Below, piece after piece: positions 1-64,000 of a stretch of 64,000 nucleotides of DNA. The translations under genes and the position numbers were made by a program. The stretch covers positions 1 to 64,000 of the forward strand of contig JAJZTS010000001.1 of the NCBI GenBank assembly GCA_021848725.1, given 5' to 3'. This DNA is from Pseudomonadota bacterium. GTDB taxonomy: Bacteria > Pseudomonadota > Gammaproteobacteria > Burkholderiales > Thiobacillaceae. Below the pieces are notes generated by a model. The model saw only the letters and a program-made list of their open reading frames with translations, did no database searches and was not told the DNA's origin. Position 1 is the stretch's first letter. Each line of letters begins with the position of its first letter.

Positions 1-562
<562 letters not shown>

Positions 563-716
563 CTAATAGAGGTGCGCTTTGCTATGGCTATGTGCTTGCC
601 AAGCTCGAGTATCCGATTCGTGATCAATGTAAGATGATGGGCAGGAAACACCTAACGCACAGACTCAAGATCGATTGTTAAACTGTCGATATGGTTGAAT
701 GTCATAAATGTGAAGC

Positions 717-3700
717 ATGGCCATTTATGCAAGTAGCCGAAGAAATGAGTGGACAAAGCATCTCGTGAACAACAGACCCCAATTGCTCTTAGCCCTTGCC
801 CAATTACTGCCTAATTATTGGGCAAAATTCATTTGCCGTGCATTGATTTTGGCCAGTGTCGCCAATTCTGCGCTGGCGGCCTCAGTCGACATCACCTCGG
901 CCACATACGATGCTTTGGCCAATACACTGGTCGTGACTGGGAACATCACTAACGGTGACACCATTGTCGTCGGCAACCTGACCCTAACCGGGCAGAACGG
1001 TTATACCTATACCCTGACTTCACCCAACGTCACCGCAGGCACCAACACTTTCACCGTCACATTGAATGCGGTCGACCAGATCAACGTCGAAGGGCTGCTC
1101 AACAACAACGGTACTGTTTCGGTCGGCGCTACCACCTACAATTTAGCCGCCGCCGCCAATTGGGATAATGTCAGTGCGGCCGCCGACCTGACCGGCAACC
1201 CCATCACTGTCAGTAATGTACAGATGCCGACCATTAGTTCGGCTACCTATGATGCCAGTACCGGCGTGTTGGCCGTCACCGGCACCGACCTGGTCAAATT
1301 TCCCGGTGCGACCAACGATATCACCGTCTCCGCCCTGACGGTCACCGGCGAAGGCAGTGCAACTTACACCCTCACCACCACTGGGGTGGAGATCACCAAT
1401 GCCACCAGTTTCTCGGTCACGCTGAACGCTAGCGATAAATCGGCGGTCAACCAGATACTGAACAAAAACGGCACTGCCTCGACCGGTACCACCACCTATA
1501 ACCTAGCCGCTGCCGACGACTGGAACACCGTCATCACCAGTGGCAATATTGCCGATACCACGGGTAATGGCATCACCGTATCCAACGTCGCCATTCCCGT
1601 GATTAGTAATGCAAACTACAACGCAGCGACCGGCAGCCTGGCCGTGACCGGCTCCGGTTTTCTAAAGCTGGGTGGCGCCACCAACGATATCGTTGCCAAC
1701 AAATTCACCTTTACCGGCCAAGGCGGCGGCGCCAGTGCCTATACCCTGACCGATACCGCTAACGTCGAACTCACCTCAGACACCCAATTCACCCTGGCCT
1801 TGTCGACCACCGACAAGGCCGGTGTGAACAACATCCTAAACAAGGATGGCACCAGTTCGGCCGACGCCACTACCTATAACTTGGCCGCAGCCGAGGACTG
1901 GGCCGCTGGTGCCGATGTGGCCCTTACCGTAGCCGACCTCTCCGGTAACGGTATTAGCGTAAGCGGTGCCACTGCCCCCGGTGCACCGACCATCGGAACC
2001 GCAACGGCGGGTGTGGCCCAAGCCACCGTCGCCTTCACGGCCGGCGCCAGCGGCAGCAGCGCAACCACGCTCTACACCGCCACCTCCATCCCCGGCGGCT
2101 TCACTAGCAGCGGCTGTACGTCTTCGCCCTGCACAGTCACCGGTCTCACCAATGGCACGTCCTATAGCTTTACTATCACCGCCACCAACTCGGTAGGCAC
2201 CAGCCCGAGTTCCGGCTCCTCGAACTCGGTCACCCCCAAGGCCAACCAGACCATCACCTTCGGTAATCCCGGTACCCAGACCTTCGGCACCACCCCGACC
2301 TTGAGCGCCACGGCCTCATCGGGCCTGACCGTGGCCTTCAGCTCGGCCACGACCGGGGTATGTACCGTAAGCGGTACCACCCTGACCTTTGTTACCGCTG
2401 GCACCTGCACTATCAATGCCGATCAGGCCGGTAACGGCACCTATTTTGCCGCGCCCCAGGTGCCGCAATCGTTTACCGTCAATCCCGTGGTGCCCGGCGC
2501 ACCGACCATCGGTACCGCGACAGCGGGGGCAGGGCAGGCCACCGTCGCCTTCACCGCGCCGGGTAGTAATGGCGGTAGCGCGATTACCGCTTACACCGCC
2601 ACCTCCAATCCCGGCGGTTTTACCAGCAGCGGTTGTACCGCCTCGCCCTGCACGGTAACCGGCCTGACCAATGGCGCTGCTTATACTTTTACCGTGACCG
2701 CCACCAACTCGGCAGGCACCGGTGCGGCCTCGGGCGCATCGAATGTGGTCACGCCAAAAGGCAACCAGACCATCACCTTCGGTAATCCCGGTACCCAGAC
2801 CTTCGGCACCACCCCGACCCTGAGCGCCACGGCCTCATCGGGCCTGACCGTGGCCTTCAGCTCGGCCACGACCGGGGTATGTACCGTAAGCGGTACCACC
2901 CTGACCTTCGTCACCGCCGGCCTTTGCACCATCAATGCCGACCAGGCCGGCAACAGCGCATACAACGCGGCACCTCAGGTGCCGCAATCGTTCAACGTCA
3001 ATGCCGTAGCGCCTGGCGCGCCGACCATAGGTACAGCAACGGCGGGGGCGGGGCAGGCCACCGTCGCCTTCACCGCGCCGGGTAGTAATGGCGGTAGCGC
3101 GATTACCGCTTACACCGCCACCTCCAATCCCGGCGGTTTTACCAGCAGCGGTTGTACCGCCTCGCCCTGCACGGTAACCGGCCTGACCAATGGCACCGCC
3201 TATACCTTCACCGTGACCGCCACCAACTCGGCTGGTACCGGCACAGCCTCCGCTGTGTCGAATAGCGTTACACCCCAAGCAGCTGCAGTCGTCAGCAGCG
3301 TAGCCATACCCGCCAATGGCACTTATAAGGCCGGCGCCAATCTCGATTTCACTGTGACTTGGGACCAAAGCGTCACCGTCACCGGTACGCCGAGAATCGC
3401 GCTGACCGTCGGCACAGCCACGGTCTACGCCAACTATGTGAACAACCCCACGGCTAGCACCAGCCTGTTCCGCTATAGCGTGCAGACCGGCGATACCGAT
3501 AGCGATGGCATCGCAGTGGGCGCTCTGAGCCTGAACAGTGGCACGATCAAGAACGCGATCAATGCCGACGCCGCCCTTACCCTCAACAGCGTCGGCTCCA
3601 CCACCGCCGTATTGGTTGACACGATTGCGCCGACCCTGGCTACGGCCAATATCAAGGTCAACAACACGGCCGACCCGCACACCGTGCTGCTCACCTTTAG

Positions 3701-5678
3701 TGAAAACCTGGCAAGCGCTAGCATCGGCGTCGCCAGCGCCTGGGCCGTCACCGCCAATAGCGGCACACCAAGCTACACCGTGGCTAGCATTGCCTTGACC
3801 GGCGGCAACCAAGTTACTTTGACCCTCGGTGCGGTTGATTTTGCCGATAGCAAAACCCGCATTGTCAGTGCCGATGCCAATGCCCACCTCAAGGTCACCC
3901 CGCCAGCTACGCTGACCGATGTGGCCGGCAATGCCTATGCTACTGGCCAAATCACTGAAGCAGGTGCCACCCACACCTTGGATAGCACGGCGCCAACGCT
4001 CTCCAGCGTCAGCACCAGCACGCCGACCAGCATCGGTGGTGCCTTAAACGCCACTGCCAACGAAAAGGCGATGGGATATTGGATCGCCGTCATTGCCGGC
4101 GCGACCGCACCATCGGCCACCCAAGTCAAGGCCGGTGCCAGCTATGGCTCAGTCACCGTGGCGGCGAAGGGGAGTGGTGCCTTGCCGAACGGCACTGCCG
4201 GTGTCATTGGCCTTTCCGGATTGGCTGGCGGTAAAACGTATGACATCTATGTCACGGCCGAAGATGCCGCCGGCAACCTGGCCACCGCGGTAAGCAAGGC
4301 GACAATCACCACATCAGAGTACGCCATCGGTTCGAGCGGTGCCTCCCTGACGCCTGCAGCAGGATCGAAGATAGCCGTCACCAACGATGGCAGCGGTGGC
4401 TCGACCATCAATTTGCCCCCGCCAGGCACGGGCAGCAATTCGGTCGACCTCGTCCTGCCCGATGTCGGCACCATTGTTGCCGCAGGCAACGTTGCAAATA
4501 CCGTGTTGGGGTTGAAAGTAGTGACGCCGCCAGGGGCCGCATCGCCGAAAGCAGTCATCTCGATAGAAAGCGGCGCAGCCACACTGACAGCAACTACCGA
4601 AAACCAGGCCATGCTGGCTTTGCGCAGCGGCGGGGTAGTGCAGTCGGGCAAATGGGATATCTGCACCAGTGCCCAAATGGTCGCTAACAAGGAATCCAGC
4701 GGCGAATCGATCGAAGTCAAGAACTGCTATGTCGTCATCGGCGGTGGGGTTTCCTCGTCGACAACGCTCAAGAGCGGTGTTCTATGGTCCGGTGAAACAG
4801 CAGAGATCGACCCGAACGGTGCCGTCAAATCCGCTTACCTTGGTACACGCCAAGGCAACAGCAGCCAAGGTGGCGACAACATGCTGACCATCGCGGGTTC
4901 GCTGAAATCAGCACCCTCCATCGTTCCTAAACTCGGTATTACCCCAACTCGATTGGGTACGACGAAGCTTGACGATGCGGTATTCAAAACCATTGGCACG
5001 GCACTTGGCACCCAGCTCACTACGCCGAAACAAAGCGCCGAAGGCGTGTTCAATTTCACCTCCGGCCAGAATACCAACATGTTGATACCTATCGGCCGAG
5101 TCACCATCGATACCGCACGCCCAGATGGCATGAGCATTACCTCGCAAGGGCTGCTTGAGGTGGCGGCAAAGGGCTACATCGTGCGTTTTGCGCCGTCGCT
5201 AACCAGTCCAAACGACTTCGCGGCCAAGTTTGCTCAAATATCTCCGGCCACCACGGTTGTGCTCTTGGATAGCGGGCGCTACCAAGTGACCACGCCCTAT
5301 GGGGAAATTTATATCGCTCGACCCGCCTGGTCGCGCGGCCCAGCAAAAACCGGTGCGGCCGTCGTATCTGATGCCGGCAACGGTTATGCCGCATTCGACG
5401 ACGGGGCCAACAGCCAAGTGTTGTATCCCGACTTCAGCGACTACACAACGTTGGAAAACACCTTCCGTAGCAGCCTGGCCGATCCAAGCCTGACGATAAT
5501 TGCTAACGACGATGGCACGGTGACGGCAAAGGTCTTTGGTAAGAATTACACTCTGCGGCCGAACTGGTCTCTGATTAAGCCTGCGGATTGGGCATCACGC
5601 CCAAGTTGGTGGTCTGACCAAGGCACGGTCTATATCAAGTATCCTAACAGCACCGCGCAGGGCTTTACCGTCAAATAG
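717..5678 (+). CDS. Large secreted repeat protein (adhesin-like, FN3/Ig-type repeats)
   Basis: Protein of 1653 residues, rich in Thr, Ser, Ala, Gly and Asn and nearly free of Cys outside the repeats. A hydrophobic stretch ending ALA-AS near residue 54 looks like a signal peptide preceded by an unusually long N-terminus, so a later start is possible. Residues ~55-420 hold three ~120-residue repeats, each opening with a (T/I)xSATYDxxTGxLxVTG-like strand and closing with YNLAAAxDW. Residues ~420-860 hold alternating fibronectin-III-like units and NQTITFGNPGTQTFG Ig-like units. Residues ~860-1190 carry further Ig/cadherin-like domains (phrases such as VDTIAPTL and LTFSENL). The last ~450 residues are not recognised. 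No autotransporter barrel, LPXTG or PEP-CTERM anchor is visible, so the export route is unknown. A surface or biofilm-matrix role is inferred from the architecture and the adjacent EPS operon. Confidence 0.8.
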   Translation: MAIYASSRRNEWTKHLVNNRPQLLLALAQLLPNYWAKFICRALILASVANSALAASVDITSATYDALANTLVVTGNITNGDTIVVGNLTLTGQNGYTYTLTSPNVTAGTNTFTVTLNAVDQINVEGLLNNNGTVSVGATTYNLAAAANWDNVSAAADLTGNPITVSNVQMPTISSATYDASTGVLAVTGTDLVKFPGATNDITVSALTVTGEGSATYTLTTTGVEITNATSFSVTLNASDKSAVNQILNKNGTASTGTTTYNLAAADDWNTVITSGNIADTTGNGITVSNVAIPVISNANYNAATGSLAVTGSGFLKLGGATNDIVANKFTFTGQGGGASAYTLTDTANVELTSDTQFTLALSTTDKAGVNNILNKDGTSSADATTYNLAAAEDWAAGADVALTVADLSGNGISVSGATAPGAPTIGTATAGVAQATVAFTAGASGSSATTLYTATSIPGGFTSSGCTSSPCTVTGLTNGTSYSFTITATNSVGTSPSSGSSNSVTPKANQTITFGNPGTQTFGTTPTLSATASSGLTVAFSSATTGVCTVSGTTLTFVTAGTCTINADQAGNGTYFAAPQVPQSFTVNPVVPGAPTIGTATAGAGQATVAFTAPGSNGGSAITAYTATSNPGGFTSSGCTASPCTVTGLTNGAAYTFTVTATNSAGTGAASGASNVVTPKGNQTITFGNPGTQTFGTTPTLSATASSGLTVAFSSATTGVCTVSGTTLTFVTAGLCTINADQAGNSAYNAAPQVPQSFNVNAVAPGAPTIGTATAGAGQATVAFTAPGSNGGSAITAYTATSNPGGFTSSGCTASPCTVTGLTNGTAYTFTVTATNSAGTGTASAVSNSVTPQAAAVVSSVAIPANGTYKAGANLDFTVTWDQSVTVTGTPRIALTVGTATVYANYVNNPTASTSLFRYSVQTGDTDSDGIAVGALSLNSGTIKNAINADAALTLNSVGSTTAVLVDTIAPTLATANIKVNNTADPHTVLLTFSENLASASIGVASAWAVTANSGTPSYTVASIALTGGNQVTLTLGAVDFADSKTRIVSADANAHLKVTPPATLTDVAGNAYATGQITEAGATHTLDSTAPTLSSVSTSTPTSIGGALNATANEKAMGYWIAVIAGATAPSATQVKAGASYGSVTVAAKGSGALPNGTAGVIGLSGLAGGKTYDIYVTAEDAAGNLATAVSKATITTSEYAIGSSGASLTPAAGSKIAVTNDGSGGSTINLPPPGTGSNSVDLVLPDVGTIVAAGNVANTVLGLKVVTPPGAASPKAVISIESGAATLTATTENQAMLALRSGGVVQSGKWDICTSAQMVANKESSGESIEVKNCYVVIGGGVSSSTTLKSGVLWSGETAEIDPNGAVKSAYLGTRQGNSSQGGDNMLTIAGSLKSAPSIVPKLGITPTRLGTTKLDDAVFKTIGTALGTQLTTPKQSAEGVFNFTSGQNTNMLIPIGRVTIDTARPDGMSITSQGLLEVAAKGYIVRFAPSLTSPNDFAAKFAQISPATTVVLLDSGRYQVTTPYGEIYIARPAWSRGPAKTGAAVVSDAGNGYAAFDDGANSQVLYPDFSDYTTLENTFRSSLADPSLTIIANDDGTVTAKVFGKNYTLRPNWSLIKPADWASRPSWWSDQGTVYIKYPNSTAQGFTVK
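1977..3270 (+). repeat. Long in-frame tandem repeats in the adhesin gene
   Basis: Two full copies and one partial copy of a ~516-519 base (172-173 codon) unit, starting near 1986, 2502 and 3021. Each unit encodes an FN3-like domain followed by an NQTITFG domain. Stretches of more than 100 bases are nearly identical at the DNA level (for example 2248-2390 versus 2764-2910, and 2562-2670 versus 3081-3190), which points to recent duplication or gene conversion. Confidence 0.85.
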
Positions 5679-5786
5679 AGGGGGGTGACAGAACTGGACG
5701 CCGACCATCGCGGGATAGATTGGACCGGTTTCCATTATTTAACATAATATACATTGTGCATGTTATTCAGGGATATGGCAGGACTG

Positions 5787-6458
5787 TCACAACCTCCTGA
5801 GCACCCCCCTCAGGTACTTAGCGACGTATTTCATATACCTGTATGCCAGCGGTCCCACCGGGATCAATCGACGGTTAATAAACAGCACATCGGTATTAAG
5901 TTTTCGCGAGAACTTAATTTTGTAGAATCCTGATTCTTCTAGCTTATCCATGACCGAATTTACTTCGTTCGGCCCGAGCATGCCCGGCACGAAATCATGG
6001 AACTCCACTGAGATTTGCGCGATCTTGGCGAGCATGTCGGCACCGGCCGATTCGAACAAAGCAATCTCCGCCCCCTCGATATCGACCTTCAGCAGGTCAA
6101 TGTGCGCCAGGCCGGCATGCGACATCAGCGTTGCCAGCGTAGCACTTTCGACGGTGACGGCGGCCTGGCTGCCGGCCACGGTCCGGGTGATGGAATTCGC
6201 CTCGGGATTGGCCGACACAAACAGTTCGACAGGCCCATCGCGTCCCGCCATTGCGAGGTGGTGTTTATGCAAGGTCTCTGTCTCGGGCAGGCCCGCGAAC
6301 AAATCGGGCAGCGCCTCGACCATATGGCAGTGGCAACCAAACCGCTGGTGCACTTCACGGGAGAATTCCCCCTTGTGTGCCCCCAGGTCGGCTACGACCG
6401 ACTCCGGGCCGAGTGGCCCGGCAAGGAAGGTATGCCCCCTGATGCTGACGATTCTCAT
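5787..6458 (-). CDS. FkbM-family methyltransferase
   Basis: SAM-dependent O-methyltransferase of the FkbM family, 223 residues, last gene of the left EPS operon. The SAM-binding glycine motif is VADLGAHKGEF near residues 20-30, and the family motif LLKVDIEGAE lies near residue 125. I chose the ATG at 6458 because it overlaps the stop of the flippase gene by four bases (ATGA); a longer reading frame upstream is only a shadow of the flippase gene. Likely methylates a sugar of the EPS repeat unit; the acceptor cannot be read from sequence. Confidence 0.85.
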   Translation of the reverse strand: MRIVSIRGHTFLAGPLGPESVVADLGAHKGEFSREVHQRFGCHCHMVEALPDLFAGLPETETLHKHHLAMAGRDGPVELFVSANPEANSITRTVAGSQAAVTVESATLATLMSHAGLAHIDLLKVDIEGAEIALFESAGADMLAKIAQISVEFHDFVPGMLGPNEVNSVMDKLEESGFYKIKFSRKLNTDVLFINRRLIPVGPLAYRYMKYVAKYLRGVLRRL

Positions 6459-8041
6459 GCCCGCCTCGCGATAAATTGACCCAACTGCCATTTGGCGTAG
6501 TCCCAGAGCTCGCTCGTCTCGCCGATACGGGCAAGCCGGGACAGGCCATGAACGGCGAATGCGAAGATCGTCGCCGACAACGCCAGCTCCAGCGCAAACG
6601 ATACCGTGGTATCGGCATCGAGTGCCTGACGAATAGCCAGGGCCGGTACGGCCGCAGCGGCGCTCAGAAAAAGAAGGAGAACGGCATAGCGCGCTGCCTC
6701 CCAGCCCGCTATCAGTCGATAACGCCGTATCTGGTAGATCAACAGACCCAGCATACCAAGCCAGCTGACCAGGCTGAACATCCACATGACACCGGTCGCG
6801 CCCGCGAAATCGGCGGCGGGAGGCACCAGCAAGCTGATCGCGATAGCCGAAAATAGCGCAACCCAGGCCGGTGATGCCGGTTCGTGCATGGAATAAGCGA
6901 TTTTGCCCAGGGCACCAGCCAGGACGCCGGCCGGTGCGCCGACCAGAAGGATGGCGAACAATTGCCCCGTCTCCGCCAGGGCAGCCGCGTCCATGCCGCC
7001 CCTGCCGAATACCAATTCGACCACAGCCCGGTATTCCACCAGTAGAAACACAGTCACCGGCAGGCTGAGCATGAGCGTCATGCGGAAGGCGCGGCCCGTC
7101 AGCCTGGACATCTCGACGTTGTCGCGACCTGCATGCGCATCGGCAAAGGCCGGGAAGACGATGGTAGCCAGTGCGGCTGGCAAGAGGCCGACCAGCGTGA
7201 GCAATTTCCAGGCATAGCCGAACTCGGCCAGCGTTCCTCCCGGCATGCTGCTCAAGGCCCGGTTGATGACAATGCTGCCCCACTGGCTGAGCAGGATAGC
7301 GGCCAGCAAGGGCAATGACATGGCCAGCGCCTTGCGTAAGCTGTCAGCCGAAGCGGGTTTCAGACAAACAGATAAATGGATCGATGCCGACCTCGCCACA
7401 CGTAGCAGCATGTAAAGCAGGATCAGCAGCATCGCCGCGTTGCCCGACAGGATGCCGAGCATCAAGGGCCCCACCCCTGCCCCTCTGCCCGCCAGGCCGA
7501 CGGCCAACACGAGGGATAGATTGGGCAACAACTGGGCCAGCGCGGAGGGCCAGAACAACCGGTAGGCCTGGAGCAAGCCGCCGATCACCCCGGACCAGGC
7601 CATAAGCAGGAAGACCAAGGCAAAGCAACGTATCAGCCACGCCGCCTCATCCCGCCCGGCTTCCGGCAGGCCAGGCCCGAACAGTTCGGTCAGCGCATCT
7701 GGCCACAACCAGACCCAGGCCACCAGCGGCAGCGAGACCGCACTTATGGCCAGCGCCATGCCCGTTGCCAGACGCCAGCCCTCCTCCTCCCTACCCTCGG
7801 CCCGATATTGCGCGAACAGGGGCACCACGATATGAGGCAACAAGTAGCCGAAAAATAGCGCCAGCCCCAAGCTGCCCAGCAGGGCCGAAACCCGGAAGGC
7901 ATCCACCGTACCGGATGCACCGTAACGCCAAGCCAGCGTCATTTCCATGGCCAGCCCCGAGATCGGACTCAAGATGGATAGCACAGTCAGCAACGCCATG
8001 GAACGGGGGGCGGCGTAGGCCTGTTTGGCACCTGACTTCAT
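6455..8041 (-). CDS. MviN/MurJ-like polysaccharide flippase (Wzx role)
   Basis: Integral membrane protein of 528 residues with about 12-14 hydrophobic segments, of the MviN/MATE superfamily that moves polyprenyl-linked oligosaccharides across the inner membrane. The N-terminal segment around LLTVLSILSPISGLAMEMTLAW and the FGYLLPHIVVPLF stretch resemble MurJ-type proteins. Within an EPS operon it most likely acts as the Wzx flippase rather than the housekeeping lipid II flippase. Its start overlaps the stop of the upstream glycosyltransferase by four bases, and its stop overlaps the FkbM gene. No other flippase is seen in the window. Confidence 0.8.
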   Translation of the reverse strand: MKSGAKQAYAAPRSMALLTVLSILSPISGLAMEMTLAWRYGASGTVDAFRVSALLGSLGLALFFGYLLPHIVVPLFAQYRAEGREEEGWRLATGMALAISAVSLPLVAWVWLWPDALTELFGPGLPEAGRDEAAWLIRCFALVFLLMAWSGVIGGLLQAYRLFWPSALAQLLPNLSLVLAVGLAGRGAGVGPLMLGILSGNAAMLLILLYMLLRVARSASIHLSVCLKPASADSLRKALAMSLPLLAAILLSQWGSIVINRALSSMPGGTLAEFGYAWKLLTLVGLLPAALATIVFPAFADAHAGRDNVEMSRLTGRAFRMTLMLSLPVTVFLLVEYRAVVELVFGRGGMDAAALAETGQLFAILLVGAPAGVLAGALGKIAYSMHEPASPAWVALFSAIAISLLVPPAADFAGATGVMWMFSLVSWLGMLGLLIYQIRRYRLIAGWEAARYAVLLLFLSAAAAVPALAIRQALDADTTVSFALELALSATIFAFAVHGLSRLARIGETSELWDYAKWQLGQFIARRA

Positions 8042-9189
8042 CGGGCAAACCCGAACTGCCGCAAGTAGGCAGCGGCGACCGCTTCATTCGTGTAGCACTG
8101 CCGCGAGAATTCATGCGCTTTTTGCGCCAGGGAATGCCTCAGTGCCCCGTCCGTCAGCAGACGCTTCAGCACCTGCTCCAGGTCGTCGACGTCCTTTTCC
8201 TTGAAGACCAAACCTCCCGGCCCGATCACGTCCGGGATGGCACCCGAAGATGACCCTATGCAAGGCACGCCCGCCAGCATCGCCTCGGCCAAAACCAGGC
8301 CGAATTGTTCCTTCCAGGCCGGGGTCTCGTAGGATGGCAGCACGAGAATATCCAAGGCGGCCATGTAGGCCGGGACATCCGCATGCGCCACCGCCTTGCG
8401 GTGAATCAGCCGATCGCCAAGCGCTGCTCGCCACTTGTTCGACAATGCGCTTTCCAGCGGGCCGACACCCAGAAGCAGCACGCGCCACTCCAAATCCAGC
8501 AAGCGCTGTAAGGCCGCAAGCAGCAGCAGCACACCTTTTTCGGGGATCAGCCGTCCGACGAAACCGATCAGCGGGACATCCGCGGAAACGGCCAATTCAT
8601 GCCTAATCGGCGATGGTCGCGCTGTCGCATAGCGCTCCGGGTCTAGCCCCAATTGCGGCAATACCGCGACACGTCCGCGATAGCCTTTCTTTTCCTGCAA
8701 CAGCCGCTCGCCCTCTCGATTCCCGCATACGACCAATTCCGCTTGGTTCAAGGAATAACGGCTTAGCCAGCGTTTGACCAAGCCGAGCGGAAACCGCGGC
8801 ACCCGGGCCAGGTTGTCCCAGATGAAAAAACTGATCTTGGCCGAAGGGCAGAACAGGCGAGCCAGAAAGACCGTTTCCACGCCCACCGCCGAATGGGGGT
8901 CTTCCTCGATGTGGATACGGTCCGGCCGGAACTCCCTGAGCAGCTTGGCGAAGCGAAACGGGTCGAGCACGTAGGACATATGGGAACGCCCGAAAAACTC
9001 GCGGATATCGACCACCTCCTCGGCGGAAAGGTCGGGGGCGCGTTCCCGCGTGTAGCGCGCGAAGAGATGGGAAATCGCGCGGGGCGTCAGGATTCGCAGT
9101 TCAAGGTCGGCGCATTGCTGCTTCATCGTCGCGTATTTACGCTGGGCAAACGCGGTCAGGTAGGTGTGGCCCACCACGAGCAGCCTCAT
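8038..9189 (-). CDS. Glycosyltransferase family 4
   Basis: 383 residues with the GT-B fold expected of family 4. The C-terminal Rossmann half has IGFVGRLIPEKGV (about residues 206-218) and the donor-site motif EQFGLVLAEAMLAGVPCIGSSSGAIPDVI (about residues 290-320, E-x7-E type). No signal or membrane segment, so it should work at the inner face of the membrane adding one sugar to the lipid-linked repeat unit. Donor and acceptor cannot be deduced. It overlaps the flippase gene by four bases. Confidence 0.85.
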   Translation of the reverse strand: MRLLVVGHTYLTAFAQRKYATMKQQCADLELRILTPRAISHLFARYTRERAPDLSAEEVVDIREFFGRSHMSYVLDPFRFAKLLREFRPDRIHIEEDPHSAVGVETVFLARLFCPSAKISFFIWDNLARVPRFPLGLVKRWLSRYSLNQAELVVCGNREGERLLQEKKGYRGRVAVLPQLGLDPERYATARPSPIRHELAVSADVPLIGFVGRLIPEKGVLLLLAALQRLLDLEWRVLLLGVGPLESALSNKWRAALGDRLIHRKAVAHADVPAYMAALDILVLPSYETPAWKEQFGLVLAEAMLAGVPCIGSSSGAIPDVIGPGGLVFKEKDVDDLEQVLKRLLTDGALRHSLAQKAHEFSRQCYTNEAVAAAYLRQFGFAR

Positions 9190-9204
9190 CGGTTCCTCAC
9201 GGAA

Positions 9205-9960
9205 TCAGCGTCCGGGCAGCGCATATATCTCGTCCGTATCGATGCCGTCCGATGCAAGCGCACTGCCGTCCAGCCTGAATATCCGGTATCCATGACCGGA
9301 CAATATACGGCCGACTTTCTCCCGCTGCTCGTCGCCGTGCAAGGCGATGACCCAAATCGTCTTGCACATCCCAAGCAGCTTATCCGCACCCTCGAGCACG
9401 CTGGCTTCCGCGCCTTCCACATCCATCTTCACGATATCCGGCACGGGTAGCTTGTCGGTTTCGAGCAGAGTATCGAGTGCAACCGTCGGCACCAGATAGG
9501 CCCCCTCGCCGCCCAAATGTCCCTCGGAGTTGTTGCGGCCCACATGAAATGAGGCAAGCCCATTGCGATCGGATACCGCCACTTGATACAGCACCGCGTT
9601 GTCGCAACGATTCAAGCGCAAATGTTCAAGAAGATTGGCCGCGTTTTCGGCCAAAGGCTCAAAAGCGAATACCTGGCCATCTCGGCCCACCAGACGCGAT
9701 AGCGCCAGGGTGTAAAAACCGGCATTGGCTCCAATGTCGTAGGCCACCATGCCCGGCTTTACCAAGGTGGCCATCAAGCGTTGCTTGTCGGCCTCGTAGC
9801 TGCCCAGCCAGCAGCCGTGGATGTTCGAATCTATGCGCCACCGGTGGCCTTTATTGATCCCGCTCAACACCGGCACGACCGCACTTCCCGGCAACATCTT
9901 GAGCGGCAGGCGCAATAATTTGCCTAGAAATCGATCAGGGCCTATTCCAGGCAAGCTCAT
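9205..9960 (-). CDS. FkbM-family methyltransferase
   Basis: 251 residues. The start at 9960 (MSLPGIG) is preceded by GGAGATGA, a good ribosome site; the longer open frame upstream overlaps the neighbouring methyltransferase gene and was not used. SAM motif YDIGANAGFYTL near residue 74, acidic strand AFEPL, and the FkbM motif IVKMDVEGAE near residue 177. Probably O-methylates a sugar in the EPS. Confidence 0.85.
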   Translation of the reverse strand: MSLPGIGPDRFLGKLLRLPLKMLPGSAVVPVLSGINKGHRWRIDSNIHGCWLGSYEADKQRLMATLVKPGMVAYDIGANAGFYTLALSRLVGRDGQVFAFEPLAENAANLLEHLRLNRCDNAVLYQVAVSDRNGLASFHVGRNNSEGHLGGEGAYLVPTVALDTLLETDKLPVPDIVKMDVEGAEASVLEGADKLLGMCKTIWVIALHGDEQREKVGRILSGHGYRIFRLDGSALASDGIDTDEIYALPGR

Positions 9961-9986
9961 TTCATCTCCACGCTTAGCTCGATGAC

Positions 9987-10718
9987 TTATCGGTAGGCAA
10001 TTGCCAGAAGATTGCGGGTATAGATTGCATCGCGCCCGGTGTCGCCTGTTTCCGCCGCATTCCATAGCCGCAGGAGCAGATGTATGCCTCGCCACAACAG
10101 CCAACGCACCGCGCTTTTCAGCCCCGCTGGCACCGGCCCGCTCTCGTGGCATTCAATCCGGGAAAAGCCGGAGGCAAGGAGCAACTGGGCAAGCGATACC
10201 CGGGTAAAGGCCTGCTCATGGGTCATGTCGCCGTAACGTATGGCGCCCACGAAAGGCGATTCGCCGTTGGGCGCATGAATAATCCAGCGCCCACCGGGTT
10301 TCAGCACGCGCAGAACCTCATCCACGAAAGGCAGCAGTTCGTCTTTGCTGAAATGTTCGATGACGTCGAAGGCAACGATTACGTCTTGCGAATGGCTGCC
10401 CAGATTCCGCAAGGTCTCGAGCAGATCGCCTTCCTGTATTCCTGCGATACCCAACCGGCCAGCCGCCGCCACTTGTTCGGGCGAGGCATCCACACCCAGC
10501 ACATTGCGATAGCCCGCCTGGCCGAGAAAATAGGCCAGCGCGCCATGGCCGCAACCCAGGTCGAGCACGGACACCGTTCGGTCGGCGGGAAAATGCTTTT
10601 TGATGAGGCGGCGCAAGCTGGATGCGCGCGGCGCGAAACCGGCCGGCGTGGCCGGTGCCAGCGCCCCGCCGCTCGCATGCACATAGTGCCGATAAATCCG
10701 CGCTCTCAGATCGCTCAT
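9987..10718 (-). CDS. Class I SAM-dependent methyltransferase
   Basis: 243 residues. Motif I is VLDLGCGHGALAYFL (about residues 50-64), followed by LGVDASPEQV, then FDVIEHF and VLRVLKPGGRWIIHAPNG, a typical Methyltransf_11/23 arrangement. It lies five bases downstream of the UDP-xylose synthase-like gene and upstream of an FkbM gene, so it probably acts on a sugar or lipid-linked intermediate of the EPS. Confidence 0.8.
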   Translation of the reverse strand: MSDLRARIYRHYVHASGGALAPATPAGFAPRASSLRRLIKKHFPADRTVSVLDLGCGHGALAYFLGQAGYRNVLGVDASPEQVAAAGRLGIAGIQEGDLLETLRNLGSHSQDVIVAFDVIEHFSKDELLPFVDEVLRVLKPGGRWIIHAPNGESPFVGAIRYGDMTHEQAFTRVSLAQLLLASGFSRIECHESGPVPAGLKSAVRWLLWRGIHLLLRLWNAAETGDTGRDAIYTRNLLAIAYR

Positions 10719-10723
10719 GGCGA

Positions 10724-11698
10724 TCAGCCGTTCCGGCCAGCCGAGCTGGCGTTCAGCAGCTGCTCGAAATACTCGATCGTATGTACCAGGCCGTCACGCA
10801 AGACGGTGGTTGGCTCCCAGCCGAGTTTCTCGCGCGCCAGGCCGATGTCGGGCTGGCGCTGCCTCGGGTCGTCGGACGGCAGCGGACGGAAAATGAGTTC
10901 GGAACGGGAACCGGTCAAGGCCACCACCGCTTCAGCCAGTTCGCGAATGGTGAATTCCGTGCTGTTGCCGAGATTGACCGGGCCGGGGAAGTCGTCCCCC
11001 GTGCCCATCAGACGCACAAAGGCGTCGATCAAGTCGTCCACGTAGCAGAAGGAGCGGCTCTGGCCGCCATCGCCATAGAGGGTGATGGGCTCGTTCTTCA
11101 AGGCCTGGACGATGAAATTCGATACCACCCGGCCATCGTTCGGATGCATGCGCGGCCCATAGGTATTGAAGATGCGGGCCACCTTGATGCGCAGTTTGTG
11201 CTGCCGGTGGTAATCGAAGAACAGCGTCTCCGCGCAACGTTTGCCCTCGTCGTAGCAGGAGCGCATGCCAATCGGATTGACGTTGCCCCAATAGCTTTCG
11301 CGTTGCGGGTGTTCGACCGGGTCGCCATAGACTTCGCTGGTGGAGGCCTGGAATATCTTGGCCTTGACTCGCTTGGCCAACCCCAGCATGTTGATCGCGC
11401 CATGCACGCTGGTCTTGGTGGTTTGCACTGGGTCATGCTGATAGTGGATGGGCGATGCCGGGCAGGCCAGGTTGTAGATCTCGTCCACCTCGACATAAAG
11501 CGGAAAAGTCACATCGTGACGCATCACCTCGAAATTATGGTTGTCCATGAGGTGGGCAATATTGTCTTTGGTACCGGTGTAGAAATTATCCACGCACAGC
11601 ACATCGTGCCCGTCCCGCAATAGCCGTTCGCATAGATGCGAGCCGAGAAAGCCCGCGCCTCCGGTCACTAGAATTCGTTTTCTATATCCTTGGGTCAT
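10724..11698 (-). CDS. UDP-glucuronate decarboxylase-like SDR (UDP-xylose synthase)
   Basis: 324 residues, extended short-chain dehydrogenase. The NAD-binding motif GGAGFLGS is at residues 13-20, the catalytic TSEVYG is near residues 120-125, and the YxxxK pair is Tyr149/Lys153. Features typical of UXS enzymes are [22 protein letters not shown], the NTYGPRM loop and CYVDDL. UXS converts UDP-glucuronate to UDP-xylose, suggesting xylose (or a derivative) in the polymer. The UDP-glucose dehydrogenase that would supply UDP-glucuronate is not in the window. Confidence 0.85.
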
Positions 11699-11715
11699 AC
11701 TTTGCCTTCAAGTTA

Positions 11716-12858
11716 TCAACGCTCGGCCTCGGCCATAGCCTGGCGGAATAGCTTGGCTATATGGAATATCGTTTCTCTGTCCAGGGCGGTCGAACTGGGC
11801 AGATTCAATCCGCGCATCGCCAAATCTCGCGCGACAGGATAGCTTCGCGGGTTATCGTCCGCCCCGTTCCGGTAGGGCGGCATGTCGCACAGCATATTGA
11901 AGTAGGGCCTGGAATCGATCGCCTCGGCCCGCAGCCTGGCCATCAAGACATCGCGTTGGGCGCCCGCGAATCTGCCGGGCAACAAGGCGCAGACCAACCA
12001 GGGCACCGGCTCGGCCCAAGACAAAGCCGGATTGACGACGATCTCGCCGGCTTCCACGAAGGCTTCGCGGTACGTGTCCAGGACGCGCTGGCGTTGCGCG
12101 ACGATCTCGTCGAAACGCTCAAGTTGGGCGCAGCCTATCGCCGCCTGTAGATTGGTCATCCTGAAATTGAAGCCCACTTCCTCATGCCAATACCTGCGGG
12201 CCGGGTCCATCGCATGATCCCTGAGCAGTTGTATTCTGGCAGCGAAGTCGGGATTGCCGGTGACCACCATCCCGCCCTCCCCTGTCGTGATGAGCTTGTT
12301 GCCATAAAACGAGAAGATACCCATATGGCCGATGCCGCCAACCTTCCGCCCCTTGTATTTCGCCCCATGGGCTTCCGCCGCATCCTCGATCACCACCAAG
12401 CCGTGTTTATTCGCCAGCGCCATGATCGGATCCATGTCGGCGGGATGGCCGTAAAGATGAACGGGAACGATGCAGCGCGTGCGTGAAGTGATGGCGCTCT
12501 CGATGGCGTGAGGGTCGATCGTGCCGATTCCCGGTTCGCAATCCACGAACACCGGGGTGGCGCCGACATGCTTGACCGCGGCGGCGGTGGCCACGAAGGT
12601 GAGAGGCGGCACGATGACTTCATCGCCCGGCCCGACCTTCGCGGCCAACAGGGCCAAATGCAGCGCCACGGTGCCGTTCGCAACCGCCACGCCGTAATCG
12701 GCGCCGCAAAAACCGGCAAACGAGGTCTCGAATCGGTTCACGTATTCGCCGAGCGAGGATATCCAGCCCGAACGAAAGGCCTTCAGCAAATACTGCTCTT
12801 CCAGTTCCCCGATATCGGGTTCCGCCACGGGGATGAAGCTTTGCGGTGCATTCGTCAT
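11716..12858 (-). CDS. DegT/DnrJ/EryC1/StrS-family sugar aminotransferase
   Basis: 380 residues, PLP-dependent enzyme that aminates keto-sugar nucleotides. The PLP lysine is predicted at Lys188 in [15 protein letters not shown], with the upstream [11 protein letters not shown] motif that holds the pyridine-contacting Asp (near 159). It resembles perosamine synthase-type members. The ATG directly follows the TAA of the upstream glycosyltransferase, so the two are probably translationally coupled. The 4,6-dehydratase that normally makes the keto substrate is not present in this window. Confidence 0.85.
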
Positions 12859-13998
12859 TTAACTGGCGGCCAATGAATTCAAAAAGGTCCGGTGTTTCTC
12901 TCGGAAAACGGGATAGGAAAACTCGGCGCGAACCTTACGGCTCGCTGCTGCACCCATCTCGGCCCGCAATCCCGCATCCGTGGCAAGCCTGACTATCGCA
13001 CGCGCATGTGCGGCGATATCGAAGGAATCGAGCACAAAACCGTCCACGCCCTCGACCACGGCCTCCGGCGAGCCGTCCTGATTGCCGACCAGGATGGGGA
13101 TGCCGCAGGCCGCCGCCTCCAAGGGCGTGACCGGTACCCCTTCGCCGCGCCCGTTCCCTCGGTCGCTGATCAATGCGAACAGATGCGCGGCTCGATACAC
13201 GTCGGGTAAGTCCTGGTCGTCGACTGAGCCGGTGAAATGAACCCGGGCAGCGAGGCCCATTTCCCTGGCCTGCGCGCGCAACCGCTCGACCAAGTCGCCG
13301 CTGCCGGCATAAATCAGCCTCAATGCCTCGACCTCTTGCGCCGCCAAGGAAAAGGCTTCGAGCAACCTGCGATAGCCCTTGTGGTCCGCAATGACGGCAA
13401 TACGGCCCAGCGTCATGAGGTTAATGCCCTCCTCCGGCTTGGGAATGCCGTATTTGGCGAGCACCGCCGGGTTCGGCCTGTCCGGGTAAAAACGCTCGAC
13501 ATCGACCGTATCCCATATCACCTGCACGCTTCCCTCGGTGCGGTAGCCGTTCCGTTCAAGATAGCCCGCCGTGAAATGGCAGTCGCTGATGACTTCATCC
13601 GCCCCCTTCAGTCCCCGTTCCCTCAATGGGGTAAGCCCGCTCCAGATCTCCAGGCCGTAGGCGTTCAACACCACACTCGCCCCGGTCAACTTCCCCAGCA
13701 TCGACGCAAACCAGGACATATATACATGCGCGACCAATATTACATCAGGCCGCCAAATCAGCGCATCGACAAGTACCCGCAGGGAAAACGCTATTTTGTT
13801 GAGCCAATGGACGTTCGTGCCTGCTTGCCACGCGACATCGAAGGCTGCCTCGAGGTCACCCGGTTTTTTGTGGCGCAAGGAAAAGACCCGGACATTGGCC
13901 TCCCCCGCGATTTCCCTGAATGCCTGAATCTGGAAGCGGTTGTATCGGCTGATGCCTCCCTTATCGAAACAGCCCGGCGTCAGATACAGAATCTTCAT
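12859..13998 (-). CDS. Glycosyltransferase family 4
   Basis: 379 residues. The N-terminal MKILYLTPGCFDKGGISRYN is a classic GT4 acceptor-domain start with the GGI loop. The C-terminal half has LMTLGRIAVIADHKGYRRLLEAF and the donor motif GEGVPVTPLEAAACGIPILVGNQDGSPEAV (about residues 285-315). Cytoplasmic. Sugar specificity cannot be told. Confidence 0.87.
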   Translation of the reverse strand: MKILYLTPGCFDKGGISRYNRFQIQAFREIAGEANVRVFSLRHKKPGDLEAAFDVAWQAGTNVHWLNKIAFSLRVLVDALIWRPDVILVAHVYMSWFASMLGKLTGASVVLNAYGLEIWSGLTPLRERGLKGADEVISDCHFTAGYLERNGYRTEGSVQVIWDTVDVERFYPDRPNPAVLAKYGIPKPEEGINLMTLGRIAVIADHKGYRRLLEAFSLAAQEVEALRLIYAGSGDLVERLRAQAREMGLAARVHFTGSVDDQDLPDVYRAAHLFALISDRGNGRGEGVPVTPLEAAACGIPILVGNQDGSPEAVVEGVDGFVLDSFDIAAHARAIVRLATDAGLRAEMGAAASRKVRAEFSYPVFREKHRTFLNSLAAS

Positions 13999-14026
13999 TT
14001 CATCTCCCGAGATCGGCCGGTCGAGT

Positions 14027-14524
14027 TCAACGCTCGCCGCGCAAGCGCAGTTCGTCGCGGATCGCGGCGAGCAACCCCTCGGTCGCGCTCTCGATCATGT
14101 CTAGCGCCAGTTCGAAGCGCTCCAAGTCCAGGCCGTAGGGGTCGGTGATTTCCCGCTCGCGATAGAGCCGGCTGAAGCTCATCAGCAGTTTCGGTTTCTG
14201 CCAGAGATCGGGTTCGCCCAGGCGATGCAGCGCCGTCATGTTCTTCATGTCCATCGCCAGCACGTGGTCGAAATGTTCGAGATCGGCGCGCGAAATCTGG
14301 CGCGAGCGCAGCGCCGTCATCGCATAGCCGCGCTGGCCGGCCGCCTGCTGGGCGTTGGCGTCGGGCGGCTCGCCGACGCGGAAGTCGTGGGTCGCGGCCG
14401 AGTCGATCAGCAGGTGTTCGAGCAGGCCGGTCCGGCTGGCCTTGTGGCGGAACACGGCCTCCGCCATCGGCGAGCGGCAGATGTTGGCGGCGCAGACGAA
14501 CAGCACGCCGATCTTATCGCCCAT
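14027..14524 (-). CDS. Low-molecular-weight protein-tyrosine phosphatase (Wzb-like)
   Basis: 165 residues. The P-loop C-x5-R is Cys11-AANIC-Arg17-S, and the general-acid loop DPYG is at Asp128-Pro-Tyr-Gly. Wzb-type phosphatases remove phosphates from the Tyr cluster of Wzc-type autokinases and control polymer length and export. A Wzc-like kinase is encoded three genes upstream in the same operon. The start overlaps the end of the polymerase gene by 11 bases. Confidence 0.9.
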   Translation of the reverse strand: MGDKIGVLFVCAANICRSPMAEAVFRHKASRTGLLEHLLIDSAATHDFRVGEPPDANAQQAAGQRGYAMTALRSRQISRADLEHFDHVLAMDMKNMTALHRLGEPDLWQKPKLLMSFSRLYREREITDPYGLDLERFELALDMIESATEGLLAAIRDELRLRGER

Positions 14525-15953
14525 GCGCCCCCCTCTCCTGCCGGTCCAGATGCAGCGCGATCCAGCCCATGGCCAGGATCGTCATGAATGTGGCCGCGTT
14601 GGCTGGAATCTGGAAATTGAAGTCCACCGTGGCGTGGATCAACAAGGCCACGGTGCCCATGATCGAGGCGAAGGCCATGCCGCGCATCAAGGCGTCGCGG
14701 CGGCGGGCGAAGGCCTTCAGCGCGGCCAGCAGACTGGTTAACACGACCAGGCCCAGCAGGCCCGCGCCGACCAGCCCGGTATCGGCCGCGATCTCCAGAT
14801 AGTCCTGATGGGCGTGATCGTAGTAGGACACGATCTCTTTAGTCCGGTAAGGCATGTAGGCCAAATGGAAGCTGCCGCCGCCGGTGCCGGCAAGCGGGTG
14901 ATCCGCGATCAAGCCCAACGTGCCGCGGCTGACGTCGATCCGGTCGGCGTCCTGGCTCAGCGAGGAATTGGCGATGCGCTCGGCCACTTGCTCCACGCCG
15001 AACCAGGCACCGACGATGAAGAGATCGATGACGACCAGGCTGGCGATCAGGATCACCGCCGAACGCATATCGTCCCGCCGCAACATGCCGGATACCGAGC
15101 CGGCCTGCCGGCGATAGATCGACAGCGCAGCCAGGCCCGCCGTCAGCATGCTCGCGAAGAAGGCTGTGTTGCCCATGCGCGAGCGGGTCAGCACCAGCGC
15201 GATGACCATGATCGCCAGCGCCAACCTCAACGGCAGCTTATGGCTGAACATCAGGCTCAGCAGATTGCGTAGATGCTGGCGCCAGCTCAGGGCTCGCTCC
15301 TTTTGGTATTGCGTGGCCAGCAAGAGGCCGATACCAACAGCCAGCACCATCTCCAGATAGCCCGCCAAGTGGTTGCGGTTCACAAAGGTGCCGGTGGCGT
15401 TGGCGAGATAGGCGGTCTTCTTCACGAAGAAGCCATATTCCAAACCGGACAGCGCCATCACACCGCCATAGAAGGCCTGAAACAGACCGCTGAAGATCAG
15501 GGTGTAGCCCAATATCGCCAGCCGAAATTTGCTGTTCACCAGCAACAAAGTCAGCGCGAACAGTGCAACGTAGCTCAGGCTCTTGAGCCAATAACGAAAG
15601 GTTGCGAAGGGATCGAGCGACAACGGCGCCCAGGCGGCCTCAGCCGACAGGCCGTGAGATGGCGGCCGCAAGCCGGCCGGCATCGGCAGCCATTGCAAGC
15701 TCAGCCAAACCAGCCACGCAGCCAGCAACCACAAGGCCGGACGCGCGCCGTCGAAGGCCGCCCCCGGTTGCATGGCGCCGCGATGCAAACCGGCCAAGTA
15801 GGCCAGCGCCAACAAGCTCGTCCAGACGATGAAGATCGCCTCGGCCCAGGGCCGGTTGCTGCCCAGCGGCAAGGGCAGCCAGACCAACAGCAACAGAAAG
15901 GCCAGGAACAGGCGCTGCTCGAATTTTTCGGAGAAGCCGCTCATCGCCCGCAC
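14514..15953 (-). CDS. O-antigen ligase/polymerase family protein (Wzy-like)
   Basis: 479 residues with about 11-12 predicted membrane segments. The large periplasmic loop near residues 340-390 contains GTGGGSFHLAYMPYRT and YYDHAHQDYLEIAADTGLVGAG, the conserved Wzy_C pattern (HNxxLE-like). In a Wzx/Wzy system it should polymerise repeat units at the periplasmic face. The preceding small TPR-like membrane protein overlaps it by 13 bases. A second member of this superfamily lies at 44206-45603. Confidence 0.85.
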   Translation of the reverse strand: MRAMSGFSEKFEQRLFLAFLLLLVWLPLPLGSNRPWAEAIFIVWTSLLALAYLAGLHRGAMQPGAAFDGARPALWLLAAWLVWLSLQWLPMPAGLRPPSHGLSAEAAWAPLSLDPFATFRYWLKSLSYVALFALTLLLVNSKFRLAILGYTLIFSGLFQAFYGGVMALSGLEYGFFVKKTAYLANATGTFVNRNHLAGYLEMVLAVGIGLLLATQYQKERALSWRQHLRNLLSLMFSHKLPLRLALAIMVIALVLTRSRMGNTAFFASMLTAGLAALSIYRRQAGSVSGMLRRDDMRSAVILIASLVVIDLFIVGAWFGVEQVAERIANSSLSQDADRIDVSRGTLGLIADHPLAGTGGGSFHLAYMPYRTKEIVSYYDHAHQDYLEIAADTGLVGAGLLGLVVLTSLLAALKAFARRRDALMRGMAFASIMGTVALLIHATVDFNFQIPANAATFMTILAMGWIALHLDRQERGAHGR

Positions 15954-16564
15954 TCCCCATCCGCTTCATCGGCGCATGGCGGCGCATGACTGCGGAGGAT
16001 GTCGGTCATCCTGTCGGGCTGGCTCTGCATGCCGCGCAGATAAATGGCCATGACCTGCTCTTGCTCGTTTGGACTCAACTTCGGCCAGGCGGCCATGCCG
16101 ACATCCAGAGCCAACGCTTGCAAGCCCGGCTCCCACGGCCCCAGCGTCGCCACCGCCCGCAACGCCTGGCCGAATTCGGCATCGTATTCGCGCAGTTCGT
16201 GCTTGAACCTGAGCAGGATGGCCCAACCGTAGGCATAAGCCGGCCTCAGGACGACCGCGCTGCGCGCATGAACCAGGCCGGCACGGAGCAACGCTTTTTT
16301 TTCCGCCGGCGCGACGCCGGGCAAGCCAGCTTGGTGCAAGGCCAGTACAGCCGAGTCATCGAGACGCTCGGGATCGTCCGGCGTCAGCCGACGTGCCCAG
16401 CTCAGCTTGCGGGATGCGTCGGCCAGCGCCGGAATGGAGTTGGCCGCGTCAGCGGCCTCGATGGAAAGAAAATCGGCAGCCCCGATGCGGACTGCCGAAT
16501 AGATTGCATAAAGCAAAAGCGCGCCCAGAACCCACGACGCGTTGCGATATAACCTAGACCCCAT
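15941..16564 (-). CDS. Small membrane-anchored EPS-locus protein (VpsP-like, uncertain)
   Basis: 207 residues with one N-terminal membrane anchor (about residues 10-28) and a soluble, mostly helical region with TPR-like spacing (ASRKLSWARRLTPDDP, ALLRAGLVHARSAVVLRPAYAYGWAILLRFK, NEQEQVMAIYLRGMQSQP). It sits between the Wzc-like kinase and the polymerase. Proteins of this size and place occur in betaproteobacterial EPS operons and are sometimes called VpsP family; this match is by size and context only. Probably a periplasmic helper of polymerisation. Confidence 0.6.
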   Translation of the reverse strand: MGSRLYRNASWVLGALLLYAIYSAVRIGAADFLSIEAADAANSIPALADASRKLSWARRLTPDDPERLDDSAVLALHQAGLPGVAPAEKKALLRAGLVHARSAVVLRPAYAYGWAILLRFKHELREYDAEFGQALRAVATLGPWEPGLQALALDVGMAAWPKLSPNEQEQVMAIYLRGMQSQPDRMTDILRSHAPPCADEADGECGR

Positions 16565-16573
16565 CCCGCGCGG

Positions 16574-18742
16574 TCAAATCTTGATGCCCAGGAAGGTTCT
16601 GGCCGGCTTGGCAGGTTCCTGCCCGTAGGCGTACTTGTATTGGTAGGAGTAATGCCCGTAGCGGTCGGCCTTCTGCATGTTCATCTGGTTGAGCACCACG
16701 CCCAGCAGCGGCGCGTCGACCTCGCGCAGGCTCTTGAGGCTGGCGTTGATCAATTGGTGCGGCGCCCCGTCGGTCTTGACCACGTACAGCACCGCATTGG
16801 CATGGCGCGAGATCACCAGCGAATCGCTGACCGGGCGAACCGGCGGGCAATCAATCACCACCATGTCGAACAGTTGTTTCAGTTTGTCCAAAGTGTCGTT
16901 GAACTTTTGCGACGACAGCAATTCCAGCGGCGAAGTTAGCCGCTTGCCCGCCGGCAGCACGAACACATTGGGATTCGGCGTGGCGCGAATGCAATCCTTG
17001 ATATCCGCCTCACCGGACAAGTAGTCCACCAGGCCCACGCCGTCGCCGATACCTTTGCCGATATTCTTGCCCACTGTCGGCCTGCGCATGTCCGCGTCGA
17101 TGAGCAGCACCTTCTTGATCTGGCCAAGGGCCTGGGCCAAGCTGATGGCGATAGTGGTTTTACCTTCGCCGGGCACGGTGGAAGTGACGATCACTACCCG
17201 ATGCGGTTCGTCGACGGCGGAGAGCAATACCGACGTCCTGATGCCGCGTATCGATTCGGCGAAGATCGAATCCGGGTTATCCAGGAACACCAAGGAAGGG
17301 TTGTCGCCGCCCTCTTTCTTGGCCAGCAGCGGCACGACCCCGAGCACGCCCACATGCAGGCGGCGCTCGACATCGTGTTCCGAGCGCAAGGTGTTATCCA
17401 GGTAATCGCGCAAGAACACCAGCACCATACTGGCGAGCAGGCCGAGGAACAGCGCACCCGCGATGACCCTGACCTTATTCGGTTTGACCGGCGCATTCGG
17501 CGGCACGGCCGGGTCGATCAATCGCCCCGCCGTGGATTGCAGATTGGCCGTGGCCTCGGTTTCCTTGGCCCGGTTGATCAGGTTGTCATAGAGCTGGCGG
17601 TTGCTCTCCACCTCGTGCTGCAACACGCTCAACTGCGACTCTTTGCGCGTGATGCTCTGAATTTCCGCTTGGGTGCGCGCCTTGGCGCCCGCCGCGGCGT
17701 TGGCATTGTCGCGCGCGAGTTCGTATTCGCGGTAAATGCCGTTGATTACCGCATTGACGGCATTCGCCAGCGCCTCGTGCGCCGATTTCAGTTCCGCTTC
17801 GGCGGCGATCATCTTGGGGTGAGCCGGCGCATAACGGCTCTTGAATTCCGTCACCTTGCGCTGCGCCTCGGATTCCGCGTTTTTCATCTGCAACACCGTG
17901 GGATCCTTCAGCACAGCCGGTATCGAGCCGAGCATCTCCAATGACTGGCCCTTGTGTTCCCTCACCTGGTTATAGGCGCTTTGCGCTTCCGCCAAGCGTC
18001 TTTGCGAGGCAATCAGGTTGGTCGAAACCTCCTCGAATTGCTTGCCGGTGCCGCTCAGCACCACGCCCTTGTTGTCGACGATATTTTCTTGCTCGCGGAA
18101 TTGCTGGAGCGTCTTTTCCGACTCGCTCATCTTGAGGCGGACATCCTCGATGCGCTGGAGCAGCCAACCGTTGGCTTTCTGCGTCATCGCCGCGCGCGAT
18201 TCCAAGTCGTTGTCGATATAGGCATCGACCACCGCGTTGGCCACACGGGCAGCCAATTCCCTGTCCGGCGAATCGAAACTGACCTTGACGATTTGGCTGC
18301 GCAAAACCGGCTCGATGGTCAGGCCGCCGCCGATCTTGCCCACCAGCGCATCGATCAACTGCGCTTCATTCAGCGCCTTGCCGTCGGGAATGGCCATGGC
18401 CGGGTGCTCGGCTAGCTTGAGTTTTCGCACCACCCGCTCGGCCACCGAGCGGGAATGCAGAATCTGCACCTGGGAGTTGAATACTTCGATCGAATCGCGC
18501 TGCCCGCCATACATATCGTTCAGCGTCATTACCTTGCTTTTGACGTTTTCGATCAGCACCAGCGCCGTCCCGCGATAGATCGGCGTCATTTGGAACACCA
18601 CCAGCGCGGCCAGCAGCGTGACCATCGCGGTCAACGTAAAAATCTGGATGCGATAGCGTTTTACCAGCAACCAGTAATCAAGCAGGTCCGATGTGGTGGG
18701 CGCCGCAATGCCTGCGACATCCGGGATTCCGCGGCTCATCAA
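16574..18742 (-). CDS. Wzc-like polysaccharide co-polymerase and tyrosine autokinase
   Basis: 722 residues. An N-terminal Wzz domain is flanked by membrane segments (about 35-55 and 435-455), with a long coiled-coil periplasmic part between. The C-terminal BY-kinase domain has Walker A STVPGEGKTTIA (about 516-527), Walker A' VLLIDADMRRP and Walker B DMVVIDCPP. The tail has a Tyr cluster (RYGHYSYQYKYAYG, about residues 697-710), the usual autophosphorylation site. Works with the Wza-like exporter and the LMW phosphatase to control chain length and export. The start overlaps the Wza-like gene by four bases. Confidence 0.95.
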   Translation of the reverse strand: MMSRGIPDVAGIAAPTTSDLLDYWLLVKRYRIQIFTLTAMVTLLAALVVFQMTPIYRGTALVLIENVKSKVMTLNDMYGGQRDSIEVFNSQVQILHSRSVAERVVRKLKLAEHPAMAIPDGKALNEAQLIDALVGKIGGGLTIEPVLRSQIVKVSFDSPDRELAARVANAVVDAYIDNDLESRAAMTQKANGWLLQRIEDVRLKMSESEKTLQQFREQENIVDNKGVVLSGTGKQFEEVSTNLIASQRRLAEAQSAYNQVREHKGQSLEMLGSIPAVLKDPTVLQMKNAESEAQRKVTEFKSRYAPAHPKMIAAEAELKSAHEALANAVNAVINGIYREYELARDNANAAAGAKARTQAEIQSITRKESQLSVLQHEVESNRQLYDNLINRAKETEATANLQSTAGRLIDPAVPPNAPVKPNKVRVIAGALFLGLLASMVLVFLRDYLDNTLRSEHDVERRLHVGVLGVVPLLAKKEGGDNPSLVFLDNPDSIFAESIRGIRTSVLLSAVDEPHRVVIVTSTVPGEGKTTIAISLAQALGQIKKVLLIDADMRRPTVGKNIGKGIGDGVGLVDYLSGEADIKDCIRATPNPNVFVLPAGKRLTSPLELLSSQKFNDTLDKLKQLFDMVVIDCPPVRPVSDSLVISRHANAVLYVVKTDGAPHQLINASLKSLREVDAPLLGVVLNQMNMQKADRYGHYSYQYKYAYGQEPAKPARTFLGIKI

Positions 18743-19290
18743 AAGAAACTTTCTTCAACGGTGATAGTGTCGCCCGGCTCCACCAAGGTGCCAGGGTCGC
18801 CCTTGATCGCGGCGGACTTGTCCTGGTTTTCATGGATGATGGAAACGATATTTTTGTTGGCGCGATCCTTGAAGCCGCCCGCGATAGAGACAGCCTTGCG
18901 CACGGTCAGGCCCGGCTGATAGGGATAGTTGCCGGGTTTGTATACCTGGCCATTGACGAACACATCGCGGTATTGATCGATCGAAACTGTCACTTGCGGG
19001 TTGATCAAATAGTTGCCCTTAAGACCCGCAGTGATTTTTTGCTGCAACTCAATCGGTGTCAGGCCCTTCACTTGAATCTCGCCAAGCATAGGGTAAGAGA
19101 TTGACCCCGCGTCGCCCAGCTTGACTTTCGCTAGGCTCAGGTCTTTTTCATCGAACACGTTGATGCTGATGATATCCCCCGCGCCGAGGCGGTAATGAGA
19201 TACAAGCTCGTCAGCGGCAAATACTGCATGAACGAGAACCGACAATACAGCCAATGCAAACCAACGAGCCATCGCGTCAACTCTATTCAC
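18739..19290 (-). CDS. Wza-like polysaccharide export protein
   Basis: 183 residues, short for the family (E. coli Wza is about 380). A signal peptide spans about residues 7-25 (ARWFALAVLSVLVHAVFA), with no lipobox Cys. The Poly_export domain begins YRLGAGDIISINVFDEKDLS, followed by one SLBB domain (VFVNGQVYKPGNYPYQPGLTVRKAVSIAGGF). The second SLBB and C-terminal amphipathic helix of Wza are absent, so the outer-membrane part is probably supplied by the neighbouring barrel protein. The start may be Met1 or Met7; the latter gives a more ordinary signal peptide. Confidence 0.9.
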   Translation of the reverse strand: MNRVDAMARWFALAVLSVLVHAVFAADELVSHYRLGAGDIISINVFDEKDLSLAKVKLGDAGSISYPMLGEIQVKGLTPIELQQKITAGLKGNYLINPQVTVSIDQYRDVFVNGQVYKPGNYPYQPGLTVRKAVSIAGGFKDRANKNIVSIIHENQDKSAAIKGDPGTLVEPGDTITVEESFF

Positions 19291-19363
19291 AAAAAGACAG
19301 CCGGCTCAACCATGGTGCGACGATGGCGGGCACCCTTAACAGAGTCGGCCGTTCCTATTTCTA

Positions 19364-20557
19364 TCAAAGTTCGGAGCGGAGATACACCGCGTAGATGTTG
19401 TTGTGATATTCGGGGCTGACGCCGGTGTAGCCGGTCGAAGTCTTGACCGAGCGGATATATTCCGCCCCCAGCTTCAGCCATTTGCGCAGCTTGTAGTCCG
19501 CCCTGAGGCTGTAGGATGGCGTCTCGTCCTTGCGCCCGGCCTGGATGAAATCCTCGCCCAGATAGGACGCGATCAGGTGCAAGGTGGTGCGTTCGTTGAG
19601 GTCGTAAGACAGGTCGGCAACATGGTTGGTCACCCAAACCAGGTTGCCGACGCCAGTCGATTCGGCCGGTTTGCGGCCGGTCACCAAGTCCAGCCGAACG
19701 AAGGAGCGCGGCGCCCAGCGCACGCTGCCTTCCCAGCTCGTGCCGGTGAAATCCTTGCGCGTGGCCGAGTCGAAGTTCTTCCACAACTGGCCGATCTTGA
19801 ACGAACCGCTGGTCTGCGCCGTGGCCTTCCATTCCACGCCGATCATGGCCCGCTGCTCGTCGCCGTCCAGCGTGGATGCCGAGTCCTTGTAGTCGAAGTT
19901 CGTCGTCGACAATTGGGCGAAGGTGTAGGTGGCGGGCGCAAGGCGGTAGTAGAAGGTGCCGCCGAGCGAGCTCTGGGTCTTGTCCAAGGCCAGCGTCACC
20001 GCGCGGTTGTTCTGGTAGCTTGTCTCGATCACGCCGGCATCCACCACGATGCGGCCCATCGCGCCCTCGCTGCCGTAATTGAAGCTGCCGGTAATGCCCC
20101 GGCTGTGCCAAGTGTTCGGCGTCGGTGTTCCGATGGAATAGGTGCTGCCACGGTCGTCGTGGCCGATCCGAAATTGCGGCGTCAGGGTCAACATGGCCCG
20201 CGTGGAAAACGCCAGTTCGGCCTGCGCCACCAGCCCATGGTCGTCGAAATTGTCCACGGAGCTGCTGGCATAGCGGCCGATATCGGCGTTATAGCCCAGC
20301 GAATAGACATTCGCGCCCGCTTTGGCCTCCATGTACACGCCCGGACTGGCCACCGTGATGAAGGACGAGCGCTTGGCCGCATCCGAGCGGAACAGATTGT
20401 CGTTGTGCCGCTCGATCAAGGCGAATCCAGGGTAGATATCCACGGCCCCGGCGCGAATCACCGGCGCCTCGGAGCCCTCGGGGACGGCGGCATTGGCCGC
20501 GCCGGCAATCAGGCATCCATACACAAAGGCAATGTTCCGCATCTGGAAGTGTCGCAT
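19364..20557 (-). CDS. Outer-membrane beta-barrel protein of the EPS operon (VpsM-like)
   Basis: 397 residues. A signal peptide ends near ANAA (residues ~21-24). The mature part starts with a conserved-looking stretch on chromosome-encoded EPS barrels (DIYPGFALIERHNDNLFRSD) and then shows alternating polar/hydrophobic strands typical of a porin-like barrel, ending in an outer-membrane sorting signal (YAVYLRSEL). It lies directly upstream of the Wza-like gene. The inferred role is the outer-membrane channel or partner for polymer secretion. Confidence 0.75.
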   Translation of the reverse strand: MRHFQMRNIAFVYGCLIAGAANAAVPEGSEAPVIRAGAVDIYPGFALIERHNDNLFRSDAAKRSSFITVASPGVYMEAKAGANVYSLGYNADIGRYASSSVDNFDDHGLVAQAELAFSTRAMLTLTPQFRIGHDDRGSTYSIGTPTPNTWHSRGITGSFNYGSEGAMGRIVVDAGVIETSYQNNRAVTLALDKTQSSLGGTFYYRLAPATYTFAQLSTTNFDYKDSASTLDGDEQRAMIGVEWKATAQTSGSFKIGQLWKNFDSATRKDFTGTSWEGSVRWAPRSFVRLDLVTGRKPAESTGVGNLVWVTNHVADLSYDLNERTTLHLIASYLGEDFIQAGRKDETPSYSLRADYKLRKWLKLGAEYIRSVKTSTGYTGVSPEYHNNIYAVYLRSEL

Positions 20558-20618
20558 TGTTTATTTTTCCTGGTTGATTCAATCGATAAAAACTTGCTTA
20601 TAACAAACCGTTCAATCC

Positions 20619-21257
20619 CTAAGTCGGGCTAGCTCCGCCGCCTGGCCTTTCTTCTAAATTATTGTTATTGTTATTGTTATTGTTATCTTTATTATTGTGA
20701 TTGTTGTTGGGGCTGTTGTCGCGCTGCCCCTTGTAAGACAGGCTCTGAAGCGTGGAGAGCGTCGTGGAGTCTTTCGGCGCCGAGCTAATCGCCGCATTGA
20801 TAATACCGTTGCTCTGGTTGGCCGGCGCATTGTCCAAGGCGGCGACCGCGATATCCGCCGCCTTGCTAGGCGCGGCCTTCACAGCCACTTGGGTAATCTT
20901 GTATGCCTGGGACGGCGCGGCAGCCACTGCCGCACCCGTGATCGCCGCCGCCTTGGAAGGCGATGTGATCACTGCCGCGCTGACGATGTCAGCGGCACTG
21001 GACGGCGAGGTCGATACCGCCGCCGTGATGATCGCCTTGATATCCGCGTCCGTCGTGGCCTCGGCCAGCGCGGCCTTCACCGCGTCGAGCATGCTCTTCT
21101 TCGAGATCGTCTTGTCGTTGCCGCTAGCGCTGTCGATCTTGGCGGCCTTGTTCTTGATATCAGCCAGATTCGCGGCGAGGTCGGCCATGACCGCGCCGGA
21201 AATCAGGGAAAAAAGCAAAGCCGACAACAGCATGCCAACGCGTTTCTTGTGGTTCAT
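20619..21257 (-). CDS. Small secreted Ala-rich repeat protein with Asn-rich tail, unknown function
   Basis: 212 residues from the ATG at 21257, preceded by GAGGGGGC, a strong ribosome site; an in-frame ATG 33 bases upstream is less likely. The signal peptide is about residues 1-24 (LLSALLFSLISGAVMA). Residues ~75-165 contain four or five helical repeats of 15-16 residues with the theme AAxI...AAVxxAPSxA. The tail is Asn-rich (nine Asn in a row after a broken NHNNKDN run) and ends ERPGGGASPT. First gene of the left EPS operon. I do not recognise the family; similar Ala/Pro helical repeats in secreted proteins suggest a structural or matrix protein. Confidence 0.7.
   Translation of the reverse strand: MNHKKRVGMLLSALLFSLISGAVMADLAANLADIKNKAAKIDSASGNDKTISKKSMLDAVKAALAEATTDADIKAIITAAVSTSPSSAADIVSAAVITSPSKAAAITGAAVAAAPSQAYKITQVAVKAAPSKAADIAVAALDNAPANQSNGIINAAISSAPKDSTTLSTLQSLSYKGQRDNSPNNNHNNKDNNNNNNNNNLEERPGGGASPT
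20658..20709. repeat. Triplet microsatellite encoding the poly-Asn tail
   Basis: A run of ATT/GTT triplets (AAT/AAC on the coding strand) inside the 3' end of the Ala-rich protein gene. Being a triplet repeat, slippage changes the number of Asn residues without shifting the frame. Its AT content stands out against the GC-rich surroundings. Confidence 0.8.
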
Positions 21258-21306
21258 TGCAGCCCCCTCAGGTGTAGAGTTGTATGGCATTCATCAGTTT
21301 GAGCGG

Positions 21307-21336
21307 ATGCTAACACATTGCAAAGACGCGCCTCAA
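21307..21336 (-). promoter_or_regulatory. Putative sigma-70 promoter of the left EPS operon
   Basis: On the minus strand TTGAGG (21336-21331), an 18-base spacer and TAGCAT (21312-21307), about 50 bases upstream of the first EPS gene. Four of six bases match each consensus box. The 278-base gap between this operon and the divergent acyltransferase gene holds no other clear signal. Confidence 0.3.
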
Positions 21337-21535
21337 GCGCGAGCTCTCAAAAAACCCTTAGAAATCACCGCGCTATGCTCATTACAACACCCATTCTCTC
21401 ATCCGGCAGCGCGCTAAAATTCTGTTGTGCATCGAGTACCCCAAACAGGCTTGTACTGATAGATGGTATCGACCACCGCCCACCGTCGGTGATCTACTGT
21501 CGGCCCAATACGGCAACCGCGCAAGCAAGAATGGC

Positions 21536-23476
21536 ATGTTAGAAAACCGGAACTCGGCGGATTCGCGCATCGTTGCCTATCGCCCCGATATCGACGGCTT
21601 GCGCGCGATTGCGGTGCTGTCGGTCATCGTCTATCACTTGTCGCGCGGCACCCTGCCCGGCGGCTATTTCGGTGTGGACATTTTCTTCGTGCTATCCGGC
21701 TATTTGATCACCGCCATCGTCTGGCGCGAGATTGGGGCCAACGACTTCTCCATCGCGCGCTTCTATGACCGCCGCATCCGCAGAATCATGCCCGCCCTTT
21801 TGGCCATGCTTTTCGCGACGGCTGCCGCATCGGCATTGATCCTGCTCCCGGCCGATCTCATTGGTTTTGCCCGCAGCCTGTTCGCCACGCTGGGCTTTGT
21901 GGCAAATGTTTATTTCTGGCGAGATACCCATTATTTTTCCAGCATCGCCGATGAAAAGCCTTTGCTACACCTGTGGTCGCTCGGCATCGAAGAACAGTTC
22001 TACCTCGTGTTCCCGCTGCTCTTGTTATTGCTGGCAAGAAAAGCCAAGGCATGGGCGTTGCCGGTTTTGGCCGGAATATGCGTTGCCTCTTTCACGCTTA
22101 ATGCGCTCGCGCTCAATCACGACGGTTATCTACCGGCGTTCTATTTGCTGCCGACCCGCGCGTGGGAGCTTGGGGCCGGCGCATTCATCGCACTACTGCC
22201 GGCCAAAGCCATGGCCACACCCAGAACGATGGCCATGGGCGGCTATGTCGGCGCCTTGCTGCTTGCACTAAGCATTGCGGCAGGGCCACGCTGGCTTCCC
22301 CCGCTCCTGCCGGAATCGACCTTTAGCGTCATCGGCGCCGCCCTCATCGTTTACAGCGGGGCGGGGGTGGCGCATCCGGTGGGCCGCCTGCTTTCCAGCG
22401 GCGGCTTGGTATTTGTCGGGCTCATCTCGTATTCGCTTTACTTGTGGCACTGGCCCATCCTTGTCCTGCTCAAGTATTACCTCGTGCGCGATCCAACGAT
22501 GGCCGAGCTGGGGCTCGCCGTCGCCTCGATGCTCGTCCTCGCGATATTGTCCTGGCGCTTTATCGAGCGCCCTTTCCGTGCCGTTACGGTCACCAGCAAG
22601 ACCGTCAGGCACACCGCAGTGACCGGCGTGACCGTACTGGCAATGGCCGCAGGCGCGATCCTTGTCCGATCCGGCTTCCCGGAAAGGCTCAATCCCGCGG
22701 CGGCGCGGATTAACGCGGCGGTTGGCAGCCATTACCGATGCGCGGTGTCCGATTACCTGTATTTCGAACAATCCCGCGCCTGTGCGCTGGAACTGCCAAC
22801 TCGTGACCCGAAAGATGCGGATGTCGTTTTATTCGGCAATTCGCATGCCCTGATGTACGGGCCGGCCTTTCGAGACATCCTCCGTGATGCCTCCTTGTCG
22901 GGCCTGCTGGTACCGGAAAACGCTTGCCTGCCGATCTACGGCGTCAACCTCGACCCGGCGTGCGTCGAACTGACGAATCGCAATATCGACGGTATTGCCA
23001 AGCTCAAGCGGGCGCGCGTGATCGTGCTGGGCACGAACTGGGATAGCTTTGCCGCAAGATCCTCTCAATCGAGACCCTCGGCGGAGGCGATGAAAAACGG
23101 TCTCGACAGGACGATTGATCATTTGCTCTCGGCGGGCAAGAAGGTCGTGTTGATCGGCCCGCTCGCGACACCCCACTGGAATGTCGCCTCGATCGTCAGC
23201 CGCAACCTAGCCTTTGGCCGGCCAACGACGCGGCCGCTCCATGGCTCCGTGCAGGACTTTCAATCGGCCTACGCAAAGATCATCGCGCATTTCGCGCAGC
23301 GCAGCGACATCGTGTTCGTCCGGCCGGATATCGTGCAATGCGCCAGCGGCCGCTGCGATTATGTGGTGAACGGCCATGCCTTGTTCGCGGATGAGCACCA
23401 TCTTGCCGCGGCGGCGCTGCCGATGTTTCGCCCGGCTTTGGAAGTGGCCATGAAACAGGCGCTGGCTATCCCTTGA
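21536..23476 (+). CDS. Membrane O-acyltransferase with C-terminal SGNH domain (OafA-like)
   Basis: 646 residues from the ATG at 21536 (MLENRNS); the frame is open upstream to 21425 but the extra 37 residues look non-conserved. The acyltransferase-3 domain starts YRPDIDGLRAIAVLSVIVYH, with the catalytic-type His of this motif near residue 34, and has about 10 membrane segments to residue ~370. The C-terminal part carries an SGNH fold with VVLFGNSHALMYG (about 425-437) and the final FADEHHL Asp-His pair. Such proteins O-acetylate surface polysaccharides. It is divergent from the EPS operon and probably decorates its product. Confidence 0.88.
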   Translation: MLENRNSADSRIVAYRPDIDGLRAIAVLSVIVYHLSRGTLPGGYFGVDIFFVLSGYLITAIVWREIGANDFSIARFYDRRIRRIMPALLAMLFATAAASALILLPADLIGFARSLFATLGFVANVYFWRDTHYFSSIADEKPLLHLWSLGIEEQFYLVFPLLLLLLARKAKAWALPVLAGICVASFTLNALALNHDGYLPAFYLLPTRAWELGAGAFIALLPAKAMATPRTMAMGGYVGALLLALSIAAGPRWLPPLLPESTFSVIGAALIVYSGAGVAHPVGRLLSSGGLVFVGLISYSLYLWHWPILVLLKYYLVRDPTMAELGLAVASMLVLAILSWRFIERPFRAVTVTSKTVRHTAVTGVTVLAMAAGAILVRSGFPERLNPAAARINAAVGSHYRCAVSDYLYFEQSRACALELPTRDPKDADVVLFGNSHALMYGPAFRDILRDASLSGLLVPENACLPIYGVNLDPACVELTNRNIDGIAKLKRARVIVLGTNWDSFAARSSQSRPSAEAMKNGLDRTIDHLLSAGKKVVLIGPLATPHWNVASIVSRNLAFGRPTTRPLHGSVQDFQSAYAKIIAHFAQRSDIVFVRPDIVQCASGRCDYVVNGHALFADEHHLAAAALPMFRPALEVAMKQALAIP

Positions 23477-23508
23477 GGCAAACCAAGCGGTAGCCGGTGC
23501 GCGCCGAT

Positions 23509-24765
23509 TCAGCGCTCGGCCTTCAACCAGCCGCTCAACGCATCCCGCTGCGCGGCCAATGCTTGCAGCGACCGCTTGCGGCCGCTATGCGCTTTCAGCA
23601 GCGAGGGCAGTTTCCCTGTCGCCATGCGATACCAGCGCCGTGGGTAATACAAATAGGCCACGGGCGATTCGGCGCGAATCGGAAAGTGCCGGGCGATGGT
23701 TGTCCGTGGCGGGAACAGCGTGCCGGCCAACGCGGCAAATCGCTTGGATAAGCTGCCCGTGTAAAGCACGTCTTGCACGTCGAAATCAAGCAGCTTGTGG
23801 TCCTCCGGGTCGGAAAACAGCAGATACTCGGCGGCATCGAGCCATGCGGCGTCGCCCACACCGCCGCCCAGCGCTTGAATAACCTTATCCGGTATCCCGG
23901 CGCCCAAATGTCGCCGCGCCAAATACAGCAAGGGCAGCGCACAGCGCCGCCAGCCGCCGCTCGCAACGCTATCGAAAAAACGCGGCCAATCAATGGTCTG
24001 GCGCTGCACCAGCAGGGCCACATCCACCAGCATCAAGGGGCCGAGATTCAACAGGTGCTCCATCGTGGCATGCACGCAGAGATGCAGCAGCATATCCTCG
24101 GGGCAGAGAAAGCGGATTGAGGTGCTCCCCACCTTGAGCAATAGGCTTCTAGCCCACAGCGCCTCGACAAAATCATCTTGAAATGCGAGATGCGAGCGAG
24201 GGTAGGTCAAGCGATGGTGCAGCTCGATACTAATGCCGCCGGGGCCGGCCAGCGGCGGCAGGTGTTTTCTGTCCGCGAAATAGGCTTCGGGCGCCCCGTC
24301 GAACAGGGGCCGATAGCCGTGCGCCTTGAGCAACTCGAAAGCCTGCACCGCCTGTTCCGGCCGCAGCAGCAAATCCAGGTCGCGCATCGGCCGCAGCCCC
24401 GGCTCGGCATAGGCAAAGCGCGCGAGGAAAGCGCCCTTCAGCGCGATGGAGGGAATATTCTCGGCATCGAGCAGTCGCGTGACCGTAACCAGCTCGCGGT
24501 AGATATTTAAGTTGCGTAGCGCGTGTTTGCGATGTGCCGTTTGCAGGCGCTCGCGCAATGCCTGCGGCACATGCTCCGCCAAGTCGCTGCGCCGCAGGCG
24601 CTCGTACAGCATGGGCTCAAGACGGTGCATGGCGGCCAGGCGCGAGAGCTCAGCCCAATCCACCGGCTGCAAACGCGCCAGATCGCCGGCCGCCGGAAAC
24701 GCGCGATCGGAACCCAGCGCGGCGAGAATCAGTCGCTGGACCTCGGAAAGGGTCATGTCGCTCAT
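23509..24765 (-). CDS. Nucleotidyltransferase-fold protein (NTP_transf_5 family)
   Basis: 418 residues. The nucleotidyltransferase core is recognisable as VTRLLDAENIPSIALKGAFLARFAY (about 95-120) followed by LRPMRDLDLLLRPEQAVQAFELLKAHGY (about 125-152), where the D-x-D Asp pair would bind metal. The start at 24765 overlaps the stop of the ABC transporter gene (ATGA), so the two are coupled. A longer open frame upstream is a shadow of the ABC gene. Members of this family occur in paeninodin/pseudomycoidin-type lasso clusters, where one (PsmN) is linked to sugar addition on the phosphorylated peptide, and also beside HprK-related kinases in EPS loci. The substrate here is unknown. Confidence 0.8.
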   Translation of the reverse strand: MSDMTLSEVQRLILAALGSDRAFPAAGDLARLQPVDWAELSRLAAMHRLEPMLYERLRRSDLAEHVPQALRERLQTAHRKHALRNLNIYRELVTVTRLLDAENIPSIALKGAFLARFAYAEPGLRPMRDLDLLLRPEQAVQAFELLKAHGYRPLFDGAPEAYFADRKHLPPLAGPGGISIELHHRLTYPRSHLAFQDDFVEALWARSLLLKVGSTSIRFLCPEDMLLHLCVHATMEHLLNLGPLMLVDVALLVQRQTIDWPRFFDSVASGGWRRCALPLLYLARRHLGAGIPDKVIQALGGGVGDAAWLDAAEYLLFSDPEDHKLLDFDVQDVLYTGSLSKRFAALAGTLFPPRTTIARHFPIRAESPVAYLYYPRRWYRMATGKLPSLLKAHSGRKRSLQALAAQRDALSGWLKAER

Positions 24766-26504
24766 GCCTGCTCGCTTGCCGCCACAGCCTGCCACTCGCC
24801 CACCCTCCCCGCCTCCACCCGCACCACGCCGTCGATCAGACCGGCCAGCTCCTCGTGCCGGTGCGTCACCACCACCACCGTCAGGCGGCCGTGCAAGGCA
24901 CGCAGAGATTCCAGCACCAGGCGGCGGTTGTCGGCATCCAGCGCGCCGGTGGCCTCGTCCAGGATCAGCAATTGCGGCCGCCTGAGCAGCGCGCGGGCCA
25001 GGGCCAGGCGTTGTTTCTCGCCGCCGGAGAGCTTGGCCCCGCGCTCGCCGACCTCGGTATCCAGCCCCCTCGGTAGACGCCGCACCAGATCGTCCAAGCC
25101 AGCTTGTGCCAGCGCCTGCCAGATCGCCGCGTCGTCCGGCGCGTCGTTGCCCCAGGCCAGGTTGTCGCGCACGCTGCCGGCCTGGATGATCGTCTCCTGC
25201 GGGATATAGGCAATGCCCCGGCACCAGCCGGGCGTCTGCGCCAGCGGCACGCTATCCACTAATATCGTGCCACTTTGCGGCGCATGCAGGCCACACAGCA
25301 GGTCGAGCAGCGTCGTCTTGCCCGCGCCCGAGGCGCCGACGATGGCCGTGGTCTTCAATGCCGGGATTTCCAGGTGCGGCACGCGCAAGGCCTGGTGCGA
25401 TTGCGCATGGCTGAATGCCACATTGTCGAACGCAATACCGCGCGCCAAAGGCGCCGCCGGCCCCTCTACTTCGGTCGGCGCGCGCTGTGCCTCGCAGGCG
25501 TCCATCAAGCCGCGCCAGGCAGTAAAGGCCGGCAGCATGTGCAGCAACTGCTGGCGGCCGCCATGCAACTCGGCGAGCTGCGGCAGCATGCGGGCGAAGA
25601 TCGCCACCATCACCAACAGCGTGGCCGGCGGCAGCTTGAACCAAACCAGCGCCGCATAACTAACAATGGCCAGCGCCAGCGCGCCGCCGGCGCGATGCAC
25701 CGCCTGCAAGCGCGTATGCGCCCGGTTAAATACAAGTTGCTGGCCACTGACCGACTCGATCTCCTGCCTGAAGCGGCGCACACTGCCCGCCTCCTCGCCG
25801 TGGATCTTGATCAGTTTTATCGCCGACAGGAATTCCTGAATCTGTTCGAACAGACGACGGTTGGCCAGGCTCAAGGCCTGGCCGCCCCGGCGCGTCACGG
25901 CATCGGCCCCGCGCAGCAGCAGCCACAGCACCAGCCCCGTGCTCAGGGCCAGCAGCGTCAGCGGGGTCGACAACCAGAACGCCACCGCGAGGTAGGCCAG
26001 GCCCAAAACCGCCACGGAAAAAAAGCGCAGCAAGAAATACGTGCCGCCGACGATGCGCTGCACCTCGCTGGTCAACACCCCGGCCAATTCACCGCCGTGG
26101 CGGTCGAGCAAGAAGCCCCAACGCGCCCGCGCGATCGCCGCATACAAGGCGCCGCGCAAATGATCGCCAAAGCGGATGAATAGATGCTGCGCGGTGCGCT
26201 CGCGGCACATGGCCAGTTGCGATTGCAGGAACACGATGGCCACGAAGGCGAGCAAGGCCGTTTCGAGATTCCAATCCAGCCCCAGGGCGGCAAGCATGCG
26301 CCCCGGCATGGGCAGACCGGCCTGCGGTAGCGGGCCGAGCACGCCGGCCAGCGCGAGCAGGGGCAGCAGCATCGCCAGCCCCGCGCCCTCCGCCAACGCC
26401 GCCGCGAGATTGAACGCCACCGCCTGCCGGATCGCGGGCGGATCGAAACGCAGGAAGGTCTGTAGATAGGCGCGCATGCCATCGCCCGTGGGAGGCGAGC
26501 TCAT
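24762..26504 (-). CDS. ABC exporter, fused membrane and ATPase domains (lasso D-like)
   Basis: About 580 residues from the ATG at 26504; an ATG at 26477 is equally possible, and a frame up to 26606 would run into the divergent gene. Six membrane segments span residues ~20-290. The ATPase domain has Walker A VGASGAGKTT, Q-loop IPQET, signature LSGGEKQRLALARAL, Walker B LLILDEATGALD and the switch His in VVVVTHR. The membrane-plus-ATPase half-transporter layout fits peptide or lipid exporters such as the lasso D protein. No N-terminal C39 peptidase is present, so leader removal must be done elsewhere. Confidence 0.85.
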   Translation of the reverse strand: MSSPPTGDGMRAYLQTFLRFDPPAIRQAVAFNLAAALAEGAGLAMLLPLLALAGVLGPLPQAGLPMPGRMLAALGLDWNLETALLAFVAIVFLQSQLAMCRERTAQHLFIRFGDHLRGALYAAIARARWGFLLDRHGGELAGVLTSEVQRIVGGTYFLLRFFSVAVLGLAYLAVAFWLSTPLTLLALSTGLVLWLLLRGADAVTRRGGQALSLANRRLFEQIQEFLSAIKLIKIHGEEAGSVRRFRQEIESVSGQQLVFNRAHTRLQAVHRAGGALALAIVSYAALVWFKLPPATLLVMVAIFARMLPQLAELHGGRQQLLHMLPAFTAWRGLMDACEAQRAPTEVEGPAAPLARGIAFDNVAFSHAQSHQALRVPHLEIPALKTTAIVGASGAGKTTLLDLLCGLHAPQSGTILVDSVPLAQTPGWCRGIAYIPQETIIQAGSVRDNLAWGNDAPDDAAIWQALAQAGLDDLVRRLPRGLDTEVGERGAKLSGGEKQRLALARALLRRPQLLILDEATGALDADNRRLVLESLRALHGRLTVVVVTHRHEELAGLIDGVVRVEAGRVGEWQAVAASEQA

Positions 26505-26579
26505 CCCGGCACGGCCGTCGAATGGTTGCCTGAAGAGCATGTTGTCATTGAAAGATCGTCCCTGAATCGTCGCTGGACT

Positions 26580-28055
26580 ATGACAGAATACGTCCGCCCC
26601 CGACAAGCGCCCGACCGCCGCCCTACTAAAACAAAACCCATGCTGACACCGCCTCTATCAGCCCTGAGCGCTTTCGCCGAACAGATCGACCGCCAGCGGG
26701 GCGAGCACGCTTCGCCGCTTGGCGATGCCGAATCCAAAAAACTGTCGGCGGCCTATCTCAAACTCGGCAAGACGATGATCGAAGCCGGACACATCGACGA
26801 GGGACTCGCCTGCCATGACAAGGCCCTGGGCCTGCGGCCGGACGACCTCGATCTGAACTACACGGCCCTGTTCATGTTGGAGCGGCTCAACCGCATCGAA
26901 CAGGCCTGGGCGGCCATGCTATCGCTCGAAGCCCGGCTCGGCGGCTTGTACGAATCGAGCAAAAAATTGTTCATCCTCAAGGCGCGCCTGGAATATCGCC
27001 GGGGCAACCGCGCGGTTTGCCGAGCCATGCTAGAGAAGTTTCTGGCCGAAAACCCCGCGCATTCCCATCGCTATCTCGCCTACGGCTGGCTGGGCAAACT
27101 GCTCGATGAGCTGGGCGAATACGATGCCGCGATGGCGGCCTTCGATGGCAAGAACGCCGCCCTGTTGAATAACCCCGGCGCCGCCGAACACCTCCGCCAG
27201 AACGACGCCGAACTGGCCGCCATCGACACCAGCCTCGATTGGTATCGCGGCCAGACCGGCCTCGGTTGGCAAGCCGCCGACACGCCAGCCGAGCTTGGCG
27301 AGCCCATATTGCTAGCAGGCTTTCCGCGCTCGGGCACGACGCTGCTCGACCAAATACTGGACGCGCACTCCGGCTTGGCGGTCGTCGAGGAAAGGCCGCT
27401 GCTGGCCGGCATCGCCGGCCGGTTCTTCGACGGAGCCGACAAATTAGCCGCCCTGCGCGATCTGAGCGGGCAAGACATCGACACCCTCCGGCGAACATAC
27501 TGGTCCAATGCCGCCGACATCCTGGGCCAGCCGCTTGGCGGGTGCCGCATGGTCGACAAGCTGCCGCTCAACATCATGCACCTCGATATCTACGCCCGGC
27601 TGTTTCCAGGCATCAAGATCGTCGTCGCGCTGCGCGACCCGCGCGACGTCATCCTCAGCAATCACATGCAGCTCTACCAACTCAATCCGTCCATGGCCGC
27701 CAATCTCAGCCTGGAACGCAGCGCCCGCTATTACGCGAAGGTCATGGGCCTGTATCTGCTTTTTCGCGAACGCCTGGCCGGCCAAATCCACGAGATCCGA
27801 TACGAGCGGCTTGTCTTCGAGCCCAGGCAGGAATGCGCCAAGCTGCTTCGCTTCCTCGGGCTCGAATGGGAAGAAGGGATCGAGCGCTTCCACGAAAACG
27901 CCAGGCATCGGCGTATCGCCACGCCCAGCTACGACCAGGTCACCCGGCCCATCCACCGGGACGCGGTGGCGCGCTGGACGAATTACGCGCCCCACCTCGA
28001 AGCGATACAACCCACATTGCAGCCATTCGTCGAAGCCTTCGGTTATGCGCGATAA
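26580..28055 (+). CDS. TPR-containing PAPS sulfotransferase
   Basis: 491 residues from the ATG at 26580; an ATG at 26640 is an alternative and neither has a strong ribosome site. Residues ~40-230 form a helical TPR-like region (HIDEGLACHDKALGLRPDDLDLNYTA). The sulfotransferase domain follows, with the 5'-phosphosulfate loop LLAGFPRSGTTLLDQIL (about 242-258) and the 3'-phosphate motif ALRDPRDVILS (about 354-364). It transfers sulfate from PAPS to a hydroxyl or Tyr acceptor. It is the first of a plus-strand group with the PqqD-like, kinase and second sulfotransferase genes, so the acceptor may be the modified peptide, or alternatively the EPS. Confidence 0.87.
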   Translation: MTEYVRPRQAPDRRPTKTKPMLTPPLSALSAFAEQIDRQRGEHASPLGDAESKKLSAAYLKLGKTMIEAGHIDEGLACHDKALGLRPDDLDLNYTALFMLERLNRIEQAWAAMLSLEARLGGLYESSKKLFILKARLEYRRGNRAVCRAMLEKFLAENPAHSHRYLAYGWLGKLLDELGEYDAAMAAFDGKNAALLNNPGAAEHLRQNDAELAAIDTSLDWYRGQTGLGWQAADTPAELGEPILLAGFPRSGTTLLDQILDAHSGLAVVEERPLLAGIAGRFFDGADKLAALRDLSGQDIDTLRRTYWSNAADILGQPLGGCRMVDKLPLNIMHLDIYARLFPGIKIVVALRDPRDVILSNHMQLYQLNPSMAANLSLERSARYYAKVMGLYLLFRERLAGQIHEIRYERLVFEPRQECAKLLRFLGLEWEEGIERFHENARHRRIATPSYDQVTRPIHRDAVARWTNYAPHLEAIQPTLQPFVEAFGYAR

Positions 28056-28091
28056 TCGCGCGGTCGCTCAAAAAAACTCAACAGGTTAGCC

Positions 28092-28436
28092 ATGCCGAAC
28101 CCAAGCCCAAGCCCAAGCCCAAGCCCAAGCCCAAGCCCAAGCCCAAGCCCAAGCCATGAATTGTCCCTGGCCTCGACGATATGCCGCGGCAAGGACGCCT
28201 TGTCCGCGCAAGTCGAGGACGCGGTCGTCTTGATGTCCATCGAAAAAGGCAACTATTACAGCCTGGACGCCATTGGCAGCGACATCTGGAACCGCATCGA
28301 ACAGGCCATCGCGGTCGGCGAACTCTGCGCCCGCCTCGCGAACGAATACGACGCCGACGCCGCCACGATCAACCGCGACGTCCTCGCGCTCCTAGCGCAA
28401 CTCGCCGAAGAAGGCTTCATCGAAATCCTGGCTTGA
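28092..28436 (+). CDS. PqqD-like peptide-recognition protein with (Pro-Ser)9 N-terminus
   Basis: 114 residues, preceded by an AGG ribosome site. After MPN comes nine Pro-Ser pairs, then a PqqD/RRE winged-helix domain (residues ~22-114) with VEDAVVLMSIEKGNYYSLDAIGSDIWNRIE and a C-terminal LLAQLAEEGFIEIL helix. PqqD-like RRE proteins bind leader peptides and deliver them to modifying enzymes; in lasso clusters this is the B1 protein. It is five bases from the HprK-like kinase gene. It could also be the PqqD member of the HPr-rel-A gene set known from EPS loci; the cyclase, B2 and precursor genes nearby favour the lasso reading. Confidence 0.85.
   Translation: MPNPSPSPSPSPSPSPSPSPSHELSLASTICRGKDALSAQVEDAVVLMSIEKGNYYSLDAIGSDIWNRIEQAIAVGELCARLANEYDADAATINRDVLALLAQLAEEGFIEILA
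28101..28154 (+). repeat. Nine perfect copies of the hexamer CCAAGC
   Basis: 54 bases of exact CCAAGC repeats, encoding (Pro-Ser)9 at the N-terminus of the PqqD-like protein. Because the unit is six bases, copy-number changes alter linker length but not frame. Confidence 0.97.
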
Positions 28437-28441
28437 GCGCG

Positions 28442-29365
28442 ATGCACAACGACATGCTTTTATGCGGCTGGCGGGTGCGCTCCGCCCTGCCCCTGCCCGA
28501 GCTGCTGCCCTGGCAAGGCGACGACCGCCCGGTCAATGTCGAAATCGCGGTCGGCGGCATTCCCCAACCCGAGGCCCAGCCCGTCTTCGTGCTGCCGCAC
28601 AGCAGGCTCTGGGCGGATGGCGCCTTTCTGCTCGCGCTCGACGGCGTCGGCCGCTTCTGGGTGCAAGGTGGACAGCGAGTTAAAGTGGAACCGGCGGCGG
28701 GCGTGGACGAATCCGAGCTGCGCGCCTTCCTGCTCGGCTCGGTGTTGGGCGTGCTCTGCCACCAGCGCGGTCTGCTGCCCATCCATGCCTCGGCCGTGCG
28801 CATCGGCGGCCGCGCCATCCTGATCGCCGGCAATTCGGGCGCGGGCAAATCCACGCTGGCGGCGGCACTCGGCGCGCGCGGCCACGCGCTGGCCGCCGAC
28901 GACGTGGCCGCGTTCGACCCGGCGCAAGGCCTATTGCTGCCGGCCTTTCCCAACCGCAAGCTGGCGACCGACGTGCTGGAAGCGTTGGCGCTGGACCACC
29001 GGGGCCTGGTGGCCAACCGCCCCGGCCAACCCAAGTTCCACGTGTCCGCGCAGGCGGGTTTCGATCCCGCGCCGCTGCCGGCGCTGGCCGTGTATCTCTT
29101 GAGCACGCGCAAGGCCCGGCAATCGGATGACATCGAACGCGCCGACCCGGCGTTGGCCATCGCCCGGCTCGACCGCATGGTCTACCGCCGCGCCATCGGC
29201 CTGCATATCCAGCCACGGCAAGCCTTGTTCCACGCGCTGTCCCGACTCATGCAAACCGCCACCGTCCATCTCCTGCCCAGGGACGAAGCGAAGCCGACGC
29301 CCGAACGGCTCGACCGTCTGGCCGAGCGAGTGGAGACCCACGCACGCGGGCTGGCGGCGCGATGA
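28442..29365 (+). CDS. HprK-related kinase
   Basis: 307 residues. The HPr kinase/phosphorylase C-terminal fold is marked by IHASAVRIGGRAILIAGNSGAGKST (P-loop at residues 130-138) and the acidic ALAADDVAAF (Asp153-Asp154). The N-terminal ~110 residues differ from true HprK, and no PTS HPr gene is near. In paeninodin-type lasso clusters such a kinase phosphorylates the C-terminal Ser of the precursor, and the predicted precursor here ends in Ser. The start is chosen at the ATG just after the PqqD stop; its stop overlaps the sulfotransferase start by four bases. Confidence 0.85.
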   Translation: MHNDMLLCGWRVRSALPLPELLPWQGDDRPVNVEIAVGGIPQPEAQPVFVLPHSRLWADGAFLLALDGVGRFWVQGGQRVKVEPAAGVDESELRAFLLGSVLGVLCHQRGLLPIHASAVRIGGRAILIAGNSGAGKSTLAAALGARGHALAADDVAAFDPAQGLLLPAFPNRKLATDVLEALALDHRGLVANRPGQPKFHVSAQAGFDPAPLPALAVYLLSTRKARQSDDIERADPALAIARLDRMVYRRAIGLHIQPRQALFHALSRLMQTATVHLLPRDEAKPTPERLDRLAERVETHARGLAAR

Positions 29366-30192
29366 GCGGCATCTACTGGCTCGCCTCCTACCCCAAGTCC
29401 GGCAATACCTGGCTGCGCCTGTTCCTGGAAAGCCTGGCCGCGGGCGGCGCGGCGCCCGACATCAATGCCGTGGAAGTCACCGGCAACGCCGCCGTGCGCG
29501 AAGCGTTCGACCATGTCCTCGACATCGAATCGAGCGACCTCACCGACGACGAGATCGCCCGCGCCCGGCCCCGCCTGTATGAAATCGAGGCCTGCACCGC
29601 CACCGCGCCGCTGCTGCTCAAGGCGCACGATGCCTGGCACCCCACGCCGGCCGACGAGCCGCTGTTTCCGCTCGCGGCGACCCTCGGCGCCATCTACCTC
29701 GTGCGCGACCCGCGCGACGTGGCGGTGTCGCTGGCCCACCACATGGGCCAGAGCATCGACCAGGCCATCGAGCGCATGGGCGACCCAAGGGCGACGATGG
29801 CCATGGCCGGCAAACGCCTGCCCAAGCAATTGCCGCAGCACCTCTCCACCTGGAGCGGCCACGTGGCAAGCTGGCTGGGCGCGCCGATCGAACGCTTGCT
29901 GCTGCGCTACGAAGACATGCTGGCCGACCCGGTGGCCCGCTTCGGCGAGGCCGCCCGTTTTCTCGGGCTCGATGCCGAACCGGACCAGATCGCCGCCGCC
30001 GTCGACGCGGTGCGATTCGAGCGCCTGCGCGCGGCGGAAGAGACACAGGGCTTCATCGAAGCGCAGCCGGGTGTCGAACGCTTCTTCCGGCGCGGCGTCG
30101 CCGGCGGCTGGCGCGACAGCCTCACGCCGGCGCAGGCCGCGCGCATCGAGGCCGAGCACGGCCCCACCATGCGCAAGCTGGGCTATCTATAG
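29362..30192 (+). CDS. PAPS sulfotransferase
   Basis: 276 residues, single sulfotransferase domain. The 5'-phosphosulfate loop is ASYPKSGNTWLRLFL (about residues 8-22) and the 3'-phosphate motif is YLVRDPRDVAVSLAHH (about 113-128). The C-terminal RFFRRGVAGGWRDSLT matches the usual RKG-x2-GDW PAPS-binding loop. Cytoplasmic. It overlaps the kinase gene by four bases, so it is co-translated with PqqD-like protein and kinase. Likely sulfates the peptide product or a related small molecule. Confidence 0.9.
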   Translation: MSGIYWLASYPKSGNTWLRLFLESLAAGGAAPDINAVEVTGNAAVREAFDHVLDIESSDLTDDEIARARPRLYEIEACTATAPLLLKAHDAWHPTPADEPLFPLAATLGAIYLVRDPRDVAVSLAHHMGQSIDQAIERMGDPRATMAMAGKRLPKQLPQHLSTWSGHVASWLGAPIERLLLRYEDMLADPVARFGEAARFLGLDAEPDQIAAAVDAVRFERLRAAEETQGFIEAQPGVERFFRRGVAGGWRDSLTPAQAARIEAEHGPTMRKLGYL

Positions 30193-30375
30193 TCACGCCC
30201 CGCCTCCCGCGAGGGAGGGCGCAAAACCACCCAAGCGCCCCGCGCCGAAATGCCCGCCCGTATTGTTCAAACCGTAAAAATCCATCTCGGCAATCGCTGC
30301 TAATATCTCAGTGGCCAAGCGGAATTCACCGCGTGGCGGAAGTCCCTTCAAATCACCAACAAAAGAGAGGCATCC

Positions 30376-30903
30376 ATGCAACCAATAGTAGGGGAAATAA
30401 AACTCTGGGCGATCGACTACGCGCCGAAAGGCTGGGCGCTTTGCAACGGCGCCCTGCTTCCCATCAACCAAAATCAGGCGCTGTATTCGCTGCTTGGCAC
30501 CAAGTACGGCGGCGATGGCGTCACCACCTTCGCCTTGCCCGATCTGCGCGGGCGCGTGCCGGCCGGCTTCGGCCAATCCGCACCGACCATGGGCGGACAG
30601 GCCGGCAGCGAGACCGTGACGCTCACCGCGCAGACCGCGCCGCAGCATATCCACTTCGTCAAAGTCACCTCGGGCAACGGCGACATGGTCGGCGGCCTGG
30701 GCAACCACATCGCGGCGGCGGTCACCCGGGTCGACCCCATCACCGGCGTGAACCTGTATGCAGCGGCGGGCGGCGCCACGGTACCGCTCGCGCCGGCGAC
30801 AGTCAGCAGCTCGGGCGGTAACTTGGCGCACGACAATATGCAGCCCTCGCTCGCGCTGAATTATTGCATCGCCACCGTCGGCGTTTACCCGAGCCGTCCT
30901 TAA
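30376..30903 (+). CDS. Tail-collar domain protein 1 (microcystin-dependent-protein-like)
   Basis: 175 residues with a GAGAGG ribosome site. The collar domain is residues ~1-60: VGEIKLWAIDYAPKGWALCNGALLPINQNQALYSLLGTKYGGDGVTTFALPDLRGRVP. The C-terminal part (LAHDNMQPSLALNYCIATVGVYPSRP) is the typical family end. No signal peptide. First of three tandem paralogues with no other phage structural gene nearby, so it is not part of a prophage. Function in free-standing collar proteins is unknown. The 183 bases upstream contain a GC-rich imperfect hairpin (about 30201-30222) but no clear promoter. Confidence 0.88.
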   Translation: MQPIVGEIKLWAIDYAPKGWALCNGALLPINQNQALYSLLGTKYGGDGVTTFALPDLRGRVPAGFGQSAPTMGGQAGSETVTLTAQTAPQHIHFVKVTSGNGDMVGGLGNHIAAAVTRVDPITGVNLYAAAGGATVPLAPATVSSSGGNLAHDNMQPSLALNYCIATVGVYPSRP

Positions 30904-30925
30904 ACCGAATTCAGGAGGAAACAAC

Positions 30926-31462
30926 ATGGCAGATTGTTACATGGCAGAAATCCGCTCCTTCGCGGGCAGAAACACGCTTATCCCGTCGGGCTGGCATTTA
31001 TGCGACGGCAGCCTACTCAGTATCGCCGACTACAATGCGCTTTACTCCCTGCTGGGCACCAACTTCGGCGGCGACGGCGTGACCACTTTCGGCCTGCCCG
31101 ACCTGCGCGGCCGCCTGCCCATCGGCTCGGGGCAAGGAACGGGGCTCACACCCCGAGCCTTCGCGAGCAAATTGGGCAGCGAAACGGCAACCCTCACCGC
31201 CGACCAGACTCCCGCGCACACGCACGCCTTCACGGTGACCACCGCTGCCGCGACGGGCAACTCGCCGGCCAACATGCTTTATGCCAACCCGGCCCCGAAC
31301 ATCTTCTACGCGGACCAACAGACCCCCGGCTCACAGTCGCAGGTGCTCGCCGCCGATACCGTATCGAACGCGGGCGCGGGGCTGCCGCACGAGAACCGCA
31401 TGCCCAGCCTGGCCGTCAATTACATCATCGCCCTCAACGGCATTTTCCCGTCGCGTCCATAA
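30926..31462 (+). CDS. Tail-collar domain protein 2
   Basis: 178 residues, with a strong CAGGAGGA ribosome site. Same layout as its neighbours: MAEIRSFAGRNTLIPSGWHLCDGSLL at the start, NFGGDGVTTFGLPDLRGRLPIGSG, and MPSLAVNYIIALNGIFPSRP at the end. The Cys in (W/L)CDG is conserved among the three copies. Gap of 22 bases from copy 1; no signal peptide. Confidence 0.9.
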   Translation: MADCYMAEIRSFAGRNTLIPSGWHLCDGSLLSIADYNALYSLLGTNFGGDGVTTFGLPDLRGRLPIGSGQGTGLTPRAFASKLGSETATLTADQTPAHTHAFTVTTAAATGNSPANMLYANPAPNIFYADQQTPGSQSQVLAADTVSNAGAGLPHENRMPSLAVNYIIALNGIFPSRP

Positions 31463-31479
31463 TCCAGGAGGAAACCACC

Positions 31480-32025
31480 ATGTCAGAACCCTACATCGGC
31501 GAGATTCGCGCCTTCGGCTTCGGTTTTTATCCCGTGGGCTGGCTGCCTTGCAACGGGACGCCCCTGCCCATTTCGCAGAACACGCCGCTATTTGCGGTAA
31601 TCGGCACCAGCTACGGCGGCGATGGCCAGACCACCTTCAACCTCCCCAACCTGAACGGCACGGCCATGTTAGGCACGGGCCAGGGGCCGGGCTTGAGCAA
31701 CTACCAGCTTGGAGAACAAGCCGGGACAGCCGGCGTCACCCTGATCGAGTCGGAGATGCCGCCGCACAACCACACCGTCACCGGCATCAACGCGAAAGCC
31801 GCGGACGTCTATGCGGCCCCTATCGCCGATATCTCCCGCCTCAGTCGTGCAAGCACCCCTACTGGCGTGTGCAATGCCTATAGCGATCAGGCGGCCAACG
31901 CCACCCTGGCCCCGCAGGCGCTCGCGCCGTTTCCCGGCCAAAGCGGGTCGCACGAGAACCGCCAGCCCTGCCTGACCGTGTATTACGCCATTGCCAGCGA
32001 GGGCGTTTTCCCCACCCCGCCCTGA
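31480..32025 (+). CDS. Tail-collar domain protein 3
   Basis: 181 residues, with CAGGAGGA seven bases upstream of the ATG at 31480. Collar motif IGEIRAFGFGFYPVGWLPCNGTPLP with SYGGDGQTTFNLPNLNG, and C-terminus QPCLTVYYAIASEGVFPTPP. It is the most divergent of the three. The gene is followed by a strong terminator, which ends this plus-strand group. Confidence 0.9.
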   Translation: MSEPYIGEIRAFGFGFYPVGWLPCNGTPLPISQNTPLFAVIGTSYGGDGQTTFNLPNLNGTAMLGTGQGPGLSNYQLGEQAGTAGVTLIESEMPPHNHTVTGINAKAADVYAAPIADISRLSRASTPTGVCNAYSDQAANATLAPQALAPFPGQSGSHENRQPCLTVYYAIASEGVFPTPP

Positions 32026-32042
32026 TCGAGGGTAATAAAGCA

Positions 32043-32077
32043 ACGGGGCCGGTCTTGCGACCGGCCCCGTCTTTTTC
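32043..32077 (+). terminator. Rho-independent terminator after the tail-collar genes
   Basis: A perfect 12-base-pair stem (32043-32054 with 32059-32070), a TTGC loop and a T-rich run (TCTTTTT). It lies between the plus-strand collar genes and the convergent precursor-peptide gene. On the minus strand the same stem is followed by a weaker T run and may act there as well. Confidence 0.92.
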
Positions 32078-32105
32078 TGTGCTCACCCCGCTTGCGTGGC
32101 AGCGT

Positions 32106-32288
32106 TCACGATAAGGTCGAGGTGCCTGCACCGTCGTTGCCTGGATTAAGCATGCCTTCGGTCAAGCCGGCGATGGACACCGCCGCCAGGCGCGGCGCCT
32201 GCCAGGGTTTTTTCTCGCTGCCGCCCGGGCTGCCTTGAAGCTCGCGCGGGGCCTTGCCGTCCGGGGTTTCGCTGCGCATCGTTCCCAT
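32106..32288 (-). CDS. Predicted lasso-peptide precursor
   Basis: 60 residues from the ATG at 32288, with AAGGGTGG five bases upstream; the frame is open to 32336 without a better start. The leader has W-QA-P-R-L followed by a Thr two residues before the predicted cut (WQAPRLAAVSIAGLTE), which matches the Y/W-x2-P-x-L...T-x rule of lasso leaders. The predicted core is GMLNPGNDGAGTSTLS: Gly1 and Asp8 would form an 8-residue macrolactam, leaving an 8-residue tail that ends in Ser. The gene is 72 bases downstream of the cyclase on the same strand. Alternatives: another type of modified peptide using the same Asn-synthetase-like enzyme. Identity as a precursor is inferred; ring size is a prediction. 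Confidence 0.75.
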   Translation of the reverse strand: MGTMRSETPDGKAPRELQGSPGGSEKKPWQAPRLAAVSIAGLTEGMLNPGNDGAGTSTLS

Positions 32289-32360
32289 CTCATCCACCCT
32301 TGATCTCGATTGCTTGAATGCCTGCCAATCTAGCACAAGCGCGCAGCGAATAAAACCCGG

Positions 32361-34286
32361 CTACAGGCCGCCCGCCTCGGCCCAGCGCAGGAAACGGCCC
32401 ACGTGCAAGGCGCGCGGCAGCATCAGCGTGATCTCGATCTCGTTGTCCCAGTCGCGCACCACGGCGGCCAGCCTGGGCAGATCGATGGCGCGCGCCGCGA
32501 GCGGCGAGGCCCGCAAGGCCTCGATCTCGGCCAGCAACGTGGGGCGCAGCGCAGTCATGCGGTGCGGGAGTTCCGGATTCTGGCTGCCGATCAGGTTGTT
32601 TTGCAGCACGGCGGGCGGCAGGCGCCCGGCCAAGGTACGGCGCGGCAGACGGCGGAATTCGCCGTCCTTGAGGAACTGCTCTTCCGGCAGGGCCAGACAG
32701 AAATCGATCAGGCGGATGTCCAGAAGCGGCGCGCGGGTCTCGACGCCGGTCACGGCGCGCAGCGCGGTGGCGATGTCGTTGCCGTGCTCCGAGCGCGCGA
32801 GCATCTCCACGCGTTCGGCCAGGGCGGTTCGCGCCCCTTCCAGCCGGGGCGTATAGCCGGCGCGCCAGCAGCGCCCGGCCAGATCGATGTCGCGGGCGAA
32901 GCCGGGGTGGATGGCGCTGAAACCCGACCACAACTCGGCCTCGCCGGTCTTCAGCCGCCGCCGCCACTTCGCCAGCCACGGCGGTTCCAGCGGCCGCAAC
33001 ACGTCGCGCCGTAACAAGGCCAGCCAGTCAAAGCCATAAGGGCGGCGACGCCCGGTCAGATACAACTCGCGGGCAAGGCGCAGCCAGCGGCCGCCGCGCA
33101 ACATGGCGGCGAGCTCGCGCAGGCCGTCGTGGCTCCAGGCCGGGTTGCCCCCCTCGCCGGTGAGCAGCACGCTTATCCCGGCCGCCCGTAAATGTTCATA
33201 GCCGGGCAGCAGCCAGCCGAGGTTGGTCACGTTGCGCGCCGGCAGGCCGGCCGCCTCGAAGAAAGGCTCGGGCGTAGTCTCGATCCAATGCGGCGCGTCG
33301 GAGCTGGCCAGCACCGGGGTGATATTGGGGTGCATCGCGGCGATGGCCGCGACATAGGGCCGTTCGTCGGGATACCAGCAAGATTTCAGCTTGGGCAAGG
33401 CCAGGCCCACGGGCGGCACAGAAGTGATCGTCGTCAAGCGGCCCGGCGCCAAGCGCAATGCCGCGCTGGTGGCCACCGCCGAGGAGTCCAGGCCACCGCT
33501 CAGGTTGGCGGCGAGGCCGCCCTTGGCCCGCAGGCGGCAGGCCACGGCGCGGTCGAGTTGTTCGCGCGCGGCCTCGGCGTATTCGGCGTCGCAGGCCAGG
33601 CGCAGCGTGGCCTTGGGCTCCGGCGACCAATAGCGGTTTGCGCGCAGGCCCTGGGCGTCGAACACGGCCGTATGCGCCCTGGGTACCCGGCGCACGCCCC
33701 GGTAGAAGGTCTCGCCGGCATCGCGCGTGTTGAGAATAAGGAAATCGGCGATACCTAGCTCGTCGATTTCCCGTGGCACGCCGGGCAGCGCCAGCAGCGC
33801 GCGGTAGGTGGTGGCGAAGGCGACGAAACCCGCGCCCCGGTGGTAATACAAGGTGCGCCGGCCGAGCTGGTCGCGCGCCAGCAGCAGTTGGCGCGCGTCC
33901 TTGTCCCATAAGGCCAGCGCGAAATCGCCGATAAGCCTGGGCAAGGCCGTCTCGCCCCAGCGTTCCAGCGCGGCGAGCAGGAGTCGGCCATCGGGCACGG
34001 TTTCTTCATTGAGGCGTATGCCCAGGGCCGCCGCGATCTCTTCGCGGTTGTCCAGGCGGCCGTCGTAGACCAGCGCCAGCCGGCCACCCGCGCCTTGCCA
34101 GGGTTGGCGCTCGGCCAGGTCTTCGTGCGTGACATGGCGCTGTCGCGCCAGCAGGCCGGCCGGGCCATCCGCCCAATAGACCGGCTCGGCCAGGCCGGGC
34201 GCGGCTAGGCGGTTGGCGGCGGACTGCAACTCGGCGGCATGCACCGGGGCGCCGTCGAAACGCACGATACCGGCGATCGCGCTCAT
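32361..34286 (-). CDS. Asparagine-synthetase-like lasso cyclase (C protein)
   Basis: 641 residues. The N-terminal half looks like the glutamine amidotransferase fold of AsnB (GRLALVYDGRLDNREE, GDFALALWDKDARQLLLARDQLGRRTLYY) but starts MSAIAG, lacking the catalytic Cys2, so it cannot use glutamine. The synthetase half has the ATP pyrophosphatase loop SGGLDSS (263-269) and VLLTGEGGNPAWSHDG. Lasso cyclases (McjC type) activate the Asp/Glu side chain with ATP and form the isopeptide ring. The context of B1, B2, exporter and precursor supports that role. The start overlaps the upstream methyltransferase stop by four bases. Confidence 0.85.
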   Translation of the reverse strand: MSAIAGIVRFDGAPVHAAELQSAANRLAAPGLAEPVYWADGPAGLLARQRHVTHEDLAERQPWQGAGGRLALVYDGRLDNREEIAAALGIRLNEETVPDGRLLLAALERWGETALPRLIGDFALALWDKDARQLLLARDQLGRRTLYYHRGAGFVAFATTYRALLALPGVPREIDELGIADFLILNTRDAGETFYRGVRRVPRAHTAVFDAQGLRANRYWSPEPKATLRLACDAEYAEAAREQLDRAVACRLRAKGGLAANLSGGLDSSAVATSAALRLAPGRLTTITSVPPVGLALPKLKSCWYPDERPYVAAIAAMHPNITPVLASSDAPHWIETTPEPFFEAAGLPARNVTNLGWLLPGYEHLRAAGISVLLTGEGGNPAWSHDGLRELAAMLRGGRWLRLARELYLTGRRRPYGFDWLALLRRDVLRPLEPPWLAKWRRRLKTGEAELWSGFSAIHPGFARDIDLAGRCWRAGYTPRLEGARTALAERVEMLARSEHGNDIATALRAVTGVETRAPLLDIRLIDFCLALPEEQFLKDGEFRRLPRRTLAGRLPPAVLQNNLIGSQNPELPHRMTALRPTLLAEIEALRASPLAARAIDLPRLAAVVRDWDNEIEITLMLPRALHVGRFLRWAEAGGL

Positions 34287-35071
34287 GCCCCGCCCCGCTT
34301 GCGAAAGACGACGTCGTTGTACACGGCGCCGACCAAGCGACCTTCGTCGGGGCCATAGAGCGGCGTGTCGGCCCGGGCCTTGTTGCCCGGCAGGCTAAAG
34401 ACCGGCTCGAAGCCGGCGGCCGCCGCCGTGTCGGCGAAGCGAAAGTTGCTGCCGAGGATGGCCAGATAACCGCCCGGCTTGAGGCAGCGGCAGAGCGAGG
34501 CCACGATCTCTTCGAAGTCGGCGAAGCGTATGAGGTGGCCGCATGTCTCCGGCTGGCGCACGCCCAACTCGCCATGGCGCAGCACCGACAGGCAAAAGAC
34601 CGCGTCGTAGGACGCTTCGGCCTCGCCATGCGGCGTTGCGGCTTGGACAAAGCGCATGCGGGCATCGCCGCTGCGCGCTTGTTTCTTTTGGCAGACACGA
34701 ATGCTGCGCGGATTGATGTCGATGCCGACGATCTCGGCCTGGGGTAGATAGGTGCATAGGCTGAAGGCCCCTTCGCCGGTGGAGCACCCGTAGGACAGGA
34801 TGCGCGGTGCCGCGCAGCCCCGTAGCTGTCGCTCGATGAATGAAAAAATGGCGGGGTGGCGGTCGAACGAGGTCAGCGCGTGGGGCTGGAACAGCTTTTC
34901 CGGGCGGGCGCGCATCAGGCGGCGTTCGCTACGATAGCCGGGGTCGAGCACGTAGCGGCAGGCACGGAACAAGGGCACGGCGCCGGGGATTTTTTTGACG
35001 GCCGCCCTTAGGCGGCGCGCCCCGATTTCAAGCGCGCGGTTCGAGGCGGGAATGCGGGCGGTGAGTTTCAT
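34283..35071 (-). CDS. Class I SAM-dependent methyltransferase (CheR-like layout)
   Basis: About 262 residues from the ATG at 35071 (MKLTARIP); an ATG at 35152 would overlap the divergent GNAT gene. Motif I is ILSYGCSTGEGAFSL (about 90-104) with IVGIDINPRSIRVCQKKQ next, then DAVFCLSVLRHGEL and LKPGGYLAILGSNF. The GCSTGEG and VGIDIN pattern resembles CheR-type methyltransferases, though the chemotaxis-specific N-terminal domain is missing. It is coupled to the cyclase gene by a four-base overlap, so the substrate may be the precursor or product peptide. Confidence 0.75.
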   Translation of the reverse strand: MKLTARIPASNRALEIGARRLRAAVKKIPGAVPLFRACRYVLDPGYRSERRLMRARPEKLFQPHALTSFDRHPAIFSFIERQLRGCAAPRILSYGCSTGEGAFSLCTYLPQAEIVGIDINPRSIRVCQKKQARSGDARMRFVQAATPHGEAEASYDAVFCLSVLRHGELGVRQPETCGHLIRFADFEEIVASLCRCLKPGGYLAILGSNFRFADTAAAAGFEPVFSLPGNKARADTPLYGPDEGRLVGAVYNDVVFRKRGGA

Positions 35072-35150
35072 AGGCCGGGGCAGTATGTCAGCGCCTAGGG
35101 CATGGGTCAACGCGGCTACAATGCGTCGACTATTAGTTTGAAAGCCCGCC

Positions 35151-35657
35151 ATGTCAGACAGTAACGCACCATCGACCCTGCGCCCCGAGACCGAGGCCGA
35201 CCTGGCCTTCGTGAAAGAACTCTACCGTTCGACGCGGGACGACTTGCTGCAGGCCGGCCTGCCGAAGCCGATGCTGGATAGTCTGATGGACATGCAGTTC
35301 CGGGCCATGCAAATGACCTACCGCAATCAATATCCCGATGCCGATTACACGATTGTCGAAGCGGATGGCGCGGCCATCGGTCATTTGATCGTGCATCGAA
35401 ACGCCGAGGCCATCCGCCTGGTCTATATCGCCCTGCTGCCGCCACTGCGCGGCCAAGGTCTGGGCGGCAAGCTGGTTCGCGCCTTGCAAAACGAGGCCGC
35501 CCAGGCCGGCAGGCCCCTGGCGCTTTCGGTCTCCACGCAAAGCGCGGGGGCGCAACGCCTGTACGACGCGCTGGGTTTTAGCGTGGTTAAAAACGACGGC
35601 GCGTATTTGGAGATGGTTTGGCCAGAATCCAAAATTCAGGCCTTCATCGAGACCTGA
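35151..35657 (+). CDS. GNAT-family N-acetyltransferase
   Basis: 168 residues. The acetyl-CoA binding motif is VYIALLPPLRGQGLGGKLVRALQNEA (about 88-113), followed by the GNAT motif B phrase AQRLYDALGFSVVKNDGAYLEMVW. Divergent from the methyltransferase-cyclase-precursor operon. The acceptor is unknown: an amine of a small molecule or peptide is possible. Confidence 0.87.
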   Translation: MSDSNAPSTLRPETEADLAFVKELYRSTRDDLLQAGLPKPMLDSLMDMQFRAMQMTYRNQYPDADYTIVEADGAAIGHLIVHRNAEAIRLVYIALLPPLRGQGLGGKLVRALQNEAAQAGRPLALSVSTQSAGAQRLYDALGFSVVKNDGAYLEMVWPESKIQAFIET

Positions 35658-35701
35658 ATCGATGTTTCCGGCTCTTGCCTTTCCGGCAGGACAATTGCCA
35701 T

Positions 35702-35818
35702 CTAGGGGAACGCTGATTTATTCGGTTTTGTCGTTCCCGCGAAGGCGGGAACCCAGTCAAATCAAAGAACTGGATACCCGCTTTCGCGGGTATGACGAAT
35801 AAATCAGCGTTTCCCTAG
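35702..35818. mobile_element. MITE-like element with REP-type hairpins
   Basis: 117 bases bounded by inverted repeats matching at 22 of 23 positions, starting CTAGGG and containing AACGCTGATTTATTCG, with CTAG at both outer ends (possibly the target duplication). Inside are two hairpins of the common proteobacterial REP type (TTCCCGCGAAGGCGGGAA and TACCCGCTTTCGCGGGTA). No open frame fits inside, so it would depend on a transposase elsewhere. The right-hand CTAG supplies the stop codon of the oxygenase-like gene. Confidence 0.75.
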
Positions 35819-36579
35819 TTGATGCCAGACAACTCCGGCATGCCAAAGAAAGCGGCCCATCGAGCCGGATACACCAAATGCTTCGTGCCCTTTGGAATGA
35901 AATGAAAAAAAACGAGATGGCAGAAATTTTTCTCATGCCTCTGCGGAATAGGCTCTCGATAATGCCACTGGCTGCTGCCTGAGAATATGATGGCGTTGCC
36001 CGGCTCAAGGCTATAGGAATAAAATCGAAGGGCCGGATCGTTTTTGATTTCATTCCTCCAGTCGTCAATGCCATATGGGCACGCCTCCGGCCAAGGAACG
36101 ACTTGGCTGAAATGGATGGGCCATGGGGCGGATTGTTCGAGGCATAAGTCCAGCGTCCACTTCGCCAAGGGCGCATCGAGATGTGGGCTCAAACTGCCGA
36201 TACCGCTGTATAAACTAAGGAAGTGGTAGCTCGGTTCGACCTGTTCGTTGACTTCCTCGCTCACCCTATCGGTAAACGCTTCTTGAATTTGCGCGAACAA
36301 GGGAAGTTCATAGGCCTTGTGCCGCCCCATGAAAAGAAATTCATCCTTATTCAAACGGTCGGCGGGAATGGCTCGAATGGTATCCAGCGCTTTTTGAAAA
36401 GCATCCTCGCGAAGCGGTTTATCGATTTGTTTTTCTCGAAAATTCTCGGGGGTTCTTAAAATATCGAATGCCTCGACGAATTCTCCGAGTCTCTCCGGGT
36501 AATGCCGCCTGACAATCTCCTTCGCGGAAACAAATCGGCTAAGCCAGCCGGAGTCGTACCAGGGGAATTTCCTGCTCAT
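35815..36579 (-). CDS. Putative 2-oxoglutarate/Fe(II) oxygenase-like protein
   Basis: 254 residues with an AAGGA ribosome site. The region SGIGSLSPHLDAPLAKWTLDLCLEQ gives a His133-x-Asp135 pair. Further on LEPGNAIIFSGSSQWHYREPIP gives a distal His206 and a nearby Arg, the facial-triad arrangement of 2OG-Fe(II) oxygenases. Overall similarity to a named family is not clear to me. Five bases downstream of a methyltransferase gene in the same operon. Its stop codon lies in the border of the MITE-like element, so the natural C-terminus may have been altered slightly. Confidence 0.55.
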   Translation of the reverse strand: MSRKFPWYDSGWLSRFVSAKEIVRRHYPERLGEFVEAFDILRTPENFREKQIDKPLREDAFQKALDTIRAIPADRLNKDEFLFMGRHKAYELPLFAQIQEAFTDRVSEEVNEQVEPSYHFLSLYSGIGSLSPHLDAPLAKWTLDLCLEQSAPWPIHFSQVVPWPEACPYGIDDWRNEIKNDPALRFYSYSLEPGNAIIFSGSSQWHYREPIPQRHEKNFCHLVFFHFIPKGTKHLVYPARWAAFFGMPELSGIN

Positions 36580-36584
36580 TTCCT

Positions 36585-37202
36585 TCAGCCCCGGACAAAA
36601 ATGGGTTTAAGGATAAAGAACCCCGCCGGCGGCCCCTGCCTCGGCTCGCCGTGGTAGTGGGTATCGTATGACTGCTCGATGAGGAAATACGCTTCCAACG
36701 GGCCCAGTCGCTTTTGCTGCCCGGCGTTGATCTTGAGCAGGAACAGGCCATCCGGCTTGAGCAGGCCGTGCACATTGCGGGCATAAACCGGCCACTCCCA
36801 AACCTTCAAGGTCGCATAACAGCCTCGGTCGGCGATGACGTCGAAGCGATCCTTCAGGCCCGTGTGCAGGATATTGTCGGCGGCGAAACGCAGTGTGTCG
36901 GCCCCCAGGCCCGCCATCTCGGCATGGCGCCTGGCCTGCTCGATGGCCGTGGCGGAGACATCCACCGCCGTCACTTCGAAGCCCGCCCGCGCGTAGCAGA
37001 TCGCCTGCCTGCCCACGCCAGTGCCGATCTCCAGCAACCGGCCGCGCCGCACACCGAACCGGTCGAGCGCCTCGGCGAAATCGCGGTCAAGCGTGGCGAG
37101 TTCGGGCAAGAAGGCACCCTCGCCCGTCAGGTGTTCTCCCTGGCGATAGCGCGCTTCCCAGCGCAGCGTGATCGCGAGCGTCTTCAGTTTCTCGTCGTTC
37201 AT
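36585..37202 (-). CDS. Class I SAM-dependent methyltransferase
   Basis: 205 residues from the ATG at 37202 (GGA five bases upstream); an ATG at 37208 is the alternative. Motif I is LLEIGTGVGRQAICYARAGFEVTAVDVSATAIEQAR (about 56-91), with FDVIADRGCYATL and LLKPDGLFLLKI later, similar to TPMT/Tellurite-resistance-type methyltransferases. Forms an operon with the oxygenase-like gene and is divergent from the B2 protease gene. Confidence 0.8.
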   Translation of the reverse strand: MNDEKLKTLAITLRWEARYRQGEHLTGEGAFLPELATLDRDFAEALDRFGVRRGRLLEIGTGVGRQAICYARAGFEVTAVDVSATAIEQARRHAEMAGLGADTLRFAADNILHTGLKDRFDVIADRGCYATLKVWEWPVYARNVHGLLKPDGLFLLKINAGQQKRLGPLEAYFLIEQSYDTHYHGEPRQGPPAGFFILKPIFVRG

Positions 37203-37281
37203 TTCCATCCGTGCATTCCGGCAATGGCGCGGACTATCGCATATCCGCGCGTGGTGTCCAATGCCTTGGCCCGAGGCTACA

Positions 37282-37776
37282 ATGCCCTGGCAAATGATGA
37301 TCTCAACACTAATCCGCAAGGCGCGCGGCTTCGCGCGCCGCTCCCGCTTCGAACAGGCCTGGTTCGTGCCGGCTTGGCTGCTGCTGGGCGCGGGCCGGCT
37401 GTTGATTCTGGCCGTGCCGTTCCGCTCGCTGGCCGGGCATCTGGGCATGCGCGCGGGCATCGCGCCTTGGGCGCCGCTAATCAATGCACGGCGCGAGGCC
37501 AAGGCCTTGGCCATTTCGCGCGTGATACGGATGGCGGCGAGATATACACCGTGGACATCGAATTGTTTTGTGCAAGCGGTGGCGGCGCGGGTTCTGCTCG
37601 GCATCCACGGCATTCCCTATTGTCTGTTCTTCGGCGTCGGGCGTGACCCCGGCGCGGAGCTTCAGGCCCATGCCTGGGTGGTCTCGGGCCGGGTACAGGT
37701 CAGCGGCGGCGAGAGTTTCGACAAATTCACCGTGGTGGGCTGCTTTGCCGCGCCGGAACTGGCGGTGGATCAGTAG
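37282..37776 (+). CDS. Lasso peptide B2 protein (transglutaminase-like leader peptidase)
   Basis: 164 residues, with GAGG five bases upstream of the ATG. The catalytic Cys95 lies in TSNCFVQAVAARVLLGIHGIPYCLFFGV and His130 in LQAHAWVVSGRVQVSGG, the signature of B2 (McjB C-terminal) proteases that remove the leader before ring closure. The Asp expected about 12 residues after the His is not obvious (Gly142; Glu144 and Asp147 are nearby). B1 is not fused; it is the separate PqqD-like gene 9 kb away. The stop overlaps the convergent phosphotransferase gene by seven bases. Confidence 0.85.
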   Translation: MPWQMMISTLIRKARGFARRSRFEQAWFVPAWLLLGAGRLLILAVPFRSLAGHLGMRAGIAPWAPLINARREAKALAISRVIRMAARYTPWTSNCFVQAVAARVLLGIHGIPYCLFFGVGRDPGAELQAHAWVVSGRVQVSGGESFDKFTVVGCFAAPELAVDQ

Positions 37777-39170
37777 ACGTTCTTGCCGACGAAGCCGCGC
37801 AGCAGGGTCAGCAGCACGATCTTAAAATCCAGCCACAGCGACCAGTTCTGGATGTATTCCAGGTCGTATTCGATGCGCTTTTGCATCTTGTCCAGGGTGT
37901 CGGTCTCGCCGCGCCAGCCGTTGATCTGCGCCCAGCCGGTGATGCCTGGCTTGACCTTGTGCCGCAGCATGTAGCCGCTGATAAGGCGGCGGTATTGCTC
38001 GTTGTGCGCGACGGCATGCGGGCGCGGCCCGACCACCGACATCGAGCCTTGCAGCACGTTGAAGAACTGCGGCAGCTCGTCGAGCGAGGCCTTGCGCAGG
38101 ATGGCGCCCAGGGCGGTGACGCGGGCATCGTCGCGGCCGGCCTGGGGCACGTGGTCGCCGTCCTGGCACACGGTCATCGAGCGGAATTTCCACACCTCGA
38201 CCACCGCGCCGTTGAGGCCGTAGCGCCGCTGCTTGAACAGCACCGGGCCGGGCGAGGACAGCTTTACCGCCAGCGCAACGACGAGCATGAGCGGCGCGGC
38301 CAATAACAAGATCAGGCTGCTCAGGGCGATGTCTTCCAGGCGCTTCACCCAGCCGTGCAGGCCGAAGAACGGCGTTTCGTACACGCTGATCAAGGGCATA
38401 CCGCCGAAGTCCATCCAGCGCGAATACATCAGGCCGGAGACGAATAGGTCGGGCGCGACGAAGACCGATGCGGTGGTGTCGGCCAGCCGCTCGACCAGTT
38501 CCTCGATTCGCCGCTCTTCGCGCAAGGGCAAGGCGAGGTACACGGCATCGATCTCGCCGGCATGCGCCTTGTGCAACATGGCGTCCACCGCGCCCAGCGG
38601 ATATTCCGCATCGCCTACTTGCACGGACGCGGCCGTGGGCTCGGGGTCGAACACCCCCTTCACCGCCAGACCGGCCCAGGGCATGGCGGCCAAATGTTCG
38701 ATCAAGCGATGGCCCAAAGGGTTGTTGCCGACGATAGCGACCGTGCGAATGTTCGCGCCCCGACGGCGAGCTTGGCGCAACAGGCCGCGCGCCAGCAGGC
38801 GCAAGGCGGCCAGCGCGACAGGCACCGCGACGAACCAGGTCAGCATCATGGCGCGGGAGAAGAGCGCCGAAGTCTTGGTCGCGAATGCCAATACCAGCAA
38901 GGCGAACACCACGAACGACCAGATGGCCGCCACCGAGCGAATTTCCTCGGCCAGCGAGCTGGTGCGCCACGAGCGGTAAATGCCCTGCGTCTCGGCCAGC
39001 AAGGCGAATAGCGTGGCCGCCAGCAGCGCCGCCAATACCCGCTCGGCATCCAGCTTGCTGTCGGACCAGACCAGCATCGCGCCGTATAGGGCGAAGATCA
39101 GGGCGATGTCCAGCACGCGCTGTAGCAGCGACACGCGCGAGGCATGGGCGTGCAGGTAGCCCCTAAGCAT
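37770..39170 (-). CDS. Undecaprenyl-phosphate sugar phosphotransferase (WcaJ-like)
   Basis: 466 residues. Four membrane segments in the first ~130 residues are followed by a Rossmann-like domain (TVAIVGNNPLGHRLIEHL), a further membrane helix near 280-300 and the C-terminal bacterial sugar transferase domain with VWKFRSM, SLDELPQFFNVLQGSMSVVGPRPHAV and KVKPGITGWAQINGWRGETDT. It loads the first sugar-1-phosphate (usually glucose) onto undecaprenyl phosphate and so starts EPS repeat-unit assembly. It is the last gene of the right EPS operon, and the only initiating enzyme in the window. Confidence 0.93.
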   Translation of the reverse strand: MLRGYLHAHASRVSLLQRVLDIALIFALYGAMLVWSDSKLDAERVLAALLAATLFALLAETQGIYRSWRTSSLAEEIRSVAAIWSFVVFALLVLAFATKTSALFSRAMMLTWFVAVPVALAALRLLARGLLRQARRRGANIRTVAIVGNNPLGHRLIEHLAAMPWAGLAVKGVFDPEPTAASVQVGDAEYPLGAVDAMLHKAHAGEIDAVYLALPLREERRIEELVERLADTTASVFVAPDLFVSGLMYSRWMDFGGMPLISVYETPFFGLHGWVKRLEDIALSSLILLLAAPLMLVVALAVKLSSPGPVLFKQRRYGLNGAVVEVWKFRSMTVCQDGDHVPQAGRDDARVTALGAILRKASLDELPQFFNVLQGSMSVVGPRPHAVAHNEQYRRLISGYMLRHKVKPGITGWAQINGWRGETDTLDKMQKRIEYDLEYIQNWSLWLDFKIVLLTLLRGFVGKNVY

Positions 39171-40389
39171 GGATTGCCTCGTTCAGTTCGCGTTCGAATC
39201 GCCCCAACACCGACTCCTTCGAAAAACGGTTTTCCGCGATAGCTCTCCCGGCGGCGCCCAGCTTGGCGCGAGCCGCCGGGTCGCTCGCTAGTTTTTGCAG
39301 GGCCGCCGCGAAGGCCACGGCGTCGCCGGCTGGCGCAAGCACGCCGCATTGCGCAACGATGCCGCCAAGTTGGCTGTCGGCCGAGGCCGTGGCCAGCACG
39401 GGCCGCCCGCTCGCCAGCATGCCGAGCAGCCGCGAAGGCATGACCAAATCCGCCGCGTCGGCGCGCTGCGGCAAGAGATGCACATCAGCCAGGTTGAGCA
39501 GCGCGTTGAGTTTACCCTCGGGCTGCAAGGGCAACCATGAAACATTCGACAGGCCCGCATGGCTGGCCTGCAAGCGCGCCCTGGCCGCGCCATCGCCGCA
39601 CAGCACGAAATGAATGTGGCACGCTTGCCTGAGCATGGCGGCGGCATCGAGCACGACTTCCATGCCCTGCTTTTCGCCCATATTGCCGGCATAGAGGGCC
39701 ACGAATCGCTCGGGCGGCAAACCCAGTTGCGCGCGCAAGGCGCTCGCCTCGGCCATGGGGTAGATGCCGGCCGGGTCGACCCAGTTTGGGAAGAGCGCGG
39801 TTCTATCGGCTGCCACGCCCTTGCCCGCCAGCTTTTCCCGCATCTTTTCGGAGAGAGTGGAAACGCGGTCGAAGCGGCGCAACCAAAATCCTTCGACGGC
39901 GAGCGCCATGCGTCGCAGCCAGCCCGCGCGCAGCAGGCCGAGTTCGAAAGCCGCATCGATCTCGAAGTCTTGTATGTGCAACCAGGCCCGCGCGCCGGCC
40001 AAGCGCGCCGCTAGCCAGGCCTGCGGCGCGCAAAACAGCGGTGGCTCCACCGCCAGCACCACATCCGGTTTCCAGAAGATTTGCCATAACACGACCGGCA
40101 AGCTGGCGGCGGCGAAGCTCGCCAGATGCAGCACCCGCTTCAGGCCGGAAGGCCGGGCCGGCACCCACACGGGACAGCGGTATACGGTCAGTTTGCCGTT
40201 GCGTTCCCGGCTCACGCTCCAGCGGTTGGCATGGCCCTCGGCGATGCGCCACCGCGGGTAGTACGGCGGCGCGGTAACCACCCTCACCTCGTGGCCGGCC
40301 TGGGCCAGCCACGCGGCCATCTCGCCGGAATACCTGCCGATGCCGGTCAGCTCCGGCGAAAAATTGATGCCGTGGATCAGTATCTTCAC
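39163..40389 (-). CDS. Glycosyltransferase family 4, WcaI-like
   Basis: 408 residues. The start MKILIHGINFSPELTGIGRYSGEMAAWLAQAGHEVRVVTAPPYYPRW is characteristic of WcaI-type enzymes. The C-terminal half has FVALYAGNMGEKQGMEVVLDAA and a donor loop ADLVMPSRLLGMLASGRPVLATA. It overlaps the phosphotransferase gene by eight bases, which suggests it adds an early sugar. Confidence 0.9.
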   Translation of the reverse strand: MKILIHGINFSPELTGIGRYSGEMAAWLAQAGHEVRVVTAPPYYPRWRIAEGHANRWSVSRERNGKLTVYRCPVWVPARPSGLKRVLHLASFAAASLPVVLWQIFWKPDVVLAVEPPLFCAPQAWLAARLAGARAWLHIQDFEIDAAFELGLLRAGWLRRMALAVEGFWLRRFDRVSTLSEKMREKLAGKGVAADRTALFPNWVDPAGIYPMAEASALRAQLGLPPERFVALYAGNMGEKQGMEVVLDAAAMLRQACHIHFVLCGDGAARARLQASHAGLSNVSWLPLQPEGKLNALLNLADVHLLPQRADAADLVMPSRLLGMLASGRPVLATASADSQLGGIVAQCGVLAPAGDAVAFAAALQKLASDPAARAKLGAAGRAIAENRFSKESVLGRFERELNEAIHA

Positions 40390-41120
40390 GGCGCTGCACG
40401 CCTGAACAAAAAATCCGCCTGCACGGTATTGCCCGCGCGGTCATAGCTGCGATTGAACGTGCCCGCCGGCTGGAAGCCCTTGGCGGCAAGCCAGTCCGCC
40501 ACGTCGCCGGCCAGCTTTTGCCCGGTGTAGAACTCCACGTAGGAGCATTCGCAATACACCCAATCGAAATTGGGCAGCAAGGGCTCGCAGCCGATCAACG
40601 CATCGAGTTCGTAACCTTGGACATCGAGTTTCAACAACGCGGGCGCCGCCAGATCGGCCGCCGTCAGCCATTCGTCCAGCGTCGCCACCCGCACCTCGAC
40701 CGTGGTTTTTTCCTGCGTGCCGGGAAACATGGCGACCTGCGCGGCGGCGATCGGCAGCAGTGAGGACGAATCCTCCCTGGCGGAGACGTGCATGAGCTGC
40801 CGCGCCGGGGCCGGGCCGATGGCGGCCTGGTGCAGGGCCACGCGCTTGTCGCCGGCGAAAACGCGACGGAAGATGTTTGCCGGCCCGGCCAAGGGCTCGA
40901 ACGCGATGAGGCGCGCACGCGGCGCCCATTGGCGCACGGCCAAGGCGAACTGCCCCTTGTTCGCGCCGATGTCCACCACGGTGCCAAGCTCGCGCGCCAG
41001 CACGCGGCGGTGCTCGGCGCCGGCAAGCACGCCGTGCAGCAGCAGGGCTCGCGACAAACGCGGCGCAAACAGTGTCCGGCTCGTCTTGCCCAGAAAATTT
41101 AGGAATGCATCGAGCTTCAC
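40386..41120 (-). CDS. FkbM-family methyltransferase
   Basis: 244 residues. SAM motif VVDIGANKGQFALAV (about 48-62), LIAFEPL and the FkbM motif LLKLDVQGYELDAL (about 160-173). Four-base overlaps join it to the VanZ-like gene upstream and the GT4 gene downstream. Third FkbM protein in the window. Confidence 0.87.
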   Translation of the reverse strand: MKLDAFLNFLGKTSRTLFAPRLSRALLLHGVLAGAEHRRVLARELGTVVDIGANKGQFALAVRQWAPRARLIAFEPLAGPANIFRRVFAGDKRVALHQAAIGPAPARQLMHVSAREDSSSLLPIAAAQVAMFPGTQEKTTVEVRVATLDEWLTAADLAAPALLKLDVQGYELDALIGCEPLLPNFDWVYCECSYVEFYTGQKLAGDVADWLAAKGFQPAGTFNRSYDRAGNTVQADFLFRRAAP

Positions 41121-41524
41121 CGCCGGCCGCTCTTTTCTCGGATATATCGCGCGATAAAATATACGAGGCAGCCGAGCGTCGCCCCGATTGCATTCGCCAC
41201 CGCATCCTCCACCGAGCCCATGCGATTGGAGGTAAACAGGCTTTGCGCGATTTCAATCAGCATGCCGATAAGCGTGGCGATCGAGATGGCCACCGCCCAC
41301 AAATGCGCGGTAACGCGAGCGTGGCCCTTGCGGAGTTTTTCCAGGCAGAAGAAAACGACAAGGGAGAAGCCGCCATAGGCCAGTGCATGGTCGAGCTTGT
41401 CCGGTGAAAAGGGATGGGACGTGGACACCGGCCGCACCCACGGATTCAGGCTCATGAAAACCAACATCGCCCAATAGACGCCCAAAGCCGCGCACCAGGG
41501 CTTGGCTTGCCGTGTCCCGTTCAA
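41117..41524 (-). CDS. VanZ-like small membrane protein
   Basis: 135 residues, four predicted membrane helices. SLNPWVRPVSTSHPFSPDKLDHALAYGGFSLVVFF and the later EIAQSLFTSNRMGSVEDAVANAIGATLG match the VanZ-like pattern (K-x2-H near helix 2; R/R-x-(G/S)-x2-D-x3-N). Function of chromosomal VanZ-like proteins in EPS loci is unknown. Sits four bases after a GT2 gene. Confidence 0.8.
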   Translation of the reverse strand: MNGTRQAKPWCAALGVYWAMLVFMSLNPWVRPVSTSHPFSPDKLDHALAYGGFSLVVFFCLEKLRKGHARVTAHLWAVAISIATLIGMLIEIAQSLFTSNRMGSVEDAVANAIGATLGCLVYFIARYIREKSGRR

Positions 41525-41528
41525 TTTT

Positions 41529-42374
41529 TCATTTTCCGCGCGCGACCTCGCCCTTCATGCGTTCATATAGCTTCGCATCGACGAGAAAGCGAAACCAAAA
41601 GGTTTGCAACACGAAGAATACCAGCCCCCAGCGTCCGTCGAGGAAACCCAGCTTGAACACATAGCGGTATATAAACAGGCCGAACGCACGCCAGAACAAG
41701 GGGGCCTGGTAATAGCGTGCGCGCAGCGCCCGTTTGCGGCCGACCGGGGTGATGTTCCCGGGCGCGACGACGCCGCTCGAGGGGGCCAGAATCTCATCCA
41801 CTTCGGCATCGGCCCAACGATTATGCCGCGCCGTCCATTCCGTCAGCGTCAGCCGAATGTCGTCGATCATCGGCCCCTTGAGCAGCGCGCTCTGCCCGCC
41901 ATCCAGATAAAAATGCTGATCGTATTTCCGGCTTTCGCAGTGCCCCTGCCCCCGGCGAAACAAGCGCATATGGTAAATCGGCCACATGCCGCCATGCCGG
42001 ATCGGCTGTCTGTGAAAGTGCACCAGGCGCGGGATGAAATAACCGGCGATGGCTGGCGGCGGCCCCGAATCGGCAAACAGCGCACGCAATTCGTTTGCCA
42101 ATTCGTCGCTCACCCGCTCGTCCGCATCGAGGTGCAATTGCCACTCGTGCTTGAGCGGCAAAGTATCGATGGCCCAATTGCGTTGCGCCCCGTAGTGTTC
42201 GAACGGATGCGCCACGATTTTCGCCCCCGCATCGCGGGCGATGTCCAGCGTTGCATCCGTGGAACCGGAATCGACGACGTGCACGTCGTCGCTGAATGCG
42301 GTGGCCGAGGCCAGCGTCGCCGCGATGGTTTCGGCGGCGTTATAAGTCAGGATGACCACCGATATCGGTAGCAT
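41529..42374 (-). CDS. Glycosyltransferase family 2
   Basis: 281 residues from the ATG at 42374 with a GAGG upstream; the longer open frame is a shadow of the methyltransferase gene. GT-A motifs: PISVVILTYNAAETIAATLASA, VVDSGSTDATLDIA and the metal-binding WQLHLDADERVSDEL (about residues 83-97). The C-terminal membrane-proximal segment (GLVFFVLQTFWFRFL) resembles WaaE/KdtX-type GT2 enzymes. Confidence 0.9.
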   Translation of the reverse strand: MLPISVVILTYNAAETIAATLASATAFSDDVHVVDSGSTDATLDIARDAGAKIVAHPFEHYGAQRNWAIDTLPLKHEWQLHLDADERVSDELANELRALFADSGPPPAIAGYFIPRLVHFHRQPIRHGGMWPIYHMRLFRRGQGHCESRKYDQHFYLDGGQSALLKGPMIDDIRLTLTEWTARHNRWADAEVDEILAPSSGVVAPGNITPVGRKRALRARYYQAPLFWRAFGLFIYRYVFKLGFLDGRWGLVFFVLQTFWFRFLVDAKLYERMKGEVARGK

Positions 42375-42394
42375 TTCATCGGCCTCTCGGTTCG

Positions 42395-43045
42395 TTATCG
42401 GCTGCATTGTTCCCCGCGCAATCTGGCCGTCAGCACCATGCTTTTCCACAAGCCATAGATCCGTCCGGCCCCTTTGAATTCGACGACATCGAACCCGTTC
42501 GCCTCCAGCAGCAGGGTCAGCGTGCGGCGCGACCAGAACTTGATATGCCCGCCATCCCAGAGGGCGGTATGGTGGCTGTCCCATTTCCCGGCCAGGCTGA
42601 TCAGCAAGTTCTTCACATAGCCATGATAGGGCGTGGTCACGATCAAATGTCCGCCCGGCTTCAATACCGCGGCGGCAAAGCGGGGAAGTGCCGCTGGATG
42701 AAACAGGTGTTCCACTACCTCGGTCGAGACGACGGCGTCGAAGCCATGCTCCGCCAAGGCTTCCGGGCCATCGTAAAGAGATACCCGCCGGAAGGCCGCG
42801 CCGGAATCGCCCTGTGCGGCCATTGCGATCCCGCCGGGGTCGGCGTCGCATCCGGTCACTTGAAAGCCGCGACGCTGCAAGTCATGGCTGAATGCGCCAT
42901 TGCCGCAGCCCAAGTCCAGTATTTTCACGGCATTCAGTTTGTGTAGCGCCCTCGCGACCGGCTCAGCCAGATAGGCCTGCGAGCACTTCGGCGCGGCGTT
43001 GTCCCAGCCATAATCGGCCACGATGTGTGCGTTGCTTTCAGCCAT
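42395..43045 (-). CDS. Class I SAM-dependent methyltransferase
   Basis: 216 residues. Motif I is ILDLGCGNGAFSHDLQRRGFQVTGCDADPGGI (about 42-73), followed by DAVVSTEVVEHLFHP and LKPGGHLIVTTPYHGYVKNL. Methyltransf_23/UbiG-like; it lies among glycosyltransferases and probably methylates a sugar of the EPS. Confidence 0.83.
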   Translation of the reverse strand: MAESNAHIVADYGWDNAAPKCSQAYLAEPVARALHKLNAVKILDLGCGNGAFSHDLQRRGFQVTGCDADPGGIAMAAQGDSGAAFRRVSLYDGPEALAEHGFDAVVSTEVVEHLFHPAALPRFAAAVLKPGGHLIVTTPYHGYVKNLLISLAGKWDSHHTALWDGGHIKFWSRRTLTLLLEANGFDVVEFKGAGRIYGLWKSMVLTARLRGEQCSR

Positions 43046-43060
43046 TTTCGTCCTGCCTAT

Positions 43061-44209
43061 TCATCGAGCCAGCAGGGCATGGTAAAGCCCCCGCATCTCC
43101 TCGGCCCGCGCATGCCACGAAAATTCGCTGCGCATCCAGTCTCTGCCGCGCGCGCCCATTTCCGCCAAATCCATGTCCCGAATCTTGCCTATCGCTTGCG
43201 CCAAATCCTCTGGGCCGTTCTCCACCCAAAGCCCGCAATGCTTTTCTTCCAACGCTTGCCATGGCGTGCCCCGGCTGGCGATCACCGGCACCCCGTGAGC
43301 CAGCGCCTCGGCCACCACCATGCAGAAATTTTCCGTGTACGAGGGCACGATGCATAGATCGGCGGCGGCGAATGCCGCCACCTTGGCCTCGCCATCCACT
43401 TGGCCGGCAAAAACCACGGCGCTTTGCAGCAGACCAAGGCGGCCGGCCAAGCGCTGCAATTGTGCCGTATAGTCCGCATCTCCCGCGCCATGGATCGTCA
43501 ATACGACCCCGGCATCCTTGACCAAGCACATCGCCTCCAGCAGATTTTCTATGCCCTTTTTGGGCGACAGGCGGCCAAGATACATCAAGCGCAAGCGGCC
43601 ATGCGGCAGCCAATCGCGCGGCATCGGCGTTGTGGGAACCTGAACGCCGTTGGGGATGACCACGCTACGTACGCGAGGCAATCTTTGCTGGGTTGCGTTG
43701 CGCTCGCGTTCGGAAGTCGTATGGGCGATCATTCGATCTGGACGCACCAGGGCATTGCAGAGGCGCTCCCACGCTCGCTTCAATCCCCTGCGACTCGTTC
43801 CTACCCATTCATGCGCGTCTTGTATGGCCCCTCTGGGCGACCAGACCAGCGGTTTGTCGAACAGGCGGCAAAGCAATATTGTCGGGATGGTGGGAAAGGA
43901 ATAGGTCGCCGTGAGATGCACCACGTCCGCCCGTCGCAGCAGGCCGGGCAGTTTGCGCAGCAGCTCGAACGACACGCTCGCCCCCGCCACGCGCCGCGTG
44001 ACGATGACTTCCTGGTTGGGATACAGCCCCCTTAGCCTGCTTCGATCCAAGCGGTCTTCTCGTTGTGGCCCGGCGGAGTCGGTTGTCAGCACTGCGAGCG
44101 AAACATCGGGCAAACACGCCAGCGCATTATTCAAGGCATATACGGAAAAGATCGGGCCGCCCCAATAGGTGGCAGGATAATAAGAAGGGGCGATATGAAG
44201 AACCTTCAT
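43061..44209 (-). CDS. Glycosyltransferase family 4
   Basis: 382 residues. Starts MKVLHIAPSYYPATYWGGPIFSVYALNNAL; the C-terminal Rossmann half has RLMYLGRLSPKKGIENLLEAM and the donor motif YTENFCMVVAEALAHGVPVIASRGTPWQAL (about 290-320). Stop-start overlap of four bases with the polymerase-like gene upstream. Cytoplasmic; specificity unknown. Confidence 0.9.
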   Translation of the reverse strand: MKVLHIAPSYYPATYWGGPIFSVYALNNALACLPDVSLAVLTTDSAGPQREDRLDRSRLRGLYPNQEVIVTRRVAGASVSFELLRKLPGLLRRADVVHLTATYSFPTIPTILLCRLFDKPLVWSPRGAIQDAHEWVGTSRRGLKRAWERLCNALVRPDRMIAHTTSERERNATQQRLPRVRSVVIPNGVQVPTTPMPRDWLPHGRLRLMYLGRLSPKKGIENLLEAMCLVKDAGVVLTIHGAGDADYTAQLQRLAGRLGLLQSAVVFAGQVDGEAKVAAFAAADLCIVPSYTENFCMVVAEALAHGVPVIASRGTPWQALEEKHCGLWVENGPEDLAQAIGKIRDMDLAEMGARGRDWMRSEFSWHARAEEMRGLYHALLAR

Positions 44210-45603
44210 CCGGCTCGCGGTATGGCATGCAGTGGCCTGCTTGGCGCTGCGTGGGCTATTTCCGCTGGCATTTGCGAGGGCCTATCCAAATACTTCAGCT
44301 TGAGCAGAATGCCGGCGAACATCCAGAAGTACACATTGATCGGATCGAGGTCGATCTGCCAGCCCTTGAAGCCGCTCAACTCCATGGTGACGATAAACGC
44401 CAGGATGACGGAGGCAGCGCTTCTAAGCCTTTTATCGCGAAGCTGCGAGTGAATCTTGTAGCCATGTTTGGCCAGCAGGAAGAACAGCACCACCACGACC
44501 AGCAGGCCGACGACGCCGAGTTCGATCACAGCCTTGGCATAATAATTCTCGATGCCGATGAAGCTCTCGCTGTTGTCGAGCGCATAACGGGCCGGCCCCG
44601 TGTTCATCCCGGTTCCGGTTCCAAACGGCGCGATTTCAAGTGCATCCAGCAGACCCTCTCTGGCGATGCTGTCCGAATAGGTGAGGAATAATTCCCTGAC
44701 CATATCGAATAGCTTCGTCGGGTCGATACCGGCGATATACAAAGACAGGAAGAAGATCGGCGTCAGGATGAACGCCACTTTCGGTATCCCCTTGAACCAG
44801 CCCTCCAGCCAATAAGTCAGCGACAGCAACAAGGGAACGAACAGGAAGGCGGCCCTCGCCCCGCTCATGAACGCAGCCAGCACGGCCAGCCATAAGGTAG
44901 CGCTGGCGAATCGACGCCAGAACATGGAATCGTCCAGCTTCGACAAGGCAAAGGCCGGAACCAGCATGGCCAGCGTGTAACCGAAGTATTGGGAGACGAA
45001 GGTAAAGGTGGAGGGAATTCGGAAAAATTGGCCGCCGATGTCGAAGATCACGAAATGCTGGGTCGCTCCCTCGGCCGCCTCGCCGTAGATCGCATACATT
45101 GTCTCCTGAAATCCGAACGTCATGCTGGCAAGCCATTCCAGGATGCCGACAGTGCAAGGAAGCCAGGTGATGACGACCATCAGCCTCAGCAGCCGCACCA
45201 GATCCTCGTTCGATTGGATCAGCTCGAACGCCAGGAAAAGCAGCGGCAAGTAGAACAACCACACCTTCGAGCCGATGGCGGCCACCATCATATTTTCCAG
45301 ATTGGGATTGAAGGATTGGAGAAGCACCAGGGTCGCCAGCGTCAGCATCGCGACACGGACCGTCGGGGGGACCTTCGCTGCCGGCGACATTTCACGCCTT
45401 GCAAGCCAAAAGGCCAGATAGGCCGGGACGACGAAAAAGAAGTCCTTGAATAGAACCGGATATGACTCGGGGTAGAGCGACAAGGTCACCGCGCCGGCGA
45501 AGGGCAGATAAACCAGCAGCATGACCACGCCGCGCTGCCAGTGCTGAAGGATGACAAACCAGAAAACCAAGACCAACAAAACGACGAGCACGGGCAAAAT
45601 CAA
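44206..45603 (-). CDS. O-antigen ligase/polymerase superfamily membrane protein (second Wzy-like)
   Basis: About 465 residues with 10-12 predicted membrane segments. The late periplasmic loop is APFGTGTGMNTGPARYALDN, then IENYYAKAVIELGVVGLLVVVVLF, the O-antigen polymerase pattern. I choose a TTG start at 45603: it overlaps the upstream stop as TTGA and has AGGAAA seven bases before it. An ATG at 45675 would lie deep inside the upstream gene. Probably the polymerase or ligase for the polymer made by the right-hand operon. Confidence 0.78.
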   Translation of the reverse strand: MILPVLVVLLVLVFWFVILQHWQRGVVMLLVYLPFAGAVTLSLYPESYPVLFKDFFFVVPAYLAFWLARREMSPAAKVPPTVRVAMLTLATLVLLQSFNPNLENMMVAAIGSKVWLFYLPLLFLAFELIQSNEDLVRLLRLMVVITWLPCTVGILEWLASMTFGFQETMYAIYGEAAEGATQHFVIFDIGGQFFRIPSTFTFVSQYFGYTLAMLVPAFALSKLDDSMFWRRFASATLWLAVLAAFMSGARAAFLFVPLLLSLTYWLEGWFKGIPKVAFILTPIFFLSLYIAGIDPTKLFDMVRELFLTYSDSIAREGLLDALEIAPFGTGTGMNTGPARYALDNSESFIGIENYYAKAVIELGVVGLLVVVVLFFLLAKHGYKIHSQLRDKRLRSAASVILAFIVTMELSGFKGWQIDLDPINVYFWMFAGILLKLKYLDRPSQMPAEIAHAAPSRPLHAIPRAG

Positions 45604-46862
45604 AACGTTTTCCTTTCGATATCGTCGCGCACGATCCCGGCCAAGCGCGTGCGGTAGGCATGCCAGGTATAGCACTCCGCTCGCATTCTGGCCTGCGCGC
45701 TCATGCGCTCCCTGAGGGGCCGATCTCGATACAGCAGCAATATTTTTTCCTTCAAAGCCTCGATGTCGCGAATCGGCACGATGAACCCTTCGATGCCGTC
45801 GCGGACCACCGAGCCCGAATTATGCGTCGCGATCACCGGCAGGCCGCTGGCCAGCGCCTCGTAGATCGCAAGCGCGGAACCCTCGTGCAACGATGGGTAG
45901 ACGAAGATGTCCGACATTCGATAATACCGGGGCAACTCCGCATAAGGCACGTGCCTTACGTGGGTAAACACCTCCGCGTATGGCTTCAGGTAATCGCCGT
46001 TGCCCACCGTGCCGCCCATCAGCACAAGTTCAGCCTTTTCCAGCTTGAGCGCTTTGAAGGCCTCGAGTAGGTATTTGATGCCCTTGCGCTGGCTGAGCTG
46101 GCCGACGAACAGGATACGGAACGGGCGGTCGCTGGCCCTCGGTGCTGGCCTGAACCGCTCGACATCGACCCCGTAGGGGCATATCGCGATGCGCGACGGT
46201 GGCACGCCATTGGCGACCAGGGTGTCCTGCACATACGCCGATGCGGCGATGATGCGGTCGGCGGCAAGAGCCTCGGCGGAACAACGGCATACCGCCCATG
46301 CGTCGACGGCCGCGGGAATGCTGTCGGCGAAGTCAGGATGCAACTTCCGCTCCTCCGACAAAATCGCCACACCGGCACGAATGTGCCCGACGACCTGGTC
46401 GAGAATGCGTGAGCTGCCGACCTTCTCGGCGGCCTCGAAGGTCTTCAGCGCGCAGCTATCGTAGCAAACGACGGCGCGCGGCCGGCCCTTGCGCACGGCG
46501 CGCGCCACGAGCGCATCGAAATGCTCGTTGCGCCACTGTAATGCCCTGCCTGCCCAATTGCGCAAGATCGGCGTTCTGGCGACCAGCAGGTAAATCAACT
46601 CGGCCCAAGAATGTGTTTTCACCTGCCGTTCGGACAAACCGACGTGCGTCCTGCGCTGCAACTGCCTGGATAGCCGCGCGGCGAACCGTTGCGGGAGCAT
46701 GGCAAGCAAGCACCGTGCGAACCGGCCGTTCTTGAAGTAAACACCGGTCTCGAAACGGTCGAGCAGGCCGGCTTCTTGTAAGGCCAGCGCGGCCTGATAG
46801 GCCACCAGGAGATGGCCGGGATGCGCGACCGTCACCCCGCCCACGGTTTCTTCCGGCGTCAT
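45600..46862 (-). CDS. Glycosyltransferase family 4
   Basis: 420 residues. The N-terminal acceptor domain includes VAHPGHLLVAYQAALALQEAGLLDRFET. The C-terminal half has RILFVGQLSQRKGIKYLLEAF and YPSLHEGSALAIYEALASGLPVIATHNSGSVVRDG (about 320-355, E-x7-E motif). Second gene of the right EPS operon. Confidence 0.9.
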   Translation of the reverse strand: MTPEETVGGVTVAHPGHLLVAYQAALALQEAGLLDRFETGVYFKNGRFARCLLAMLPQRFAARLSRQLQRRTHVGLSERQVKTHSWAELIYLLVARTPILRNWAGRALQWRNEHFDALVARAVRKGRPRAVVCYDSCALKTFEAAEKVGSSRILDQVVGHIRAGVAILSEERKLHPDFADSIPAAVDAWAVCRCSAEALAADRIIAASAYVQDTLVANGVPPSRIAICPYGVDVERFRPAPRASDRPFRILFVGQLSQRKGIKYLLEAFKALKLEKAELVLMGGTVGNGDYLKPYAEVFTHVRHVPYAELPRYYRMSDIFVYPSLHEGSALAIYEALASGLPVIATHNSGSVVRDGIEGFIVPIRDIEALKEKILLLYRDRPLRERMSAQARMRAECYTWHAYRTRLAGIVRDDIERKTF

Positions 46863-46892
46863 CGAACGAACCCCTGGCCTTTGCAGCCATGT

Positions 46893-47804
46893 TTATTCAA
46901 GGGCGAACTCCTTGAGGTACTCCCCGAGGCCGTCTTCAAGCGAATACCTCGGCGACCAGTCCAGCATGGATTTGGCCTTGTCGTTCTTCAACACATTGCA
47001 GTGCAGATCGAATGGCCTGGGCATCCCCACCACCAGACGCGCATCCTTGTTCAATAGGCGCGCCACGAGCTGGGCGAGGTCGACCAGATAGGCACCTACT
47101 CCCGTGGAAATATTGTAGATCTCGAATTTGCTGGGCCGCGTGACCGCCGCGGCAAAGGCGCGCACGACATCCTCGATGTAGACGTAATCCCTGATCGTGT
47201 TGCCGAACAAGGGGACTTCCTGGCCCTGGATAATCTGCTTGGCCAGGAAGCTCACCACGCCTTGGTCGCCTTGCTTGACCTGGCCGCCGCCATACGCGTT
47301 GCTCATTCTCAAAACGGTGACCATGGTTGGCGAAGCCGCCGCGAACTCGCGTAGATGGTTTTCGCATGCCGCTTTCGCGGCCGCATATGGGCACATGGGA
47401 TTGATCGGCTGTCGTTCGTCGACGGGTGCGAACGCTTCCCCATAAACGGTTCCGCCAGACGAGGCATAGATCAAGTGTTCGACGCCTGTCTTCGAGCAGG
47501 CATCCGACAAGGCCAGCGTGAATCGGATGTTCTCGTCTTCGAGACTTGGCCGCGCCACACTGGTGGCGGGTGTCGTGACCGCGGCCAAATGCACCACCGT
47601 TGTCGCGCCGGAAACGGCCTCTTGCAGACTGGGGCTGGACGAGCGGTATTCGACGCCGGCCATCGGCGCGGCTTCCTGCGCACGCTGTCGCCCGACGATC
47701 CAGCAAGGGACCCCGCATTCGGCGAGATGCGCATGTAGGGCCCGACCCAGATACCCTCTGCCGCCGACGATGGCCACCTTTTGCGGCAGGCTTATTTGCG
47801 CCAT
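46893..47804 (-). CDS. NAD-dependent nucleotide-sugar epimerase/dehydratase
   Basis: 303 residues from the ATG at 47804 (MAQISLP). Extended SDR with NAD motif VAIVGGRGYLGRAL (about 10-23), the SSGGTVYG segment and the catalytic YAAAK (Tyr-x3-Lys, about 153-157). The C-terminal RDYVYIEDVVRAF is typical of UDP-sugar epimerases. First gene of the right EPS operon, divergent from ftsK. Product sugar unknown. Confidence 0.85.
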   Translation of the reverse strand: MAQISLPQKVAIVGGRGYLGRALHAHLAECGVPCWIVGRQRAQEAAPMAGVEYRSSSPSLQEAVSGATTVVHLAAVTTPATSVARPSLEDENIRFTLALSDACSKTGVEHLIYASSGGTVYGEAFAPVDERQPINPMCPYAAAKAACENHLREFAAASPTMVTVLRMSNAYGGGQVKQGDQGVVSFLAKQIIQGQEVPLFGNTIRDYVYIEDVVRAFAAAVTRPSKFEIYNISTGVGAYLVDLAQLVARLLNKDARLVVGMPRPFDLHCNVLKNDKAKSMLDWSPRYSLEDGLGEYLKEFALE

Positions 47805-47974
47805 CGACAACGATCGTGAAGAGAACAGGCCGGGAAGATGCCCATGAAAGTCCTGGTGAAAATCCGATATGCGCGCATTGTATCCGCAATCGATGGGCCG
47901 CCTTTGCGCCACAACCCTCCAATATGCGTTTTCGATACAGCCAATTTCGCGCGCTTCCTTTATAGTTACTCTCC

Positions 47975-50266
47975 ATGCTCGCCAAATCCAAACGCTGCGC
48001 CGTTACCAAGAAACCGACCCGCAAACCGCTGACCCCAAAAGTCGCCCGTGTACTGCGCGAAGCCTGGTGGCTGGTTGCCGTGGCCGCCGCTGTCTATCTC
48101 ACCATGATCCTGGCCAGCTATAGCCTGCACGACCCAGGCTGGTCACGAGCAACTGACCATGAAGGGCTGCATAATGCCGGCGGTGCCTTCGGCGCCTGGT
48201 TTGCCGACCTTTTGCTTTATCTCTTTGGCATCTCGACCTACTGGTGGGTCATTCTCGCGCTGTATTTGATCTGGTGGGGCTATCGCCGGATCGGCGAAGC
48301 GGAATCCGAACACCATCATGGCCTGTGGATCATTCTGACCGGCTTCGGCCTGACCCTGCTCGCGAGCAGCACCCTGGAGTCGCTGCGTTTCTACAAGCTA
48401 CAGGCCGAGCTGCCATTGGCACCGGGGGGCGCCTTGGGTAACGGCATGGCTCATCTGCTGTCGAGCAACTTCGGCTTCGACGGCAGCACCCTGATTCTAC
48501 TGGTCGCCTGGGGTATCGGTTTCAGCCTGTTCACCGGTGTTTCCTGGATCAACGTGGCCGAAGGGCTGGGCAAGATGCTGGAATTGGCCTATTTCGGCGC
48601 CATTGACTACTGGCAGGCTCGGCGCGACCGCAAGGCCGGCCTGACCGCGACCATCGAGCGCGAGGCCGTGGTCGAGCAGGAGCGCAAGAAGCTTAAGGAA
48701 AAGCCGCCGATCAAGATCGAGCCGCCGGCCTTGGAGATCCCGCAGTCCGACCGTTCCGACCAGGAACGCCAGGCCTTCCTGTTCCGCGACATCCCGGATG
48801 CCCAGTTGCCGCCGCTCCACTTGCTGGACGAGCCGACCAAGGCGACCGTGACCGTGGATGACGCCTCGCTCGAGGCCACTTCGCGTCTGATCGAGCGCAA
48901 GCTGGCCGAATTCGGCGTCGAGGTGAAGGTGCTGGCCGCCTATCCCGGCCCGGTGATCACCCGCTACGAGATCGAGCCCGCCTCCGGGGTGAAGGGCAGC
49001 CAGATCGTCAACCTGGGCAAGGACCTGGCCCGCTCGCTGGCCGTGGTCAGCATCCGCGTGGTCGAGACCATCCCGGGCAAGAACTGCATGGCCCTGGAGC
49101 TGCCCAACAACCAGCGCCAGATCGTGCGCCTGTCGGAAATCCTAGGCGCCAAGGTCTACCACGACATGCACTCGCCGCTGACCATCGGCCTGGGCAAGGA
49201 CATCAGCGGCAACCCGGTGGTGGCCGACCTGGGCAAGATGCCGCACGTGCTGGTGGCCGGCACCACCGGCTCGGGCAAATCGGTGGCGATCAACGCGATG
49301 ATCCTGTCCCTGGTCTACAAGGCCACGCCGGAACAGGTGCGGCTGATCCTGGTCGACCCTAAGATGCTGGAGATGTCGGCCTACGAGGGCATCCCCCACC
49401 TGCTCGCCCCGGTGGTCACCGACATGAAGCTGGCCTCGGTCGCGCTGACCTGGTGCGTGCACGAGATGGACAAGCGCTACAAGCTGATGTCCACCCAGGG
49501 CGTGCGCAACATCGCCGGCTTCAACAATAAGGTGCAGGAAGCGGAAAAGGCCGGCAAGCCGCTGACCAACCCCTTCTCCATCACCCCGGAGGACCCCGAG
49601 CGGCTGATCACCCTGCCCTACATCGTCGTGGTCATCGACGAACTGGCCGACCTGATGATGGTGTCCGGCAAGAAGGTGGAGGAACTGATCGCCCGGCTGG
49701 CCCAAAAGGCCCGCGCCGCCGGCATCCACCTCTTGCTCGCCACCCAGCGGCCCTCGGTCGACGTGATCACCGGCCTGATCAAGGCCAACATCCCGACCCG
49801 CATCGCCTTCCAGGTCAGCAGCCGCATCGACTCGCGCACCATCCTCGACCAGCAGGGCGCCGAATCGCTGCTCGGCCAGGGCGACATGCTCTACCTGCCG
49901 CCCGGCCACGGCGTGCCCAGCCGGGTGCATGGCGCCTATGTCTCCGACGAAGAGGTGCACCGGGTCACCGGCTTCCTGCGCGAGATCGGCCCGCCGCAAT
50001 ACGACGAGTCGGTGCTGGAAGCGCCCGACACCGGCGAGGGCGAGGCCGGTGAAGGCGGCGATGCCGAGGCCGATGCGTTGTACGACGAGGCCGTCGCCCT
50101 GGTGCTCAAGACCCGCCGCCCGTCCATCTCCGCCGTCCAACGCCACCTGCGCATCGGTTACAACCGCGCCGCCCGCCTGATCGAGGCCATGGAACGGGCC
50201 GGCCTGGTCTCGCCCATGCAAAGTAACGGCAACCGCGAAGTCATCGCCCCAAATCGAAGCGAATAA
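47975..50266 (+). CDS. ftsK: DNA translocase FtsK
   Basis: 763 residues, typical short betaproteobacterial FtsK. The membrane domain has four or five helices in residues ~28-195. The motor domain has Walker [14 protein letters not shown] (about 427-439) and Walker [14 protein letters not shown] (about 550-562). The C-terminal gamma winged helix that reads KOPS sites is at about residues 690-760 ([38 protein letters not shown]). It pumps DNA at the septum and activates XerCD. A TATAGT box at 47961-47966 lies only nine bases before the ATG, so if used the message would be almost leaderless. Confidence 0.97.
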
Positions 50267-50267
50267 C

Positions 50268-50876
50268 ATGCGCAATTTCATTTTCTGCCTGACCCTCGCC
50301 CTGCTTGCCCTGCCCGCCCAGGCGGAAAACCGCCTGCAGGGCTTCATCGGCCAGACCAAGTCCATGACCGCTCAGTTCAGCCAAACGGTCTACGACCGCA
50401 ACGGCCGCAAGACCCAGGAGGCCAGCGGCAGCTTTCAACTGCAGCGGCCAGGGAAGTTCCGCTGGACCTATCAAAAGCCCTATGAGCAACTGATCGTCGG
50501 CGACGGTAAGAAGGTGTGGATTTATGACGCCGATCTTGCCCAGGTCACCGTGCGCCCCTTCGACCGGGCCGTCGGTGAAAGCCCGGCCGCCCTGCTTGCG
50601 GGCAACAACGAGATCGAAAAGTTTTTCCAATTGAAAGACACCGGCCGTCGCGACGGCCTGGATTGGATCGAGGCGACGCCGAAATCGCAGGAAGGCAGTT
50701 TCGAGCGCGTACGCATCGGCTTCAAGAGCGCTGACCTGCAAGTCATGGAACTAAAGGATCGCTTCGGCCAGATCACGCTGCTGCGTTTTAGCAAACTGCA
50801 ACGCAACCCGGCCTTGGCGGCCGATCTGTTCCGCTTCACCCCGGCCAAGGGGGTTGACGTCATTGGCGACCAGTGA
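50268..50876 (+). CDS. lolA: Outer-membrane lipoprotein carrier protein LolA
   Basis: 202 residues. Signal peptide 1-19 ([14 protein letters not shown], cut before Glu). The mature protein has the LolA signature [66 protein letters not shown]. It ferries lipoproteins through the periplasm from LolCDE to LolB. The gene starts one base after the ftsK stop. Confidence 0.96.
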
Positions 50877-52215
50877 CGCCGGCTCGGGCGACCTCTTTTC
50901 CCCTGCGGCGCCCGATCTGACCGTGCCGGCCGGCGCCCCGCTGGCCGAGCATCTGCGCCCGCACACCCTGGATGAGGTGATCGGCCAGTCGCACCTGTTG
51001 GGACCGGGCAAACCGCTGCGCCTGGCCTTCGAGGCCGGACGGCTGCATTCCATGATCCTCTGGGGCCCGCCCGGCGTGGGCAAGACCACCCTGGCCCGGC
51101 TGACCGCGCAGCACTTCAACGCCGATTTCATCCAGATCTCCGCCGTGCTGGCCGGAGTGAAGGAGATCCGCGAGGCGGTAGAGCGGGCCCGGGTCAACCA
51201 AACCATGGGCCGGCAGACCATCCTCTTCGTCGACGAGGTACACCGCTTCAACAAGGCCCAGCAGGATGCCTTTCTGCCCCATGTCGAATCGGGCCTGGTC
51301 ACCTTCATCGGCGCCACCACCGAGAATCCCTCGTTCGAGGTGGTCGGCGCCTTGCTCTCCCGGGCCCAGGTCTATGTCCTGACCGCGCTGTCCGAGGCCG
51401 AGCTGCAAGCCTTGCTGCACCGCGCGCTGGAGCGGGGCGAACTGGGCCTGACCCTGGATGCCGAAGCGGAAAAACTGCTGATCGGCTTCGCCGACGGCGA
51501 CGGCCGGCGGCTGGTGAACCTGGTCGAGCAGCTGGCCACCGCGGCCCGTACCGCCGGCCGCGCCGAGGCCGATGCCGAGTTCACGACCAGCGCACTGTCC
51601 CCTTCCCTGCGCCGCTTCGACAAGGGCGGCGAGGCCTTCTACGACCAGATTTCCGCCCTGCACAAGTCGGTGCGCGGCTCCAACCCGGATGCCTCGCTCT
51701 ATTGGTTCACCCGCATGCTCGACGGCGGCGCCGATCCGCGTTATCTGGCTCGGCGCATCCTGCGCATGGCCTGGGAGGACATCGGCCTGGCCGACCCGCG
51801 CGGGGCCGAGATCGCGCTGAACGCAGCCGAGACCTACGAGCGCCTGGGCTCGCCCGAGGGCGAGCTGGCCCTGGCCCAGGCCGTGATCTATCTGGCCTGC
51901 GCGCCGAAATCAAATGCCGGCTACATGGCCTACAACCAGGCCCGCGCCTTCGTCCGGGAGGACGGCTCGCGCGAGGTGCCCATCCACCTGCGCAACGCGC
52001 CGACCAAGCTGATGAAGGAGCTGGGCTACGGCCGGGCCTATCGCTATGCCCACGACGAGCCGGAGGCCTATGCCGCCGGGGAAACCTACTTCCCGGATGA
52101 CCTGCCCGAACCCAGCTTCTACCAGCCCACCCCGCGCGGCCTGGAGGCCAAGATCGGCGAGAAGCTGGATCACCTCAAGCAATTGGATCGACAGGCCCGC
52201 AAGAAATCACGCTAA
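50854..52215 (+). CDS. rarA: Replication-associated recombination protein A (AAA ATPase)
   Basis: 453 residues, MgsA/WHIP-type AAA+ protein acting at stalled replication forks. [23 protein letters not shown], Walker [10 protein letters not shown] (about 71-79), Walker [17 protein letters not shown] (about 123-138), sensor [10 protein letters not shown], and the C-terminal tetramerisation part [21 protein letters not shown]. Starts are TTG either at 50854 or at 50863; the second has GGGGG at a better distance. Both overlap the end of lolA. Confidence 0.95.
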
Positions 52216-52241
52216 GTCGCGGTTTTTTGGCCTTTTTCGGC

Positions 52242-52270
52242 TTGCTCGCGCCCCTTCCGGCTGTTAGAAT
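52242..52270 (+). promoter_or_regulatory. Sigma-70 promoter of rpsB
   Basis: TTGCTC (52242-52247), a 17-base spacer and TAGAAT (52265-52270). Transcription would start near 52277, giving a leader of about 120 bases before rpsB. That leader could hold an autoregulatory S2-binding structure as known for rpsB in other proteobacteria; I did not fold it. Confidence 0.6.
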
Positions 52271-52396
52271 CTCGGGCTTCCCGGATTGTCCGGGTGTAAT
52301 CCACACATCCGCCCCGTTAAGGTGTCCTGGCCGGTTCAATACTTCGGCAGGGATGTTTGGCGGATGGAGGCTTAACCTTAACTAGGAGTATTCGTA

Positions 52397-53134
52397 ATGT
52401 CCGTGACCATGCGTCAAATGCTGGAAGCCGGTGTCCATTTCGGCCACCAGACCCGCTACTGGAACCCCAAGATGGCCCCGTTCATCTTCGGCCATCGCAA
52501 CAAGATTCACATCATCAACCTGGAAAAGACCCTGCCGCTGTTCGAAGAGGCGGCCAAGTTCGCGCGCCAACTGGCGCAGCGCAAGGGCAGCATCCTGTTC
52601 GTCGGCACCAAGCGCCAGGCCCGCGACATCATGGCCGAAGAGGCCGAGCGTTGCGGCATGCCCTGGGTTTCCCACCGTTGGCTGGGCGGCATGCTGACCA
52701 ACTTCAAGACGGTCAAGCAGTCGGTCAAGCGGATGAAGGACCTCGAGACCCTGATCGCCGAGAACACCCTGTCCAAGAAGGAAGTGCTCAAGGTTCAGCG
52801 CGAGTATGACAAGCTGGTGCAGAGCCTGGGCGGCATCAAGGAGATGGGCGGCCTGCCCGACGCCTTGTTCGTCGTCGACGTCGGCTACCAGAAGATCGCC
52901 ATCACCGAAGCCAACAAGCTGGGTATCCCGGTGATCGGCGTGGTTGATTCCAACAACACCCCGGCAGGCGTCGACTACGTCATCCCCGGCAACGACGACT
53001 CCAGCCGTGCCATCCGCCTGTATGCCCGCGCCATCGCCGATGCCGTGCTGGAAGGCAAGTCGCAGGTGATCGAAGAGATCGTCGCCGCTAGCCAGGACGA
53101 ATATGTCGAGGTCGAGGACAATCCCGCCGCCTAA
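52397..53134 (+). CDS. rpsB: 30S ribosomal protein S2
   Basis: 245 residues, full length, with TAGGAG upstream. Signatures: [28 protein letters not shown] at the start and [36 protein letters not shown] in the centre. Needed for 30S assembly and binding of S1. Partner gene tsf follows in the usual order. Confidence 0.99.
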
Positions 53135-53146
53135 TCAGGCGCGATC

Positions 53147-53167
53147 AAGGGGCGCAAGCCCCTTTTT
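53147..53167 (+). terminator. Hairpin with T-run between rpsB and tsf
   Basis: A seven-base-pair stem (AAGGGGC / GCCCCTT) with a GCAA loop followed by five T. It probably acts as a partial terminator that lowers tsf relative to rpsB. A second GC-rich hairpin (53183-53204) follows without a T-run. Confidence 0.65.
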
Positions 53168-53235
53168 AATTTGAATGACACCCACGCCCCGAGATCGGGG
53201 CGTGTTGCAATCTAAGCGTAATCAGGAGAATCGAA

Positions 53236-54114
53236 ATGGCGGAAATCACCGCATCCATGGTCAAGGAACTGCGCGAGCGTACCGACGCGCCCATGATGGA
53301 CTGCAAGAAGGCTCTGAACGAAGCCGGCGGCGACATGGCCAAGGCCGAAGAGATCATCCGCGTCAAGTTCGGCAGCAAGGCCGCCAAGAGCGCCGGCCGC
53401 GTGGCCGCCGAAGGTATCGTCGGCATCTACATCGCCCCCGATGCTAAGCTGGGCGCCATCATCGAAGTCAACTGCGAGACCGACTTCGTGGCCAAGAACG
53501 ACGATTTCCTGGGCTTCGCCAAGAATCTGGCCGAACTGGTGGCCAAGAATGCGCCGGCCGACGTCGATGCCCTGTCCGCCATGAAGCTGGGCGATGCCAC
53601 GGTCGAAGAGACCCGCACCCAACTGGTCGGCAAGATCGGCGAGAACATGTCCATCCGCCGCTTCGTCCGCGTTGCAGCCAAGGGCGCCCTGGCCAGCTAT
53701 GTCCACGGCGGCGCCAAGATCGGCGTGCTGGTCGACGTGGTCGGTGGCGACGAGCAATTGGCCAAGGACATCGCCATGCACATCGCCGCGGCCAAGCCGA
53801 AGGCGCTGGATGCCTCCGGCGTGGCGCCCGAACTGATTGAAACCGAGCGCCGTATCGCGACCGAGAAGGCGGCCGAATCCGGCAAGCCGGCCAACATCGT
53901 CGAGAAGATGGTGGAAGGCTCGGTCGCCAAGTTCCTGAAGGAAGTGACCCTGCTGGGCCAGCCCTTCGTCAAGGACGACAAGCAGACCGTCGAGCAAGTA
54001 CTCAAAGGCAAGGGCGCCAGCATGGGCAGCTTTACCCTGTACGTGGTCGGCGAAGGCATCGAGAAGAAGGTCAGCGACTTCGCGGCCGAGGTGGCTGCCG
54101 CCGCTAAGGTCTAA
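53236..54114 (+). CDS. tsf: Elongation factor Ts
   Basis: 292 residues, full length, ribosome site AGGAGA. The N-terminal UBA-like segment is [39 protein letters not shown]; the EF-Tu interacting [14 protein letters not shown] is near residues 79-92. Nucleotide exchange factor for EF-Tu. Confidence 0.99.
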
Positions 54115-54117
54115 GCC

Positions 54118-54834
54118 GTGACCGCCATCGCCCATCGCCGCATCCTGCTCAAGCTGTCCGGCGAGGCCCTGATGGGCCCCGACGCCTTCGGCTATCACGG
54201 TGAGACCCTGGCTGGCATCGTCAAACAGCTTGACGAGGTCGCCGCCCTGGGCGTGCAGATCGGCATTGTGGTCGGTGGCGGCAACCTGTTCCGCGGCGCC
54301 ACCGGGGCGCTGTCCGGCATGGACCGGGCGACCGCCGACAGCATGGGCATGCTGGCCACGGTGATGAATTCGCTGGCGCTGAAAGATGCCTTGATGACCG
54401 CCGGCATACCGGCCCAAGTCATGACCGCGGTGACCATCGCCCATGTCGGCGAGCCGTTCGAGCGCGATGCCGCCGTGCGCCACCTCGAGGCCGGCCGCGT
54501 CGTGATCTTTGGCGGCGGCACCGGTAACCCCTTCTTCACCACCGATACCGCGGCCGCCCTGCGCGCCGCCGAGATCGGGGCCGGCCTGATGCTGAAGGCG
54601 ACCAAGGTCGACGGCGTCTACACCGCCGACCCGAAGAAGGACCCGAACGCCACCCGTTACGACCAGCTCAGCTTCGACGAGGCGATCGCCAAGAATCTGG
54701 GTGTGCTCGACATGGCCGCGTTCGCGCTCTGTCGGGAACAGAAGATGCCTTTGCAGGTCTTTTCCATCTTCAAGGCCGGGGCGCTCAAGCGCATCGTCCA
54801 CGGCGAATCCGAAGGTACCCTCGTCACGCTTTGA
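54118..54834 (+). CDS. pyrH: Uridylate kinase
   Basis: 238 residues, GTG start at 54118, three bases after tsf. Motifs: [47 protein letters not shown] and [14 protein letters not shown]. Phosphorylates UMP to UDP; hexameric bacterial type. Confidence 0.98.
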
Positions 54835-54847
54835 CCAGGAGACAAGC

Positions 54848-55405
54848 ATGATCAACGACATCAAGAAATCGGCCGAAGACAAGATGAAGAAATCGATCGA
54901 GGCCTTGAAGGCCGACTTCGCCAAGGTCCGCACCGGCCGCGCCCACACCGGCATCCTCGATCACGTCAAGGTCGACTATTACGGCAGCCCGATGCCGATC
55001 AACCAAGTGGCTAACGTCTCCGTGCTCGACGCCCACACCCTGGGTGTGCAACCGTGGGAAAAGCCGATGGTGGCCAAGGTCGAAAAGGCCATCCGCGACG
55101 CCGACCTCGGCCTCAACCCGGCGACCATGGGCGACATCATCCGCGTGCCGATGCCGGCTTTGACTGAAGAGCGGCGCAAAGAGCTGGTCAAGCTGGTGCG
55201 TGGCGAGTCGGAGAACGGCAAGGTCGCCGTGCGTAACATCCGGCGCGATGCCATCGCCCATGTCAAGGATCTGCTGAAGAACAAGGAAATCGGCGAGGAC
55301 GACAACCGCCGCGCCGAGGACGACATCCAGAAGCTGACCGACAAGTACATTGCCGAGATCGACAAGGCCTTGGCCGAGAAAGAAAAAGAACTGCTGGCGG
55401 TCTGA
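54848..55405 (+). CDS. frr: Ribosome recycling factor
   Basis: 185 residues from the ATG at 54848, which has CAGGAGA upstream; the open frame extends further upstream only as a shadow of pyrH. Signatures: [26 protein letters not shown] and [41 protein letters not shown]. Splits the post-termination ribosome with EF-G. Confidence 0.98.
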
Positions 55406-55419
55406 TCGGACGGCGCCGA

Positions 55420-56172
55420 ATGCTCCGCAAGTTTTTCAGTTCCACCGCCGAGGTCCCTCAGGCCTCGGCCATCCCCCGCCATGTCGCCATCATCATGGAT
55501 GGCAATGGCCGCTGGGCAAAGAAGCGCCTGCTACCCCGGGTTGCCGGGCATCAGCAAGGCGTCGAACGGGTGCGCGACGTGATCCAAGCCTGCATTGAAC
55601 ACGGTGTCGGCTATCTCACTCTATTCGCCTTCAGTTCCGAAAACTGGCGCCGGCCCAAAGAAGAGGTGTCCAAGCTCATGGAACTCTTCGTCATGGCCTT
55701 GGAGCGCGAAGTCGACAAGATGCACAAGAACGGCATCCGCCTCCAAGTCGTCGGCGATCTTAGCCAGTTCAGCCCGCAATTGCAGGAACTCATCCGCGCC
55801 GGCGAGGCGAAGACCGGTGGCAATGACCGGCTGGTGCTCACCATCGCCGCCAATTACGGCGGCCGCTGGGACATTCTCAATGCGGTGAATCGCTGGCTGG
55901 CGGCCAATCCAGAGGTTGAACAGATCGACGAAGCGAGGCTGACCCCATACCTGTCCATGGCCTATGCCCCGGAGCCCGATCTGTTCATCCGTACCGGCGG
56001 CGAACAACGAATCAGCAATTTCCTGGTCTGGCAGCTGGCTTATACCGAGCTCTATTTCACCGACATCCTGTGGCCGGATTTCGGAGCCGAGTCTTTAGCC
56101 CAAGCCATTGCCTGGTATCAAAAACGCGAGCGCCGCTTTGGCCGCACCAGCGAACAGCTCCTCGAGCGCTAG
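55420..56172 (+). CDS. uppS: Undecaprenyl diphosphate synthase (di-trans,poly-cis)
   Basis: 250 residues. [16 protein letters not shown] (about 21-36, catalytic Asp27), [27 protein letters not shown] and [37 protein letters not shown]. Makes the C55 lipid carrier used for peptidoglycan and by the EPS phosphotransferase of this window. Confidence 0.98.
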
Positions 56173-56956
56173 GCGCCGGGTCGCCACCGGCCTGGGACTG
56201 ATCGCCGCCCTGTTGCTGGCGGCATTCGCCGCCCCCGCCCCGCTCTGGCTCGGCCTGGTTGTATTGCTCTTGGCCGCCGCCGCGTGGGAATGGGCGCGTC
56301 TGCTGCAGTTCGGGCCGGTGCTGGGCCACCTGTTTGTCGGCTGCACTGCGGTCCTAGCCGCTGCCCTGGCCATGGGCCAAGTTCAATATCTGCCCCAGGC
56401 CTATCTCGCCTCGCTCGGTCTTTGGCTGCTCGTGGTGCCGCTCTGGCTCGCCCGCGCCTGGCCCTTGCCCGGCCGGGTGCTGGGCTGCGTGCTCGGCTGG
56501 CTCTTACTGCTGCCGGCGGGACTGGCCCTGCTCTACCTGCGCGAACAGGGCGCCGGCCTGCTGCTCGGCGCCATCGCCCTTTCCGCCGTCGCCGACAGTG
56601 CCGCCTATTTCGCCGGCCGCGCCTTCGGCCGGCGCAAGCTGGCCCCGCGGATCAGCCCGGGCAAGACCTGGGAAGGCGCGATCGGCGCCGGCCTCGCCAT
56701 CTCCCTGTTCGCCGTCGCGATCGCCGGCTACTTCGCCTGTAGCGCCAACTGCCTGCTCAGCCTGCTTTTGGCCAGCTGGCTGTTGTTCGCGCTCGGCATC
56801 GAAGGCGATCTGTTCGAATCCTGGTGCAAGCGGCAGGCCGGCGTGAAGGACAGCGGCACCTTATTGCCTGGCCACGGCGGCGTGCTCGACCGGGTCGACA
56901 GCCACCTGGCCGTACTGCCGGTCGCTGCGCTGCTCTGGCTCTGGCTGCACGGATAA
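56138..56956 (+). CDS. cdsA: Phosphatidate cytidylyltransferase
   Basis: About 272 residues with eight membrane segments. The CDP-alcohol signature is [26 protein letters not shown] (about 233-258), with the earlier [28 protein letters not shown]. Converts phosphatidate to CDP-diacylglycerol. No ATG is available: the start is taken as a TTG at 56138, with another TTG at 56108 possible; either overlaps uppS. Confidence 0.93.
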
Positions 56957-56966
56957 ACGACTCGAC

Positions 56967-58148
56967 ATGACCCCGCACAATCTCACCATCCTCGGCGCCA
57001 CCGGCACCATCGGCGTCAACACCCTGGACGTGGTGGCCCGCCACCCCGAACGCTTTCGCGTCGTCGCCCTGACCGGCTTCAATCAGGTCGACAAACTGGC
57101 CGAGCAGTGCCGGCAGTTCCAGCCGCGCTATGCCGTGGTACCGGATGCCGCCCGCGCCACGGCCCTGCAAGCCTTGCTGGGCAACAGCCCAACCGAGGTG
57201 CTGCACGGCGAGGCCGCGCTGGAGCAAGTGGTCGCCCTACCCGAGGTGGACAGCGTCATGGCCGCCATCGTCGGCGCCGCCGGCCTGAAGCCGGCGCTGG
57301 CCGCGGCAAAGGCCGGCAAGCGCATCCTGCTGGCGAACAAGGAGACCCTGGTCATGGCCGGGCGCTTCTTCATGCAGGCGGTGCATGACGGCGGCGCCAC
57401 CCTGCTGCCGATCGACAGCGAGCACAACGCGGTATTTCAATCGATGCCGGCCGGCTACGACGGCGACCTGGCCAAGCATGGCGTGCGCCGCATCCTGCTC
57501 ACGGCCTCCGGCGGCCCGTTCCGCACCCGCGCCGTCGAAACCCTGGCCGCGGTGACGCCGGAAGAGGCGGTCGCCCATCCCAACTGGGTCATGGGCAAGA
57601 AGATCTCGGTCGACTCGGCGACCATGATGAACAAGGGCCTGGAGGTGATCGAGGCCCATTGGCTGTTCAACGCCAAACCGGAACAGATCGAGGTGGTGAT
57701 CCACCCGCAGAGCATCATCCATTCCATGGTCGAATACCTCGACGGCTCGGTACTGGCGCAGTTGTCGCACCCGGACATGCGCACGCCCATCGCCCATGCC
57801 CTGGCCTATCCGGAGCGGATGGCGGCCGGCGTGCCCTGGCTCGATCTGGCCAAGACCGGCACCCTCACCTTCGAGACGCCGGATATCCGCCGCTTCCCCT
57901 GCTTGCAACTGGCCTTCGATGCGCTGCAGACCGACACCACCGCGCCGACCGTGCTCAACGCCGCCAACGAGGAGGCGGTGGCCGCCTTCCTCGATCACCG
58001 CATCGCCTACCTGACGATCCCGGCCACGCTGGACGCTGCCATGCAGCGCCTGGGCAGTGCCCGCGCCGATTCGCTCGATGACTTGGTCGCCATCGACCAG
58101 GAAGCGCGTGCCGTGGCGCGTCAATACATCGCCGGCCACACACGATGA
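56967..58148 (+). CDS. dxr: 1-deoxy-D-xylulose 5-phosphate reductoisomerase
   Basis: 393 residues. NADPH motif [15 protein letters not shown] (about 7-21), [12 protein letters not shown], metal/substrate motif [48 protein letters not shown]. Second step of the MEP isoprenoid pathway, feeding uppS. Follows cdsA by 10 bases. Confidence 0.98.
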
Positions 58149-59497
58149 CCACACTGCTCGCCTTCCTCGTCACCATCGCGATCCTGGTCATGGTGCATGA
58201 ACTGGGGCATTACACCGTGGCGCGTCTTTGCCGGGTAAAAGTGTTGCGCTTCTCGGTCGGCTTCGGCCGCGTCGTTGCGAGCCGGCGCGACCGGCGCGGT
58301 ACCGAATGGGCGCTGTCCGCCATCCCGATGGGCGGCTATGTGAAGATGCTGGACGAGCAGGAGGCCGCGGTCGCAGAGCAAGACCTGCCCTATGCCTTCA
58401 ACCGCAAAAACGTTTGGCAGCGCAGCGCGATCATTTTGGCGGGGCCCGTGGCCAACCTGTTGTTGGCCATCTTGATCTATTGGGGCCTGTATCTCACTGG
58501 GGTGCCGGCCCTAAAACCGATCCTCGGCGAACCGCCGGCCAACTCGGCGGCCCAGCTAGCCGGCATTCGCAATGGCGAGACCGTCATTCGCATCGGCGGC
58601 GAAAGCATCGAGAGTTGGCAGGATTTGCATTGGTTGATCCTACGGGAAGGCATCGATGCCGAGCAACTCAAGCTCGAAACCCAGGATGCGACTGGCCACC
58701 TTTATTTCCGAAGCCTCGACCTAAGCGCCCTGTCCAGCGCAGACAAAGAAAGCCGTTTGCTGGAGGCCGTTGGCCTGGTCCGCTATATGCCGGACATCGC
58801 GCCTGTCATCGGCGAATTGCTGCCGCAGGGCCAAGCCGCTCATGCTGGACTGTTGCCGGGCGACCGCATCCTGGCTGTCGATAACGACACGATTACTCGC
58901 TGGGAACAATTGGTTCAACATGTGCGGCAATCGCCCGCCCGTAAAATCGAATTGACCGTCGAACGTGACCATCGGGTCGTGCATCTTGCTGTCACACCGG
59001 ACGCGAGCGCGGAATCGGGCCAAACCATCGGCAAGATCGGCGCTGCGCCGCGCATCCCCCCCGGCACCTTCGAGGCCATACAGACACAGATGCGCTATTC
59101 CCCCGGCGCTGCATTCGCGCATGCCGTCGGCAAGACTTGGGAACTCTCCAGCTTCAGCCTGGAAATGTTGGGCCGCATGGTCATCGGCCAGGTTTCGTTG
59201 AAGAATATTTCAGGGCCGGTCACCATCGCCGACTACGCCGGACAGTCCGCACGCAGCAGCGCAGGCAGTTTCATCGCCTTCTTGGCACTCGTCAGCATCA
59301 GTCTCGGTGTACTCAATCTGCTGCCCATTCCTCTATTGGACGGGGGGCATTTGCTGTATTATCTGGCCGAAATCGTGACCGGCCGACCGGTGCCAGAGCG
59401 GGTGCAGGAAATTGGGCAAAAAGTCGGCATGGCCTTGTTGGGCGTACTGATGTTTTTGGCTTTGTTCAACGACTTCCAGCGCTTGCTGACACAATGA
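58145..59497 (+). CDS. rseP: Site-2 protease RseP
   Basis: 450 residues. Zinc motif HELGH at residues 18-22 in the first membrane helix, two PDZ domains (about 115-195 and 205-290), and the second active-site motif [17 protein letters not shown] near residue 392. Cleaves RseA-type anti-sigma factors in the membrane. Overlaps dxr by four bases. Confidence 0.97.
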
Positions 59498-61821
59498 AGA
59501 AACACATACCAGGCATCGCGCTCGCTGCAGCGCTCGTTTCCACCCAGGCCCACGCCTTCGAACCCTTTCAGGTCAAGGATATTCGCGTCGAAGGCATCCA
59601 GCGCACCGAGGCTGGCACGGTCTTTAGCTACTTGCCGGTCAAGGTCGGCGAGACACTGACCGACGACAAGGCCTCCGCTGCGATCAAGGCGCTCTACGCC
59701 ACCGGGTTTTTCAAGGATGTGCGCCTTGAGGTGACCGACGGCGTGCTGATCGTGCAAATCGAGGAACGCCCCGCCATCGCGCAGATCGATTTCGCCGGCA
59801 TGAAGGAATTTCAAAAGGATGAAATCAAGGCCAGCCTCAAGCAACTCGGTCTGGCCGACGGTCGCATCCTCGATAAGTCCCTGCTGGACAAGGCCGAACA
59901 GGAACTCAAGCGCCAGTATTTCAACCGCGGCATGTATGCCGTCGAGGTCGCCGCCCGCACCTCGCCCTTGGAGCGCAACCGGGTTGCAGTCAATTTCGAG
60001 ATCAACGAGGGCGATATCTCGAAGATTCGTGCCATCAACATCATCGGTGCCAAGGCGTTCAAGGAGAAAGACCTGCTTGATTTGTTCGCGCTGCGCACGC
60101 CTGGCTGGCTGACCTGGTGGACCAAGAACGACCAATATTCCAAGCAAAAACTGACGGCCGACTTGGAAGCCTTGCGCTCGCACTACTTGAACCGGGGTTA
60201 CCTGGAATTTACGATCGACTCCACCCAAGTCTCGATCACCCCGGACAAAAAAGACATCTATATCAGCGTCAACGTCACCGAGGGTGAGAAATACACGGTC
60301 TCCGGTTACAAGATCGCCGGTGACCTGCCGGTGCCTGAAAAAGACCTCGACGCCCTGGTCGGCCTCAAGGCGGGTGACGTGTTCTCGCGCGAGAAGCTGA
60401 ACGAATCGGTCAAGAAGATGGGCGACCGCCTGGGCAACGACGGCTTCGCCTTCGCCAACGTCAATGCCGCCCCGGAAATCGACAAGGCGAAACATCAAGT
60501 CGCCTTTACCTTCCTGGTCGATCCCGGCCGTAAGGTCTATGTCCGGCGCATCGAGATCGCCGGCAACAACAAGACCCAGGATCAGGTCATCCGGCGCGAG
60601 ATGCGCCAGCCAGAAGGTGCTGTCTATGCGGCCGACAAGATCAACCGTTCGCGCGAGCGCATCGAGCGGCTGGGCTATTTCAGCGAGACCAATCTGGAGA
60701 CGCCGTCCGTCCCCGGCACCACCGACCAAGTCGACGTCAATGTCTCGGTCACGGAGAAATCCACCGGCAACATCCTGCTCGGTGCCGGTTTTTCCAGCTC
60801 GGAAGGTATCGTGCTGTCCGGCTCGGTATCGCAGAACAACCTCTTTGGCAGCGGGAACAAGCTCTCCGTGCAGGTCAATAGCGGCAGCGTCAACACGGTG
60901 TATGCGCTGTCCTTCACCAATCCCTATTTCACCCCGGACGGGGTCAGCCTCGGCTATGACATCTACCGCCGCGACCAGGATACCGCCAGCCTGAACGGCA
61001 TTGCGCAATACCGGACCTCGACCCTCGGCTTGGGTGGTCGCTTGGGCCTGCCGATCAACGAACTGGACAGCATCAACCTCGGTGCGGCGATTGAGCAATA
61101 CACGTTGGACTTGACCGCCGACAGCCCGACCAATTTCAAGAAATTCGCGCTCGATTTCGGCGGCGATGTGAATGGCGTGACCACGACCAGCCTGCGCCTG
61201 GATGCCGGCTGGGCACGCGATTCGCGTAATAGCCTGCTCTATCCGACCGCCGGCAGCTATCAACGCGTTTATGGCGAGGTTGGCACGCCGATTGGCGATC
61301 TGGAGTACTACAAACTCAATTACCAATATCAACAATACCTGCCGCTCTCCAACACCTTCACCTTATTGCTCAATGGCGAGATCGGCTATGGCGGTGGCTT
61401 CGGCGGCAAACCGATGCCGTTCTTCCGCAACTTCTATGCAGGCGGCAATACCTCGGTGCGCGGCTTTGAGTCCGGCACCCTCGGGCCCAAGTCACTCGAC
61501 AGCGCCGGCACGCCCTATGCCATCGGCGGCGACAAACGTCTGGTCGGAAATGCCGAATTGCTGTTCCCGATGCCCGGCCTAGGCAAAGATCGCTCGGTAC
61601 GTATGAGCGTATTCATGGATGCAGGTGCTGCATTTGGCCCGGATGACTACCAAGGTCGCTATAGCAGCATCGCCTTCGGCGATATCCGCTATTCCGGCGG
61701 TCTTGGTCTTACCTGGTATTCGCCGTTCGGCCCACTGAAGTTTTCCCTGGCCAAGCCGATCAACGCTAAAACCGACGATAAAACCCAAGTCTTCCAATTC
61801 CAGTTGGGCTCGGTGTTCTAA
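59494..61821 (+). CDS. bamA: Outer-membrane protein assembly factor BamA
   Basis: 775 residues from the ATG at 59494, which overlaps the rseP stop (ATGA). Signal peptide 1-21 (ending AHA), five POTRA domains to about residue 420, then the Omp85 barrel with loop-6 motif VRGFESGTLGP (about 654-664) and a C-terminal Phe (FQFQLGSVF). Core of the BAM complex that inserts barrels, including presumably the EPS barrel protein of this window. Confidence 0.98.
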   Translation: MKKHIPGIALAAALVSTQAHAFEPFQVKDIRVEGIQRTEAGTVFSYLPVKVGETLTDDKASAAIKALYATGFFKDVRLEVTDGVLIVQIEERPAIAQIDFAGMKEFQKDEIKASLKQLGLADGRILDKSLLDKAEQELKRQYFNRGMYAVEVAARTSPLERNRVAVNFEINEGDISKIRAINIIGAKAFKEKDLLDLFALRTPGWLTWWTKNDQYSKQKLTADLEALRSHYLNRGYLEFTIDSTQVSITPDKKDIYISVNVTEGEKYTVSGYKIAGDLPVPEKDLDALVGLKAGDVFSREKLNESVKKMGDRLGNDGFAFANVNAAPEIDKAKHQVAFTFLVDPGRKVYVRRIEIAGNNKTQDQVIRREMRQPEGAVYAADKINRSRERIERLGYFSETNLETPSVPGTTDQVDVNVSVTEKSTGNILLGAGFSSSEGIVLSGSVSQNNLFGSGNKLSVQVNSGSVNTVYALSFTNPYFTPDGVSLGYDIYRRDQDTASLNGIAQYRTSTLGLGGRLGLPINELDSINLGAAIEQYTLDLTADSPTNFKKFALDFGGDVNGVTTTSLRLDAGWARDSRNSLLYPTAGSYQRVYGEVGTPIGDLEYYKLNYQYQQYLPLSNTFTLLLNGEIGYGGGFGGKPMPFFRNFYAGGNTSVRGFESGTLGPKSLDSAGTPYAIGGDKRLVGNAELLFPMPGLGKDRSVRMSVFMDAGAAFGPDDYQGRYSSIAFGDIRYSGGLGLTWYSPFGPLKFSLAKPINAKTDDKTQVFQFQLGSVF

Positions 61822-61838
61822 TTGCAGGAGATTCAACT

Positions 61839-62330
61839 ATGAAAGCCGCCATTACCGCCTTGCTGATTGGGTTGAGCTTGGCGCAACCATTGTTTGCCGC
61901 GGAACTCAAAATCGGTTTCGTCAACACCGAGCGCATCTTCCGCGACTCCGCGCTGTCGCAAAAGGCCCAGAAGAAACTGGAAAAGGAATTTGCCAGCCGC
62001 GAGCAAGACATCCAAAAGCAAGTCAAGCAAGCACGGGACCTACAGGCTAGCCTGGAAAAAGAATCGCTCACCCTGCCTGATTCGGAACGATCCAAAAAAG
62101 AGCGCGATGTCGCCAACCTCAACCGCGACATCCAACGTGCTCAACGCGAGCTGCGCGAAGACCTCAACCAGCGCAAGAACGAAGAATTCGCCAATATCCA
62201 TGAAAAGGCGCGCAATGCCATCCTGGATATCGCGAAGAAGGACGGCTTCGACTTGATCGTCGAAAATGCCGTCTACGCCGGTCAACGCGTAGACATCACC
62301 GACAAAGTCTTGAAGGCGCTGGAGCGCTGA
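61839..62330 (+). CDS. skp: Periplasmic chaperone Skp/OmpH
   Basis: 163 residues, signal peptide 1-20 (ending LFA-AEL). [29 protein letters not shown] followed by a long charged coiled coil and the final [23 protein letters not shown] type end. Holds unfolded outer-membrane proteins on the way to BamA. Ribosome site CAGGAG. Confidence 0.96.
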
Positions 62331-62340
62331 GAGCCCACAC

Positions 62341-63378
62341 ATGCCCGGCTACACCCTGGCCGAATTGGGGGCCTGCCTGGGCGGCGCACTGGTGGGGGAT
62401 GTCGGCCGTCGTTACACCGGCGTAGCCTCGCTCGAGCAAGCCACTTCGGAACAAATCAGCTTCGTCACCGGCGAAAAGCATTTGGCGGCTGCCCAGCGCT
62501 CGCGTGCAGGCGCCCTGCTGGTTTCCAGCCGGCTGAGTCCGCAGATCACACAGCCGCATCTGGTGGTGGCCAACCCGCACGCAGCCTTTGCCCGTGCGGT
62601 CGACTTGTTCCATCCCGAGCCTGAGATCGCGCCCGGCATCCACCCTAGCGCACATATCGCCGATAGCGCGCAGATCGCGGCCGATGCCTGGATCGGGCCG
62701 CATGTCCATATTGCTGACAATGCACGCATCGGTGCGCGCAGCCGTATCGGCGCCGGTTGTTCGATCGGGGCGCAGAGCCAAATCGGCGACGATTGTGTGT
62801 TGCATCCGAACGTGACCGTCTATAGTCACTGCCGCCTGGGCCACCGCATCATTCTGCATTCGGGTTGTGTGATCGGTTCGGACGGCTTCGGTCTGGCCTG
62901 GGAAGACGATCATTGGCTCAAGGTGCCGCATATCGGTGGTGTCGTGCTCGAAGACGATGTCGAGGTCGGCGCCAACACCACCGTGGACCGCGGCGCCCTC
63001 GACGACACCGTGATCGAGCGCGGGGCCAAGCTCGACAACCTGATTCAAATCGCGCACAACGTACGGATCGGTGCCCATACCGCCATCGCCGCCTGCACCG
63101 GCATCGCCGGCAGCACCCATATCGGCGCCTACTGCCAAATCGGCGGTGCGGCGATGATCATCGGCCATTTGGAAATCGCCGATCGGGTCGTCATCTCGGC
63201 CGGCACCTTCGTCGGCAAGTCTATCCGCGAGGCCGGCACCTACACCTCGGTCCAGCCCTTGATGGCGCATGCCGACTGGAAGCGTAATGCCGCTCAGCTA
63301 CGGCATCTGGACAGGATGCACGAGCGCATCAAAGAACTTGAAAAGAAATTATCTGAATTGGAAAGGAAATCCTCGTGA
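62341..63378 (+). CDS. lpxD: UDP-3-O-acylglucosamine N-acyltransferase
   Basis: 345 residues. N-terminal uridine-binding domain, then a left-handed beta-helix of hexapeptide repeats ([29 protein letters not shown]), catalytic-type His in [24 protein letters not shown] (about residue 240) and a C-terminal helix. Third step of lipid A synthesis. Confidence 0.98.
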
Positions 63379-63830
63379 GCACCGACACGGTTATGGATAT
63401 CAAGGACATCATGCGCCACCTGCCGCACCGCTACCCCTTCCTGTTGGTCGATCGGGTATTGCAGCTCACCAAAGGCGAGCGCATCGCCGCCTTGAAAAAT
63501 GTCACCATGAACGAGCCGTTCTTCCCGGGCCATTTCCCGCACCATCCGGTGATGCCAGGCGTGCTGATCATCGAGGCGCTGGCCCAAGCTGCCGGTATCC
63601 TCGCCTTCCAGAGTTCCGACACCCCGGTGACCGACAACACGGTGGTCTATTTCGTCGGCATCGACAACGCCCGCTTCAAGCGACCGGTCACGCCGGGCGA
63701 TCAGTTGCGTCTGGAGGCGACCATCACCAAGAATATGCGCGGCATCTGGAAATTCACTGCCCAGGCACTGGTCGATGGTCAAGTGGCCTGCGAGGCCGAC
63801 CTGATGTGCACCTTGCGCACCGTGGAGTGA
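63375..63830 (+). CDS. fabZ: 3-hydroxyacyl-ACP dehydratase FabZ
   Basis: 151 residues with a GTG start overlapping the lpxD stop (GTGA); an ATG 18 bases downstream (MDIKDI) is an alternative. [16 protein letters not shown] and the catalytic His/Glu motif [26 protein letters not shown]. Dehydrates 3-hydroxyacyl-ACP in fatty-acid synthesis. Confidence 0.98.
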
Positions 63831-63843
63831 GCAGGACCCGCAG

Positions 63844-64000
63844 ATGATCCACCCCACCGCCATCGTTCATCCCCAGGCCAAGATCGGCGCCAACGTCGAG
63901 ATCGGCGCCTACACCCTCGTCGGCGAGCACGTCGAGATCGGCGACGACTGCCGGATCGGCCCGCACGCCGTGATCACCGGCCACACCCGCATCGGCCGCG
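63844..64000 (+). CDS. lpxA: UDP-N-acetylglucosamine acyltransferase, 5' part (runs off right edge)
   Basis: 52 codons are present: [20 protein letters not shown] with regular hexapeptide repeats of the left-handed beta-helix. Order lpxD-fabZ-lpxA is the standard one. First step of lipid A synthesis. Confidence 0.95.

Follow-up and report, generated by a model that had tools for sequence, protein, structure and literature searches.

Gene content of the locus

The window (the whole stretch of 64,000 nucleotides that was analysed) belongs to a draft genome of 2.38 Mb in 107 contigs, which is 89.5% complete. It carries the genes of a predicted lasso peptide of the kinase type, and the core lasso enzymes are all encoded within 14 kb (Table 1). 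B1, B2 and the cyclase occur together, with PF05402, PF13471 and PF00733 over the Pfam cut-offs; the cyclase and B1 are above the Pfam cut-offs but below those of the NCBIfam lasso models (NF033535 and NF033536).

Table 1. Features of the lasso cluster and of the surrounding exopolysaccharide locus (window coordinates).
Feature	Position	Strand	Remarks
Wzy	14514-15953		exopolysaccharide locus, one side of the lasso cluster
Wzz/tyrosine kinase	16574-18742		same side as Wzy; glycosyltransferases and an acyltransferase on to 23476
Nucleotidyltransferase (N)	23509-25224	-	PF14907 1e-63, ORF residues 187-441; ORF exceeds the domain, start only predicted
ABC exporter (D)	24762-26606	-	PF00005, PF00664 over cut-off
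TPR-sulfotransferase	26526-28055	+	PF13469 9e-32; just upstream of B1
B1, PqqD-type RiPP recognition element	28092-28436	+	PF05402 1e-20; NF033536 67.8 bits, cut-off 80
HprK-like kinase (K)	28442-29365	+	PF07475 34.4 bits, cut-off 33.3; His / P-loop / Asp-Asp pattern
Sulfotransferase (S)	29362-30192	+	PF00685 6e-25; 4-nt overlap with K
Tail-collar protein 1 of 3	30376-30903	+	PF07484 7e-29
Tail-collar protein 2 of 3	30926-31462	+	PF07484 4e-24
Tail-collar protein 3 of 3	31480-32025	+	PF07484 6e-24; weak T4 gp12 match, E 0.0065
G+C-rich hairpin	32042-32071	.	between collar 3 and precursor; T run after it on + strand, weaker T stretch on - strand
Lasso precursor (A), candidate	32106-32288	-	60 aa; leader W-x2-P-x-L, T-E at -2/-1; core GMLNPGNDGAGTSTLS C-terminal
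Lasso-type macrolactam cyclase (C)	32361-34286	-	asparagine-synthetase fold; NF033535 3e-97, 326.8 bits, cut-off 525; PF00733, PF13537 over cut-off
Class I methyltransferase	34283-35152	-	PF13847 1e-13; 4-nt overlap with cyclase start
GNAT acetyltransferase	35151-35657	+	PF00583 3e-11; usual companion of the collar triplet
B2 leader peptidase, Transglut_core3	37168-37776	+	PF13471 9e-21; own-genome search; start only predicted
WcaJ	37770-39170		TIGR03023 over cut-off; other side of the lasso cluster
WcaI-type and other glycosyltransferases	to ~47 kb		WcaJ side

The cyclase has an SGGLDSS loop, and a serine replaces its N-terminal cysteine (MSAIAGI). In an alignment of B2 across seven homologues, the cysteine of SNCF and the histidine of AHAW are invariant, and no invariant aspartate follows the histidine. 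The nearest solved chains are 9x90 and TbiB1 (5v1u) for B1, and Teg14 and Teg12 for sulfotransferase S. The N-terminus of B1 (28092-28160) consists of Pro-Ser repeats that come from a short tandem DNA repeat, and the start codon may be further in. The initial annotation had placed the precursor in a cluster with an HprK-like kinase, and the kinase is there: its sequence shows a histidine, the P-loop GNSGAGKST with its lysine, and an Asp-Asp pair, which is the pattern (His-Lys-Asp-Asp, or His-P-loop-Asp-Asp) that a review gives for lasso kinases (PMC9266682).

The methyltransferase is possibly a tailoring enzyme; relatives of it are found beside B2/B1 in two Gallionella loci (L134 and L137). 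A 254-aa protein encoded at 35815-36579 has no Pfam match; a 43% identical relative adjoins a lasso-like cyclase in another locus (L072), and it may also be a tailoring enzyme. The three collar genes are convergent with the precursor gene, and the hairpin between them is a likely terminator, terminator-like sites overall being no more numerous than in shuffled sequence (12 versus 11.7). The whole cluster is embedded midway in a Wzx/Wzy-type exopolysaccharide locus (5787-47912), which also contains many glycosyltransferases, FkbM methyltransferases and an acyltransferase.

The small ORF of 60 residues that had been proposed on the cyclase strand as the precursor gene was confirmed: it runs from an ATG at 32288 to a stop that ends at 32106, 72 nt downstream of the cyclase gene. 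Its translation is MGTMRSETPDGKAPRELQGSPGGSEKKPWQAPRLAAVSIAGLTEGMLNPGNDGAGTSTLS, and the C-terminal part reads WQAPRLAAVSIAGLTE-GMLNPGNDGAGTSTLS, with W-x2-P-x-L in the leader, Thr at -2, Gly1, Asp8 and a C-terminal Ser. The start is only predicted, since the frame remains open as far as another possible start, a GTG at 32336 (76 aa), and an ATG within it would shorten the product to 57 aa. No family of Pfam or NCBIfam matched this protein (NCBIfam at E<=10; E<=1). A loose version of the motif (aromatic-x2-P-x-hydrophobic, then T-x-[GASC]) occurs in 12 open segments of the 64-kb window, the precursor among them. The leader/cut motif is therefore not significant by itself, and since the bare motif is not rare, the worth of the precursor rests on its place and its homologues.

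Homologous loci and the register of the core

A profile search of relatives' contigs, built from the alignment of seven B2 sequences, confirmed 90 of 115 stretches, of which the best 80 (L100-L179) were used for comparison; with the cyclase as query, none of eight candidate stretches was confirmed. Gene content was assigned by tblastn at 1e-4, and contig ends or the 10-kb flank truncate many of the loci. Among the best 80 of the 90 loci, matches were found for B1 (62), the kinase (57), the cyclase (54), the nucleotidyltransferase (46), the ABC protein (44), the sulfotransferase (39, 38 of them also with the kinase), the collar proteins (14), GNAT (13), the methyltransferase (3) and the TPR-sulfotransferase (2, by tblastn). 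The cluster is patchy, since B2 was found in 3 of 117 family genomes, the own genome counted, and in none of five genomes of the same genus (G001-G005).

Against the best 80 of the 90 loci, a tblastn search with the precursor (composition correction off) gave matches in Methylomonas fluvii (L123, 7e-10) and in Gallionella (L134, 3e-5, and L137, 0.002), each located among lasso genes. The absence of such a small gene beside orthologous cyclases had been named beforehand as what would refute the proposal, and in these three loci, which belong to the closest kinase clade, the gene is present. That clade comprises the window, L103, L123, L134 and L137 (SH-aLRT 100), in a quick tree which has long branches (L100, L115, L129, L161, L173, L176 and L178); on the 6.7-kb contig of L103, neither a cyclase match nor a precursor was seen.

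The nearest cluster among the best 80 of the 90 loci is that of Methylomonas fluvii EbB, which has a mirrored layout and three collar genes. Its proteins are 57% (cyclase), 68% (sulfotransferase), 63% (kinase), 63% (B1) and 56% (TPR-sulfotransferase) identical to those of the window, and between its cyclase and collar genes lies MKMIEKETNEVLQAVQVRKIWSAPKMTVVDISDSTENMGNPGNDGSGTSTLS. The core keeps NPGNDG[A/S]GTSTLS, shared with the window. The two Gallionella precursors end in WKMPEVKVFSVDDMTE-GTTGPGTDGSGGVS (L134) and WEMPEVGVFSVDDMTE-LTVLGGNDGSGGNS (L137). The alignment with homologues that the initial annotation had suggested shows that T-E, Gly6, Asp8, Gly9, Gly11 and the final Ser are invariant in all four precursors, all of which have the leader [Y/W]-x2-P-x-[hydrophobic] with Thr at -2. 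Over the last 20 codons, the window and Methylomonas fluvii have 9 identical, 7 synonymous and 4 nonsynonymous codons, which means that the core is held at the protein level. Since the record of Methylomonas fluvii EbB is that of a strain, a near-identical core is available for tests outside a metagenome.

The spacing of Gly1 and Asp8 for an eight-residue ring, also claimed at first, stands in part: Asp8 is kept in the four precursors, while residue 1 is G, N, G and L in the window, L123, L134 and L137, respectively. In lasso peptides, core position 1 is usually a small residue (Gly, Ala, Ser or Cys). A larger sample of 75 precursor-like ORFs near lasso genes was gathered by script from 46 of the best 80 of the 90 loci and from the window, position 1 being set two residues past the last Thr at offset 12-16 from the Tyr/Trp. 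This set was filtered by overlap with known matches and long ORFs, so that true candidates were lost (L123, L102 and L141) and some false ones were surely kept. An acidic residue (D/E) occurs at position 8 in 35 ORFs and at position 9 in 27, and at each of the other positions 1-16 in at most 11. Fifty-nine of the 75 have D/E at 8 or 9, compared to a mean of 14.4 (sd 3.3, maximum 27) in 5000 shuffles per core, and 63 have it at positions 7-9. Residue 1 is G (16), A (15), S (11), F (8), L (6), K (5), Q (5) or another, so that G, A and S make up 42 of 75. Gly1 is thus rejected as a defining feature, and the predicted precursors follow the lasso rule for the ring acid without a fixed first residue.

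The C-terminal Ser, another feature read in the initial annotation, is found in the window, L123, L134 and L137, and in 62 of the 75 ORFs. A clear link with the kinase does not emerge from this sample, as the Ser occurs in 55 of 65 ORFs where the locus has a kinase match and in 7 of the 10 others, the window being counted among the latter despite having a kinase. In collar-bearing loci, 12 candidate precursors were found (L100, L102, L105, L116, L123, L130, L134, L137, L138, L139, L141 and L171), which all end in Ser. Eight fit an acid at 8 or 9; the other four are off the ring rule, L141 having no Thr at -2 and L100, L138 and L102 having the acid at 10-12. Of the two remaining collar-bearing loci, L103 showed no precursor and L113 lacked a convincing one.

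In a search of 148 relatives besides the own genome, no homologue of the precursor above chance was obtained (best foreign E 0.001), matches at E<=1 in 93 of the 149 genomes being at chance level. The two best foreign matches (G148 and G054; regions L075 and L074) cross longer ORFs in other frames, and a leader scan around those in G049, G024 and G127 gave nothing precursor-like near lasso genes. Other lasso-like cyclases with HprK (G127:C1:1750k, G051, G048, G063 and G085) are too distant to inform the core.

Several loci show further peculiarities. On one scaffold of Methylomonas fluvii EbB there are two lasso-type clusters that differ from each other (L118 and L123, about 49 kb between locus starts), and the L118 precursor has the leader motif twice in tandem. 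The Litchfieldella anticariensis locus has four related precursor-like ORFs in a row (L107:7679-9538). In addition to ordinary precursors, three Halomonas loci have a third ORF, in which the leader is the same and the C-terminal part is long, basic and Trp-rich (L126:13487-13654, L128:13482-13700 and L163:13456-13623), which is possibly another type of RiPP using the same RRE. Contigs titled Akkermansia muciniphila (L152) and Chitinophaga pinensis (L164) carry a proteobacterial-looking B2, and these bins may be contaminated or mislabelled.

The tail-collar triplet and the exopolysaccharide setting

Collar genes occur in 14 of the best 80 of the 90 loci, as three genes each, except in L103, which is cut by the contig end and has two. 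The records concerned are from Sideroxydans, Methylobacter, Methylomonas, Gallionella, Burkholderiales, Azospirillum, Magnetococcales, Kangiellaceae and others. In 11 of the 14 loci, the nearest lasso gene is less than 1 kb from the collar genes (by tblastn edges); in L141 the distance is 5.3 kb. In L102, L105 and L130, the precursor sits between the collar genes and the kinase, all on one strand. GNAT is found in 11 of the 14. The kinase is present in 13 of 14 collar-bearing and 44 of 66 other loci (best 80 of the 90), an association which is not significant (p 0.057). The collar label requires 8 changes on the kinase tree, compared to a mean of 12.7 when shuffled (none of 500 shuffles as low), and at least three by starred branches; the collar genes were hence gained or lost repeatedly.

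As a control, collar 3 served as query against 117 genomes of the family (8 matched) and 350 of the class (20 matched), the own genome being in both sets. This yielded seven triplets besides that of the window (G056; G584, G676, G741, G757, G789 and G804). In the 7-20 kb around each, none of the seven has a match to B1, B2, the cyclase, the kinase, the sulfotransferase or the nucleotidyltransferase, and six have GNAT; the L192 stretch has a generic ABC match. Because GNAT accompanies the triplets where lasso genes do not, the collar triplet and GNAT form a module of their own, which is often placed beside lasso genes. The Fisher comparison of 14 of 80 with 6 of 350 sets loci against genomes and serves as a rough guide only. 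That the collar genes are phage remnants present by chance is not favoured, given their occurrence in 14 of the best 80 of the 90 lasso loci, mostly within 1 kb, and the lack of lasso genes around the control triplets. No phage genes were noted beside the three short tandem genes. The stand-alone triplets with GNAT (L192-L198) often adjoin very large ORFs (1874 to 2993 aa in L192, L194 and L196), perhaps encoding surface proteins. A full-text literature search returned no paper in which lasso peptides and tail collar are both named; papers with 'lasso peptide' and 'phage tail' exist.

The short tail fibre of T4, gp12, binds LPS. The collar domain PF07484 is present in all three window proteins, the third of which weakly matches gp12, but the window differs from T4 in having three short tandem genes and a GNAT gene. 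The recurrent collar neighbours give a hint of a role of the lasso peptide at the cell surface. A further proposal, which we regard as quite unlikely, is that of a 'collar-lasso' group, in which a phosphorylated, perhaps glycosylated or sulfated, lasso peptide would work with a secreted or surface collar triplet that binds the exopolysaccharide or LPS of the producer; the surface matrix would retain the peptide or be its target, and the peptide would not diffuse freely as an antibiotic.

As far as the flanks show, proteobacterial clusters do not generally share the exopolysaccharide setting of the window: matches to six exopolysaccharide queries taken from the window were found in 10 of the best 80 of the 90 loci (8 for the WcaJ query). 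Within the fetched flanks, only 2 of the 14 collar-bearing loci matched (L102 and L116), so that collar loci are not exopolysaccharide loci in general. In Bacilli, paeninodins and the linear LPP family are described as often lying near capsule loci, and the role of these peptides, as of kinase-type lasso peptides in general, is given there as unknown (PMC13381572). The window provides a predicted proteobacterial example within an exopolysaccharide locus, where the recurrent collar triplet offers a way to test function.

Proposed maturation, alternatives and comparison with known systems

Precursor A very probably encodes a ribosomal lasso peptide that is matured by B1, B2, the cyclase and the kinase and exported by the ABC protein. 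At the sequence level, this reading is based on the precursor gene with its set of enzymes, on the conserved register (Thr at -2, D8/E9 and a C-terminal Ser) and on selection acting on the core; from these we infer the chemistry and the threaded shape. B1 would bind the W-x2-P-x-L leader and B2 would cleave after Thr-Glu. The cyclase would then connect the Asp8 side chain with the amine of the first residue (here Gly), so that a ring of eight residues and a tail of eight, GAGTSTLS, result, and the ABC protein would export the peptide.

HprK homologues phosphorylate the C-terminal Ser on the precursor in Firmicutes and Proteobacteria (PMC8498205, PMC9266682), and B1 can assist a kinase, one kinase acting instead on Ser3, in BsfA (PMC10368454). 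Considering the His, P-loop and Asp-Asp of K and the conserved Ser, phosphorylation of the C-terminal Ser by K is our best guess. The nucleotidyltransferase may put a sugar on the phosphate, as in pseudomycoidin, which is a guess. Some Firmicutes clusters have a sulfotransferase gene, for which the source gives no function (PMC8498205). Tyrosine is absent from 20 of the 26 cores of sulfotransferase loci (window included); if the sulfotransferase acts on the peptide, its target is thus probably Ser/Thr or an added sugar, although this too is guesswork. These cores, most of them without Tyr, offer a candidate target set for the enzyme.

The same lack of tyrosine also fits an alternative which we consider unlikely, namely that the lasso gene is real but that K and S serve the exopolysaccharide or the collar proteins, the peptide being neither phosphorylated nor sulfated. 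The location inside an exopolysaccharide locus agrees with this, as does the distribution of the sulfotransferase, found in 13 of 14 collar-bearing versus 26 of 66 other loci (best 80 of the 90; Fisher p 0.00025). However, translational coupling links K and S to B1 in the window, K occurs with B1 in 52 of the best 80 of the 90 loci, the precursor lies between the collar genes and K in the three one-strand loci, and the C-terminal Ser is kept.

A second alternative concerns the shape of the product, which could be cyclised from residue 1 to Asp8 and yet unthreaded, as a small branched-cyclic phosphopeptide. Leu15 is the only bulky residue of the tail, so that a threaded form would have no evident plug, and the tails of close relatives read GSGGVS and GSGGNS. 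Known lasso cyclases yield threaded products, and a phosphate or sugar carried by Ser16 might act against unthreading, which makes this alternative decidedly improbable.

That the product is linear and phosphorylated, with the cyclase acting elsewhere, is very improbable. The linear polyphosphorylated peptides (LPP) of Bacillota are the model for such a product, and their clusters share an RRE, an HprK-like kinase, an NTP transferase and an exporter with lasso clusters, the window included. On the other hand, they have no macrolactam cyclase and use an SpI-type peptidase (PMC13381572), whereas the window has a cyclase, directly upstream of the precursor, and B2, and acids at positions 8/9 are strongly enriched. 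The window peptide is therefore not assigned to the LPP. Lastly, a chance open frame, which the motif arising by chance and the lack of a family match might suggest, is scarcely credible and in practice refuted by the homologues L123, L134 and L137, where the core is conserved at corresponding places, and by its mostly synonymous codon changes.

The lasso reading places the window peptide among kinase-type lasso peptides, and it would work like this known kind. With the paeninodin systems (PadeK, ThcoK and SyanK), the window shares split B1/B2, the cyclase, the nucleotidyltransferase, an HprK-like kinase with the His, P-loop and Asp-Asp residues, the C-terminal Ser and the W-x2-P leader. SyanK shows that kinase-type lasso peptides exist in Proteobacteria (PMC8498205, PMC9266682). 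In contrast to paeninodin, residue 1 varies among the close relatives of the window precursor, sulfotransferases and collar genes lie beside it, and its source is not a member of the Bacillota. Because the NCBIfam paeninodin model NF033524 does not match the window precursor (L134 and L159 reach 14.8 and 12.5 bits, cut-off 27), it is not filed as a paeninodin.

The pseudomycoidin cluster also combines a kinase and a nucleotidyltransferase, the two nucleotidyltransferases being likened here by presence and not by family, and pseudomycoidin carries one or two hexoses on the phosphate (PMC8498205). The Bsf cluster of Bradymonas (BsfK, BsfB1, BsfB2) has B1, B2, cyclase, ABC, kinase and nucleotidyltransferase genes in common with the window, but it has Ile at -2, a phosphorylated Ser3 in the core and a C-terminal Asp (PMC10368454), whereas the window has Thr at -2, Leu as residue 3 and a C-terminal Ser. 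Compared to these systems, the new features are the predicted core family NPGNDG[A/S]GTSTLS, the variable first residue among close relatives and the collar triplet that recurs beside lasso genes.
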